From the NCBI RefSeq assembly GCF_963675165.1, contig NC_087379.1, positions 1,926,201 to 1,990,200 on the forward strand: 64,000 bases of DNA, given 5' to 3'. The notes below the pieces were generated by a model. It saw nothing but the letters and a program-made list of their open reading frames with translations. It was not told the origin of the DNA and searched no databases. This stretch comes from Halichondria panicea. Its lineage: Eukaryota > Porifera > Demospongiae > Suberitida > Halichondriidae. Positions 1 to 64,000 of the stretch are shown piece by piece. Numbering within the stretch: position 1 is the stretch's first letter; each line of letters opens with the position of its first letter. A program made the translations under genes and the position numbers.

Positions 1-800
1 CTCAGAAACTAGACTATTCGCCGATGACTGTATACACTCTATGGAAATGTATCATGCAAACAGGACTACATTTCCCTACAGAAGGACCTCAAAAAAATCT
101 TCTTGTGGTCACAAACATGGCAATTATCCCTCAATATCTCAGGTTCTATATGCATATCAAACAAACATTCACCCCCAGTTACACTTACATAATGAACAAT
201 ACTCCAGTGGAATTTGTAGACAATTTTAAGTACCTATAGGAGTACATATAATTATAGACAGCCATCTAAAATGGAAGGACTATGCACCTCTCATCTGCCT
301 CACACAAAGCCACCCGCATTCTCAACCATCTACGCAGATCAATGTACAGATGCAGGAGATCAGCCAATAAAAGAGCGTTCACAGCCCTGGTGAGACCTCT
401 TCTGGAGTACGCTGCCACCGATATGGAGTCCCCATGCATGCGTACAGCTACTGGGAAAGCTGCCTTGGAGAAAGTTCAGAGGAGAGCAGCCCACTGGATC
501 TGTTCCAAGTGGGACAAACATATAGTCACAGCTGGACAAAATCGTACAACCAAGCCCGAACTGAACTCCAATGGCTAACACTATCGCAAAGGCATGCAAT
601 ACTGTCATGTTGCCAAACATAATTATAAGATCCTAAACTCTTTGGACTGCATCAATTTCGAGGAATATTTCAGACAACTACAACAAATACAAGGCATCAC
701 CACCTCACACTATTTTGTGAACAATCGAGAATGAACTGTTATAGGCATTCGTATTTCATTAATGCCCCATATACTTATGGAACACTCTTCCAGAAGACAT
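1..800 (+). pseudogene. Decayed LINE reverse transcriptase 3' end
   Basis: Near the left edge the frame reads RLFADDC, the FADD form of the reverse-transcriptase YxDD box. It is followed by FKYL (the family's YLGV-like position) at about 230. A longer block at 282-520 (KRAFTALVRPLLEYA, then LEKVQRRAAHWI) is the conserved segment after the palm of CR1/Jockey-class LINEs. Stops and frame changes between the blocks show it is dead. It is cut by the window edge, so its 5' extent is unknown. The class call comes from motif order only. Confidence 0.75.
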
Positions 801-1235
801 TGTAAGCTCAACTTCATTGAAGTTATCAAAACTAAGCTATTTGACGTTTCAAATTCATGTACATTAGAATGTGTTTGTTTGTATTCTCAGGGGAGTACTC
901 TTATAGGTTTTTACTTAAACCTTCTGAACAACCCTTTCAGTTGATAAAATCTCAAAATAATTAAAGTAAAAATAATTAAATTAATGATATACGCATGGTA
1001 CCATGCATATGCATGTACACAAATAGAGCAAGTAAGTTTCATAACGATTAGCAATCATTATAGTATGGTTATTCGTGTACTTAATTATAAAACAAAGGGA
1101 AGCATTAATTATTTATTCCTTTTTGTTTAGGAGATAAAAATGCAATTAAATCCAGCAGTAACAATCGAAGTAAGTGTGTTGTATATTCAAAATTACTGAT
1201 AAATAAGCCAAAAACAAATATTTAATATTCACTGC

Positions 1236-1481
1236 ATGCTGAGGAAAACCACACATTCCAGACGGTATTTAAGGGGAGAAGCAGTGCCTGAACACATGCA
1301 TGCATCTACCAAAACAATGGCTGAGTCTAAAGAAATTAATGCAGCAGTTGGAGACCACGTTTGTGTCGAGCCCCATTATAACAAGCATGGCATCGTTGAC
1401 AAACTCAATGGCTATAATTATATACGTTCAGAGTGTTTCATTTTTCAAATGAGACGCAAAGATTTTGACAAGTCCTTTTAG
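1236..1481 (+). CDS. Short ORF with weak LRAT/NC-like N-terminus (uncertain)
   Basis: An 81-codon frame has an internal ATG at 1317. A TATA-like tatttaag lies about 50 bp upstream of that ATG. The text GDHVCVEPHYNKHGI resembles the start of LRAT/NlpC-P60-type domains, where a GDH...HHGI segment carries the first catalytic His. The frame stops before any catalytic Cys, so this would be a truncated or first-exon fragment. The family assignment is a guess from one short motif, and it may be chance. Confidence 0.25.
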   Translation: MLRKTTHSRRYLRGEAVPEHMHASTKTMAESKEINAAVGDHVCVEPHYNKHGIVDKLNGYNYIRSECFIFQMRRKDFDKSF

Positions 1482-1802
1482 TGAATTTAGCGAGGGAAAA
1501 CTACATAACTAGAGCACTAAAGTGCAAACCCTCGGCTGGTGACATGATTATAAAGAAACCATATAATGCAGTGCATTGCCATAATTATAGTGATGTTGTT
1601 ATCATCATCATGCATGCATGACTTGCACAGCAACTCAGGAGCAATAAAACTAAACCAGACTGGAGGCATGCTGAAACATTTGAGAACAGGTAGTAGTACT
1701 ATATAGATATATGCACTGTGGATTAGGATCACAGCAAAGAGAAGCCTGGAGTCTCAGAGAAGTATGGCTCCAGGTCCTGCTGGATCCCAGTCAGCTAAAG
1801 CA

Positions 1803-1887
1803 AGCTTTCTACTTTAGTGACCCTGTTCCATTGTTCCTGGTATATACAGCTTTCTACTTTAGTGACCCTGTTCCATTGTTTCTGGAC
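1803..1887. repeat. Short tandem duplication, period 45 bp
   Basis: A segment of about 38 bp starting agctttctactttagtg occurs twice with almost no change, at 1803 and 1848, separated by tatatac. No gene is attached to it. Confidence 0.85.
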
Positions 1888-1938
1888 CTGGTACAGGATC
1901 ACTTCAGTTATAAGTAACACATGTGCAAGTTCTGTTCA

Positions 1939-1985
<47 letters not shown>

Positions 1986-2134
1986 GTTTGATGCAGAGGA
2001 AGCATACAGGATATGACAAGGTAGCTAAACGAAGCTAATAATGAAGTCAGTCCATAACCAAAAAGTAAAGGTGCAGGTGCAGTTCTACTTAAGTGAAAAA
2101 AAGAAAAAAGGAAAAAAAAAATTTTAACTTATTG

Positions 2135-5100
2135 CTATAATTTTGACAGGGATAATTTAAAAGCAGATGGGCTAGGGCTACTGATAACATTTAGGGGAAG
2201 GGAATTCCAAATGGGGATTACGCTTACAAAAAAGGAATGTCTATGGGCTAGGGTTTTAACATATGGTTTAAAAATAATTTGATTATGAGGGTGACGGGGG
2301 GAAGGGCGAGGATGGAGGGTGAAAACATTGGGAGATATTATAGATAAATTGTTAAGTATATTAAAGCAGACTTTCAGTTTTTGGTTTTTCCTTCGAGATG
2401 ACAGAGGTTTCCAGTTTAAGGAGGCAAGCAGGTCAGGGTATTCTGCCCTCCACTGCTTCGTTCCAATTTTCCCTGCAAATTTTTGGACGCTTTCCAGTTT
2501 TTTTATATCTGTGTGGTGATGAGGGTCCCAGACTGCACCGCAATAGTCTAACTTAGGCAGAACAGCCGTGCGGTAGATCTGGTTCCTGATCTGAGGTGGT
2601 GATTTATGGAACTTGCGATGGATGAAGCCAAGATGTTGTTTGGCCTTCTTGCAGGTGTTGTGTATGTGACATGCCCATTTTAGATCATTATTGATAGTAA
2701 CACCAAGGTACTTTACAGTATCACATGGGGAGATCCGATGGTTGTTTATATCTATATTCATTGGGATAGTGCGTGTAGAGCGAGTTATTGTAAGCAGTTT
2801 GGTCTTGGAGTGGTTTGCTGTGAGGCCGTGAGATTGCATCCAGGAGTTTATTTCATTGACATCTCCCTGTAGGTCCTGAGTTTCAATTGTCGAGTTTATG
2901 GGCTTGTAGAGAAGGATATCGTCTGCGTATAGAATGAGTTTGGCATTGGTGGACAGGTTGATGTTAGCAATTGAGTTCATGAAAATGTTGAATAATAGCG
3001 GTCCTAAGATTGACCCTTGTGGGACACCTGAGGTCACTGCAACAGGGTCTGACATAGTTCCCTCCAGGACTACCCTTTGCTCTCTGTTGGTAAGATAGTC
3101 TTTTGTCCAATGCAGTAGGTTGCCACAAATGCCTACGGCTTGGAGAGAGGATATGATCTGTGGGTGGGGTACTGAGTCAAATGCTTTCTTGACGTCAAAG
3201 AACACAGTTGCCACTTGGTGATCATTTTCTAGAAGTTTGTGCCAGTCGTTAGTGACAGATAGGAGGGCTTCTTGAGTTGAAGATTTTGGTCTGAAGCCAA
3301 ACTGGCAGTTTGACAGGAGCTTGTTTGAGTATAAGAACTTTGAGATTCTCTTGTGTACAATCCTTTCCAGAGCTTTTGAGATTAATGATAGGAGAGATAT
3401 CGGTCGGTAGTTGCTAGGAGAAGTAGGATCCCCATCCTTCGGAATAGGAGTAACATTGGAGACTTTCCACAGGTCAGGGACTCTGCTTTGCTTGAGTGAT
3501 CTATTGAATATCTTGGTGATTGTTGGGGAAATAGCAGTAGCAGTCCCTCGGATCATCTGGCTAGAAATGCCATCCGGACCGGAGGCAGTGTTTGGTTTGC
3601 AAGAAGATAAGAGATGGTGGACTTCCTCTTGGGTGCACTCAATGTCACTGAGTGAGCAGTTAGGTGTTGACATTTCCTCAGGAGTACTGCAGGATGCAGT
3701 TGGTGAGGTAAAGAATGAGGCAAATGCACTGTTCAGCATGTCAGCTTTTTCGAGCGAGGTTGTTGCTGTAGAATTATTGTTTTTCAGTTCAGCTGGTGTC
3801 CTGTTTTTTGACGGAGAGAGTTTGTTGTATGCTGACCAGAAATCTCTAGGGGAATTCAGTTTTCCTGCTAGGCACTTAAAGAATTTGGATTTTGCAGATC
3901 TCAGGGCAGCCAACGTTTTGTTCCGAGCACTGGTGTACTTGGACCATGCTAGCTCTGATTTGAGTAGCTTAGCTTGTTTGAAGAGTTTGAGTTTTCTTTT
4001 AACAGCATTCATGAGGTTGTTTGTAAGATAAGGTAGACGATGCCTGTGTTTGATGATTTTGGATGGGATTGTTTTAGACATAGTTAGTGTAAAAAAATCT
4101 AGCCATTGTGTCCAGAGAGTGTTAACATCATCCGAGGGGAAGGACTCAGTAGAGAGACATTGAAGAATGGCCTTAGCTTCATCAAAGTTCGCTTTTTTGT
4201 ATAGCCAAATCTTGCGTTGGCGATTTTTGCTGGAGTGAGTGGTCATTTTATTTATTCTTAGCAGGACAGTGTTGTGGTCTGAGCCCGGCACAGGAGGTTG
4301 AACAAAGCATGAGATATCGGGTAGTTGTTCAGACACATAGATATGGTCTATGAGTGTGGTTGAGGTAGTAGACTCCCTTGTGGGAGAAGTGACTACCTGC
4401 TTGAGGCCGAACTTGGTCTGAATTGAGCAGAGTTGTGAGTGGTTTGGGTTGCTTATCAGATCAATGTTGAAGTCACCAGTGAGTATAAGGTTACTTAGTT
4501 TTGGTGCTGATAGTTCTTCCAGTGAGGATTCAAGTTCATCAAGGTTTGACGAGTCTGATGATGGAGGTCTGTAGTATATTCCAAAGGTGATGGTCTTTCC
4601 GCTCAACTTGAGGTCAACTAGCAGTAATTCAATTCTGGGATGGTTTAGGTGAACTGTATTCATGACTGATTCGTGGGTATAGATTGCAACACCACCTCCA
4701 TGCCTGTCTCTGTCCCTGCGACATAGAGTGTAGCTGGCAATGTCCATCTCTTCATTGGATATTGTGTCATCTAGCCAGGTTTCGCAGATGGATATGATGT
4801 GGGGGGTGTTAACTGAGATAAGTGCTTTGAGGTGGTCAAGCTTGGGGAGAAGGCTTCTGCAGTTTGCATGCAGGACAGTGAGATATTCTGTGTGAGGGGG
4901 AGGGATAGCCTGCGTGTCAGGAGTATCCGAGTTAGGATTTTGCTGATGTGAGGAGTTGAAGATAGAGTCTGAGGTGGATGTGTCCTGAAAGGGCAATGCT
5001 TCACTGAGGCACCTGGGACAACACCAGGGGTCATCTGATTGTTGTAGTTCTGCATATGTGTTGTTCGAGATTCCTATGCATCTAGTGTGCAACCAGCTGG

Positions 5101-5239
5101 TACAGTTGTCGCATTGGATGCCCTTTTGATCTGCCTTAACAGGATTTAAACAAACTCCACATGGGTACTTCCAACGCCTGGGGGGACCTGGGTTAGGTTC
5201 TATGTCTCCCCCTGACAGTAGTAGAGTCGCATACAGCAA
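2135..5239 (-). CDS. LINE ORF: 2A-like motif, PHD finger, APE endonuclease, reverse transcriptase
   Basis: This is a retrotransposition polyprotein of 1034 codons without a stop. Domains in order: GDIEPNPGP at residues 11-19, matching the 2A ribosome-skipping consensus D-V/I-E-x-N-P-G-P; a C4HC3 PHD-type zinc finger at about 25-78 (CGVC, CDNC, HTRC, CCPRC); an APE endonuclease at about 118-335 with ICETWLDD, LTGDFNID and GSDHN; and a reverse transcriptase at about 500-800 with FGFRPKSS, FFDVKKAFDS, SGVPQGSILGP and the catalytic YADD. The C-terminal thumb block (KYLGVTINNDLKW, LESVQKFAGKI) is CR1/L2/Jockey-like. The stated start is a TTG. Upstream of it, in frame, the next stop is TAA at 5272-5270 and no ATG occurs between, so initiation is unresolved. 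Confidence 0.9.
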   Translation of the reverse strand: MLYATLLLSGGDIEPNPGPPRRWKYPCGVCLNPVKADQKGIQCDNCTSWLHTRCIGISNNTYAELQQSDDPWCCPRCLSEALPFQDTSTSDSIFNSSHQQNPNSDTPDTQAIPPPHTEYLTVLHANCRSLLPKLDHLKALISVNTPHIISICETWLDDTISNEEMDIASYTLCRRDRDRHGGGVAIYTHESVMNTVHLNHPRIELLLVDLKLSGKTITFGIYYRPPSSDSSNLDELESSLEELSAPKLSNLILTGDFNIDLISNPNHSQLCSIQTKFGLKQVVTSPTRESTTSTTLIDHIYVSEQLPDISCFVQPPVPGSDHNTVLLRINKMTTHSSKNRQRKIWLYKKANFDEAKAILQCLSTESFPSDDVNTLWTQWLDFFTLTMSKTIPSKIIKHRHRLPYLTNNLMNAVKRKLKLFKQAKLLKSELAWSKYTSARNKTLAALRSAKSKFFKCLAGKLNSPRDFWSAYNKLSPSKNRTPAELKNNNSTATTSLEKADMLNSAFASFFTSPTASCSTPEEMSTPNCSLSDIECTQEEVHHLLSSCKPNTASGPDGISSQMIRGTATAISPTITKIFNRSLKQSRVPDLWKVSNVTPIPKDGDPTSPSNYRPISLLSLISKALERIVHKRISKFLYSNKLLSNCQFGFRPKSSTQEALLSVTNDWHKLLENDHQVATVFFDVKKAFDSVPHPQIISSLQAVGICGNLLHWTKDYLTNREQRVVLEGTMSDPVAVTSGVPQGSILGPLLFNIFMNSIANINLSTNAKLILYADDILLYKPINSTIETQDLQGDVNEINSWMQSHGLTANHSKTKLLTITRSTRTIPMNIDINNHRISPCDTVKYLGVTINNDLKWACHIHNTCKKAKQHLGFIHRKFHKSPPQIRNQIYRTAVLPKLDYCGAVWDPHHHTDIKKLESVQKFAGKIGTKQWRAEYPDLLASLNWKPLSSRRKNQKLKVCFNILNNLSIISPNVFTLHPRPSPRHPHNQIIFKPYVKTLAHRHSFFVSVIPIWNSLPLNVISSPSPSAFKLSLSKL

Positions 5240-5257
5240 TTGCAGTGACGAGCTACA

Positions 5258-5549
5258 TTTTGCTCGCTTTTATTAGACAACGAAGCTTTAACACCGAAAG
5301 CTGCCACTATTAGAAGTACTGACTTGTTGTGTGGAGGCTACCCATGCTGTAAACACAGTGGTAGAGCATCCAGGTAAGCAGACCCAGTCACAAGCTTCTT
5401 AGCTTTTGCTCGTTTTTATTTGACAACGAAGGTTTAACATGAAATTCTGCCACTATTAAAACTAATAACTTGTTGTATGAAGGCTATCCATGCTGTAAAC
5501 GCAGTGCTGTGGCATCCAGGTGAGTAGATTCACCTGTCACAAACAAACA
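5258..5549 (-). repeat. Two 146-bp monomers in the LINE 5' region
   Basis: The block beginning ttttgctcg recurs at 5404 with about 80 percent identity by eye. In element sense each monomer holds a tiny upstream ORF starting MGSLHTTS or MDSLHTTS. Tandem 5' monomers are known promoter units in some vertebrate L1 families. A promoter role here is inference. Confidence 0.75.
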
Positions 5550-5565
5550 AACAAACAAACCAAAC

Positions 5566-7099
5566 GACTACTATAACCCGTGGCCGCCCACGCGCCTCGG
5601 GTTAATAATTGACAAACATACTGACTACAAACTGTTTTTATTTTATGTATTCTCTGGTCAACCTGACGATTCAAGAGAAGAGTTGGTTTAACTTATAAAA
5701 TCGAGAGAGATAAACTAAAACGAGAAGATCATATCTATGTCTACAGAAAGCTCGGTCTTTACCAACATCATGCCTGATGGGATATAAATAATTATACATG
5801 TATATCGGTGTCAATTTGGTTGGAAAGCAACTTGTAGTTCATTTCACTGGCCTCGGAGAGCGCAAGGCAAAAAGCAAAGCAGTGATAGTTCTGTCCTCTC
5901 TTGATGACTTTCTATGTGGTGCCACACTTCATCTGGTATATAGCATATGGGGTAAGTGAAAAGCAAGAACGTTTAAAGAGGGCTGGAACAGTGAAATTAT
6001 GTAACAGCCAACCAGCTCACCAAGTGCATGGTGGCCACTGCTATGTACTATGCTGAACGTCCAGAGGAGTGGGAGAAGTATCATATTCTCACAATAACTG
6101 AGAGATGTTTTGTATCTTCTGCAAAACTGAAACTTTCGCAGTGACTAAACATATAAGGCCATGTTTATAAGTACGGGATTAAGGCAGTAAATATAATTAT
6201 ATGAAAATGCAAAAAAAAAAGGTGCATGGTAGAAAGATTGTTACAATAGTTTGTGTGTGTGTGTTCTGTATTAAGTTGATGCAATCTGCTATTAATAATT
6301 ATTATTATTATTCATTTGACGGGGAGATACAGCATAAAAATAATCACAAGCCACCAGCAGAGTGGGACTGTCTCGGGGGAGTACCCATCGTTACTTACTA
6401 TATTGTATATGCATAATAATGTATGTATATTCATATAAGCAGTGCTGATGCTTCGGTGGATGCCGGCGCATTGCGCCAAACCTACATTATAATACATAAA
6501 GTTATATAATTATACACACAATCATGATAATTATCATGATGCATTAAGTTTGCTGCATTCAGGCAGAATCACAGAGAGTGGGAAATTATTGACCATGCAT
6601 GCATGATGATGTTACTAAAAAATATGTCAAAAGTCCAAAACTGGCTGCTGAATCAGTATAGAGCCTTGCAGCTCTCTTCTCACTCTTGCAGCTATAATTA
6701 TATATACCAATTATAGCTATAGCGCTTTAGTGCAGAGCTAACTACTAAGACCATGCAGCCAACTTTAAGGTACACGTATCTCATACGGTTGTATTGACGG
6801 TGAAAAAGCGTACATATACTTCTATTAATAATTATACCCTCTGTCTATATAGCCTATAATTAAGTCAACATCCAGGTATCAACAGCTCTATACCCCTCAC
6901 ACACACTCCCACTCACTGAGACGTTTCCCTGCGTCTCTCCGCCAGGAATGATGACTCTAAACTCTGTCTTGAGCATGGTGCTGGCCGGGATCACCATCAT
7001 AAGACCGGGTACACCCATGCACCTCCCCCTCAGATAAGGCTACCTGCCAGCCGGGGTATAGATTGCAGAAATTAATACTGTATATACATAGCAATGAAT
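5566..7099. other. Spacer without a recognisable gene
   Basis: AT-rich sequence. An open stretch at 5810-5950 on the plus strand ends at a donor-like GGGTAAGTG, but no family is recognised. The minus strand at about 6870-7030 reads as an isolated coding-like piece (TEFRVIIPGGET), which could be an exon relic. Several small palindromic TA-rich stretches are present. I see no intact gene. Confidence 0.5.
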
Positions 7100-7510
7100 T
7101 ACAGTGGAACAGACACCATTGGGGAACAGCCGTTATATATAGGTGGTTTTCATTGAGAGGTTTCGATTGCCAACCATGCACATGTATATGGTCTATGAAC
7201 GTTGCAAATGAATCTTGGAGCTAATCTTAATTCTCTAGCTCAAAAATGGCTATATAGAGAGACGATCAAGCTACAGCTATAGGTTTTTTACAATTTTTGG
7301 TTGTGTCTGTCCTTTCTGGGAGGTTATTGATTGGGAACTAGAAAGCTGCTCGCTGTACATGCAGAGTATAGAGAGGTGGCCGTTCCTGAAAGATTACTTC
7401 ACATTGCAGTCGTTGTACATGTAGTTTCAATCTGAACCTGAGCTCTTGGCCGTAATAATATATAGTGTGGTTGCTCTTCAGAGGTGGTCTTTAATGGAGG
7501 TTCCACTGTA
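7100..7510. mobile_element. MITE with CAGTGGAAC termini and TA target
   Basis: Left end TA-CAGTGGAAC and right end GTTCCACTG-TA form terminal inverted repeats bounded by TA. Interior fragments (ggccgtt, aggtggt) repeat internally, as in Tc1/mariner-like nonautonomous elements. No transposase is present. A shorter relative lies at 16220-16410. Confidence 0.75.
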
Positions 7511-8009
7511 TAATAGGGCCGTAGACAGCGGGGGGGGGGGCAGTTGCCCCCCTGGAAGTCTAGATCTGCAAGAATTACTCTGAAACATTGATCTGCACAT
7601 GCCCGTGGGCAGGGTCATCTGATGCGCATGCTTTTACTGCGGAGAAAGAGTGATGATCTTTTATTTAGGTAAAATTCAGAGCTCTATACTACGCCTCTGG
7701 GAAGCAAGAGCATCTTCTTAGTAAACCTTGTTTTATTTGCTCCATGCATGAATAGCTAAGTTGGTGCCACAGCAAGTTACAAGTTGCCATACTTAGAGGA
7801 TATGAAAAACAGTTGACCTTTTTGTTATTTTGCCATCCCTGCAAACCTAAGCTATATCTACGGCCCTGTATAATATACGTAGGTATATCACATTTTTACG
7901 ACTTGTATACTCTGGGAAATGTACTGATAAAACCAATGGCATTTACCTTTTCATTGAGTTCAAGTATAGCTCCATCGTTATAAGTTCTGCAGGGATAAAA
8001 TTCCAGAAC

Positions 8010-8815
8010 ATCCTCTTTGATTTGACTGTGATAGCGACTCGACTTTTGAGTTTAGCAGAATCTCTCCATTTTTAATGGTTTCTGCACACAATTTTTAGCA
8101 GACATTTCTGGGAGCTTGGACATACCTCCATGCATTGACCATGTTAACTGCATGGAAATCGAAAAGCGCATCAAAGAAAATCAATTTCAATAGTCCATGC
8201 AAGTCGTTGCTCTGACAACACATAACTTCAACATAGTTGGATTTCTTGGAACTCTAACCCAGTTCGTGAGAGAGGTACTCTCAAAAGACATGTCTTTGTA
8301 TTCCATAAAAGCTTCTTCAAAATTGGCCTCAAATGCTTCAGAGAGGGGTTTCAGAGCTTCAAGATACAATTTACTCGCTTCTCCATCTACAAAATATTTC
8401 GGAAATCCAAGCTCCTTGTAGTTTTCAGCAGCGTACTTAGCAGACATAATGCAACCATTCTTCCGTTTTGTTGACAAAAACTCGGTGGTTCCTATCGATG
8501 CATGAATTTCTCATAGCCCCAGCTTCAAAATAATTATTCGGCACCTAGAGCCTCCTATTCTGTCCCTGGTATCGAAAATGTTGACTTCAACTCCTGGAAA
8601 GTGTTGCTGTAAAACTTCAGAATCGCAGAAAATAAGCCAGCCGGACATGCATTCCACCTCCCACGATGCCGACACTAAATCTAGGACTCCTATAGTAGGA
8701 GGGAGGGAGAGAGGAGCATGATCCTCTGTGGCACAGACTGTGCTTTAGACCTGCAGCTCTCTCCAGGTACTAATTTTACTGAGCAGAGAAGCTGAGGAAG
8801 TGCTATTAGATCTAA
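8010..8815 (-). pseudogene. Flavin amine oxidase pseudogene, copy C
   Basis: Copy C is closely similar to codons of the intact gene at 32391-33974 (for example NGCIMSAKYAAENY and LEALKPLSEAF), but frameshifts break it. Only about the N-terminal 60 percent remains; the C-terminal FAD/substrate half is absent. The start codon is lost: the first codons are followed by AGATC instead of the intact CGCCATT context. It lies head-to-head with a small membrane-protein ORF 65 bp away, so the module arrangement persists. It is not expected to encode an enzyme. Confidence 0.88.
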
Positions 8816-8879
8816 GTCCTCTATTACAAGCCGCGGTGAACTAGATCTAATAATTTATTGTGAAGTCGATCCTGGAAAC

Positions 8880-9059
8880 ATGATCATCGCGCCACGTTCA
8901 GTGTTAGTGCTCCTGATTCTTCCATGTGCAATAATCCGCTGGATCAAGATGTGTATCGTTTGTTACGAGAATCGTGAATGCAAGTGCTCATGCTGTCAAA
9001 AAAAACCTGACTTGGAGACTGGACAAGAGACAGACTCCCTGCTGAAAAACAATGCGTAA
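8880..9059 (+). CDS. Small Cys-rich single-pass membrane protein, copy C (59 aa)
   Basis: An intact ATG-to-TAA frame of 59 codons. Residues 2-19 are hydrophobic (MIIAPRSVLVLLILPCAII), then comes a Cys cluster MCIVCYENRECKCSCC, then an acidic tail DLETGQETDSLLKNNA. The tail contains ETDSLL, which fits the acidic dileucine sorting signal [DE]xxxL[LI]. Paralogues lie at 14966, 30668 (fragment) and 35610. I do not recognise a named family. The frame is open although the adjacent oxidase copy is dead. Topology (short lumenal N-terminus, cytosolic Cys-rich tail) and endolysosomal sorting are inferences from motifs. Confidence 0.65.
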   Translation: MIIAPRSVLVLLILPCAIIRWIKMCIVCYENRECKCSCCQKKPDLETGQETDSLLKNNA

Positions 9060-10290
9060 CGTACGATTGATCATTGAAAATCTGTATCAAAACCCTGTTT
9101 TATAATTATAATTATGAACAATTTAACAGCGATCTGAATTTAAATCATGTGTACTATAGCAATTTATGCACTTTGGTACTAGCGCTAGCATAGATCGAGG
9201 ATTGATAGCGCCTCAAAAACTATCCGCGTTGCGCTCCGGGGTTAATCGAGGCCACCTACTTATAAGAAAAAAATGGCCCGGCAAAAACACAAAAAGATAC
9301 AAATAATTGTCTTACTTCTGTTTGATCGTGATTTCAGTCAGGCTATATGACACTTACACTACTTATTTAGGTTGTTGATATTGGTACAGAAACACCCTGA
9401 AATGGTGAAAACAATGTTTCTGTACCGCTAGCTACTTCTTAGCGATCCCAAACAAATTTCTGTTATTTTTTTCAGTATTATTTCTAAATGCTGCCTAGTA
9501 GCTATACAGGGCTTGTAGCCTAGAAAGTAAAAAAAAACACAAAATGATTTGCTGGTATTGGTACATAAATGTGAATATCTTGTGATGGGAACATTTCTAA
9601 GAAATTTTGCTGATACCATTGTGTGCAAATAAAAAAGTACTCTATAATATACCTGAAATTGTTTCCATGGAAAAAGTGGTGGGTATGTGGTGGTTTATAT
9701 AAGAGTAAAAATGTTATATTAGTGGACAATCGCTTAGCGATGGAAAACACCAATCGTTGTCGGCTAACGTAAGGGAACTGGGGCACAACATTCCTGAATA
9801 GTGACATATGCATGCATGGTAATACTCAATTATTGAGTTTTTTGGGTGCCTTTTCGCTTAGCAATGGAACTCAAGCAAATTTGTCGGCTAAGGTCAAATT
9901 TTTTGGCATAATAATTTTTCTATCTTTTGATACAAAATATTTGTCCAGAAATAGCTAGTCTACTTTAGTTCCGGAGATATTTGATGTTACACACATTTCT
10001 TTACGATCACCCCCATTTTCACCTGAAATGATTTAATTTTCACTACAACAACTTTTGGGGAAAAATTTTCCAATAATGTTGTAGCTATATAGCTTATAAA
10101 TTATTCCTTCACCTTCACCTATAAAATGGTATCAGCACAATTTCTTAGAAATGTTCCAATCTTAATTGAGATACATTTAAGTACTGACAATTCTGTGAAA
10201 GTATATAAAAAAGTGTCTTGTCATTATTTGTACGAACATAATTATACTTGTAAGTGAGTTTTCTGCATAGTAGAGCTTGATCTAGTGGTT
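9060..10290. other. Spacer with diverged inverted-repeat relics
   Basis: A fragment at 9205-9250 (ggttaatcgaggcc type) resembles the ends of the elements at 28437 and 30049. A segment at 9588-9621 recurs in inverted orientation at about 10122-10155 (tggtatcagcacaatttctt type), which suggests an old TIR element between them. No coding potential is supported; the minus-strand ORFs here are compositional. Confidence 0.5.
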
Positions 10291-10299
10291 GTTGTTGAA

Positions 10300-10770
10300 A
10301 AAGACAGATGTCAAAATTTTTTAGTGGTTTGATGAAGCACTCACAAACAGAATGTCTGGTAGCTCAAACCAGTACATTGTGGGGAAAAGATTCGTTTGGA
10401 TCAGTCTGGTTTTGTAGTCAGCCGAACCAGTGTTTAGTATGTATTTTATAGTAGCACGTCTCTGTATCTTCTCAATCTTTCTGATGTCTTTGTGTAAGTT
10501 TGGCCTCTATAGTTGGGAACAGTAGGTTAAGTTTGATCTTACTACACTGATGTAAAACTTAATACGTTTTGTGGTTTGATTGTGCATGGTACGTGTGAGT
10601 GTTTCTCCTAATAAAGCTTAATTAAGGAACAGTATAGGCCTTAGAGTCGATATGTGACGTCCATGAGAGAGCACAATTTACGGTCACACCAAGATCCCTG
10701 TGAGTATCAAGGGTTTGATTGTATCGGAGTCTGACGGATGTCTGTGTCAGTTCATGCATCCTTCAATTTG
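10300..10770 (-). pseudogene. Second LINE reverse-transcriptase relic (CR1-like)
   Basis: The minus strand reads DLGVTVNCALSWTSHID and, downstream, KIEKIQRRATIKYILN followed by LFPTMYWFELPDILF. These are successive conserved blocks C-terminal to the palm of CR1-type reverse transcriptases, separated by stops. It differs from the relic at 1-800 and from the intact LINE, so at least three LINE lineages are present. Confidence 0.75.
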
Positions 10771-10800
10771 CACGGTATACACACAATAACTGCTATAACT

Positions 10801-11041
10801 ACTGTATAGTGCAACATTTTCGAGGGGCTTAATTTTCGCGGATTTCGTGGATTAGCAATCCTACACAAAAATTATGTCCACGGAAATTGTTCTTTAATTA
10901 GAATCATCTGCTATAAACGTACAAAGATTTAAAGGTGTGGCTTCCGGTTAGTAGTCATTCCACGAACATTGTGCAACGAAATGCTTTTAGAGGCCATTCC
11001 ATGAAATATAAGTGCCTCGAAAATTTCGCGCTATACGGTAC
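10801..11041. mobile_element. MITE with tattttcgagg-type inverted ends
   Basis: The left end (ctgtatagtgcaacattttc) and the right end (gaaaatttcgcgctatacgg) are imperfect inverted repeats over about 35 bp. About 240 bp long, no ORF. An element with related ends lies at 16419-16826. Confidence 0.6.
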
Positions 11042-11565
11042 ATATAATAATACGTGCACAGCACATAATTATGTACAGCTTGAAACACAATTATACCATA
11101 ACATTTATCATTATGCTATCAGGAGTATTCATGCACTCCTCATGCTATTGAGGCCCTTGGGATCATTAATGAGAACATGCAGAGCTGACCAAACTAAACC
11201 CAATTTTTAATAATGGAAGAGAGTGTACCATATAGCCATAGTAACCTCTAAATGTGCAACTGAAAGTTGATCTAGTGGGCTAGTGTTATTATTCGTGGGC
11301 TAGTGTTATCATTAATTTGTATACATGATTATAGAATGTTCAGTAAGACGGTAAAAACTGCATATGTACAATATTACATGCATCTATAGCCATGGTGATC
11401 TAGTCTGCATTCGTAGCATTGATGAAATACATGTCATAAAATTATACATACAGTGAATTATTAGAACGTGGTTGAATGTAAGCTGGTCAGAAGGTGCACA
11501 AAAAGGGGGTGACATTGCATCCTAAAATAGTTACTGTTGAGTTTGAATTAGACACACAGAATGAG

Positions 11566-12290
11566 CTACACCCACGAGTCCTCTTGCGGTGGCTCCTCTT
11601 TCACTATATATCTCTTTTTTTTTCTTTTCTTTCTCCTTTTGCCGACGAGATGCTCTTTTCTTGTGAATATCAATCTGAGCAAAATGAACACAATGAGGTA
11701 CTGTTGTATATGTAAAATACACTTATACGCAATACACATTTATGGCAGCGCAAGAGCTATCAATAACTGGCCGGTACAACAATAGATTCGAAAGTTAAAA
11801 TTTTTGTAGATCTCAATCACACTTAACACTAGTTGGCATTTCAACATTGCTTGTAAAATTTTAACAGTGTACACATATGCCTTGGTACAAACCATGCTAC
11901 ACACAAAGATAAAAATAACACGTACATCCTGTTCTCACCTTCCCGGCAGTATAAATATGATCTTCTGAGTGTGTTGTCTTGACTATGTGAGACGTGTGCA
12001 TGAGGAACGACAGACCCTCTCCAGTCTCCAGGACCAGGTTACATGCATGGAGGGAGGAATACACCCCAACAGTTAGAGCTACGACAATAATGATGCATAG
12101 AAGAAATTGAACAGAGCTCAGTTGTCCTAATGAATATTGGTATTACTCACCACAAGGCCATTTCCTGAGACAAGTGCATGATAGAGACTACACACACCAT
12201 ACATGGCAGTGGCTGAAGGGGAGAATCAATGTACAAGAGAGAGTTAAATTTACCAGCCATGCGGTCCACCGTGCAGACCTGAAGCCAGGT
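11566..12290 (-). pseudogene. Delta-catenin relic, copy C (last exon plus exon-11-like segment)
   Basis: At 11674-11566 is a third copy of the DSWV-encoding terminal exon. It carries a 4-bp insertion relative to copy B, so the PDZ ligand is out of frame. At about 11945-12040 is a version of armadillo exon 11 (LVLETGEGLSFL) in a homologous intron context. Further on, minus-strand segments with good splice signals (about 12150-12215 and 12265-12290) read as VCTVDRMA and TAMYGVCSLYHALVSG. They have no counterpart in copy B and may be exons from a diverged or different gene. All other delta-catenin exons are missing. Confidence 0.75.
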
Positions 12291-12299
12291 GATCACATC

Positions 12300-13835
12300 T
12301 ATACGTCTATATAGAAAGCTACCTGACTATTCATCAATGGGATATCATAATACTGCACATTGATTATAGTACTTGTACATGTACATTTAAGTGATTAAGC
12401 TCTGTTGACTGCTGTGTTAAAAATGTAGAAACTCTTAGCTTTGACGTGCCTGTGTCAATGAAATGAATCACCATTTGTTCTCCTGCTTCGTTTTTGCCAA
12501 CGTATAGATACCGTGATGTGCGTACGTTTTTATACATCATTATTACATGCAGCCACAAGCATGCAGTTCAGCACAGTAGTAATAAGTGGTCAGGTATAGC
12601 TTTGCCCATAATAATAATATGAAGTATACCGACTGAGTATTAAATTATGCCAGCGTATAAGTTTGAAACCTTTGCAAATGAGCCAAATCAGTAGAAAAGT
12701 TACCCTTTTGCGATCTAACTATCATTAGGTTGTGCGTTGCGAAGTGATCAAATCTCGCAAAATTCGCATAATAATATCGATGCTCGTAAGTAATACAGTA
12801 GGCACAACATAGATTTTTCATGGAGATACATCAGTAGAACCACTGGAGATGAAGATACGTACAACTGGACAGCTCACGTGCATAATGGCACTAATGTTTA
12901 AAGAACTGCATGAGCATAATTATTCTCTACTTATTATAGTAGAAAAAAAGACAACACATTGATTACAAGCGATCGAAGCTTCTAATACGTAACAGCATAA
13001 TAATGAGACTAATTAAATCGAAACACTAATATATTCTTAATACCTTATAAGGTGACATATTTTCGTGAGATATTTCTGCGAATGAGAGCTAGTAAAATCG
13101 CAAAAATGTGTACTCATAGATAATTGGAAAATGCAATGAATCCCACTTGCGAGTTAATTAGAATAACATTAATTTGAGTAGGATTTAGTGGAATTTAATA
13201 CCAGCAAAATGAGCTAAATCGCAAAAAATTTAATCTATCTATGAAAATAAACCTTATCGCCATAGCTCCAGGAAATACGCTGCACAAATTACTACAAGTT
13301 CAGTGCATTGATGCAGGTCATTTAATAGCATCCAGGACAATACACTAGCACTTGTAGTCATTCTGCACAAGACCACTGGGCAGGATCACTACAAGTGCCA
13401 ATAATCTGATCAACTGTGAACCACAATGCCAGTATGGCTCCTGCACCTGCTCATACTGGCATTCTGAAGCTTTGACCTTTAGGATACCAAAACAGCTAAA
13501 GACCCAAAAGTGCTAGGGGACATTTTAATTTACTGGCTACACTGTACTGCTGAGGAAGGAAGGAGAAGACACAGTTTGAGCTATATAATGTCACACACAC
13601 ATGCACACACACACATGCACACACATAATTATTCTATAAGCTAAAAAACGTTAGCTCTCTGCATGCAGGGACAAAAGATTAACCTAACTTGATAGTGCCT
13701 GCCAGTATATGTAATTATGGTGCTAAAACTTTTCTAACTATCAATTCACCTCATAATCCTCGTACACGCCCACACCTGTCTCCTTTTGTGAGCTCCTGCT
13801 TGCTTTCCGGCCTCAATTACAAGTATTATCTGCAG
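12300..13835. other. Spacer, no recognised gene
   Basis: AT-rich sequence with short dispersed motifs (gcgaaaatttcgc-like pieces near 12760 and 13200, a cacacatgca microsatellite near 13590). No ORF with family signal was seen on either strand. Confidence 0.45.
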
Positions 13836-14777
13836 ACGAAACAAAGGCAACAAACAGCCATAATCACAGAGTGTCCAATTCTTCGTAGATCAGATCATTC
13901 GTTTTGCAAAGGTTCAGAACATCTTCTTTGATTTGACTGTCATAGCGACTCGACTTTTGAGAATCTCTCAATTTTATCTTTGAACGGCTTCTGCACAAAA
14001 TTTTCAGCACACAATTCTGGGAGCTTATAGACATACCTCCATTGACCATGTTAGCTGCATGGAAATCGAAAATACCATCAAAGAAGAACACTTCCAACAG
14101 CCCATATAACGCAAGTCGCAAGTCGCTCTGACAACACATAAACTTCAACATAATTATAGTTGGAACTCCAATATACATGTCATGCATGGTATTTCATCAA
14201 AGCTTCTTCAAAATTGTCCTCAAATGCTTCCGGCAGAGAGGGGTTTCAGTGCTTCAAGATAATACTGATTCGTTTCTCCATTAGCAACAGCATCTTCCGG
14301 AAATCCCAGCTCCTTGTAGTTTTCAGCAGCGTACTTATAGCAGACATATTAAATGCAACCATTGTTCTGTTGACAAAAACTCGGTTCCCCACTGAAATCC
14401 ATCAGTTCCATATGATCGCCTGGATGTTGAGAAAGTCAATGAGTTAAAACACAGGTCAGTGACTATCGATGCATGGAATTCTCATAGCCCCAGCTTCACA
14501 ATATACTGATTCGGCTCAGACGAGAATTGGTAAGTCAAGTGTACACAGAACCCCATATACTTTGTCGCTGGCATCGAAAATCTTGACTTCAACTCCTGGA
14601 AAGTGTTGCTGTAAAAGAATTGCTGAATATAAGCCAGATATCTTACTAAATTTAGGAGCTAGGGAGGGAGAGGAGAGCATGATCCTCTGTGCTGTTCAGA
14701 CCTGCAGCTCTGTCCAGGTACTCTTGGTATTGACTGAGCAGAGAAGCAGAGGAAGCAGAGGAAGTGCTATTCCCCAT
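13836..14777 (-). pseudogene. Flavin amine oxidase pseudogene, copy A
   Basis: Copy A matches the intact oxidase at 32391-33974 from its ATG (14777-14775, MGNSTSSAS) to roughly residue 330. It contains several small insertions, deletions and in-frame stops; for example, the segments around 14150 and 14350 are interrupted by inserted ataattat-type sequence. The C-terminal 200 residues, including the FAD-binding C-terminal motif, are absent. It sits head-to-head with the small membrane-protein ORF, 188 bp away. It cannot give an active enzyme. Confidence 0.88.
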
Positions 14778-14965
14778 TGTTATTTCCAGGACCGTTTTCT
14801 GTTCTGGTTCCTCGGCTTTTGATGGTTATTTATTACAGTCTACATGTACATAAAAATTCAATGCCCATCATGTGCAAAAGGATTTGATTTGGATGGCCTC
14901 GATTACAAGCCGCCTATAAATTTAATTAGTAAAAAAGACTTGAGAGAAGAATTCAAAGAAGCAAC

Positions 14966-15121
14966 ATGATCATCATCCTTCCCATTGGCTTGATAATTCA
15001 CTTAATCAAGATGTGTATCGTTTGCTACAAGAATGGTGACTGCAAGTGCTCATGCTGTCACAAAGAAGTTGACTTAGAGACTGGACAAGAGACGGACTCA
15101 CTCCTGAAAAACAATGCGTAA
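14966..15121 (+). CDS. Small Cys-rich single-pass membrane protein, copy A (51 aa)
   Basis: Intact 51-codon frame. The hydrophobic N-terminus is shorter than in the paralogues (MIIILPIGLIIHLIK). Then come MCIVCYKNGDCKCSCC and DLETGQETDSLLKNNA, almost identical to copy B. With only about 14 hydrophobic residues, membrane insertion is less sure than for copy B (61 aa). The surrounding oxidase and delta-catenin copies are pseudogenes, so this ORF may be the only surviving coding unit of copy A. Function unknown. Confidence 0.6.
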   Translation: MIIILPIGLIIHLIKMCIVCYKNGDCKCSCCHKEVDLETGQETDSLLKNNA

Positions 15122-16219
15122 CAATCAGTGGACCCCGTTTATACAATGCAACAGTCTAAATTTAAAACATATTTTCTTATGATGGAAATCTAAGTCCTAT
15201 ATGTGCTACCACAAGCTGTAAAATTTAATTGGGCAGTTTATACGAAAATTTGCACCAACGACAATTAATGCACTCCTGGTATATATTAGGCCACTCCAAC
15301 AAAAAACTTAGTTTCCCGTCCTTTGACGAGGGCAACCTCGATTTTCATTACTATTATCCTGAATATCATTACGAATATCATTACATTCCATTGATGTACG
15401 ATAACTATTTTGCCTGGCAGGCGGCAGCCGTGGCTTGATAATGTCATTAATTACTATTAAGGAAAAATAATGAGGTAGGCTGAAAAGCATGTATGCACGC
15501 TCAGTTGCTTTACGTCTGATCAAAGTCTGTGATTAACTTAACCCTGATCAAAATTAATTTGTTGGCATGGCAGACTATATATCATTGTACTGCTGCTGCA
15601 CGGCATGATATACACTATATAGCCAGCTATAATTATAACTGAAACACAAAATGTCAACACGTCATGTGCTATTGGGGCTATTATAATGAACCACTACAGA
15701 GGGCGTAAATCAGACAAAAGGGTGCAATGGTGTATGACCACACTGAAGCCACGTGCACAATGGGAGACCACAACCCAAAGATAGCACAACCATAGCACCT
15801 GTATAGTGGGGCTGAATAATTATGAGCTCAGTATTTATAATAGCCAGCTATAAAAACACAGCTTGAAACAATAATTAATGTCATGCTTATATCGCATGCT
15901 TTTGGGATCAACAGAGCTATAGGAGTAGATATATAGGATGACCATGCATGCAATGAAGCCACGTACATGAGAGGGAATGTATATCATAATTTATTATTAT
16001 ACATATCAACCTTTAAAATTTAATGTGCAACTGAAAGTTGATCTGTATATAGTAAACATGAAGAGTGTGATGTGTTATTAGTGACTATAGAGAGCTATAG
16101 AGTGTATATATACAGCATGCAATTAATCCCGTACATTAAACACATTGTTTTCGAATAACGGTCACGACCGAAAATGTTTATTACAGAGATCTCACTTCAT
16201 CATACACGTTAGAAATTAA

Positions 16220-16410
16220 TACAGTGGAACCTCTGTTAACAACCACCTCCGAATAAAGGCCAGTTGCTATTATATAACGGCCAGGCACCCAGGTCCCAAA
16301 TGAACAGTTTGTGTACAAACATGCAACCTCTCAACAAAGGCCACCTCAGTATAAAGGCCAAAACATTGTTCCCCAATTAAAGGTGTCCGTTATAGAGGGA
16401 TTCCACTGTA
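16220..16410. mobile_element. Short MITE with CAGTGGAACCTC termini
   Basis: Bounded by TA, with ends CAGTGGAACCTC and GGATTCCACTG. Interior tandem motifs (aaaggccac, aaaggccag) are typical of this widespread Tc1/mariner-like MITE type. About 190 bp, noncoding. Confidence 0.75.
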
Positions 16411-16418
16411 GTATGATT

Positions 16419-16826
16419 ACCGTATATATAGCAGGTAATTTTCGTGGGGTAAAATTATGGCGCTATAATATAATTATTAGTGCCATAATTCAAGGGGGGT
16501 ATACTTTTTTGCATTAGGGGGTATATACTTTTTCATTAGGGTATATACTTTTTATTTTATGGGATATATACTTTTTTCATTAGCTAGGGGTATAGAATTA
16601 TGGCACTATAACGCCATATAAGATATTTGTTATTTTCGTGGGAAATTTATATAAGCTGACCTTCACGAAATTTTAACGTAGGCGTGGCTTACCGGAACGT
16701 AGGATTGCAGTGCAGGCAACGAGACTAAACGAAATTTTTGCTCACAAAAACCATGCACCGGCCGGCGCCGTTTCTCGAGTTGAACAAATAATTTACCCCA
16801 CGAAACTTACCCACTATACAGTATAC
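16419..16826. mobile_element. MITE with ttttcgtgggg-type inverted ends and internal repeats
   Basis: The left end (gcaggtaattttcgtggggt) and the right end (accccacgaaacttacccac) are inverted repeats. Inside, the phrase gggtatatacttttt recurs four times at 16497-16575. No ORF. Confidence 0.65.
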
Positions 16827-19800
16827 TCGTATAATTTATTTATTTTAAGGATTATTATAGCATGCATGCATGCATGCACTCATAACAATTAAATTAAGCA
16901 ATGTAGGGGTTAATATACTCGGCTATGCCTCATGCCTTAATTGTCGTAATTATTGCTTGCATGTTACTCGTGCTATTAATCCCATTATAGCCTCAATTCT
17001 CGATCGAGGCTAATCCCATTATTGCAATACTATAGAATGTTCAACTCCATGCAGTGCAATAAATTTGGCACATCATGCCGATTACACAATAATTTCATAT
17101 AGAATGTTTGATAAAAACTGCATGTGTACAAGTTACATCTATAGCCATGGTGATCTAGTCTGCATTCGCAGCATTGATGAAATACATGTCATACATAATT
17201 ATAGGACTATAATTATTAGAAGGTGGTTGAATGTAAGCTGGTCAGAAGGTGCACAAAAAGGGGGTGACATTGCATCCTAAAAATAATAGTTACTGTTGAG
17301 TTTGAATTAGACACACAGAATGAGCTACACCCACGAGTCCTCTTGCGGTGGCTCCTCTTTTACTATCTCTTTCTCTTTCTTTTCTTTCTCCTTTTGCCGA
17401 CGAGATGCTCTTTTCTTGTGAATGTCAACCTGTGCAAAATCATAATTATAGTGGATTGCAATAATTAAATGACTGCATGGAGGAACCAGCTAGACACTTG
17501 TACAACGCACACTTACACATTTGTGGCAACGCCAGAGCTATCAAAGACTTGGTTGGTACAACAATCGATTCGAAACGTTACAATATAGATTATGTATACA
17601 GATTTCAATCACACTCTTCAGAGAAGCTAACAAACAAGACTGTAATTATGATCTCACCGAGGCGTAAGTGGCGTTGGGGTCTGGCTCAGACTCCTCCTGC
17701 GAGGTGGCCGAGAGTGGGCCGGTGGTTGACAGGGGGCCGCTGATTGTAGAGCCAGCTGTCTCTGTGTGGGGGGCAGTGTCGGATCGAGGGGCAGGTACTG
17801 AGGGAGGGGTGACCGGGTGGGTCTGCTTCAGGTCTGGGTCGTCAATACTCTGTGTATAGAGAGTATGTACTATAACACGCAGTGTTGACATATACATGTA
17901 CAGCCAATGTACATGAGTTTGACTGCAAATATTCGTGAGACACACACTCAAGGACTGAAATTATAGCCAGGCAATTTAATAGGTTCTTCTTGAAAATTGT
18001 ACTCATGAAAACACACACTTATCCGGCTTCACACGTACCACATCAGGTACATGTACGTATAGGAGGACCATAATTATAAGCCAGTTTTGAATGAACACTT
18101 GTATGTTCAGACTAAAGCTATACACGTGCAATGTAATACCACTAAAGAGGCTGTATATTAAATATTATGTAAACAAAGTTTTAGGCCTAATTAGCTCACC
18201 TGATAAATGACAGGTCCCGGTTCCTCTTTGGGTATGAGCTGATAGCCTGGTTCCTCCATATCCATCAGCTGCTCCTCCTCGGCTGTGGGGGGTAGTGAGC
18301 GAGGGGGTTGGGGTGGGAGATGTGCATAGGGGAAGCCCCTGATATCATTGACGACTGTACGGGTAGTGAGAAGAGAAACAGGTGATTATCAGCATTCAAC
18401 ATAGTACATGTACAGTACAACATATTGAGTTATGTGGTCAATTATGGCTTCAATATAATTGCGCTTTATAAATGTGGTTGACAAGTATGCCAGGGACTGT
18501 ACACGAAAAATGCTACTTTGAGCTGGTTGGAGCTAATCAGTATAAAAGTCTTGAAGCGTTTGACTAAAATAATTGTCTTCATTTAGCAATTGGTAATGAA
18601 CTCTTTCTCAACTTATAGTTAATACAATCATTACAACCATTTCTTAGCCAAAACTTACCGTGGCTGACATTGGCTCATGTCTCGCTCCACTCATTCCATC
18701 ACACTCTCCTCATCATCTTGGCGACCTGGGCGTTTTGACTTCTTTGACACCTTCTTACTTCTCTTCTTCCTCCGAGAACCCTGGTAGTCACGAGAGATGC
18801 TCACTCTCTGCTCAAAATCAAATTGGGAGCTTGACTCTTTTACTAACTTTTGAAACTGGCTCATTTCCCAACCCTCTTTCTTAAGCGCTGACTTGCACTC
18901 TTTGCACTCGTACAGGATGGAGCAGAGCTGTGTGTGTGTGTGTGTGCGGGGGGGGTGAACAGTAGGATACTAAAGTATTATAGTGGTTACAAATAGAGTG
19001 CTATTCCGCTGATCATGAATACCATCATGACAACTTTTATTGTAATGATTTGCAAGCGCTAACAGCTTCTCAAAAATAAAAAGGCAAAGACCTATACTGG
19101 TACTTGTATGACATCACGATCCTTGCCACAAGGCATGTATACAAGAAGATACAATACGAGCAATTAATAGACTGTGCATACAGTTTTGTACGTAGTAATT
19201 ACAGGCAGTCACAGTAATAGCATGTGTGCTAGCTTGTACTGTACATGTACGTACCTAGAGAGGTTTTGTTTCGAGGGTCGATGGCTAGGTTTCTAAGAGC
19301 CATGGCTGCTGCCCTCACCACCGCATCATGGCCATTGTTGAGTAGCTCTGCCAATAGGCGCAGGCCATTGGACGTCCGGATCATGTTACGAGCATACACT
19401 GCCCACTGTGTGTATGGGTGTGTATGGGAGGGGGGGGTTAATTGCTATATAGTATCTATTGGAACATGTATATACCGTATAACTATAGCACTAGCTACAT
19501 GTAAAGGAGCGATCACAATGCTGTATAGGCAGGCAGGCACACACTCAAACGTGTGCGGGGGTGGGACGCTGCTCTAGTGTAGTGGAACATGTACGATCGT
19601 GTATAACTTGCACTTCTGGCTAACAGAATAATTATACATAATTATCTATAGGCACAAACCTTCCAGTTGCATGCTGTGAGGTTTTGAATTGCACCGGCGG
19701 CCGCCTCAATGGTTTCTATGGCAACAGAGAAATGCTCAATTAGGGCCAGGTACAGATACACGATGTCCGGTTGCCATAGCAATGCCATTCCGTACACAGG

Positions 19801-19860
19801 TCCGGTGCGTTTTGGGAGAGAGGACGGATCTAGAGAACACATAACGGGTTAATAAGTTAA

Positions 19861-20759
19861 CCCTTTCCCGGCTTTAATTAAAAAAACAAAATACAGAATA
19901 AATACATATTTTTCTTTAAAAATAAATATCTCATGAACAATGCATTGAAATCACTTGCAACTATTTCCTACAGGTAGCCCAGATCCTGGGGGTACCATGA
20001 CATCATCATCGTTACCTAGCAACTGACCACCCCCCACTAATTAACGATTTTTTACACATTTTACAATTATGAACATAAAGAATATTGTATGAAGGCATGA
20101 AGTAACTAAAAACACTAAGTAAGTGTTCTCAATGTTCTTACGGTGACATGGTTCAATCAGGATCAGCAGAAACTTCTCTGCGAGGTCGTATCGGCAGACG
20201 CTCTTTTCCCGGGAAATGTTTTCTTCACCTACACACAGGTTTACAAGTTCAATGGTGGCTCATGATGTCCACTTGTGTACTAACTAGACTAAGCATACCA
20301 TACTGAAGCTATACAGACTACATATGATACTCCATAGTTACTTACAAGGTCCAGGACTTTGGTTCATGCTCAGGAGCTTCTTCCTCTGGCTCTTTAGGCT
20401 CTATGTTTATAGCTTGACCTCTGAAAAGTAGTTTCCTCTCTTAGTATGATCCCAGTCACTGTCCTCTTACTCAACAAGGCCATAAGCATAGTTATTCTCA
20501 CTGTCTAGCTGCCCTAGAACCTCGCTGAGGTTGTACTACGAAGATCTTGTAGCCATTATCAAACGGTCACTTTTCTTTCGACAGTACTGCACAAAGCGTA
20601 CCTCGAGGCAAGATATTAAAGATACCATGTGAAAGAGCAGCCCAATGCGCATGTGCTGGTACCTACAGTGTGCGCATAGCTCCAACACAGCGCCCACAAC
20701 GATTTTTTGAAAATTATCACTACCGCTGCCGTCATATGACGGCTAAAGCCGGGAAAGGG
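19861..20759. mobile_element. piggyBac-type nonautonomous element (TTAA target)
   Basis: Termini CCCTTTCCCGGCTTTA and TAAAGCCGGGAAAGGG are perfect 16-bp inverted repeats flanked on both sides by TTAA. Copy B lacks the insertion at the equivalent place (40115-40130), so it is younger than the duplication. The minus strand carries exon-like pieces bounded by splice signals, ending at about 20340 (an acidic EPKEPEEEAPEHEPK stretch) and at about 20150 (CRYDLAEKFLLILIEP). They may be captured host sequence or transposase relics. No intact transposase. Confidence 0.85.
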
Positions 20760-23026
20760 TTAAGCGAATAAGTGAAAAATATATTGTTAGTCTATATCGA
20801 GTAGTACATGTATACGTACGAATGCTAATAATACATGAAATTGAAAGAGAAACACACAGCCACCAAAGTTAACAAAGTTTAAGAGCATAATACATTAGTT
20901 AATAGTGGGTCTTGCACAAAGTACACAGTGTCACTCACGCTCTAAGAACACAGAACTTAAACTTGATTGAGTTGACCATGCATGTACTGTACACCCACAC
21001 TCACCAGGATTGGCGTAGTCCACACTGTAGGACGGTCTGCTGAACATGGGACTATGGACACGCCCTCTCTCTCGTCGACTACTCCCACGAGATCTTTTGA
21101 GAAACGCCAAACACCCGGGACTTGAGTTGGAGAAAGGCTGCATGATCTCATCCATGTCTTTCTGTTGCTCCTCTTCCCAGTCATGGTCCAGTACATCCCC
21201 CGTCTCTTCCTGAGGATCCACTTCATTCTCGAGACGATAAGAGAGGTTACGCAAGACACACGCTGCATTCTCCACAGCCTAGTGTGTGTGTGTGGGGGAG
21301 GATATATTGAGTAAAGTGTACATGACTTAATTGTACAAGTAATTTTTTAGCATGTGAATCTTTGTACATGACCATAACTTTGGTATGGATTGTCCGATTT
21401 CAATAGCTTATCGTTTTAATGGTGCATTCATCAAGATTTTGGGCCTGTTTTCGACAAAAAAGCGTAGGCTATAGATGGGGCAAAATTGGGTGCTCTCAAA
21501 GTTAGTGAACACCACATCAAAGACATCCTCATATTAAAGCTTTCAGAAATCAAAATAACATTGAAAAAGAGAACCATTACAATTAACGCTGCTCAAAGAC
21601 TTGCATAGTGTACGTACATTATACTGATTCCTACGTGATGTATGTTACCTTTTCATCAGCAGCTGCCTTGTGGAGTACCGCAGACCTAAGCAGCCATACA
21701 AGCGTGTCGACCAGTCCACTGCTGGCCCTCATACAAACTCGCGATGGTTCACCCGATGAGGAGATGTTCCGTAGCGTACCTATAGAGAGGGTGGTGGTGC
21801 AGACAGTGCTATGATGATGTACTGTGTTTCAACACACACAGAATGCATGCACATTCTCTCGCATGTGACACTGTGTTATATTATCTGTGTACGCGTACAA
21901 ATTAATGTACACGTAGCGTACACTGTTGTTACAGGCCCTGAGGGTGTATATTGCTGCATAGTCTTAAGTATTGAGAATCGTATTTACTACTAAAGTACAT
22001 GTAATGCTGTGTCAGCACGTAGCTAATTAGGTTCAGGTACAAGATAGTCAATGTGTACAATTATTGACCACACTTAATTGTGCTGGTATGAAAACTAAGT
22101 ACATGTAGCTCTAAACGCCCCATCTCTCACCAGTGATGTTTCTCAGCTCAATGTTCCACTGTATGAAGCTAGGTTTAGCCAGAGGGTCCTTGGCCGCCTC
22201 CAGACTCCACCCAGTGTACGGGACCATCGTCAACTCTACTATGTCGTGGGTACTGCTCTTAATGATACGAAGTTTCATTTCCTGGATACAATTAAAGGAG
22301 AAATTAAAGTATACTGTTGTTTGTGAGACGTGCGTTACATTGGGGGAGGAGAGGGAAGTTTTATTTTATATTCCAAATAATTATGCAGTGTAGCAGATTG
22401 ATATTTTGGTGCGATCACCCACCTGAACAAATTAAGGCATTTCTATGTACAGGTACAGGTACATATATTAATAAGGGCCCATACATAATTATTTGAGAGT
22501 TTCAGTATATGTACAATCATGTATGTGTATGCATGTGTATATACCAGAGGAGGCGCGAAGCACTTAACCTTTGCTAATCAGGTCTCTAATTGCCGTTGTG
22601 TTAATTGCATGCCAGTCTCATGAATTAGCCGCCCTTCCTACCTGAAGATACCTTGAGAAGGGCGGCTGATTCAAGAGCCTAACAATGGGTACACAGGAGT
22701 GAACTGCTATAAAGATCTCTCTCACTTGCACTGAGGAGATATCAAGCATTCAAGAGCTTCCACAACTGAAGATGTGAGATGTGGAATGCTTCTTCAGATA
22801 TATGGTGGGCACATTTTACACTTCACACCGTCAAGTAAAATTGGAGGAAAGTTCTCCCAAACGAATGGATCCCTCGTCTGTTTTATCAAATGCCTTCATT
22901 TGATGTACGTGCGAATATACTACAATCAATGTGCCAGTTGATCATCCTCCCTCACAAGTTACTGCAATATAACTGACCACAACTATTTATAAATTGGACA
23001 TTGATAATCATGAGCATTATATTCTA

Positions 23027-23349
23027 GACTGGCGGCGACAGCCCCTCGTGTACCGCGAGGGACTGGCAAACTGTCTATCAGTCACTCGTCTCAGCTGCAA
23101 CGAGCATTGCAGCCTATCAGGTTGCTCAACGTCATATTAGCCCTGTAATTGTAACCGCACTTACACTTCAGGGGATTCAGTGCATTCCATAGTAGCTGAA
23201 TCTCATAGCAAAATTTAACCACATTATCTATAACGATATTCATGTTTAGTAGTGTCATACGATCTATTACACTTCCGCTGAGACGAGTGACTGATAGGCA
23301 GTTTGCCAGTCGCTCGCGCTACACGCTCGGGCTGCTGTCGCCGCCAGTC
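23027..23349. mobile_element. MITE, GACTGGCGGCGACAGC termini, TA target (nested)
   Basis: Inverted ends GACTGGCGGCGACAGC and GCTGTCGCCGCCAGTC, flanked by TA. It is the same element, inverted, as 34198-34519. About 320 bp, noncoding. Confidence 0.85.
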
Positions 23350-23428
23350 TAATTATATTCATGGCTAACAGCTATTAATACGTGTATAATTATATGATGC
23401 ATGTTATTGCTGCACTTGATCGAATTTC

Positions 23429-23986
23429 AATCCGACTAGAAAAACATTTGCAATGTGAAAAATTGCTAGGATTGGCCAGGGGAACCACAAAAAAGCGTGG
23501 GAACAAGAAATCAGACGAGAGCATAACTCCAATCCGTTACAACGTCAATCACATGTATACTGGTAGTTTTCTCATGTTTTCCCAGCCAATATGCCACGCA
23601 ATTTTTACTGGTGGAGTGATGACCAATCCCTATATATATTTATTATACATCCATTTTAGAATGTGGGGCACATAATCATGATGATTTGTGATAAATTGAT
23701 GTTCCTAATACATGCAGTGTTGAGCACAGGTACACACAGTCCATCCATGCATAGTAACATGCACGGACCGTACTGGTGACTGCATGGAATGATGTGGTGG
23801 ATGGAAGCTGATAGGTGGATCTGGAACACAGTCTATTATTTAATATACTATGTATTGTACATGTTCATGACGTTGTAACGGATTGGAGTTATGCTCTCGT
23901 CTGATTTCTTGTTCCCACGCTTTTTTGTGGTTCCCCTGGCCAATCCTAGCAATTTTTCACATTGCAAATGTTTTTCTAGTCGGATT
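23429..23986. repeat. Long inverted repeat (118-bp arms, 320-bp loop)
   Basis: The arms 23429-23547 and 23869-23986 are apparently perfect reverse complements (for example the arm text ggccaggggaaccacaaaaa and its complement). A transcript crossing this would fold into a long hairpin. It lies inside the 3.6-kb TIR element. No gene is recognised in the arms. Confidence 0.85.
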
Positions 23987-24539
23987 CCCTTTCTTTTTCA
24001 GTACAGTTTACGTATCATGACATGCATAAGTGGAACGTCAAGAGGCAGTACAAGAAGAGAAGACAGGACTAATCAGATATCTTCTCGAATATCTCTGGAC
24101 TAATAATTATATTATAATGAGTAATAATTTATTGCTTGATAATTATGTTGAATTTGCGAATCAGTATTAAATGACAGCCATTTTAAGAGCATGATATCTA
24201 GCCAGTGCATATAGCATACCTGTCAGAGAAAGGGAGCTAGAGCTGAACAGTGTGAAGAAAAGGAACACCTCAGGCTCTGGAAAAGCACTGCTGCACTGAT
24301 TTTAGGCGCACGGTTTATTAGCCACGCCTATCTATTATTATTGGCCACAACGCAATTGCTGAGTCATTAAAGATGGCGGAATTGTCTAGGTAAGAGAAAT
24401 AGAGACTGAGAGGTCATCTGCCTTGTGGAAGCAATCGCAAATCTGAAGAAGCGCTTTGTAATCCAGGTTGTAGTCGTTTGGAAACCCTGTGCAGAATGTC
24501 CTGGAGATGGCTGTACTTGGAGTAAATGCTGGGCAAGAA

Positions 24540-24540
<1 letters not shown>

Positions 24541-24571
<31 letters not shown>
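24541..24571. repeat. (CTTA)n microsatellite
   Basis: About seven uninterrupted ttac units, inside the 3.6-kb element. Confidence 0.9.
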
Positions 24572-24572
<1 letters not shown>

Positions 24573-25089
24573 GTCAGTCAGACAAAGAGCGGTGAAACGT
24601 CGAAATAGTGCAATTTTTAAAATGAAAATATTCATTCATTAAAATGTTTATGGATTATGAAATGAGAGATACAAAGAGAGAAAAGGCTAAATAAACTATC
24701 TGTTCAGCCAGTTTCTTGATGTGGCCTTTCCCTGCAGAGATAGAACAGTTTGAACATGAGTCAAAATAATTGAAATATTGCTAAACACAGGCAAACCCAC
24801 TGCCAATCCTATGTAAAACCTACTGGTTTTACTAATAGAAATGTACAACAAAAAATGACATGAGCGGTGAACAATGCTATTAGAAGATATATACGTACAT
24901 GATTGTTTATAGTCGTGCGAGTGTTGTACAATGCAGTCATTGGAAATCGATCAACGTAAAATTAGGTTAGGCGACAACAGCACTTAATGTGTACTTCAAC
25001 ATTAATTTGATGGCCATACACCTTTCGTTGTTATGTTAGCAAAAAAACCCTGGGCCCATACGGTATATACCAGTCACTGACATATTTGA

Positions 25090-25900
25090 CCCACTTGAAT
25101 GTTACAACAGTAATGTCATTCCTTATGAGGGCATCGTACACAGCATCCCGTGGCATGCTTCCTTCACTACGTATCCAAAGGAACCGTCTACAACGCAATT
25201 GCATTTGGAGTCACAGGATTGTCAGGTTCAACACGTACTTCTATATAATTATAGGTACAGGGACACCTTCGTCAATAAGTACACTTGCTTTTCAGAGTAC
25301 TTCTGGATATAGTTTTTCCTTAATACATCCGATCACCTTGAAAGGTATGGTGTGTGACTGTTTCAGACTCTGCGTCTGAATAGTCCGGGGTTCCGTTGGC
25401 CGAAAACAAACAGCAATTCCCCTCACTATTATTACCGTCTTGTCTTGTGGATGTAGCACCTGCCACTTTCAAATAACAAACACCTTGCCGTCTTTAATTC
25501 TCAATCCATCGACATTGACCACATTGGCAAACTCTTCTTGTCGTATCTTGAACTGGTTTGGCAACAACAAGATCATTTTGGAGTTGAATGAGCGTCACAT
25601 GCACATTAACTGTGTGAACGAGAATGGATTATTAAAACGTAAAACAGAGAATAAAACTAACTTGTGCGTTTAGCCTAGCTGCTTTGCGACTACTTTCAGT
25701 CAAGTATTGAGCTGCTGCTCCCTCCCACAGTCGAACACAGGGCGGATGAGATTTTGGCTTCTCAATAGCTGGCCTTTGTTGCATGTAGCATGCATGTACG
25801 GCCACTTTATACGTATAATTATACATTGTAAAAGGAGGCCTCAGGCTCTTCTGCTGTGCATGTGGTGCATGCATGGTCCTGGATATAACTTCTTTTAATC
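25090..25900 (-). pseudogene. Coding-like relic inside the TIR element, HIRAN-like motif
   Basis: The minus strand contains long open pieces: an exon-like segment near 25870-25670 (RPAIEKPKSHPPCVRLW), then FKIRQEEFANVVNVDGLRIKDG, then a piece reading VRVEPDNPVTPNAIAL. The EPDNPxxxNAIA pattern resembles HIRAN domains (a DNA-binding fold). Stops and frame changes intervene. It could be the element's own accessory gene or captured host sequence. The assignment is tentative. Confidence 0.35.
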
Positions 25901-26156
25901 ATAGATGATGGCTTCTTATAGCTGGTTGTTTTGGAGTATTCCCTGACATGATTCTATTGATGGCAAGCTCTTTGCTCCAGGCTGTCTTGATGATGTCTTT
26001 CAGCTTGTTGGTTAGTCTCACGAATCAGCCGCCCTTCCTAGGTCTCTCACTTAGGAAGGGCGGCTAATTCATGAGACTGGCATGCAATTAACACAACGGC
26101 AATTAGAGACCTAATGAGCAAAGGTTAAGTGCTTCGCGCCTCCTCTGTGTATATAC

Positions 26157-26345
26157 AGTCTATACAGTTCACCACGCATCATGTGCACAGTCTATACAGT
26201 TCACCACGCATCATGTGCACAGTCTATACAGTTCACCACGCATCATGTGCACAGTCTATACAGTTCACCACGCATCATGTGCACAGTCTATACAGTTCAC
26301 CACGCATCATGTGCATCATGTACATGTATATACAGTTCACAACAC
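26157..26345. repeat. 32-bp minisatellite in delta-catenin intron 4 (copy A)
   Basis: About five tandem copies of a 32-bp unit starting cagtctatacagttcacca. The equivalent intron of copy B (41908-42130) has a different, interrupted arrangement of the same unit. Confidence 0.9.
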
Positions 26346-26739
26346 ATCATGTACATGTATATACAGTCTATTACAGTGAGTGGGCATATCTTCACCATGC
26401 ATGATGTGTGTGTATACAGTACTTACAGTGAGCGTGCATACATGTACTTTCACCATACACCAGTCTCACCTCGCAGGAGGAGAGGTTCCAGAGTAGTCCA
26501 GTGAGCAGCTCCCTCACCTCGGCAAGCCGACTCATCCTCAGAGCCAGCAGGATCTCAGCCAACCCATGTTCACCTGCAGTGAGGGGGGAATTTGCTCACA
26601 CTTGTGCTGTTATTAAACAACACCCTGAGGGTTTGCAGGTGCTATAATTGTGGTCAGTTTAGAATTATAACGGACCCAATCTATAATTTGTTGTACATGT
26701 ACGTAGGTAAATTAAATGTGTAGTGGTACATCGCATACT

Positions 26740-27720
26740 CTTTGGATTTTTAGTGAGAGCTTCTATTTGCTGTTTCCAGAAAATACCCTGGAAGGAGTCC
26801 TTTGAGAGATTGTCGAACACTGTCTTCAGTCATTAGATGAGATAATTTCAGTTAAATCTTTGTGGGATTCCTCGGCTAGTATAACTCCACACGCTTCAGT
26901 GGACTCGGTAATCTTTTCCTTGATGCGTTGGAGCTGCTTCCTCAGTGCATTATAGCGGTGCCGCAAGCCACGAAGACGAGGCACAAGAGTGGACACTGGC
27001 TGAAACCTATTGCATCATGTTATACAGTGACGCACACAATGAAATGTATGACATACCGGAGGTTGGTATGGCTTGTGGGTGAACATGTGGAACTTTGTTC
27101 CATTCGTCCAACTTGTACCGACAGCGTTGTGCAATAAGTGATACAAGCAGAGCAACGAAGCTTGTCATTAGGAACCAGAAGAAGACAGTTGTTTTGCCTC
27201 ACTGTACCTGGTACGTGCAGATCATCAAGGAAAGCACATTGCTCACCTAACATACAAAAAATAACATAACACTGGCACAATTTTTATGAGAGAAGTTACC
27301 TGATGAACCATGTAGTGTAGAAGAGCGATGTTTCCACAAGTCTAAAAATTTGAGGTCAGGATTCCCAACACAACAGCTCAGGGAATCAATTGCTCTCAAT
27401 AGAGATACAACAGCAGGTGCGCCGGAGAGGGTTGAGTTGAAACACTTAAATGCTGGGTTGAGAGAGGGGTCTAAAGATACATTCAGCACTGACAAGGTCC
27501 AAGTGAGCTGGTGCTGAACACAGAGGGTGATGATGACGTCAACTTTTGGAGAATCGCATGTGTGCTGTACTATACTCTAAGCTTAACAATGGTGAGCGGA
27601 TTCTTGACAGCAATAGTCCATTGCTCAGGTAGTGACTCGGCAACTAAGGAGTGTGTTGTTTCAGGAGTTGTTTGTTGACTCAGGTATAGGCTGATAGGAA
27701 TAGATACCACTAGGGCTGTC
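26740..27720 (-). pseudogene. P-element-like (THAP-type) transposase relic
   Basis: The minus strand reads, in order with frame breaks, GNPDLKFLDLWKHRSS, then NNCLLLVPNDKLRCSACITY, then VPRLRGLRHRYNALRKQLQR, then DSFQGIFWKQQIEALTKN. This block order matches THAP/P-element-type transposases common in cnidarian and sponge genomes, where FWKQQ-x-RWHP follows a CxxC region and a coiled coil. In-frame stops show it is inactive. It begins within a few bases of the point where duplication copy A loses homology to copy B. Confidence 0.65.
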
Positions 27721-28835
27721 TGCTGGTTCTTGCTCTTCTTTCGATAAAAAAGTTATTTCTGGCCTCCCATTGTACAATCAATCACACCTGTGTAGGAAAA
27801 GGAGTAACGTGAAATTTCACACTTTTTCATTGAGAATCAGAAAATTAAAACCAAAAGTTTTCATTGTGAACAGACAAATCATGACACCCCGCACAAAGAA
27901 GGCACCCTACTCGACCTATTCCACAACATTAAGAACAAAAAGCTTGAAAAAAAGTTGCTATCCTGTTAAAGCTCAAGTCAAGGAAACAGCCAATGTGCTT
28001 ACTAGCTTCTAAAACTGTATCAGAACCTAGATTCTCCCCAAACAGTGCTAAAAACAGGTAAATGGTGAGTTATAGCTAACTTGTAGCTCAACAGGTGTAT
28101 CTTTTTACTTCAAACGCTCAAAATATTGCTAATATAGATTACTACTGACATTAAAGCTCTTAGATAGTCGTTTCTTACCTTTAGAGTCTACTCAGTTCTT
28201 TCCTCATTCACTGAAAATCGGCTGTCTTTGTTGACTACAACATTACTGGCTACCAATGGTAGTCAAAAGCTTGTCATTTAACAATCGTGCCATATCTAAA
28301 CTAACCAATGAGATTTTAGAGCGATGTCATTGAGTAAAATTCTTTAACATTAGCACCTTGCACTTAACTAATTTTGTCTATAGTGACTGCTAAGAGTGTT
28401 CAGTTACACACTGTTCAGTTGAGTGTTCTATTACACCATAGATTGAAGAGTTAGAGGGATAGGAAACGGTTTGTATCTCGAGTAACATCCGCGCTACGCT
28501 GCGGTTTAATCGAGGCCATCACAACAATATCTATTTCTACACTCAGTGCATAATAAACTACAAGTAACTGTGCTTAGTCCGTGCAACTCACTTATATTTC
28601 AAGGTCTATACCTATTGTAGTAGTCATAACCAGCACGCTTACACGTTACATGTTCCAATAGCTCTAAAACAGTCTTGGGAACATATAACTTTATTGGAAA
28701 GTCTCTTTTTACTGGGTGTGGTCAGTCATTAGCAAGTACTACACGTGGCTCATGGACTAGGCGTGTTTTAAGTTGCTGAAAGAGATTATGTCTCGAGGAA
28801 ACACAGCTTTGGGAGTTACCCGGCAAAGTGTGCTT

Positions 28836-28838
<3 letters not shown>

Positions 28839-28874
<36 letters not shown>

Positions 28875-29975
28875 GAAAAAACTAAAGTCATGTAAAAGTT
28901 AAAACCATGTATTTATTCATTGAAGTTTAGTTCCGAGTTGGCCAGGTCCGCTGAGGGGTGATTCTGGGACCTGGCTGGCTGTCCACGACTGGAGCGGGAT
29001 CCTCTGATGCACTGAATGGCAGAGCGTAGGAGAGAGAATGTAATTCTGCTCCTTAGCCAGGACAGTGTTCTACTGTAGCTTTCATTAGATTTGATTGCCA
29101 AGTTTGAGGCAAGCCTTTTGTAGAACACAGTGGCCTGGTTGGCCATACCACCTGTGGCTGACATCACCAAAGGAGTGAATGAGGCGTGTTCGATATCTCT
29201 GACGCGTTGTTCGTATTGTCTTTTCTTTTCAAGTTCATGCTTCCTGTAGCAGTTGGTGTGTTGGTTTGATTTTGCATGGGGATTAAACACTCGTACATCT
29301 AGATATGTACGTTCAAAGCGCCCACCCCAGAAGCCATTACACGCAATGTCTAATCTGGCACCGTCTTGGACATTTGCTGACAGCCCGATTAGTTCTTCAC
29401 CACTTACAGGTTGTAGTTCAGGCTCTACACAGACGTCACTGCAAATTTCAGTGAGTAGGTTGGCCGTTAAATCCCTTATTTCATTGTGCCTGGTGATGGT
29501 GAAACCGCCCTTAGGGCATGACAGAGCGTGATCGACTGAGAATTGTTTGCCGCATGCACAAGATGAGGGGACTCCTGATGGTTGCCAACTGTAGCGAAGT
29601 GAGAGGGCATCTCGAAAAGCTCCTTTATGTAAGGCAAATCCAAATTCTTGGATGGGGAGGGAGGTGAGCCAGTTAGAAGCGCCTTTCTCTTGTGCTAAGT
29701 CCATAGATCTTTTTAGAGTGGTAGAAAGGGATTGCTTCAGGGTGTCCGCTGTATGTTTACAGTGTTCCCGATTTGATCGGCGGACCTCATTCCTGGCTTT
29801 CACTTGAGCCTCGGCTACTTCTGTGGCATACTCGAAGCTTTGTTGGAGGATGGTGTTTGGGGGCCAGCAACTTTGGTGGAAGCGGAGAATTCTGCCTCAG
29901 CCACAGCAGTGGGGTTGCTTATTGCTATCAATCTCGCTGGTAGGGTTTCGAGGCTCCACTGCAGATTCAATGTAA
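28839..29975 (-). mobile_element. 5'-truncated RLE-type non-LTR retroelement with poly(A)
   Basis: A T run at 28839-28871 is the poly(A) tail of a minus-strand element whose coding end follows at 28913. The 5' side stops inside the TIR element, without the reverse-transcriptase domain, as is usual for incomplete reverse transcription. Confidence 0.75.
28913..29893 (-). pseudogene. C-terminal restriction-like endonuclease domain of a retroelement (truncated)
   Basis: An open frame without an ATG reads, in order: a zinc-knuckle-like CACGKQFSVDHALSC; RHNEIRDLTANLL; EPELQP; then DGARLDI followed about 14 residues later by LDVRVFNP; then RKHELEKKRQYEQR. The order zinc knuckle, RHN, P/R-x-D...D-V matches the restriction-like endonuclease of R2-superclade LINEs. 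The reverse transcriptase that should precede it is absent, so this is a dead 5' truncation. The frame itself is intact. Confidence 0.65.
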
Positions 29976-30048
29976 AATCATCACGTGCACCACTCCGTTT
30001 CCTATCCCTCTCTCTTCAATCTATGATTACACACACCGTGAGTGTCAG

Positions 30049-30565
30049 CATAGATTGAATAGGGAGAGGGATTGGAAACGGAAGTAGCGTCACGTGACAT
30101 TTTACATTGAATTTGCAGCATGGCACCAGAGAGCCTTTGATGTCAATCCTTGTTACGGTTGCTCAACACGCGGGAAACAATGTTTCATGAATAATGATCA
30201 CTACAAGATATTCAGAGCCCCCCTAAAATGTCATTCTCATGCCCCCTAATGGTGAGCATCAGTTGGAAAAGAAAAAATACATTTTTGACTTTTGTGAAGA
30301 GAGCTAGAGGTACAAAACACGCTATGAGATCTTTATGTACCTAGAATGCTTCTAATATAGCTAAGACTGTGCAACTCATCGGTGTACTGTGTCCCATATG
30401 GTCTCAAGTGTCAGTTGGAAGTGCAAGTTTTAGTACAAATGCAGTATAATCTAGCAGACAAGATTTTACCAACGTTAGATACACAGCCTCGATTAAACCC
30501 CGGCGTAGCGCGGATATAATTCGAGGTAACTTCCGTTTCCAATCCCTCTCCCTATTCAATCTATG
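30049..30565. mobile_element. TIR element 2, CATAGATTGAA termini, 7-bp target duplication
   Basis: A 517-bp element with ends CATAGATTGAATAGGGAG and its complement, flanked by GTGTCAG at 30042-30048 and 30566-30572. It begins 24 bp after element 1 ends and shares its termini, with inverted subterminal similarity (tgcagattcaatgtaaaat near 29965 against 30100). Noncoding. Confidence 0.85.
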
Positions 30566-30667
30566 GTGTCAGTGAACACAGATATACACAGGTGTGCACA
30601 TTAACACACACTAAAAATTAACAGTGAAAAGTAGTGCGCTATTTAACACACCATTTTTAACAGCTAG

Positions 30668-30775
30668 TGTATCGTTTGCTACAAGAATGGTGACTGCAAG
30701 TGCTCATGCTGTCACAAAGAAGCTGACTTAGAGACTGGACAAGAGACGGACTCACTCCTGAAAAACAATGCGTAA
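30668..30775 (+). pseudogene. Small Cys-rich membrane protein, copy D (N-terminus lost)
   Basis: The frame from the first Cys codon to TAA (CIVCYKNGDCKCSCC to DSLLKNNA) is identical in protein to copy A except for one Val-to-Ala change, but the start codon and hydrophobic segment are missing. The 3' flank to about 31150 matches 15122-15480. It marks a fourth, fragmentary copy of the module. Confidence 0.85.
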
Positions 30776-31730
30776 CAATCAGTGGAGATCGAAACCCCGT
30801 TTATACAATGCAACAGTCTAAATTTATAACATATTTTCGTATGGTGGAAATCTAAGTCCTGTATGTGTAATTAAAACTATAATTATGCTACTACAAGCTG
30901 TACGAATATTTACATTTAATTGGGCAGTTTATACAAAAATTTGCACCAACGACAATTAATGCACTCTTGGTATATATTAGGCCACTCCAACAAAAAACTT
31001 AGTTTCCCGTCCTTTGACGAGGGCTTCATTACTATTATCCTGAATATCATTATGAATATCATTACATTCCATTGATGTACGATAACTATTTTTCCTGGCA
31101 GCCATGGCTTGATAATGTCATTACTAATAATAATATTAAAAATAATGAGGTAGGCTGAAAAGCATGCATGCACGCTCAGAACGAGAAACTTAAGTTCTTT
31201 GGGAGTGGCCTTATATACTGGTTATGTATCATGCATGCTTGTGTTGCTTTACGTCTGACCAAACTTAACCCTGATCAAAATTAATTTGTTGGCCACAAAT
31301 CACCCCTGCAATAGGTGCCAGGCCGTATTTTAATCGGCCTTGAATTGAGGCTAGTATATCCTATGCTGAATTATTATTTTTAAAAAATAAAAAAAAATAA
31401 AAAAAAATGGTGTATGACCACACTGAAGCCACAATGGGAGTACCACAGCCCAAAGATAGCACAACCATAGCAACCTTAAAGTGCACCCAGTTGACCTGTA
31501 TAGTGGGCTGAATAATTATGAGTTCAGTATTATTATAAAAACTGCAAGTGTACACTGTACAATAATTATTTTTGCAGCATTAATATCATCAACACTGCAA
31601 ATGCAGACTATAATTTTACATGTTACAAATGGAAGGGGGTTGAATGTAAAGCATATGAGTTTGAATTAGACGGCACACAGAATGACCCGTACCCATGCAC
31701 GAGGCCTCTTCCACGCAGAGGAGGAACGCC
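30668..31730. repeat. Segmental duplication fragment, copy D
   Basis: The 3' flank of the small gene, a segment at 31416-31475 matching 15741-15800, and a degraded piece of the delta-catenin last-exon region at about 31655-31720 follow each other in module order. The rest of the module is deleted. Confidence 0.75.
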
Positions 31731-32385
31731 AGGGTCAATAGGGTCACGTTTAATGAAGGATTAAACATTCTTGTTCTGGGTTCTTGACCTTTGCTGCATA
31801 TAGCAGCTTAGCGCTTCTGTTCTTTATATGCCTGCTTGGAAAGCTTACTATACCTAGATCTATCCAGTGCAGCAAGCCAGTACATCAAAATTTATACCCT
31901 AGCCACGGAAGACTAATTTCCATATCTTGTGGTTTCAAAGAATGCAATAAAAGGTCAAAGGTTGCAATTAAATCCTGGATCTCCTCTCTCAAGCTGATTC
32001 CTCTGGGGCGCGACAGCTCAACCAATTTCTGTTGTGATTATAAAGAGGATCAAGCTATTGGTGGTGTATAAACTCAGGGGCGCAAGGGTAAACTCAGTTT
32101 TACATGTAAAACATAGGGCCACGTGGTGTTTTAATTAGTGACCTTTTGACACTGGCATTCCTCCTCTGTCTTCCACGTGGCTCCATGCGATATGCATTGC
32201 TGACAACCTCGATTCCAGGCCGCTAGAAGGCTGACAGAAAGGCCTATAGGTAGTTTCAAGGGCGGCCGGAATTAGACGCTAGAACGATCATTTCCATTAC
32301 AGCAAGTCAATACTTTTACATTATTCATACTTTTCACTGTACAAAAATAAAGTGAGCAATGCAAGCTATTATTATGTATACATTA
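31731..32385. other. Spacer downstream of the amine oxidase
   Basis: An open frame at 31784-32071 (no ATG) has a hydrophobic start and five Cys, but nothing else supports a gene. The rest is nondescript 3' flanking sequence. Confidence 0.4.
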
Positions 32386-32390
32386 TACAG

Positions 32391-33974
32391 TTATCTGATA
32401 TAGTCCACATCTTTGACCCCATACTTGGTTGCCAGTAGCGACACCGCTCTCTTCGCAGACTCCAGTCCACTCACAATCCATCCAAGTGAGCTGGCCAGAT
32501 GCCCTCCAGCAAAATAGATATTCCCCTGAGGCTTGACCATTGCAGGGTAGAATTCGTGGAATTGTCCAGGCAGGTAGTATGTCACTCCCCACCAATCTAT
32601 TTCAAAAGCTTGGCTCAGGAAATGTTCACCCCCTGGTTCACCTCCAGCGTATTCTTGGGCAATGTCCACTTCCGGATAGAGTGATTGAAGATCGTGCAGA
32701 GCTCTCTTTATCTTGTCCTCCTTCGACAGAATTCTCCACTGCATAGAGTCGCTGTTCCAATTGTAGACATGAAGTACGCCTTTTTCTTTTTCTCCCACTC
32801 CGTAGTCAGGATATATAACCCAGCGAATTGGCAAGTCTGTCGTTGACTGACCACCAAACGAGGGTGGGGGGTTTAAATCAGGTCGCTCCCAAAATCTCGA
32901 GTGAAATCGCAAGCCAAATTTACTCATAGGATCAAACACCGATGCCCTCATAGCTTGTTCCGCGTCCGTACCAAAATATGGTTTTTCAGGTATGAGACGA
33001 AGCAAAGGCAAAGGAACAGCCATAATCACAGCATCAAATTCTTCGTAGATTAGATCTTTTGTTTTGGGTTGAGAAAATCCAATTTTTACTTTTTGATTTG
33101 ACTGTGATAGTGACTCGACTTTTGAGTTTAACAAAATCTCTCCATTTTTTCTTTGAATGGCTTCAGCACACAATTCTGGGAGCTTGGACATACCTCCATT
33201 GATTGTTTTCCATGTTAGCTGGAAATCGAAAATCCCATCAAAGAAGAACAGTTCCAACAGTCCATAACGCAAGTCGTTGCTCTGACAACACATAACTTCA
33301 ACATAGTTGGCTTTCTTGGAACTCCAACCCAGCTCACGAGAGAGGTACTCTCGAAAAGACATGTCTTTGTATTTCATCAAAGCTTCTTCAAAATTGGTCT
33401 CAAATGCTTCAGAGAGAGGTTTCAGTGCCTCAAGATACAACTGATTCGCTTCTCCATCAGCTAAAGCATCTTCCGGAAATCCAAGCTCTTCGTAATTTTC
33501 AGCAGCGTACTTAGCAGACATAATGCAACCATTCTTCTGTTTCGTATTGTTAACAAAAACTCGGTTTCCCTCTAAACTCAGATACTTGAAATCCATCAGC
33601 TCAATAGGATCTTCCGGGAACTGTTTGTTGAGAAATTCAACGAGTGAAAACACAGGTTGGTGACTATCGATGCACGGAATTCTCATAGCCCCAGCTTCAA
33701 AATACTGATTTGGCTCAGACGAGAACCGGTAAGTGTACACAGAGCCTCCTACTCTGTCGCTGGCATCGAAAATCTTGACTTCAACTCCTGGAAAGTGTTG
33801 CTGTAAAAGAATCGCTGAATATAAGCCAGACATTCCACCCCCCACGATGCCGACACTAAATTTAGGAGGGAGGGAGAGAGGAGCATGATCCTCTGTGCGG
33901 TTCAGACCTGCAGCTCTGTCCAGGTACTCTTGGTATTTACTGAGCAGAGAAGCTGAGGAAGTGCTATTCGCCAT
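32391..33974 (-). CDS. Flavin-dependent amine oxidase (L-amino-acid oxidase/MAO family), intact
   Basis: Intronless 527-residue protein. Enzymes of this family use FAD to oxidise amines or L-amino acids with release of H2O2. Visible features: Rossmann FAD motif VGIVGGGMSG at residues 41-50; FDASDRVGG shortly after; EAGAMRIP, which matches the EAGxMR motif of L-amino-acid oxidases; and the C-terminal FAD motif IYFAGGHLASSLGWIVSG at about 485-502, where most relatives have AGEH. No signal peptide is evident. The ATG at 33974 is chosen because the decayed copies share it. It is the only intact one of three copies and lies head-to-head with the small membrane-protein gene at 35610. Substrate cannot be told from sequence. 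Confidence 0.9.
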   Translation of the reverse strand: MANSTSSASLLSKYQEYLDRAAGLNRTEDHAPLSLPPKFSVGIVGGGMSGLYSAILLQQHFPGVEVKIFDASDRVGGSVYTYRFSSEPNQYFEAGAMRIPCIDSHQPVFSLVEFLNKQFPEDPIELMDFKYLSLEGNRVFVNNTKQKNGCIMSAKYAAENYEELGFPEDALADGEANQLYLEALKPLSEAFETNFEEALMKYKDMSFREYLSRELGWSSKKANYVEVMCCQSNDLRYGLLELFFFDGIFDFQLTWKTINGGMSKLPELCAEAIQRKNGEILLNSKVESLSQSNQKVKIGFSQPKTKDLIYEEFDAVIMAVPLPLLRLIPEKPYFGTDAEQAMRASVFDPMSKFGLRFHSRFWERPDLNPPPSFGGQSTTDLPIRWVIYPDYGVGEKEKGVLHVYNWNSDSMQWRILSKEDKIKRALHDLQSLYPEVDIAQEYAGGEPGGEHFLSQAFEIDWWGVTYYLPGQFHEFYPAMVKPQGNIYFAGGHLASSLGWIVSGLESAKRAVSLLATKYGVKDVDYIR

Positions 33975-34197
33975 TGTTAATAGTAGTATTTCCAGGATCT
34001 AGGAGAGGGATTAGATCCACTTGACCTTTTAGTAATTAAAAGGTCACTACCGTATTAATTAAATATGGATTTTTCTCCAAACTTCTCTTGCAGACTATTT
34101 CAACCTAGTGTCTGTAAGTTTAAAACATTGTTTTGCAGAGAGTATCATATCAGTTTTTATTTTCTCCAATTTTGCTCAGGAGCGTGCAGAGGGATTA

Positions 34198-34519
34198 GAC
34201 TGGCGGCGACAGCCGCCCGAGCGTGTAGCGCGAGCGACTGGCAAACTGCCTATCAGTCACTCGTCTCAGCGGAAGTGTAATAGATCGTATGACACTATAA
34301 ACATGAATATCGTTATAGATAATGTGGTTAAATTTTGCTATGAGATTCAGCTACTATGGAATGCACTGAATCCCCTGAAGTGTAAGTGCGGTTACAATTA
34401 CAGGGCTAATATGACGTTGAGCAATCTGATAGGCTGCAATGCTCGTTGCAGCTGAGACGAGTGACTGATAGACAGTTTGCCAGTCCCTCGCGGTACACGA
34501 GGGGCTGTCGCCGCCAGTC
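34198..34519. mobile_element. MITE, GACTGGCGGCGACAGC termini, TA target
   Basis: Same 322-bp element as at 23027-23349, in the opposite orientation, flanked by TA. It lies in the spacer between the divergent oxidase and small-protein genes and explains part of why copy B's spacer is about 1.6 kb against less than 200 bp in copies A and C. Confidence 0.88.
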
Positions 34520-35187
34520 TACAGAGAGATACACGTACGCTTGCTCTTGTTCGCCTAACCGTTATAAAAGCGAAAACTCGGCCTGGGATCGAGAGGCCCC
34601 AAGTGGTTCCCAGCATAGTCTAACACACCCCTCTAACATCCTCAATAAGCGAAAGTGCATAATTTTCACTAATTAATTATAGTCATAATTAGAAAATGCT
34701 TGTAGTAATACTGCAATCTGATAGGTCACTGAGAGGTCCATTATTTCACTTATGGACCTGAGGTCTTCTAAGTAGGTCTATTATACTGATTATGCCTACA
34801 GGCAAGATGATGTCAAGATTAACTTGTATGGAACATGGCAACATCACACAGTTTATGTTGAAGTCATAGTAACAATGATACAGTGCATCATTAAAAATTA
34901 AAGTTTTGCGTTCTGCAGTGCCGCTTTGCAGCTACAATAGCTAGTGCTCTAGTGCAGAGCTAACTACTATGACAATAGCAACTTTTTATTTGCAATGCGT
35001 GATTCTCAAGAAACAGAAACTGCTGGTGCCTTCATCAATGTGAGTTTTTTATGTAGACTAGCCAGAGCAAAGCTTTAACGTTGCTTGAGGCTTGTAGAAA
35101 CTCTTGGTTTCAGAGTCTTCTTTGTGTTAATATAGCCTAGCTTGCTTAGCACTATTCTAAACCAGTTATAGGCCTCGTCAACGGTCA
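34520..35187. other. Spacer, no recognised gene
   Basis: Upstream flank shared by the divergent oxidase and small-protein genes. I see no ORF or element beyond short AT-rich palindromes. Confidence 0.4.
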
Positions 35188-35432
35188 CTATGGAGTTTTG
35201 AGACCCTCAGGCCCTTAGTAGCACCCTCGCTACGCTCGAGATGCTACAGCCTGCGCCTCGGGCCTTCAGGTATCAAAACCCCATAGAGACCTTGGACTCA
35301 GTCTATAACTATTATATGGAGTTTTGAGACCCTCAGGCCCTTAGTAGCACCCTCGCTACGCTCGAGATGCTACAGCCTCGGGCCTTCAGGTCTCAAAACC
35401 CCATAGAGACCTTGGACTCAGTCTATAACTAT
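35188..35432. repeat. Tandem duplication (126-bp period) of a foldback sequence
   Basis: Two units, each an inverted repeat: ggagttttgagaccctcagg at the left and cttcaggtctcaaaacccc at the right, with a smaller internal palindrome (agtagca/tgctaca). The second unit lacks 6 bp (gcctgc). It could form a cruciform or hairpin RNA. Confidence 0.85.
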
Positions 35433-35609
35433 TATTTATATTCATGACCAAAAACCATAAAAATGTATCCTTTTCTTTTCTTTTAGTGCCTTTAATTTGA
35501 GGTCACGTGATGTAAAGCTGCCAAGCGCGAGGACCTGAGAAACTACAAATTGACTTTGCATGGCCTAACATGCAGTAATTTATAGCAACAGCATGCATGC
35601 AGTCTAGTC

Positions 35610-35795
35610 ATGATCGGAATCATTGTGTCAGTCATCCTGAAGCTCCTGTGGTCACTCTCGTGTGTAATAATCTACTTCATCAGGATGTGTATCGTTTGTT
35701 ACAAGAATGGTGACTGCAAGTGCTCATGCTGTCACAAAGAAGCTGACTTAGAAACTGGACAAGAGACGGACTCACTGCTGAAAAACAAGGCGTAA
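35610..35795 (+). CDS. Small Cys-rich single-pass membrane protein, copy B (61 aa)
   Basis: This is the best copy of the family: MIGIIVSVILKLLWSLSCVI begins a hydrophobic segment (2-24) long enough to span a membrane. It is followed by MCIVCYKNGDCKCSCC (six Cys in 15 residues) and the acidic tail DLETGQETDSLLKNKA with an ETDSLL dileucine-type signal. The Cys cluster could be palmitoylated or bind metal. Tail and Cys cluster are nearly invariant in all four copies, while the hydrophobic part varies. It is transcribed away from the intact amine oxidase. I recognise no named family. Confidence 0.7.
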   Translation: MIGIIVSVILKLLWSLSCVIIYFIRMCIVCYKNGDCKCSCCHKEADLETGQETDSLLKNKA

Positions 35796-36884
35796 CGATC
35801 TCAACCCCGTTTATATGAACAGTTCAACAGTAATAATATTATAATGTTGCAGGAGCTATAGTGCAATAAATTCATGCACTACCTCCTAGCTGGTATAATA
35901 TACTCTATATATGTATCAAAATGTTTGAAGTCTGTGTCAATTCATTATAAGTACTTCACCCTGATCAATTTGCAAATTGTTGGCATGGCAGACAATATGA
36001 TCATGACTAGTGCAAGTTATTATAGCCAGCTATAAAAACACAGCTTGAAACAATAACATTTCATGCTATCGAGGCTTTTGGGATCAACATGAAGCTATAG
36101 GAATAGATAGATGACCATGCAATCCATTTATATGCACATGCATGCAATGAATTAAGCCATGCATGCATGTACATGAGAGGGAGTGTATAATATACATAGC
36201 AACCTTTAAATGTGCAACTGAAAGTTGTTCTGTATAATAATTATATCATTATAGCGGGCTAAAATAAACATGAATTAAAGTGAGTATAATTATATGGTGT
36301 GTTATATTAGTGACTATATAGAGAGCTAGAGTACAGCATGCAGTATCACATCGATCCGTGGCCACTATTATAATAATTATTGGACGGAATTGTCATTATT
36401 ATATACGTGCATGCTATAGCTAGTTATACTGCATGGTCAAGTATATAATTATTGCACGCTGTCAATGACAATCAACACATGCACTCATAACAATTAATTA
36501 TTGCTTGCATGCATGTTACTCGTGCTATTAATGCCTCGAATCCAGGCCGATTCTCGATCGAGACTAATCCCAATATTGCACTCTTAACAATTAATTATAG
36601 AATGTTGACAACTCCAGTGCAATAAATTTGGCACATCTTGCGATTACACAATAATTTCATATATAGAATGTTCGATAAAAACTGCATGTGTACAATTTAC
36701 ATCTATAGCCATGGTGATCTAGTCTGCATTCGCAGCATTGATGAAATACATGTCATACATATAGGACTATAATTATTAGAAGGTGGTTGAATGTAAGCTG
36801 GTCAGAAGGTGCACAAAAAGGGGGTGACATTGCATCCTAAAAATAATAGTTACTGTTGAGTTTGAATTAGACACACAGAATGAG

Positions 36885-39800
36885 CTACACCCACGAGTCC
36901 TCTTGCGGTGGCTCCTCTTTTACTATCTCTTTCTCTTTCTTTTCTTTCTCCTTTTGCCGACGAGATGCTCTTTTCTTGTGAATGTCAACCTGTGCAAAAT
37001 CATATAGTGGATTGCAATAATTAAATGACTGCATGGAGGAACCATGCAGACACTTGTACAACGCACACTTACACATTTGTGGCAACGCCAGAGCTATCAA
37101 ATACTTGGTTGGTACAACAATTGATTCGAAACGTTACAATATAGATTATGTATACAGATTTCAATCACACTCTTCAGAGAAGTTAACAAACAAGACTGTA
37201 ATTATGATCTCACCGAGGCGTAAGTGGCGTTGGGGTCTGGCTCAGACTCCTCCTGCGAGGTGGCCGAGAGTGGGCCGGTGGTTGACAGGGGGCCGCTGGT
37301 TGTAGAGCCAGCTGTCTCTGTGTGGGGGGCAGTGTCGGACCGAGGGGCGGGCACTGAGGAAGGGGTGACCGGGTGGGTCTGCTTCAGGTCTGGGTCGTCA
37401 ATACTCTGTGTATAGAGAGTATATGTACTATAACACGCAGTGTTGACATACAGCCAATGTATATGAGTTTGACTGCAAATATTTGTGAGACACACACTCA
37501 AGGACTGAAATTATAGCCAGGCAACTTAATAGGTTCTTCTTGAAAATTGTACTCATGAAAACACATACTTATCCGGCTTCACACGTACCACATCAGGTAC
37601 ATGTACGTATAGGAGGACCATAATTATAAGCCAGTTTTGAATGAACACTTGTATGTTCAGACTAAAGCTATACACGTGCAATGTAATACCACTAAAGAGG
37701 CTGTATATTAAATATTATGTAAACAAGGTTTTAGGCCTAATTAGCTCACCTGATAAATGACAGGTCCCGGTTCCTCTTTGGGTATGAGCTGATAGCCTGG
37801 TTCCTCCATGTCCATCAGCTGCTCCTCCTCGGCTGTGGGGGGTAGTGAGCGAGGGGGTTGGGGGTGGGAGATGTGCATAGGGGAAGCCCCTGATATCATC
37901 GACGACTGTACGGGTAGTGAGAAGAGAAACAGGTGATTATCAGCATTCAACATAGTACATGCATGTATAACATATTGAGTTATGTGGTCAATTATGGCTT
38001 CAATATAATTGCACTTTATAAATGTGGTTGACAAGTATGCCAGGGACTGTACACGAAAAATGCTACTTTGAGCTGGTTGGAGCTAATCAGTATAAAAGTC
38101 TTGAAGCACTTGACTCAAATAATTGTCTTCATTTAGCAATTGGTAATGAACTCTCAACTTATAGTCGATACAATCATTACAACCATTTCTTAGCCAAAAC
38201 TTACCGTGGCTGACATTGGCTCATGTCTCACTCCACTCATTCCACTCATCACACTCTCCTCATCATCTTGGCGACCTGGGCGTTTTGACTTCTTTGACAC
38301 CTTCTTACTTCTCTTCTTCCTCCGAGAACCCTGGTAGTCACGAGAGATGCTCACTCTCTGCTCAAAATCAAATTGGGAGCTTGACTCTTTTACTAACTTT
38401 TGAAACTGGCTCATTTCCCAACCCTCTTTCTTAAGCGCTGACTTACACTCTTTGCACTCGTACAGGATGGAGCAGAGCTGTGTGTGTGTGTGGGGGGGGG
38501 GGGGGGGTGAACAGTAGGATACTAAAGTATTATAGTGGTTACAAATAGGCCAAACTTAATTACGGTACAAATACAAAATTGCTATGCTATACAAAACACA
38601 GCTGGTATTTCAACATTGCTTGTAATGCAAAACAGTGTACACATGAGCCTCGGTACAAACCATACTACATGCACATGTACACATGAAGACAAGATAATAT
38701 GTACCCTGTTCTCACCTTCCCGGCAGCAAAGATGATCTTCTGAGTGTGTTGTCTTGACCACGTGAGACGTGTGAGGAACGACAGACCCTCTCCAGTCTCC
38801 AGGACCAGGCTACATGGAAAGAGAGACACACCACCACCGTTAGAGCTAGCTATCAATAACCTTAACTATAATCACATTTGCATCTCTATGACAATGGTAC
38901 AGAGTAACCTCCACCCATAACCTCTTCACTTAGTAAAGAATATCACACACGCAGTACAGCCGTAAATATTATGTGTTTTAAAGCCCTTGTAATTAACGGT
39001 TTTCATGTCCAGATATGTACCCTGCTCTTCTAGTGACCTGCAGTTAGTGTTCTAAAGCTCAGTGCTGCATGTGTAATAAACGATTCTAAAGGTCAATAGT
39101 TCAAACATACCGTGCATTAGTGGTGCTCTCAGTGCAGACCTCCATGAGACAACAGAGGAGTGAGATGGTGGTCTCCTCGGACATACCCAGGTGGTTTGAT
39201 CCGTACGGGAGGCGGGGGATCACTGATGCTATCACTTGAGGACCTGGGGGAAACAGCATTGTAACTATGACAACTGTACAGTACACGTACATGTAGAGTG
39301 CTATTCCGCTGATCATGAATACCATCATGACAACTTTTATTGTAATGATTTGCAAGCGCTAACAGCTTCTCAAAAATAAGAAGGCAAAGACCTATACTGG
39401 TACTTGTATGACATCACGATCCTTGCCACAAGGCATGTATACAAGAAGCTACAATACGAGCAATTAATAGACTGTGCATACATTTTTGTACGTAGTAATT
39501 ACAGGCAGCCACAGCAATAGCATGTGTGCTAGCTTGTACTGTACATGTACGTACCTAGAGAGGTTTTGTTTCGAGGGTCGATGGCTAGGTTTCTAAGAGC
39601 CATGGCTGCTGCCCTCACCACCGCATCATGGCCATTGTTGAGTAGCTCTGCCAATAGACGCAGGCCATTGGACGTCCGGATCATGTTACGAGCATACACC
39701 GCCCACTGTGTGTGTGTGTGTGTGTAGAAAGTTGCTATAGTGTAGTGGAACATGTATATACATGTACCGTATAACTATAGCACTAGCTAAAGGAGCGATC

Positions 39801-42800
39801 ACAATGCTGTATAGGCAGGCACACACTCAAAGGTGTGCAGGGGGTGGGACGCTGCTCTAGTGTAACGGAACATGTACATGTGATCGTGTATAACTTGCAC
39901 TTCTGCTAGCATAATAGGCACAAACCTTCCAGTTGCATGCTGTGAGGTTTTGAATTGCACCGGCGGCCGCCTCAATGGTTTCTATGGCAACAGAGAAATG
40001 CTCAATTAGGGCCAGGTACAGATACACGATGTCCGGTTGCCATAGCAATGCCATTCCGTACACAGGTCCGGTGCGTTTTGGGAGAGAGGACGGATCTAGA
40101 GAACACACAAAGGGTCAGTAAGTTAAGTGAATAAGTGAAAAATACCGTGAGTCTTATCGAGTAGTACGTACACATGTACCAACCAAAATAATCAATAAAC
40201 ACTTCCTTAGTAATACATGAAGTTGAAAGAGAAACACACATGCAGCCACCAAAACCACCAAAGTTTAAGAGCATAAATAATGTACATTAGTTAATTAGTA
40301 CTGGGTCTTGCACAAGGTACACAGTGTCACTGCTATAACAACATAAAATAATAGCACTAAACTTAATACTTAATGAAATTGATCGAGTTGACCATGCATG
40401 TACTGTACACCCACTCTCACCAGGATTAGCGTAGTCCACACTGTAGGACGGTCTGCTGACCATGGGACTATGGACACGCCCTCTTTCCCGTCGACTGTTC
40501 CCACGAGATCTTTTGAGAAACGCCAAACACCCGGGACTTGAGTTGGAGAAAGGCTGCGTGATCTCATCCATGTCTTTCCGTTGCTCCTCTTCCCAGTCAT
40601 GGTCCAGTACATCCCCCGTCCCTTCCTGAGGATCCACTTCGTTCTCGAGACGATAAGAGAGGTTACGCAAGACACATGCTGCATTCTCCACAGCCTAGTG
40701 TGTGTGTGTGGGGGTACATATTGAAATAATTAAGTAAAGTACATACTGTATCACTTGTACAAGTAATTTTTTAGCATGTGAATCTCATAACTTTGGTTTG
40801 GATTGTCCGGTTTCTCGTTTTAATGGTGCATTCATCAAAATTAAGGGCCTGTTTTCGACAAAAAAGCATAGGCTATAGATGGGGCAAAATTGGGTGCTCT
40901 CAAAGTTAGTGAACTAAGCAGACCACATCAAAAGATATCCTCGTAGTAATTAAAGCTTTTAAAATATCATTGAAAAGAACCATTACAACCCAACTTGAGT
41001 TATGGCTGCTTTGCATAGTGTACGTACATTATACTGATTCCTACGTGATGTATGTTACCTTTTCATCAGCAGCTGCCTTGTGGAGTACCGCAGACCTAAG
41101 CAGCCATACAAGCGTGTCGACCAGTCCATTGCTGGCCCTCATACAAACTCGCGATGGTTCACCCGATGAGGAGATGTTCCGTAACGTACCTATAGAGAGG
41201 GGTGGTGGTGCAGACAGTGCTATGATGATGTACTGTGTTTCAACACACACAGAATGCATGCACATTCTCTCGCATGTGACACTGTGTTACATTATCTGTG
41301 TACGCGTACAAATTACTGTACACGTAGCGTACACTGTTGTTACAGGCCCTGAGGGTGTATATTGCTGCATAGTCTTAAGTATTGAGAATTGTATTTACTA
41401 CTAAAGTACATGTAATGCTGTGTCAGCACGGAGCTAATTAGGTTCAGGTACAAGATAGTCAATGTATTAACCACACTTGCACTGGTATGAAAACTAAGTA
41501 CATGTAGCTCTAAATGTCCCATCTCTCACCAGTGATGTTTCTCAGCTCAATGTTCCACTGTATGAAGCTAGGTTTAGCCAGAGGGTCCTTGGCCGCCTCC
41601 AGACTCCACCCAGTGTACGGGACCATCGTCAGCTCTACTATGTCGTGGGTACTGCTCTTAATGATACGAAGTTTCATTTCCTGGATACAAAGGAGAAATT
41701 AAAGTATACTGTTATTTGTGAGACGTTACATTGGGGGAGGAGAGGGAAGTTTTATTTTAAATAATTATGCAGATGGATATTTTGGTGCGATCACCCACCT
41801 GAACAACTAAGGCATTTCTATGTACAGGTACATGTACATATATTAATAAAGGCCCATACATATTTGAGAGTTTCGGCACATGAACAATCATGTATTTGTA
41901 TGCATGCAGTCTATACAGTACAGTGAGTGGGCGGGCATATCTTCACCACGCATCATGTATGTGTATGTGCATGTATACACAGTCTATACACTTCACCACG
42001 CATCATGTGCAGAGTCTATACAGTTCACCACGCATCATGTATGTGTATGTGCATGTATACACAGTCTATACAGTTCACCACGCATCATGTGCACAGTCTA
42101 TACAGTTCACCACGCTCTATTACAGTGAGTGGGCATATCTTCACCATACATGTACATGATGTGTGTGTGTATACAGTACTTACAGTGAGCGTGCATACAT
42201 GTACTTTCACCATACACCAGTCTCACCTCGCAGGAGGAGAGGTTCCAGAGTAATCCAGTGAGCAGCTCCCTTACCTCGGCAACCCGACTCATTCTCAGAG
42301 CCAGCAGGATCTCAGCCAGCCCATGTTCACCTGCAGTGAGGGGGGAATTTGCTCACACTTGTGCTGTTATTAAACAACACCCTGAGGGTTTGCAGGTGCT
42401 ATAATTGTGCTCAGTTTAGAATTATAACGGACCCAATCTATAATTCGTCATACATGTGCGTAGGTAAATTAAATGTGTGTAGTGGTACATGTACAGCTCT
42501 GCGCTAAATTACTTGCAAGATAAATACTAATAATGACCATGTAAACTATTGCGTATAGTGAGTACATGTTCATGCAAGTTTGCACTCCGACCTGCTATTT
42601 CCATTTTGTTCTCGTCGTTGGCCCGTCCAAATGACAGGTTTCTGAGAGCACCCAGTACTGCCATCTGCACCCTCGTCTCCGGACGTCTCAGCTGGTTCAC
42701 CAGTGCAGGAATGGCACCATACGTCCTGAGGCAATGCACAGTAGCTTGTATACATGTCAACATACATCTACATGTATAACATTTAAACTTATGACTACAA

Positions 42801-45800
42801 TAAATTTATGCTGATGATCAAATGAAGACACTACATGTAGTACAAGGCTAGCTTGCACACACGCACTGTGACTGGTGAGGGTACAATAAGCTCACCTTAT
42901 CTTTGACTTCATGTTGTCATCGCCATAAGCCAGGTGTTGAAGGTAACTGGCTGCATTAGAGACCAAACCTGCATCATCAGAACTGAGGAAATCCACCACA
43001 TCATTGAGGTTTGGCTCATTGCCCTTCCCAGAAGAGCGCTCTGAGCGAAGGAGACCACCACCTGACTGCTCCATAGAGTCATCTACATGTGTGTGTGTGT
43101 GTGTGGGGGGGGGGGTGTTAAATAATAGTAAGTACATGTTTGAAAAGCTCTAACAGATGCAAACAAAAAAAACCTGTTTATAAAACCCAAAAATGTGCAA
43201 AAACTACCTGTATGTACATGTATCTATAGAGACTATACTACATGTAGCCACAATTTTACATACTGAATAGAATACGTCGTTTTGTAAGCATCATCGATCG
43301 ATACGCTCTTTGACCTCTACAGCTCTGGAATACTCGTCCGCTGTTGCCATAGCTACGAGGTCTACCACCGGAGCAAATCTCGCTCTGAGTATCGACAAGA
43401 CTAAACGCTTCTGAAGCATCACTGCCAACAGAGAGAGAGATAAGAGATCCTATCTGACTCACTGGACTTCGAGGGGAGGGGGGCGTAGAACTTCTACCAA
43501 TGCGAGAGAATGTGGGTGTTACACTGTTGTGAGTGGGGTGAGTGTGTGTGGGCGTAGATGTGAGGTGTGAGAGTCGACGTAGAGGGGCTGTGATGATCGC
43601 ATTCAAATACGACGAGCGATACGCTTTGTAGCGAAGTGGTGACCTCTCTGAACCCCCACGCTGAACTGGAACCGGAAACTTAAACACAGACGGCTCTTCT
43701 CTGGGAACGTACGGTGCACACTCGCACACCATGGAACGAGACTTGTGCCCCTCAATATAATCGAGGGCGTTCACTGAGTAAGACGTGTGAGCGTTAAATG
43801 AGTGAGACGTCTTCATTCTGCGCGGCACATGGTAGAAGGTGGGGCTTGCTTGAGGGGAACCCTTCACGGGTACACGTTGTGCCACTGTTGTTTTGGGATG
43901 TCCAGGGTAATGCGTGACTGCGTGTTGTTCGTATCTTCCTACAATGGAATTACAGCGTGTTCGCCCGAATGAGAGATTGGAGGGACTAGTGTTCAAGACG
44001 GAGTGATTGTTGGTGGAGGCAAAATTTGATGATGGGTAACTTTCTGACAACGAATGACGGCCAGATTGTCGTCCAAACGATAAGTGTGGTGATCCACGAC
44101 ATTCGTCAGTGTCACACTCCTCTTCAAAGTTTGTGAACTTTGTGACAGGTGTGAGGGCGAGGGGGGATCGTGGAATAACGTTATGGGAACCGAAACTCCT
44201 GCTTCGAGTCGCAATCCGTGGTGACTTCACTTCTTCGAGGTAGCTAGTGAATGATTGCGGGGAGGAGCTAAGTTCATACGGGGAAGGGGGGTAGGCAGCA
44301 AGTGCTATGTTGCTAGGCATAATAGCCGAAAAACTTGGATTAGGTAAATCAGGTGGATCAGGTGAATCACTTTCGATAGTCATCTCATGAAGATTTGGCG
44401 AGCTTGCGGATAGTTCGATTTTCGAACGAGATGTTTCTTTGCCGATGAGAAGTGGTGAGTCTAAAACTTTGTACCAGTCGTCTACCTGCTCCGGCGGCTT
44501 TAGGAGAAGGCTTGGTGGTCGAAATGATTTCTTCTTCTTTTCGATGAGATCAGATGTACTTTTACTTTCTTTTTTTGACGAAATGGAAAGTTTCTTTCGA
44601 AACGATAGCTTGATGCTCTTCTTCTGACAGGGCTTGGACTGTCCTGTACTGTCATCAGTGGATGCAATGTACCACGGCTCTGCAGACTCCTCTACTATCT
44701 CCTCTGCTGAGTAACTCTTCGAGATCTTCTGATTCTCTCCCCAAGCGCTAGTTGGTTTGTCAGAGGATCTTGACTTTGGAGCACTCTTAGTTCTGCGTGG
44801 TTGACTAGGAAACATTCTAGCTATAGTCTAGCTATAGTCTAGCTAAGCAATATATTGAACTCTTCACAAAGGCCTCTACTGTAACAGTACAATAGCAATT
44901 CATTAAATACTGGTGAAAAGCTGCCTGAAAACTTTCAAATATCAGCGATAATTATACTAAAGCTCAAAATGTTTCACCTGGCACCTGTGTGTGTAAAGTA
45001 TGCACTGTGCTAACTATTGACCATCATCACCTTTAGACCAACTAAAGGAAGCTCACAAGCATACACATGCTTAACAGGTTATACACATATTTAACAGGCA
45101 CATACAACTCATTGCTAAATTTGATCTATAGTTCTATTGTGCTATTCAACACCACAATCATAACTATAGCAGCCAATCATATAGCAGCCCATTTGTCTAT
45201 TGATAATTAGTAAAGCCTATATTTGCAGTTAACCAAGTTCTGTGGTCAATTATGGCTTTATTTGTGCTTTATGTGGTTGACAAGACTAGTATGCCAGGGA
45301 CTTTTTACAGCATACAGATTAAAGCGGGAGTCCAATCGCATATGATAACATGAATTTCAGTGAAGTAGGACAAAGTTATGACAACACTATGAAGGTCAAA
45401 CGCACACAATAGTAGCACAACAACATGCATTACCATCACAGAGCCATGACAGTTTATAAATTTACAAGGAAAAAAACGACTAGGTGCACACATGCATATG
45501 CATAATTATGCATTAATCAAATCACACATTATCGACCACCTTGCATAGAATAGTCACTTTTTGGTACGTACACCTGTATGTACATATCAAGCCTTCGTCC
45601 CCAGTCCAATATTTCTCTAATGTACATACACTCTAATGTATAACACTAGATTTCGACCTATAGTGTTACATCAGAAAAAAATAGGAGGCTATAATTAGTC
45701 GTCATGTCTCACCTAGATATCTCCCTGACGATTCGTGTAGGTTACTGCTGTACGAAGTGTCTCGTGGCATCTCGTGTCTGCCTCTTCTCTGACCGGGGGG

Positions 45801-48800
45801 TGTGCGTGAAGGGTCGTATCCGAGCATGGGAGGGTGTGTCGAATCCGCCCACGAGCGTTGGGGGGCTGACGAAGAGAGGACAACTTGTGAGGCGGGTGCA
45901 GAGTGGAGGTGTGGCTGTGTGTATGAGGGGGTGGGTGGGTCAGTTAAATACCCGGAAGTTGAAAATTGGAAAAAAGCCAATAGCAACCATACATAGACAA
46001 ATTATGGTCAAATTGATACCATAGTAACATCAAAACCTACAGCAGTTTACTCTATAATGCGGTGAAAGTCATGTTTCTGGTTTGGGAATCACCCTACCAC
46101 TACCGGTATTCATTATTGTGATATCATAAACAGAGAATGAACACAATGTGGGCTTCTGAACACCTATATACACAAGTCATGTTTGTCCACGACGTACATA
46201 TATGTACCACAATAGTTAAACAGTCACCTGACAAATGTGCTACACCCACTAGTTTAAAGTTCATGGTACATTAATTGTTGGCATACTTGCAACCACTGCA
46301 CTGCACTATTGATGACACAAGAGCCTGCAGCAAAAACAAGATACTGTTGACTATTTTAAACATGGCTACACCAAAAAAGACAAGCCAAGAGCAGGTGAAT
46401 TTTGAGCAAGAATATGCTTTCAGAAGCGTGGAACTCTTCAAAACTGAGACCCTTGGTACTGGCTCTTATGGGGCGGTGTGTAAAGCCAGGTGTGACCAAC
46501 TTATCTGTGCTGCCAAGCTACTCTATCCAGTGCTCTTCCAAATGATTACCCCCGATCCTGGCAAACAACACAGACAACCAATGAAACGATTTGAGCTAGA
46601 ATGTCGATTTCTAAGCCTCATCAACCACCCCAACATAATTCAATACCTCGGGACCTATCGCGACCCCGACACAAATGCACCAGTTCTTCTCATGGAGCTC
46701 ATGGACGAGAGTCTGACACACTTCCTGGAGTCATCACCTGGAGATATTCCCTACCACATCCAAGTCAACCTCTCCTATGACATAGCTCAAGCACTCGCCT
46801 TTCTCCACTCCAATGAGATCATTCATCGTGACCTCTCCAGTAACAATGTCCTACTACTAGCAGGCCGTGCTAAAGTTGCCGATTTTGGAATGTCCAAATT
46901 TGACACACACCTTGCAACGATGACCACATGCCCGGGAACAGCAGCGTACATGTCCCCTGAGGCTCTAAACACGCCACCAGTGTACACGGAGAAGCTCGAC
47001 AACTTTTCCCTCGGAGTACTCATACTTCAAACTATGACTAGAAAATATCCCAACCCCTCGGACCAATTCATCACTAAGGAGTTAGTCGATCCGCACTTCC
47101 CCAGCCGTAAGATAAAAGCAAAAGTTCCAGTGCCCGAGACAGAGAGAAGAGAAGCACACATCAGTCTTACGGACATCTTCAACCCTCTGCTACAAACAGC
47201 TCTAGATTGCCTCGCAGATAACGAAACTGACCGGCCAACTTCGAAGAAACTTTGTCAGAAATTTGCTCTCTTGAAGGAATCGAACAAATACACTGAGAGT
47301 GCACAAAAAGATATGGGCAAACTATTGAGAGAAAAAATCTGTCAAAGCGAAGAACAAAAAGAGTTAATAAAAGCTCAAAAACAAGAACTAGAAATGATTA
47401 AAAAACAAAAAGAAGGTGCATTGGGTATGATACAGGAGAGTGCCAAAGAAGAAACCTGCACACCAGAACTAAAAGAACATACAAAGCTCAAAGAAATTCA
47501 ACTTCAGTCTGCTAGACAACAGCTACGCACACAAGATGACCAGCTATTAAGAAAAGATGACGAAATTCAAGAATTGAGAGCTGCACTACAGGAGAAAGAA
47601 AGAGCACTAGAACAGCTACAACAGAAGAGAGATACTGCACGAGAACACAACACAACAGACAGGGGATCATTGCATAATATAATCACAACTGAAAGTACAC
47701 CACCACATCCTCTAAGTAACACCCACACATACAGAGAATCTCCTAGCAACACGCCCACTCACACCCCTAGCAGCACACCTAGCAGTACCCCAGTTGGAAC
47801 TCCAACTGTTCCGAGGAAACGTACAGCTTGGAAAAGACCCATCCCCCCTTGCCCCACCTTTCTCAAAGCCGGCTCATCAGCTGTATGTGGTAACGACGCT
47901 TACTTTAGAGGGGCAGGTAGCAACCAGGTTTACAAGTTTGACGCTTCCGAGAGGAGATGGCGATCGATTGGTCAACACCCTTTCTTCGGATTCACTCTAG
48001 TAGCCATCGAGAACACGCTCACAACTGTGGGTGGATTCAATAAAGAAAGTTCAAACAAGCTATTCGATCTTGTCGACGGAATCTGGGTCGAGAATTTGCC
48101 AGAAATGCCAACGAGCAGAGACAGGCCTGCAGCTGCGTACACAAACGGTTACCTCATAGTAGCTGGAGGCAAGGATGTACATTCAGAGCCACTACAATCT
48201 GTGAATATCCTACAGTTGGATACCAAGCAATGGGCCAAAGCTGCGGTACTACCATTCCAAACACACCATGCCTCGGCAACGATATGCGAGGACAAGATCT
48301 ACCTCACAGCTGGAGATGACATTGAAGATCGCAATTCTTTCGCGGTTTTGAGCTGCTCTATTTCTGCTCTCTTGCAAAGTAGGCGGTCCCTATCACTAGG
48401 AGCTAGACTAAAGAAAGCATTACAGCCCTCGAACAAGGTGTGGCAAGCTATAGCCGATTTGCCCACTAGTCGGTCCTATTTGGTAAACTCGGGCGATCAA
48501 CTTATCGCTATCGGTGGGTCAGACGTAACGGGAAAGAGTTCTAAGAATGTGTACAAGTACGACAGCGTGAATAACACCTGGATCATTGTGGTAACTATGA
48601 CCACAGGACGAAGCAGCTGCCTCGGAGCAGTGTTTATGGAGAACCTACTAATGGTGGTTGGAGGCTATAAATTGACCACAAAGGAAGCAGAAGCTGTCAC
48701 ATTGTTATAGACATGCACCTAACAGTCTCAGCTAGATTTTATTAAATTTTTGTTGAGAACACAAAGAGCTATTATTTTAGCAATACAACGTAGTTGTATG

Positions 48801-51800
48801 ACAAACATTAATTGTATTTGGGCGTGGCCTGACTTTCCATTGAGAAGGAGGTCGAGTTTCAAGCCATATATGTCAGGATTTGTCTTGCTGCATTGTTATT
48901 TTAACCAATTTGACTTGATGAATACTACGTGCTTGCGGTTGCGCAACCGACTACAGTAATCTGATTGGGCTGCAACTTTAGTTTCAGCAAGACAAATCCT
49001 GACACAGGTTTGAAACTCGACCCCCTTTCTCAACGAAAGGTCGAGCCACGCCCAACTATGATTAATAATTGCACATGAATAATAATATCTACACAATGAT
49101 ACATACAATGAACATATGGGATGTGAAGAAAACAAATAGAAGCCATTTAGAACCTTCCTTTGACAAGGGGAATATACGTACGTACATCTAGTCACCAGGA
49201 GCTATTGAATTCATGCACTCCTGATATCACACATACATGTATACTGTACAGCTACATGTAGCACATAGTTATTATAGATATACATGCAGATCGTTATAGT
49301 GTACATGTACACTATACATGCAAGGCCTATTTCGAGCAGCCTGGTCTAGAACTGCATTGTTAGACGTCTATGTAAAATGTCCAGTAAAACAACTAATTCT
49401 TCAAGAACAGGCCTGTGCTCACACTTATCACACTTATAGCTAGTACAGGGAATATGGAAACAGCTGAACAGGCCATTAATTTAAGCTAGGGGTAGTTTAC
49501 CTTCCCAACACGCATTCTAGTTCGATGCAAGCTCTTAGCAACTGAATCCATACGACACATGATTCCAGTCGCACGTATACAGAAAGTATTTCTCAACTAG
49601 TGCGAATACCTGAGAACTCAACCCGTACACATGCAATTATTGAAGCCAATAGCTGGGAAAATCGATTGTTAAAGCTTTGATCTTTGAAGGGAAACCTTTA
49701 CGTAAACACTAGGTAAGGTAAGATGATGCATACCCCTTGATTCAAGTACACCATATTGAGAGGCTGCAATGAATCTGAAATTGGATACTAACAAGAGCCT
49801 CGTATAAAAGTTTGTAAGAAGACAAACAACTCAGTATTCAAGTATAGTCAAAGAGATTGAAGCGGTATCACAGAGACTTCAATAAATCCAATATAAATAT
49901 GAGCAAAGAAAAACCAGTCACTTATCGACAGAAAACTATGGCCTTCAAGAGCATAGAACTCTTTAAGACTGAGACCCTTGGTACTGGCTCTTATGGAGCA
50001 GTGTTCAAAGCCAAGTGTGACCAACTCATCTGTGCTGCCAAGCTACTCTATCCAGTGCTCTTCAAAGTTGACATGAACAGTTCCAAGGAAAGCAAAAATC
50101 ATCGACAACCATTTCAACGCTTCAAGTCAGAATGCCATTTCTTGAGTGTAGTCCAACATCCCAACATTGTACAGTACTTGGGAACCTATCGTGATCCTGA
50201 TACAAATGCACCAGTTCTTCTCATGGAGCTCATGGACGAGAGTTTGACACACTTCCTGGAGTCATCACCTGGAGACATTCCCTACAACATTCAAGTCAAC
50301 TTCTCCTACGACATAGCTCAAGCACTTGCCTTTCTCCACGCCAACGACATTGTCCATCGCGACCTCTCAAGCAACAACGTCCTTCTCTTGGCAGGTCGTG
50401 CAAAAATTGCGGATTTTGGAATGTCTAAATTCGAAACCAGTTTTGCGACGATGACCACATGCCCAGGAACAGCAGTGTACATGTCCCCTGAGGCTCTAAA
50501 CGTGCCACCAGTGTACACAGAAAAACTGGATATGTTCTCGCTCGGCGTTCTAATGATTCAAATCATGACGAGAGAATTTCCTCAACCAGCCCCCCGATTG
50601 GCCACCAAAGAGGTTATCGATCCGAGCAATCCAGGGCAGAGAATTACAGCATTGATTGTAGTAACGGAACACCAAAGAAGATACGAACAAGTCAGCCGAG
50701 TCAATTTGACACATCCACTACTGCCGTTAGCTCAACAATGCATTAGAGATAACGACATCACACGACCATCGGCGACAGACTTGTGTGGAATTCTAACATG
50801 CATGAAAGAATCGACAAAGTACAAAACAAGCGCGTTTGATGGGGTTCACAATCAACAAAGAGAAAAACAACTGATGGATAAAATTACAAAATTGAAGGAA
50901 AGTTTTGAAAAAAAAGAAACAGAGCAGAGAAAAAAAGATCAAAAGCTGAAAGAAATGACAGAAATGTTAAAAACCGCAAAAAATGAAATACAACAGTTGA
51001 AAGAGAAATCAGAAGTACAGAAGAAAACAAGGACAAGAAAAGATGACTACCTAATACACAGTCTCCCCGTACAAATTGATGAAGCAGAAATCCTCGAAAG
51101 ACAGACACGACACAGTGCAGGAGTAATCAGTCCAATGTTGAGTCTTCCACCGAGCCCCCTCCCCTCACCCACACAGAGACTAGGAGAATGGGGTCCGTTA
51201 TCAGATTGTCCCATCAACGTACAGGCTGGTAGCTCCACTGTAGTCGGCAACAAGGCTTACTTCCAAAACAAAGATACCGGAGCCATTGTGGAGTATGATA
51301 GTGTCAATGGACAGTGGTGCATTATTCCGTTCCATTCGTTGAAACAATGCGGCCTGGCGTGCTTTGAAAGTACTCTGACAACAGTAGGTGGTTACGACGC
51401 TCAGTCTATGCCTTCAAACAAGCTTTTTAGCCTCGTCGACAACAAATGGAAGGAAAATCTACCATCCATGCCAACTAAACGCGATTCTCCTGCTGTTATT
51501 TCCACATTAACTTCTCTTATCGTAGCCGGGGGAAGAAATCGATTCCAAACCCCCATCAAAGCAGTTGAGGTTTTAGGACTGAGCTCTAAGCAGTGGACAG
51601 TGGCTACAGCACTTCCGTTTCTAGCCTGCCATTCATCAGCTGTTGTACACGACGGGTACATGTACATAACGTCAGGGGAGGGCGGTTACAATCACCCTCA
51701 GTATTCGGTCATTAAATGCTCTATTGACGTACTTCAAAATCAAGAAAATGAACCTATCTACACGAACGCAGCGAGAGTGCTAGCTACTCAAATTCGAAGA

Positions 51801-53536
51801 AACTGGGAGTTTGTTTCAGATCTACCGATACAGCACGCGCAATTAGCGGAAGTCAATGGTCACCTGCTAGCACTTGGAGGTTCAAATCCACCCAAAGCAC
51901 ATTCTCCGAACCCCCAGGCAAAAGGAACACAGGCCGTGTACGAGTATAACTCGGTTCAGAACACATGGAACCGTATCAGTCACATGACTACGAGTCGGCA
52001 TCGTTGTCTTGCCGCTGTTGTGCCGGGTAATAAGGTGATTGTCGTGGGAGGAATTCCAACAGGCAACGAACGATCGAAATCTACCGAGTACACAAAACTA
52101 GATAACTGAACTATTCATTACTATGACTACAATTAATTTATGTTTTTGCATGCATGCTTGCATTTTCACTGAAAACTTGGCAATTTTATTATGAGATGAA
52201 AATAGAAACAGTTTTATAATACTTGTACAGCCGCAGCAATGTATACGTACGTACACACATACACAAGGCTACTAGTCCTACAAATTTAATTAACTTTACT
52301 GCACGTACAGTATATCGAGTTTCGAATGCGTAGTTTAGGATTTGCAAATTACACTGTACAAGCCCCATGCACTGCATTCTACGTATTTTAATCGGCGTGG
52401 ATTCGAGGCTAAACTATTTGCATGCTCACTCTTTGTGTGTCTTTGTTTGCGATCTATGCGAAAACTCAGAGTTTGCAATCGAAATAACCTTGCATTTCGA
52501 AACCTATACGATATACATTGTAATACCCTAATTAGTGAGTGAATGGAGGGAAACCATTCGACAACGGAAACACATACATAAACAGATATACACATGTGGG
52601 GGGATACTCTAGCTAGCATTTAAACAAGCACGCATTGAACAACCAGCGCCTATTAATTAGATTGCCTGCTTGGAGCCGTATTTGCACAGATACACGTTGG
52701 GATAAGGCATTGGGTAATTAAGTCTAATCAAAGAGACAATTAACATTGTGAATGTTTCAAGGTTAAGGTTACATAAATGCAATATATAGTATAATTATAG
52801 TATCTAATCATACGATATGAAAGCCAAGAAGTAGGTATTTCTCACTACACTGACGGGACCAATCACACATCAAAACAAAGAATACCATTGTACTTTGTAC
52901 CTTAAGGCCACAAGTACTTTACAGTATTAGCGCAGGTACATGTAGTTTTTGAGAGTATACATAATTGTAACGAAGTCTTCGTGGACGAAATGTTCACAGA
53001 AAGCAACAGCCCCACCCCCTAAAGCTCTCGAAATGTCACGCAATGATCAGAAATGTACGTGCATGCATGCACACAACACAGTAGGAAGCTAGACAGTCAT
53101 TAACAAAAAAAGTATGGAAAGCTTGCGTGCTTTGCTAGCAGCCACCTATTGAACACCCACGCATTCTCCGCGGTCGAAAATTTCATGGCTTATTGCACAA
53201 CCCATGAAAACCTTAAAAATTACCCACTATAATTATAGTATGAAAAGCACAATCTTAAGAGATTATATTTTATAGTCTCATGACACTCACATGATATACT
53301 GGTCTGTCAGCACTGCCCCTACGAGGAAAGGGTTTGCCGTAGCTTCCCACGTTGATATCACTCTGAGCGACATCATGATGCGGACGATGGGCGGGGCTTG
53401 ACATAAGGTGGTTGTGGCCTATCAGAGGGAGTGCCTCTTGGCTGCGACTGTGTGTGGAGGACATGTCACCGCTGCTCAGTTGGGAAGGAGGGACACGACC
53501 ATCCCTGTGTGTGTGGTATGGGTGTGGGTGGGTGTG

Positions 53537-53598
<62 letters not shown>

Positions 53599-55336
53599 GA
53601 AATACATACGCACATGTACACGTAAATGGAATATGCTGTATAATATTAAATTCTCAAACTACAATAAATTAACTTGTTATGGGGCACATGTACGATCAAA
53701 GAGTCATTTGTATATTTAAACACAAAAAAACAGGCAGAAACAAAAGAATTGATCAGCAGAATAACGAACCCACATTCAAGCAACCAATACGTCATCACTA
53801 AGCCATTGATGGAGTACTCAAGGTACATAGCTACATGTAGTACGTACCTGTATCCAGGTCTGCTGTTGGTAACCACGCCCCCAACTCCAATCTGAGTTTG
53901 CTCGTAGTTCCTTCGTCTCCTCGTACTGGGTGACCCGTGTGGAATATTCTCCATGCTCCGGGTGTTTGGACCCCCTCCTCCACTGAGGCCGTGTGGGGGG
54001 TAATCATCACTGGCATTACGTCGTCCTGCGCTCCCCCACTGGTTGTGGGCGGGGCCATCAATCGAGCGTATCGCGAATTCTGGCACGGGACTGAGTGCTT
54101 CTGGTTTGCGATTGTAATAAGAGTTAGAGGAGTTCTCGTAGTTCCTCCGATGTGACCTGTGTGTGTGGGTGTGGGTGGGTGTGTGTGTGTGAGAGTGTGT
54201 GTGAGTGGGTGTGTGTGTTGGGGGGGGGTAATTCATACTTGTAGCTACATCCACATTTTACGTGTATGAGTGAAAGCATTGCCATCTGATACAATTATCT
54301 CTTTATGCTCTAATTACAAAATTGCTGTTACATGTACATGCATGTATATACATGTATAGGAGACACTGAGTGTGTGTAATGCACACGGCCCTACCTGGGT
54401 GAATTGGACGTGTTGGCCCCGCCCCCATCCACGTGCCCATTAGGAGCTTGGTTACCATACCGACCGGGAGGAGATTGCACGTCTACAGAGAGAGGTATAA
54501 ACACGTTGAGAGTATTAGTCTGTAAACATAATATTATTGAAGGAGTTCAAATGCTTCAGTAAACATGTAAACAATTAATTCAGGGAATTCCCCTCGATAT
54601 AATTACGAGGAATGTGACACGCTTGACTAATTACATCACACAAACAAGTCTCTTTTTACTCTGCTGGGAATTGGCAAATAAAGTTGCAGCTCAAGTTACA
54701 CGCACTATGCACTATTATAATTAGGTGATTATGATTATAAAAAAAAACATGAACAACCAGGAGGTACTTTAGACGCAGGTAGACACACAAAAACACAGGA
54801 CTCACCAGAGAGAGGGTGTCTTGTGGGGTCAGGGTACAAGTCTTCATCGTTCTCCTCGTCCTGCTCTCGGAGGGTATGGTCAAACTCCCCCCCACCCCCA
54901 CTATACTGACCGTCCTTGTAGTGACTGTGCTTGCTACGCAGACGCTTCCTACAAACAAGATGAAGAGGTGAGGTGCACAATAAGGAATATGTAGACTAGT
55001 GGATATGGAAGCACTGTTCTTTGCACAGAGGAACTCTCTTATTCGGAGGGTCTATTATCGTTCTACTGTACTTTCATAATCACACAGGACACCCACCCCC
55101 ACACACATACTCACATATACCACCCACATATACCACACCCTCACATGACAGAGTCCACTAGGGCTGAACCACATGCACACACTCACACACCCACCCACCC
55201 CACCCACTCACATGACAGAGTCCACTAGGGCTGAACCACTCAGCTTAGAGTCAGTGTCACTGTCCTGATCTTCATCGTCGTCCATTAGTTTGAGATTGAC
55301 TTGCCAATTGGTCATGCCCCCTCCATGAATTGCCAT
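36885..55336 (-). CDS. CTNND-like: Delta-catenin/p120/ARVCF family armadillo protein, two alternative 5' ends
   Basis: Cytoplasmic adaptor expected to bind the cadherin juxtamembrane tail and Rho-GTPase regulators. Common exons: 43082-42896, 42725-42592, 42330-42227, 41680-41530, 41189-41059, 40694-40421, 40095-39926, 39705-39555, 39243-39111, 38809-38716, 38477-38205, 37905-37750, 37405-37214, 36989-36885. 5' set I: 55336-55212, 54948-54806, 54482-54395, 54156-53848, 53504-53291, 45914-45713 (1111 aa in all). 5' set II: one exon, 44815-43315 (1251 aa). Every junction is GT-AG and all phases agree. Armadillo repeats show SNAASYLQHLAYGDD, GALRNLSFGR, GLLWNLSS, AACVLRNLSYR, AGAIQNLTACNW and ALRNLAIDPRNK, as in human p120/CTNND2. 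Then comes a Lys/Arg-rich stretch, and the protein ends DSWV, the PDZ ligand of CTNND2 and ARVCF. The joining of set I to exon 43082 is inferred from phase. Confidence 0.88.
41908..42130. repeat. 32-bp-unit minisatellite in delta-catenin intron (copy B)
   Basis: Interrupted copies of the cagtctatacagttcacca unit alternate with a catgtatgtgtatgtgcatg spacer. This is the counterpart of the copy A array at 26157. Confidence 0.85.
43315..44815 (-). other. Large alternative first coding exon of delta-catenin (500 codons)
   Basis: It starts MFPSQPRRTKSAPKSRSS and is a Ser/Pro/Arg-rich, probably disordered region with a basic segment (KKSIKLSFRKKLSISSKK) and many SP/TP sites. The donor AGAG/GTCAAA at 43315 leaves phase 1 and matches the acceptor at 43082. 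Exon set I also ends in phase 1 and would put this exon out of frame, so I read it as an alternative first exon, not an internal one. A separate promoter would lie above 44820, where a short repeat of ctagctatagt occurs. Confidence 0.7.
46362..48710 (+). CDS. TKL-type protein kinase - coiled coil - Kelch protein 1
   Basis: Intronless, 782 aa from the ATG at 46362 (MATPKKTSQ); an in-frame ATG at 46275 would add 29 residues. The kinase domain spans about 22-300: Gly loop LGTGSYGAV (31-39), Lys in CAAKLL, HRDLSSNN (155), DFG (174) and MSPEAL, all catalytic residues present. A coiled coil follows at about 316-426, then a Ser/Thr/Pro linker. Kelch-type beta-propeller repeats run from 505 to the end (TLTTVGGF, YLIVAGGK, LIAIGGSD, LLMVVGGY). 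The coiled coil should allow dimerisation and the propeller target binding. It lies wholly inside the 7.4-kb delta-catenin intron, on the opposite strand. An ATTAAA signal lies about 30 bp after the stop. Substrate unknown. Confidence 0.92.
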   Translation: MATPKKTSQEQVNFEQEYAFRSVELFKTETLGTGSYGAVCKARCDQLICAAKLLYPVLFQMITPDPGKQHRQPMKRFELECRFLSLINHPNIIQYLGTYRDPDTNAPVLLMELMDESLTHFLESSPGDIPYHIQVNLSYDIAQALAFLHSNEIIHRDLSSNNVLLLAGRAKVADFGMSKFDTHLATMTTCPGTAAYMSPEALNTPPVYTEKLDNFSLGVLILQTMTRKYPNPSDQFITKELVDPHFPSRKIKAKVPVPETERREAHISLTDIFNPLLQTALDCLADNETDRPTSKKLCQKFALLKESNKYTESAQKDMGKLLREKICQSEEQKELIKAQKQELEMIKKQKEGALGMIQESAKEETCTPELKEHTKLKEIQLQSARQQLRTQDDQLLRKDDEIQELRAALQEKERALEQLQQKRDTAREHNTTDRGSLHNIITTESTPPHPLSNTHTYRESPSNTPTHTPSSTPSSTPVGTPTVPRKRTAWKRPIPPCPTFLKAGSSAVCGNDAYFRGAGSNQVYKFDASERRWRSIGQHPFFGFTLVAIENTLTTVGGFNKESSNKLFDLVDGIWVENLPEMPTSRDRPAAAYTNGYLIVAGGKDVHSEPLQSVNILQLDTKQWAKAAVLPFQTHHASATICEDKIYLTAGDDIEDRNSFAVLSCSISALLQSRRSLSLGARLKKALQPSNKVWQAIADLPTSRSYLVNSGDQLIAIGGSDVTGKSSKNVYKYDSVNNTWIIVVTMTTGRSSCLGAVFMENLLMVVGGYKLTTKEAEAVTLL
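48818..49055. mobile_element. MITE with ttgggcgtggc ends, between the two kinase genes
   Basis: Inverted arms of about 90 bp (ttgggcgtggcctgacttt to tcaggatttgtcttgct, and the complement at 48979-49055). No ORF. Confidence 0.75.
49857..52109 (+). CDS. TKL-type protein kinase - coiled coil - Kelch protein 2
   Basis: Intronless 750-aa paralogue of the upstream gene, same order. Kinase with LGTGSYGAV (41-49), CAAKLL, HRDLSSNN (H167), DFG (D186) and MSPEAL; coiled coil about 330-396; Kelch repeats about 457-745 (TLTTVGGY, LIVAGGRN, LLALGGSN, VIVVGGIP). A second ATG at codon 15 (MSKEKP) may be the true start. The kinase halves are far more alike than the linkers and propellers, as expected if targets differ and catalysis is conserved. 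Catalytic residues are intact. The pair arose by tandem duplication within the host intron. Confidence 0.92.
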   Translation: MKRYHRDFNKSNINMSKEKPVTYRQKTMAFKSIELFKTETLGTGSYGAVFKAKCDQLICAAKLLYPVLFKVDMNSSKESKNHRQPFQRFKSECHFLSVVQHPNIVQYLGTYRDPDTNAPVLLMELMDESLTHFLESSPGDIPYNIQVNFSYDIAQALAFLHANDIVHRDLSSNNVLLLAGRAKIADFGMSKFETSFATMTTCPGTAVYMSPEALNVPPVYTEKLDMFSLGVLMIQIMTREFPQPAPRLATKEVIDPSNPGQRITALIVVTEHQRRYEQVSRVNLTHPLLPLAQQCIRDNDITRPSATDLCGILTCMKESTKYKTSAFDGVHNQQREKQLMDKITKLKESFEKKETEQRKKDQKLKEMTEMLKTAKNEIQQLKEKSEVQKKTRTRKDDYLIHSLPVQIDEAEILERQTRHSAGVISPMLSLPPSPLPSPTQRLGEWGPLSDCPINVQAGSSTVVGNKAYFQNKDTGAIVEYDSVNGQWCIIPFHSLKQCGLACFESTLTTVGGYDAQSMPSNKLFSLVDNKWKENLPSMPTKRDSPAVISTLTSLIVAGGRNRFQTPIKAVEVLGLSSKQWTVATALPFLACHSSAVVHDGYMYITSGEGGYNHPQYSVIKCSIDVLQNQENEPIYTNAARVLATQIRRNWEFVSDLPIQHAQLAEVNGHLLALGGSNPPKAHSPNPQAKGTQAVYEYNSVQNTWNRISHMTTSRHRCLAAVVPGNKVIVVGGIPTGNERSKSTEYTKLDN
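52110..53290. other. Remainder of the large delta-catenin intron
   Basis: Downstream of kinase 2. AT-rich, with short palindromes and no gene recognised on either strand. Confidence 0.5.
53531..53596. repeat. (GT)n microsatellite abutting a 3' splice site
   Basis: About 30 GT units on the plus strand. In the sense of delta-catenin (minus) this is a CA tract ending just upstream of the acceptor at 53505. Confidence 0.95.
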
Positions 55337-58140
55337 GGTTACAGCGTAGTATCTGAATGAGAACACACCACATGAAATATAATCCATTGTGTACACAAAT
55401 ATCAATTAAAAACGTCAAAGGAAATGACCAATTAATACATTGTACCTCTCCGTGGTTACGTACAATTACCGTACAATAGAAACTACATGTGCAATACACA
55501 CCGCTGCATGTGTATAATTATTAGGAATGAACACAATAATCCGAGGTGTACAGTATGTATACTAGAGCTTAGAGCTTCGCATGTTACTAAGGTGATCAAA
55601 AGGTGATCACAGTGAGAACATTCTGTAAGAGACATGTTCAGTACATGACTAGACGGTGAGAAGGGATGCCACGCTGTTGAGTGTGTGTTTATCTGTTAGC
55701 TACATGTTAGCTGCCAAGTACAGTGGGATACACTCGAGAGGCCAGGCTGACATGTCAGAGAACAAACTGTACAGAACACAATTTCTCTACAAATAACACG
55801 CACTCTTTCTCAGAACTTTAATGTACACATGCATACACTGAAACCGTGGCTACCCCTTGTATCAGTAGTTTCCTTACAATGCTGAAGCTATTGATTTCAG
55901 ACACACTAAAAACACCACCTCTCTTTATTGAAATTGATAGAAGCCCCACCTCCCCCCCCCCCTTAATAGTGGGTGGGTTTCACTGCATCTCTCATTGCGA
56001 TTTCGGTTAATATCCCAAATGTATCTAAGTTAATTGCTGAAGGAGAAGGTATCACTAATGGTTCCTAACTTGAAACATTCACTAATCTGTGCTGCCTAAC
56101 TTTGAGCAGCTTTACAACAGAGATGCCATTGAGCCCCTCTAGAAAGGACACATCATTACATACTGTCCAGGGAACCTGTTCGTACATGTACAACTCAAAT
56201 GGCATCCCAACTTTAAAGAGTGGGCAGTGAGGGTCATTGTGGGTAACTATGTGAGAAGACGAGGGGGCAGGTGCAAGAATGATGATGGGTCTAATATAAT
56301 AAGCACTGGGCAATACTACAGTTGAATACCACACCACGTAAAACTATTTCCAAGACGTATAAGATAGCAACCTTATGTACATGTACTTGGTGGGAGTGAC
56401 TGTACTTTGTGACAATACGCTGCGTATAATTATGGATTACACAGCTGTCATTGAGATAGGCAACCATAGCGTATCGTGTACATGCAGTGGGCAGATCAAA
56501 ACAGTATGCCAATGGAAAGAAAAACACAAGGTGCACTATATGCAAGCAATCTATTGAAGGTCAATACCCTAACTCTGATGAAATAGAAAACTTACCAACA
56601 GTCACATGTACATGAATATTTACCCCCCGCAATGGAAAAACGAGACACTTGCTGAACCAGTATGAGGTGACCTAAGCATACCATTAATGACCACACACAA
56701 ACGGAAATGGACACATAGTAATCGCCAAGCAACAAGATATTGGATATAATTACAGCCACATCTATACAGACACATGTACAGAAGCTGTACATAGGTGTGT
56801 GTATAGTTGATCACATTCCATACTTGCACAATACCCAGGGGAGAACTATTAATAACCTCTAGAGACGGCAGTTCTTAGATTAATGCTGCCACATACCATT
56901 CGCTCGTGCATGCATTCACAGATTCACACATACATAGCCGATTATCCCAACTGAAGACTTTATGATATTCGTGGGTGTCAAGTTACAAATACAAAACGTG
57001 TTTATTTTATTCAATAAAGAGGGGCGGGCGGGCTGATATTTAAACGAAGGTGTGCAACTAAAAGTGGGCCTATTCATTTAACTAATATCGTATCGGGAAA
57101 TACCAACATGTATTGGTATGTCCTCCCATAAAGACCACTCCATATTGACACAACACTACTGTGGCTGAGCAAGACATAACACATATCGGTAGGTCTCCAC
57201 ATCCTATAGACACAGCTGTGTTAAAAGTGCATAATGTGCAAAAGCAACTTACCAAAAGTATATTCAAACCCATAGTCTCTAAATCAAAATAAAGTATTAT
57301 TGCAGCCAGTACAAGTAAATCCATCAAAGGACATTTACCCCATAAAAGGGTGTGTGAAGTTGGACTCCATTCAAAAGATGAAAGTGCTAGCTATAAAGGT
57401 GGGCTGACACACACACACCCAGCCCAAACTGACCTCGCTTCTTGGCAATCTAGAGCTGACATATGATACTATACATGTAGGCTATTTTTTACAAGCACTG
57501 CATTAATTGTACAGGTACCTATGCACTATGATCACAATGATAATTACAGCACGGAAAAGTTTCTTGCCTGCCTGAGGCACTAGAGTATAGCAGCTGATGC
57601 TGTAGTCCTGGTAACCCCCCTTACAAAGTGTTACCGGGAACCACAAAACCACAGTAAAAGGATTAGTCAACAGAAGGTGTGCATTGTGCTGTATGTAGAG
57701 TGGTTAGCATTCCACCCATAATGGTCAGGTGTATGACCACAACGCTACTGTAAGGTTATTATCAATAGCTCATAATTATTGCCTACTCACGATCTATGCT
57801 ACTACTTACTTTATATAGAGATAGAACTTAGCACGCCAATTAGTTTTGGAGATCAGCCATTAAGGTAGGGCAAGCTATTTAAAAGTCCCTCGATTATGAT
57901 TCAATGGTCTAGTGGAAGCAAATTATCACAACAAAATTTAATGGTAGTACCATGTAGTATGCTACTGCAGGTAGTTAAATAATAACATACATGTATTGCG
58001 ATCCTCACTAAAAATTACTCTATAATTATACAGATGTAGAAGCCTGGAAAACGATTGGCCCACCTAGTACTTACTAAACAGTACAAGGCATACTCTCTGA
58101 TATGTACATAAACAAACAAAACCGAGAGATCAAAGGGAGT
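55337..58140. other. Upstream region of delta-catenin exon set I; no gene seen
   Basis: The ATG at 55336-55334 is in good context (accATGG) and may have a further in-frame upstream extension to 55405. Beyond it there is only nondescript AT-rich sequence to 58140. Confidence 0.45.
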
Positions 58141-58147
58141 CACGCTC

Positions 58148-58250
58148 ACCACCCCCCAGCCACCCACCACCCCCCAGCCACCCACCACCCCCCAGCCACC
58201 CACTACCCCCCAGCCACCCACTACCCCCCAGCCACCCACTACCCCCCATA
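58148..58250. repeat. 18-bp GC-rich minisatellite
   Basis: Five to six units of ccccccagccacccaccac type with one C/T variant position. The complementary strand is G-rich (tggggggtggtggg) with G-quadruplex potential. Confidence 0.92.
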
Positions 58251-58881
58251 GCTAACAAACAACAACAACACCCCCTCCTTCAACTAATGGACCTTGCAGA
58301 TACCATCAAAACATGTCCCACTTCATACGGTTTGCTCACAACATAATAACAGCCTACTCCCTAGACGTAAGACAAACAAAGCCTCAGAAATACAAGTACT
58401 GTACACACACCCACTGTTTATATATCTCGTGCTCTGTACACATCCACTGTTTTTTTAACAATGCAATACTGGTACACTCTAATTATAAGTACACTCTAAT
58501 TACAATATCTATCAGTACATTTGATGGGTAGCCCAAGACAAGACATGTTAGCCCAAGTTTATTTTTAGTGACAATAATAAGTTAATATCAACTCATGCTC
58601 AGGTTAATTTAGGGACAGCATGTCATACATATATGCACGTACCTCCAATAACTTGGTCCTGGTAGTGACAGTGGTAGCTAGCAACTGTAGCAGTTAGCAG
58701 GGAGACAAACAGTTGATTTTAGAGACATACAATGTAGGTGAGGCCTCCTCTCATGCATGCTTCATAAAGAGGGGCGTGGTGGCCCAATTAGCATCCTGCT
58801 GCATGCTGAGTCTGCAGTTATTAAATCTAGTCCACGTGGCAGAGATAATAGAAAACAAAAACATATAGTTTTGGCAAAGTT

Positions 58882-59929
58882 ATGGTTGCATCTAAGAAGG
58901 AACCGAGTACAAGAAGACAGAGTCAACGGCTATTAAAGGCCAAGAAGATTCTCGACGATGACTCAATTGCTGATATTGACAAGCCAAAAGACAGCGCTAT
59001 ATCTCCAAACACAGCCAAGGAAGACGACCAAGTATCAGCAGATCTCTGTGAGGCTGAGCCTGAGGGTCTTGTACTTGCTGCTGAGGGTGTGGGGAGCGAT
59101 GATGAGGGGCCAGAGGATGTGTCATTGTCGGTGGGACGACAAGTATCCATGGAGACGAGGAGGAAGGAGAAAGACCATGTCAAACGGTATAAACAACGTG
59201 TAGTAGTGTCTATATTGCAGCCCATGATCTCTCAGGAAAGACGACGCTGTTCGTGAAAAGCGAAGGAAAAAGCACGAGTTATTCAAAAGCCAGAAGGTGT
59301 CCAAGACCATTACCAAATTCCCAGAGGAAGCTTTGGAGGAGCTATCATTGAAATTAGCAGAGCAGTGAGTCTTGTCTGTAGCTAGGCAGCGCCTATGGAT
59401 AGATGTTTGCTTTATATGCAGTTTAATATGGGAATGGTCTAGCTGAGCTATTAGTACAAGAGCTTGTACATTAAAACAAGTCTTTAGGCTAGCTAAACAC
59501 ACACACACACAGAAAAGCGTCTAAAACAGCCTCAAAAAGACTTAACAAAAGTGAGCTGAATGCACTACTGTATTGCAATAATTAACATGTGTGTTTTATT
59601 ACATAATTTATGTAGAACTGAAACGTCGACAGAAGCTGCTAGAACCGTCAGCACCAGCCGAGGCACAGCATGGATCTATAAAAGTGGTTGCTTTGGCTGA
59701 GCACAGTGGACCAGAGTTTGCAGGAGGGCCTCTCACAGAGGACTTCAGGAGGCAACATTTCTATGGGGACAGATTGAAGAGATTACCTAGTAAGATTGAA
59801 ATTAATGCTTGCGGTATATAACACGAGGGTTATTGTCTGTTCATTTGTTTTGCAGTTTTGAGTATTCAAGCAAAGAAATATCGAAATCTTCCAGCCAAAA
59901 ACTTTGTCCAGTCGTCAGTTTCTAAATGA
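58882..59929 (+). CDS. NOL7-like: NOL7-like nucleolar protein
   Basis: Five exons: 58882-59186, 59236-59364, 59513-59550, 59616-59789 and 59856-59929, giving 239 aa; all junctions are GT-AG and in phase. The acidic N-terminal half is followed by REKRRKKHELFKSQKVSK and FPEEALEELS, which align with the KEKRKRREELF and LPDTILEKL region of NOL7. The C-terminus (FYGDRLKRLPS, then LPAKNFVQSS) corresponds to the NUC129-type tail. NOL7 is a nucleolar protein linked to small-subunit pre-rRNA processing. Intron 1 is only 49 bp. An AATAAA lies at 60028-60033. It converges on the CCCH gene 222 bp away. Orthology rests on local similarity, not on a search. Confidence 0.75.
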
Positions 59930-60102
59930 CATGTAATATAGCTACGGTAGCTTATATATTTTTGTTAACTGTCTTCTTAGATCATTATACACCACCCTAC
60001 TGCACTTTGCACTGTATTTTATACATGAATAAATTATACAATCATAATTCTTTTCATATTGGGATGATTGAAAGGTACACGTAAAATGTACTAGGCTGCT
60101 TA

Positions 60103-60108
60103 TTTATT
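60103..60108 (-). terminator. Polyadenylation signal AATAAA of the CCCH gene
   Basis: AATAAA on the minus strand, about 43 bp after the stop at 60151. The convergent NOL7-like gene's signal is at 60028-60033 on the plus strand, so the two transcript ends nearly meet. Confidence 0.6.
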
Positions 60109-60150
60109 ATTGTATAAAGTATTATAAAAATTGGATTGTACAAATTGAAT

Positions 60151-63100
60151 CTACAGTCCAAATCCAAACACACTAGGCAGTTTCCTAGCTTGAGATTCTT
60201 GGCCTTTACTCTCTTCCTCTTTGCTCTTCTCCAACAGCGAACTAAATGCACTCTCAATCTCGAGACCACCCCCTCCCAGTTCAGACTCAATCTGTGCAAA
60301 GTACGAGGGTACGGCCACTTCTTGACCTGTGGATTTCATCTCATCTGTAGTAGTTTGCATATTGGAAACAGTCTTATTATTTATACTTGCTGCTGTTTCT
60401 GACGGAGTGTTTTCGTTAATTTTTGTGTTTTGAGTAAATGGAGATTTGTAAGTGCCAAACGTGATTTCTCCGTAGGGTTGACTCTCCATACCGCCGTCAC
60501 TGCCAAATAGTTCCTTAGGGTCGATAGGTTTCTCTAACCCAGTTGAATCTGACAGAAGTTTAGGAATTTTGTAGCTAGGCTCCGAAGTCGGTTCTGTGCT
60601 GCTCTCATTTGGAGAGTTTTTCGATTTGATTTTCAAATGAGAATACTTTTTCCTAGGATCTAAACGTTTAGTTGCATCTCCCACACCTTTGCCAGTGGAG
60701 CTCTGGTGATCAGGGCTTGTGCCCCACGAGGCTGGTTTCCAATTCGGAGACATTTTGTCCAACTGTCCTCGCTTATCAGTGCTCAATGGCGGAGACATTC
60801 CGTGTTGACCTGCGTAGGGTGGCGAGGATTGCATTTTTCCAATGTTTGTTGACTGTCCCCATTTTGCACCAGGTCCGTGATAAGGTTGGGATGATGAATT
60901 GCGAGGGTCACTATGAGCAGAAAATCTCGGGTCGTTACTTGAATATCTTGGGTCATGGTTAGTACCCCACGCTGGCGACACACGGTCTGGTTTCTTCCAA
61001 TTCGGAGACATTTTGTCTGACCATCCTCGTTTATCAGTGCTCAGTGGTGGAGACATTCCGTGTTGACCCGCATAGGGTGGCGATGATTGCATTTTTCCAA
61101 TGTTAGTTGACTGCCCCCATTTCGCACCAGGTCCCTGATAAGGCTGGGATGGTGAATTGCGAGGGTCGCTTGGATTCTTTATAGTTGAATGTCTTGGATC
61201 GTTGCCAGTATGTCTAGAATCCATTCCACTCGGTCTAGAATCCATTCCACTTGGTCTAGGATCCATTCCACTTGGTCTAGAATCCATTCCACTCGGTCTA
61301 GGAGCTGGTCTGGGATAACCTCCACTAGCGTTTTTATCTGGCCGTGGTGGTGCGTTTTGGTTCCACACGCCAGGTCCTACGTGTACGTCAGGTAGTGGTC
61401 TGTTTGAATTAGGAGGACCTGATTCCATCTTGCCTGGCCATTGATGAGGAGGAGGTTGATTCCAGCTCTGCTCAGGAGGTGCTGGGCGTGGTGGGGGCAC
61501 TGGAGGACGATAAAATGGCTGCCTTTGTCGAGGTGGAAAGGGTGGTGGTGGACGATAGCTTGGCTCAATCGATGGTCTCCGCTCAGGTATGCCAGGTGGG
61601 TGTGGTTGAGGGTGTGTCTCTGAGAGATGCGGTGCTTCCCAATATTCGTGTGGCATATTCTCCATTCGTTTGAAATCCTCTGGTGTTAGTTTAACATGGA
61701 GGGGAGGAGTAGGTAGCAGAACACGTTTGGGGGGATTTTGAGCTTCCCCCTTCGTATGATCACCTAACGAGGTGCCAGGGAATAATGGGGCGGGGGTATT
61801 AGAGTTCCAAGATGGAGGTGCCATTGAAGTGGCAGGGGCTGTGGATTTCTTGGGTATTCGGCCTAACTTCGTTTTTATCTTTACTTTTGTGAGAGGGATG
61901 GAAACAGTCATTTCTTCGGTGGTAGCTTCCTTAGGCATTGATGCAACGAATCCTTCACTCTGCCCAAACATATTGACTTGTATACCGTCCTCATTGATTA
62001 ACATTCTCTCGTTGGCCATGAGGGGGTGTGGTGTGGGTGTGGTCGCGGTAGGGGTTACACAGTCAACCACCTGTGTGAGACACACGTAGGGTCATTATAA
62101 TTATGCACATACTGTACAGTACAGGTACATCAATAACATGTATATAGTTGTACAATTTAAGATCATGATTTAACTTTTTAAACCATTCTGTCAAAGGTAC
62201 AAGCAGTGTATATATGTACCACTTGTAATCCTCATTTACAAAGTTGAGGCGCTTATGTTCGAATAAAATTGTTTGGTGTCAGTAGCGTTACAATAATTAC
62301 ACGTATATTATGTGATACTGATAAAGGTATAATAATTATTATTAATAACTGTACACACTCACAGTGGCGAGCAGTGCCTCAGTGTCTGCGTTGAGGGGGG
62401 CGTGTGAGAACTTGCAGTTTTCCCCGTTCCTACAGTACTGCTTCAGGTGGTAGAACATGCACGGGAACTCACCTAGGATGGGTGGAGGAATAATACATGT
62501 TAGCAATGTCGGTGGAGAATAATGAATCAACATGACAAGCATTTGTACGGTGCAGTATATGCACAGCTGTAACTTCAGTGCATTATTATTCAAAACATAA
62601 TGTTTTGGGAGAAAAAAAAAGAGAATGCAGTAGGCTTCCGTTCGTGAGGTTTGGAGATAAGAAAACCTTACAGCAGACCCACTATTTTTCTGCGTGCATG
62701 GGTGTTTTGTTACGTTATGCACGGGTTGTACTCACCATGATAGTACATACAGTCTTGCCCTTTGTTACAAGTGTCCAGTTTATAGAACTTGCACACTTCC
62801 TTCTTCTTGGTTCTGGGCCCCTCGTGACTGAACGTACAGTTGTCTCCCTGAGAATGAACGTTAATCATGATAGTCAATGCACCAACACACGTGTGCTTCT
62901 GTGTTTTCTAATCTTATCACACAGTCATGCAGCTTTGACACATAATTTGGTAAGGGTCAGTCAATATATAAAACACATTTATCATTGTGTTTTTGTTGTT
63001 ATTGCTACAATCATGTACACCACTCACATTCTTGCATATTCCATTCATAAAATATTTGCATTGTGGGCGTGGTGGTTTCTGTAGGGGAGGGGCCTCTTTA

Positions 63101-64000
63101 GCGGCAAGCTGGCGTTGTCTCTGCCTGGCCTTCCAAGTCAACTCCTTCTCTTTCCTCTTACTGCTCTTAAGACCAGGCTCTGTGGAGAGGGGAGGGAGGG
63201 GCAATATAAACTGAGTGTGCATCACTTTCACACTGAAACTGTAGCATAGTATGGGGCACTGGCAGGTTTCACTGTACAGAACGTAACTGTTCGTTTACTA
63301 AAATACACAAGGCTATAAGCCCCTAGGGTCTATTGTAAAAATGGAGATACATGTACATGTATGGTAGGTGCTTCGTCTCATTACTACAAGCATATCTAGT
63401 GAACACATACGTTTCCTGACAGCTTCCGGTTCTTTGACCGCCTCCGCTCCGACTAAAGCCATTAAGCTCCCTCCACCACTCGAGATCTCGGGGGCACTCG
63501 CTCGGTTAATTACAGGGAAGTCCTCGCTAAACGGGTCAAGTTCTTCACCACCCAGTTTCGGGAGACTGTCCTGGAGCAGACTCGAGAGTGCCAATGAGCT
63601 GGTTATTGTTGCACTAATAGGGACTTCATCGTCGTCAAGCTGATCAAGGTAACTATCATAGTCAATCTCTTCGTCACTAACGTCTATTACTTCCATTACG
63701 TTCCGATGATACTTGCGTTTCTCCACCAAATCCATTGTATCTGGGGCAGGTTTCGATCGAAGGTTGTACATGATTGGCTCGGCCTCTTCTTGTGAGTTAC
63801 AAGGTGACACGAGGCTCGGTGAGGAGGTAACAAAGGTAGAATGAGAAGATGCCGGGTTCTGGTGTGTTTCGTCATCAGTAGAATGTAGGGGAATTTCGGG
63901 AGCCTGTGATGTGGTGTTCGACTCAGGGTGTGGAGCGTCTTCTGTGGGGGTGTGTGATGAGTGAGGCTGTGTGGGGGTGGACGGAAGTGTGGGGGTGATT
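60151..64000 (-). CDS. ZC3H4/6-like: ZC3H4/ZC3H6/ZC3H8-type CCCH zinc-finger protein (5' end outside window)
   Basis: Exons seen: beyond 64000 to 63411 (partial), 63179-63028, 62847-62738, 62472-62363 and 62070-60151, joined in phase. Three consecutive CCCH fingers match the C-x7/8-C-x5-C-x3-H pattern and the spacing of human ZC3H4/6: the first begins CKYFMNGICKN and is split by an intron before GDNCTFSH; the second is CKFYKLDTCNKGQDCMYYH; the third is CMFYHLKQYCRNGENCKFSH, followed by a TEALL segment equivalent to TRELL. The long last exon is Pro-rich and disordered, with two near-identical blocks of about 53 residues and five PSGMDSR-type heptads. Human ZC3H4 restrains unproductive noncoding transcription. 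The acidic N-terminal part is truncated by the window. Confidence 0.88.
61200..61305 (-). repeat. 21-bp coding tandem repeat (PSGMDSR heptads)
   Basis: About five 21-bp units inside the last exon of the CCCH gene, keeping frame. Confidence 0.9.

Follow-up and report, generated by a model that had tools for sequence, protein, structure and literature searches.

A sponge delta-catenin gene with two antisense kinase-Kelch genes in one intron and a candidate alternative first exon

The closest described relatives of the gene reported here are the catenins of the p120 subfamily (CTNND1, ARVCF, CTNND2 and p0071). PMC13245172 states that p120 orthologues are undetected outside animals. According to the main text of PMC3013132, core family members except p120 carry a C-terminal PDZ ligand, which is called ancient because C. 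elegans has it. An N-terminal coiled coil is present in the four core vertebrate members and is variable among invertebrates (PMC3013132). The two major isoforms of vertebrate p120 and of ARVCF hold or lack this coiled coil via alternative start sites, and N-terminal alternative splicing is treated as an innovation of these two proteins (PMC3013132). The words sponge and Amphimedon are absent from that main text, as is the word isoform from the main text of PMC13245172.

Sponge genomes provide the second point of comparison. Several are rich in single-exon and nested genes, with nested genes numbering 2432 of 19578 in Aphrocallistes, 3358 of 43615 in Amphimedon and 5032 of 32309 in Sycon (PMC10282587). 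Nested genes are few in Oopsacas (83/16340) and Ephydatia (0/39245), and the authors ascribe low numbers in some genomes to probable effects of annotation settings (PMC10282587).

The window, the whole 64,000-nt stretch of the Halichondria panicea genome analyzed here, encodes a delta-catenin on the minus strand (Table 1). Splicing of upstream exons E1-E6 to downstream exons D1-D14 yields one stop-free frame of 1111 amino acids, with GT/AG borders at all 19 introns. Seventeen of these introns fall within 170-546 nt. The two outliers, of 7376 and 2630 nt, are those with extra open frames inside. The intron 3' of D3 carries two 82-nt tandem units that are 98% alike (41942-42105). Neither RNA families at gathering score nor tRNAs were found within the window.

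Table 1. Features of the delta-catenin locus, in window coordinates
Feature	Position	Strand	Basis
E1, first coding exon (long 5' end; ATG 55336)	55212..55336	-	Frame, donor; codon score 0.42 bits/codon
E2	54806..54948	-	Frame, splice sites, codon score
E3	54395..54482	-	Frame, splice sites; codon score same as +1 frame
E4	53848..54156	-	Frame, splice sites; +1 frame equally open, equal score
E5, donor into 7376-nt intron	53291..53504	-	Frame, splice sites, codon score
Host intron, 7376 nt	45915..53290	-	Exon model, intron lengths
E6, last upstream exon, entered in phase 0 and left in phase 1	45713..45914	-	Frame, splice sites, codon score
N, open frame: candidate alternative first coding exon (end 43264 or 43315) or single-exon gene	43256..44815	-	Open frame, phases, codon score, donor scores
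D1, shared acceptor 43082 (phase 1), armadillo region begins	42896..43082	-	Frame, homology
D2	42592..42725	-	Frame, homology
D3	42227..42330	-	Frame, tandem-copy comparison
D4	41530..41680	-	Frame, tandem-copy comparison
D5	41059..41189	-	Frame, tandem-copy comparison
D6	40421..40694	-	Frame, tandem-copy comparison
D7	39926..40095	-	Frame, tandem-copy comparison
D8	39555..39705	-	Frame, tandem-copy comparison
D9	39111..39243	-	Frame
D10	38716..38809	-	Frame
D11	38205..38477	-	Frame, tandem-copy comparison
D12	37750..37905	-	Frame, tandem-copy comparison
D13	37214..37405	-	Frame, tandem-copy comparison
D14, C-terminus DSWV and stop	36885..36989	-	Frame, tandem-copy comparison
Kinase-Kelch gene 1 (782 aa, no introns), antisense to host	46362..48710	+	Open frame; Pkinase 8.1e-39, Kelch (scan began at second codon)
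Kinase-Kelch gene 2 (736 aa, no introns), antisense to host	49899..52109	+	Open frame; Pkinase 5.6e-43, Kelch
Imperfect palindrome, 260 nt, 69%, MITE-like, between the two kinases	48807..49066	.	Repeat comparison
Truncated, frameshifted tandem copy of delta-catenin 3' half (D3-D8, D11-D14)	16947..26731	-	Protein search, block alignment

The best solved match of the armadillo region is catenin delta-1 (3l6x, E 5e-87), aligned in two stretches that fall within residues 7-526 of a 531-residue query; plakophilin 1 comes next (5.3e-49). In a check of cadherin contacts, the protein is identical to p120 at Q391, H392, K401, K444, W477, N478 and K574; several other aligned p120 positions differ (e.g., E367N, D440A). 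We take K401, K444, W477 and N478 to be cadherin contacts of p120. The other three, Q391, H392 and K574, are named as cadherin-binding in PMC5968619. The upstream head lies on the disordered side of the Uversky plot (0.368 vs a boundary of 0.416). At its C-terminus the 1111-aa protein reads DSWV, a PDZ ligand like those of core p120-family members. Judged from its sequence, the gene is a member of the p120/delta-catenin subfamily, with which it shares the armadillo domain, the checked contact residues, a disordered head and the DSWV-type end. A genome search with the protein, in which all candidates were scored, returned 33 matches, all on contig C3. Of these, 32 lie in the window and represent the gene and its fragments, and the remaining one (C3:1829497) is weak (E 0.003, 29 residues). 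By this search it is the sole delta-catenin gene found in the genome. A search for silicatein, as a sponge marker, gave 77 cysteine-protease matches; among the six best, the four loci with a readable active site are all cathepsin-like and carry cysteine there.

The tandem copy retains introns and lacks D1, D2, D9 and D10. It contains neither 5' end, and 4-base and 1-base deletions are present in D11 and D12. The missing exons and frameshifts make a dead fragment the most likely reading. Alignment with the gene gives four blocks of 513-2081 nt at 86-95% identity. Within them, exons diverge at 30 of 1702 positions (1.8%). For non-exon sequence, which comprises introns and a 3' flank of 390 nt, the figure is 198 of 3355 (5.9%); gapped positions number 5 in exons and 273 elsewhere. 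The lower divergence of the exons provides independent support for the downstream exon model. Sequence at 11218-12081 preserves older scraps, about 79-86% identical, from the D10 region and from the 3' end of delta-catenin. A short dispersed element, 78% alike, occurs in an intron of the gene (45236-45302) and in one of the copy (18428-18498). Between gene and copy lies an uninterrupted flavin amine oxidase frame of 535 aa on the minus strand (32391-33998). The same strand carries a 1044-aa non-LTR retrotransposon frame (2135-5269) with PHD finger, endonuclease and reverse transcriptase matches.

The 7376-nt intron encodes two kinases. The sequence-only reading had placed two intronless kinase-Kelch genes antisense in this intron, and they are indeed there: both are uninterrupted plus-strand frames with kinase and Kelch domains, and both lie complete inside 53290-45915. 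Both translations read GTGSYG, CAAK, HRDLSSNN and ADFG. We take the Gly-rich loop, AAK lysine, HRD and DFG to be kinase catalytic motifs, so that, on the predicted translations, the catalytic motifs of an active protein kinase are present in both. Over 718 aligned codons the two genes share 48.7% identity, and within the kinase domain 67.9%. There dS is 0.98 and dN 0.23; in the linker and the Kelch part dS has reached saturation. These values indicate that the nested kinases are old duplicates whose kinase domain is under constraint. Among the 60 of 2559 matches listed, the nearest solved kinases include CDK3, TAK1, CDK2, TNNI3K and IRAK4 (~1e-19 to 1e-18). CDK2 and CDK3 match at values similar to those of TAK1, TNNI3K and IRAK4, so these matches do not fix the kinase group. 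The kinase domain resembles those of the latter three, whereas the nested genes add Kelch repeats after it. Kinase-Kelch fusions are unnamed in the titles and abstract openings of the literature searched, a partial coverage that does not prove novelty.

The nested kinases belong to a much larger set. A genome search with gene 1 yielded at least 84 matches, with 58 of 1749 candidates scored. Kinase-side matches resolve into at least 56 loci, the nested two included. At least 45 of the 56 have an open frame of at least 650 aa, although 4 of those 45 have stops inside the match. At least 36 of the 56 lie on contig C16, at about 3.76-5.70 Mb, a large intronless expansion. With at least 56 loci genome-wide, the nested pair is best described as dispersed members of a big intronless family. 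Like the nested single-exon genes of other sponges they are intronless genes within an intron, with no essential difference, and the nesting on its own is ordinary. Transcription against the host intron is general to any antisense nested gene. The parts of this locus are all of known kinds, namely a p120-family catenin, nested intronless genes and an expanded kinase family.

Whether E1-E6 belong to delta-catenin was evaluated from splice sites and coding potential. Splice matrices were trained locally on the 13 armadillo introns only, with the E1-E6 sites and acceptor 43082 held out. The held-out donors score 5.8-11.3 bits and the acceptors 3.2-13.3 bits. Left out one at a time, the training introns give 4.3-12.2 bits for donors and -4.9 to 11.2 bits for acceptors; with 13 introns these matrices are noisy, and two training acceptors fall below 0 when left out. 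Training of the codon score used the D exons and both kinase frames, whose own scores are biased upward by this use; E1-E6 and the 1.5-kb frame N were outside the training. In the spliced frame all six upstream exons score positively (0.18-0.44 bits/codon). E3 and E4 do not fix the frame, because each can also be read without a stop in the +1 frame, with a score as good. E6 is open at 0.44 bits/codon. Of 3000 noncoding 202-nt segments, 2.9% lack a stop in a given frame, and none of these scores as high as E6.

The earlier proposal that the six upstream exons (55336-45713) fit the acceptor at 43082 holds: E6 leaves in phase 1 and the joined frame is open. We consider it very probable that E1-E6 and D1-D14 form one gene, with the nested kinases in its long intron. 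It is very unlikely that E1-E5, or E1-E6, are instead a separate upstream gene and that N is the true delta-catenin 5' end. Such a split would suit the length of the 7.4-kb intron, far above that of the other introns, the stop met when the E5 frame runs past its donor, and the AATAAA hexamers on the host strand within the intron, at 52190 and 48743. It is opposed by E6, which takes phase 0 to phase 1 exactly as E5 and D1 need, with an acceptor among the best 0.3% of AGs and a donor among the best 0.6% of GTs. Position 409 of the upstream-head protein aligns with human p120 Q391, so the upstream head is about as long as the human one, and N's own donor is weak. An assembly artefact, with misplacement or uncollapsed haplotypes behind the kinases or the tandem copy, is very improbable. 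The identity of the copy is within reach of a divergent haplotype, but its absent exons (D1-D2, D9-D10) and its own insertions and frameshifts are at odds with this origin. Identity of kinase gene 1, the only query in that search, to other places in the genome likewise stays at or below 84% in short stretches and is about 51% across the whole gene.

The 2630-nt intron encodes N, whose ATG is at 44815 and stop at 43258-43256 in a 523-codon open frame. The other two frames contain 18 and 32 stops over 44815-43264. Codon scores of N are 0.45-0.49 in the first 450 nt and 0.06-0.27 thereafter, positive throughout, and by these measures N is certainly coding. Its tail (43314-43259) scores 0.08 bits/codon, which does not separate the ends 43315, 43264 and the stop. 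N has no Pfam domain and no match elsewhere in the genome at E up to 1, and it lies barely on the disordered side of the Uversky plot (0.421 vs a boundary of 0.431). The contrast drawn earlier between a Ser-rich, basic 1.5-kb part and a Gly/Arg/Tyr-rich upstream part is roughly right for Ser (18%) and Lys (6%) in the former and Gly (10.5%) and Arg (8.9%) in the latter, but Tyr differs little (4.2 vs 3.5%). Three basophilic phosphorylation motifs are not enriched in N (p 0.45 to 0.49). [ST]P motifs are weakly enriched (18 vs 12.2, p 0.033 uncorrected, one of four motifs tested).

Two further ideas about N were rejected. Homology of N and the upstream head was suggested by a blastp E of 0.010, but that value is reached in 7/1000 full and 10/1000 local shuffles. 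For N as an internal cassette exon, a single AG in the scanned region (45010-44801) would serve, at 44820; every other AG there is out of frame with E6 or precedes the last in-frame stop. The AG at 44820 scores 0.73 bits, and a third of all AGs score as well. The strong acceptor at 44984 (8.56 bits) could serve a 5' UTR exon only, because E6 joined there gives TGA as the fourth codon.

The sequence-only reading took 44815-43315 as a coding exon that joins 43082 and gives delta-catenin an alternative N-terminus. The coding frame and the phase stand, the 3' end is not firm, and the alternative N-terminus is possible, with a close rival. We lean toward N as an alternative first coding exon, at a little over an even chance. 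The donor at 43315 (GAG|GTCAAA) leaves in phase 1 as acceptor 43082 needs, an agreement expected by chance in one of three donors. It scores -1.86 on a generic matrix, where 21% of the GTs on the strand do as well. A second phase-1 donor at 43264 (TCA|GTATGT), with a stop five bases beyond, would add 17 residues and scores -1.37 (17% of GTs do as well). All 19 modelled donors score above both on this matrix (0.4 to 7.2). On the local matrix, 43315 reaches 3.6 and 43264 reaches 1.2, against 4.25 for the weakest armadillo donor. The armadillo donor at 42592 (CAG|GTCGGA) has C at +3 like 43315, indicating that such donors are used in this gene. The distance from N to the shared acceptor would be 181 or 232 nt, inside the range of 17 of the 19 introns. 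The rival, to which we give somewhat under an even chance, is that N is a separate single-exon gene of 519 aa on the same strand, nested in the 2630-nt intron of a host with one 5' end (E1-E6). The weak donors fit this, as does the completeness of the frame, which runs from a start to an ordinary stop of its own, and single-exon and nested genes are many in several sponge genomes (PMC10282587). Against it, a separate gene would run into D1 unless it ended in the 173 nt before the host acceptor, and it would be one lacking a Pfam domain and any other genome match. Neither AATAAA nor ATTAAA occurs near after 43256, the nearest on the same strand being at 41756. This is uninformative, because neither hexamer follows the stop of delta-catenin itself as far as 36000.

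The frames, phases, domains and nesting can be read from the DNA itself, and the following picture builds on them. A long transcript would start upstream and splice E1-E6 over the 7.4-kb intron to D1-D14, giving the 1111-aa protein. The product would combine a disordered N-terminal region, an armadillo domain for cadherin tails and the C-terminal PDZ ligand DSWV. The two kinase-Kelch genes, antisense in the long intron, would have their own transcription. If N is an alternative first exon, a host-strand promoter downstream of the kinases may drive a second transcript, in which the weak donor at 43264 or 43315 would be spliced to 43082. The same armadillo domain would then receive a different, Ser/Pro-rich head, which may affect junctions. 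Taken whole, with one delta-catenin, nested antisense kinases and N as an alternative first exon, this picture is just on the probable side. An extension of it is quite unlikely. There, isoform choice at the N-terminus of a p120-family protein outside vertebrates would work via alternative promoters, with the antisense kinases between the two 5' ends acting as a switch. Kinase transcription would collide with the long upstream transcript and favor the downstream start, and with it a different regulatory head.

A second head of a sponge p120 is unnamed in the titles and abstract openings of the literature searched, which cover the field in part. As with isoforms 1 and 3 of vertebrate p120 and ARVCF, the candidate N exon would give one armadillo domain two heads. 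As an alternative head it would be a 517-aa single exon, and this candidate would be independent of the vertebrate isoforms or much older. A sponge delta-catenin with a DSWV end would take the PDZ ligand deeper than C. elegans. The second head, if confirmed, would mean either a greater age or more than one origin for isoform choice in this junction protein.
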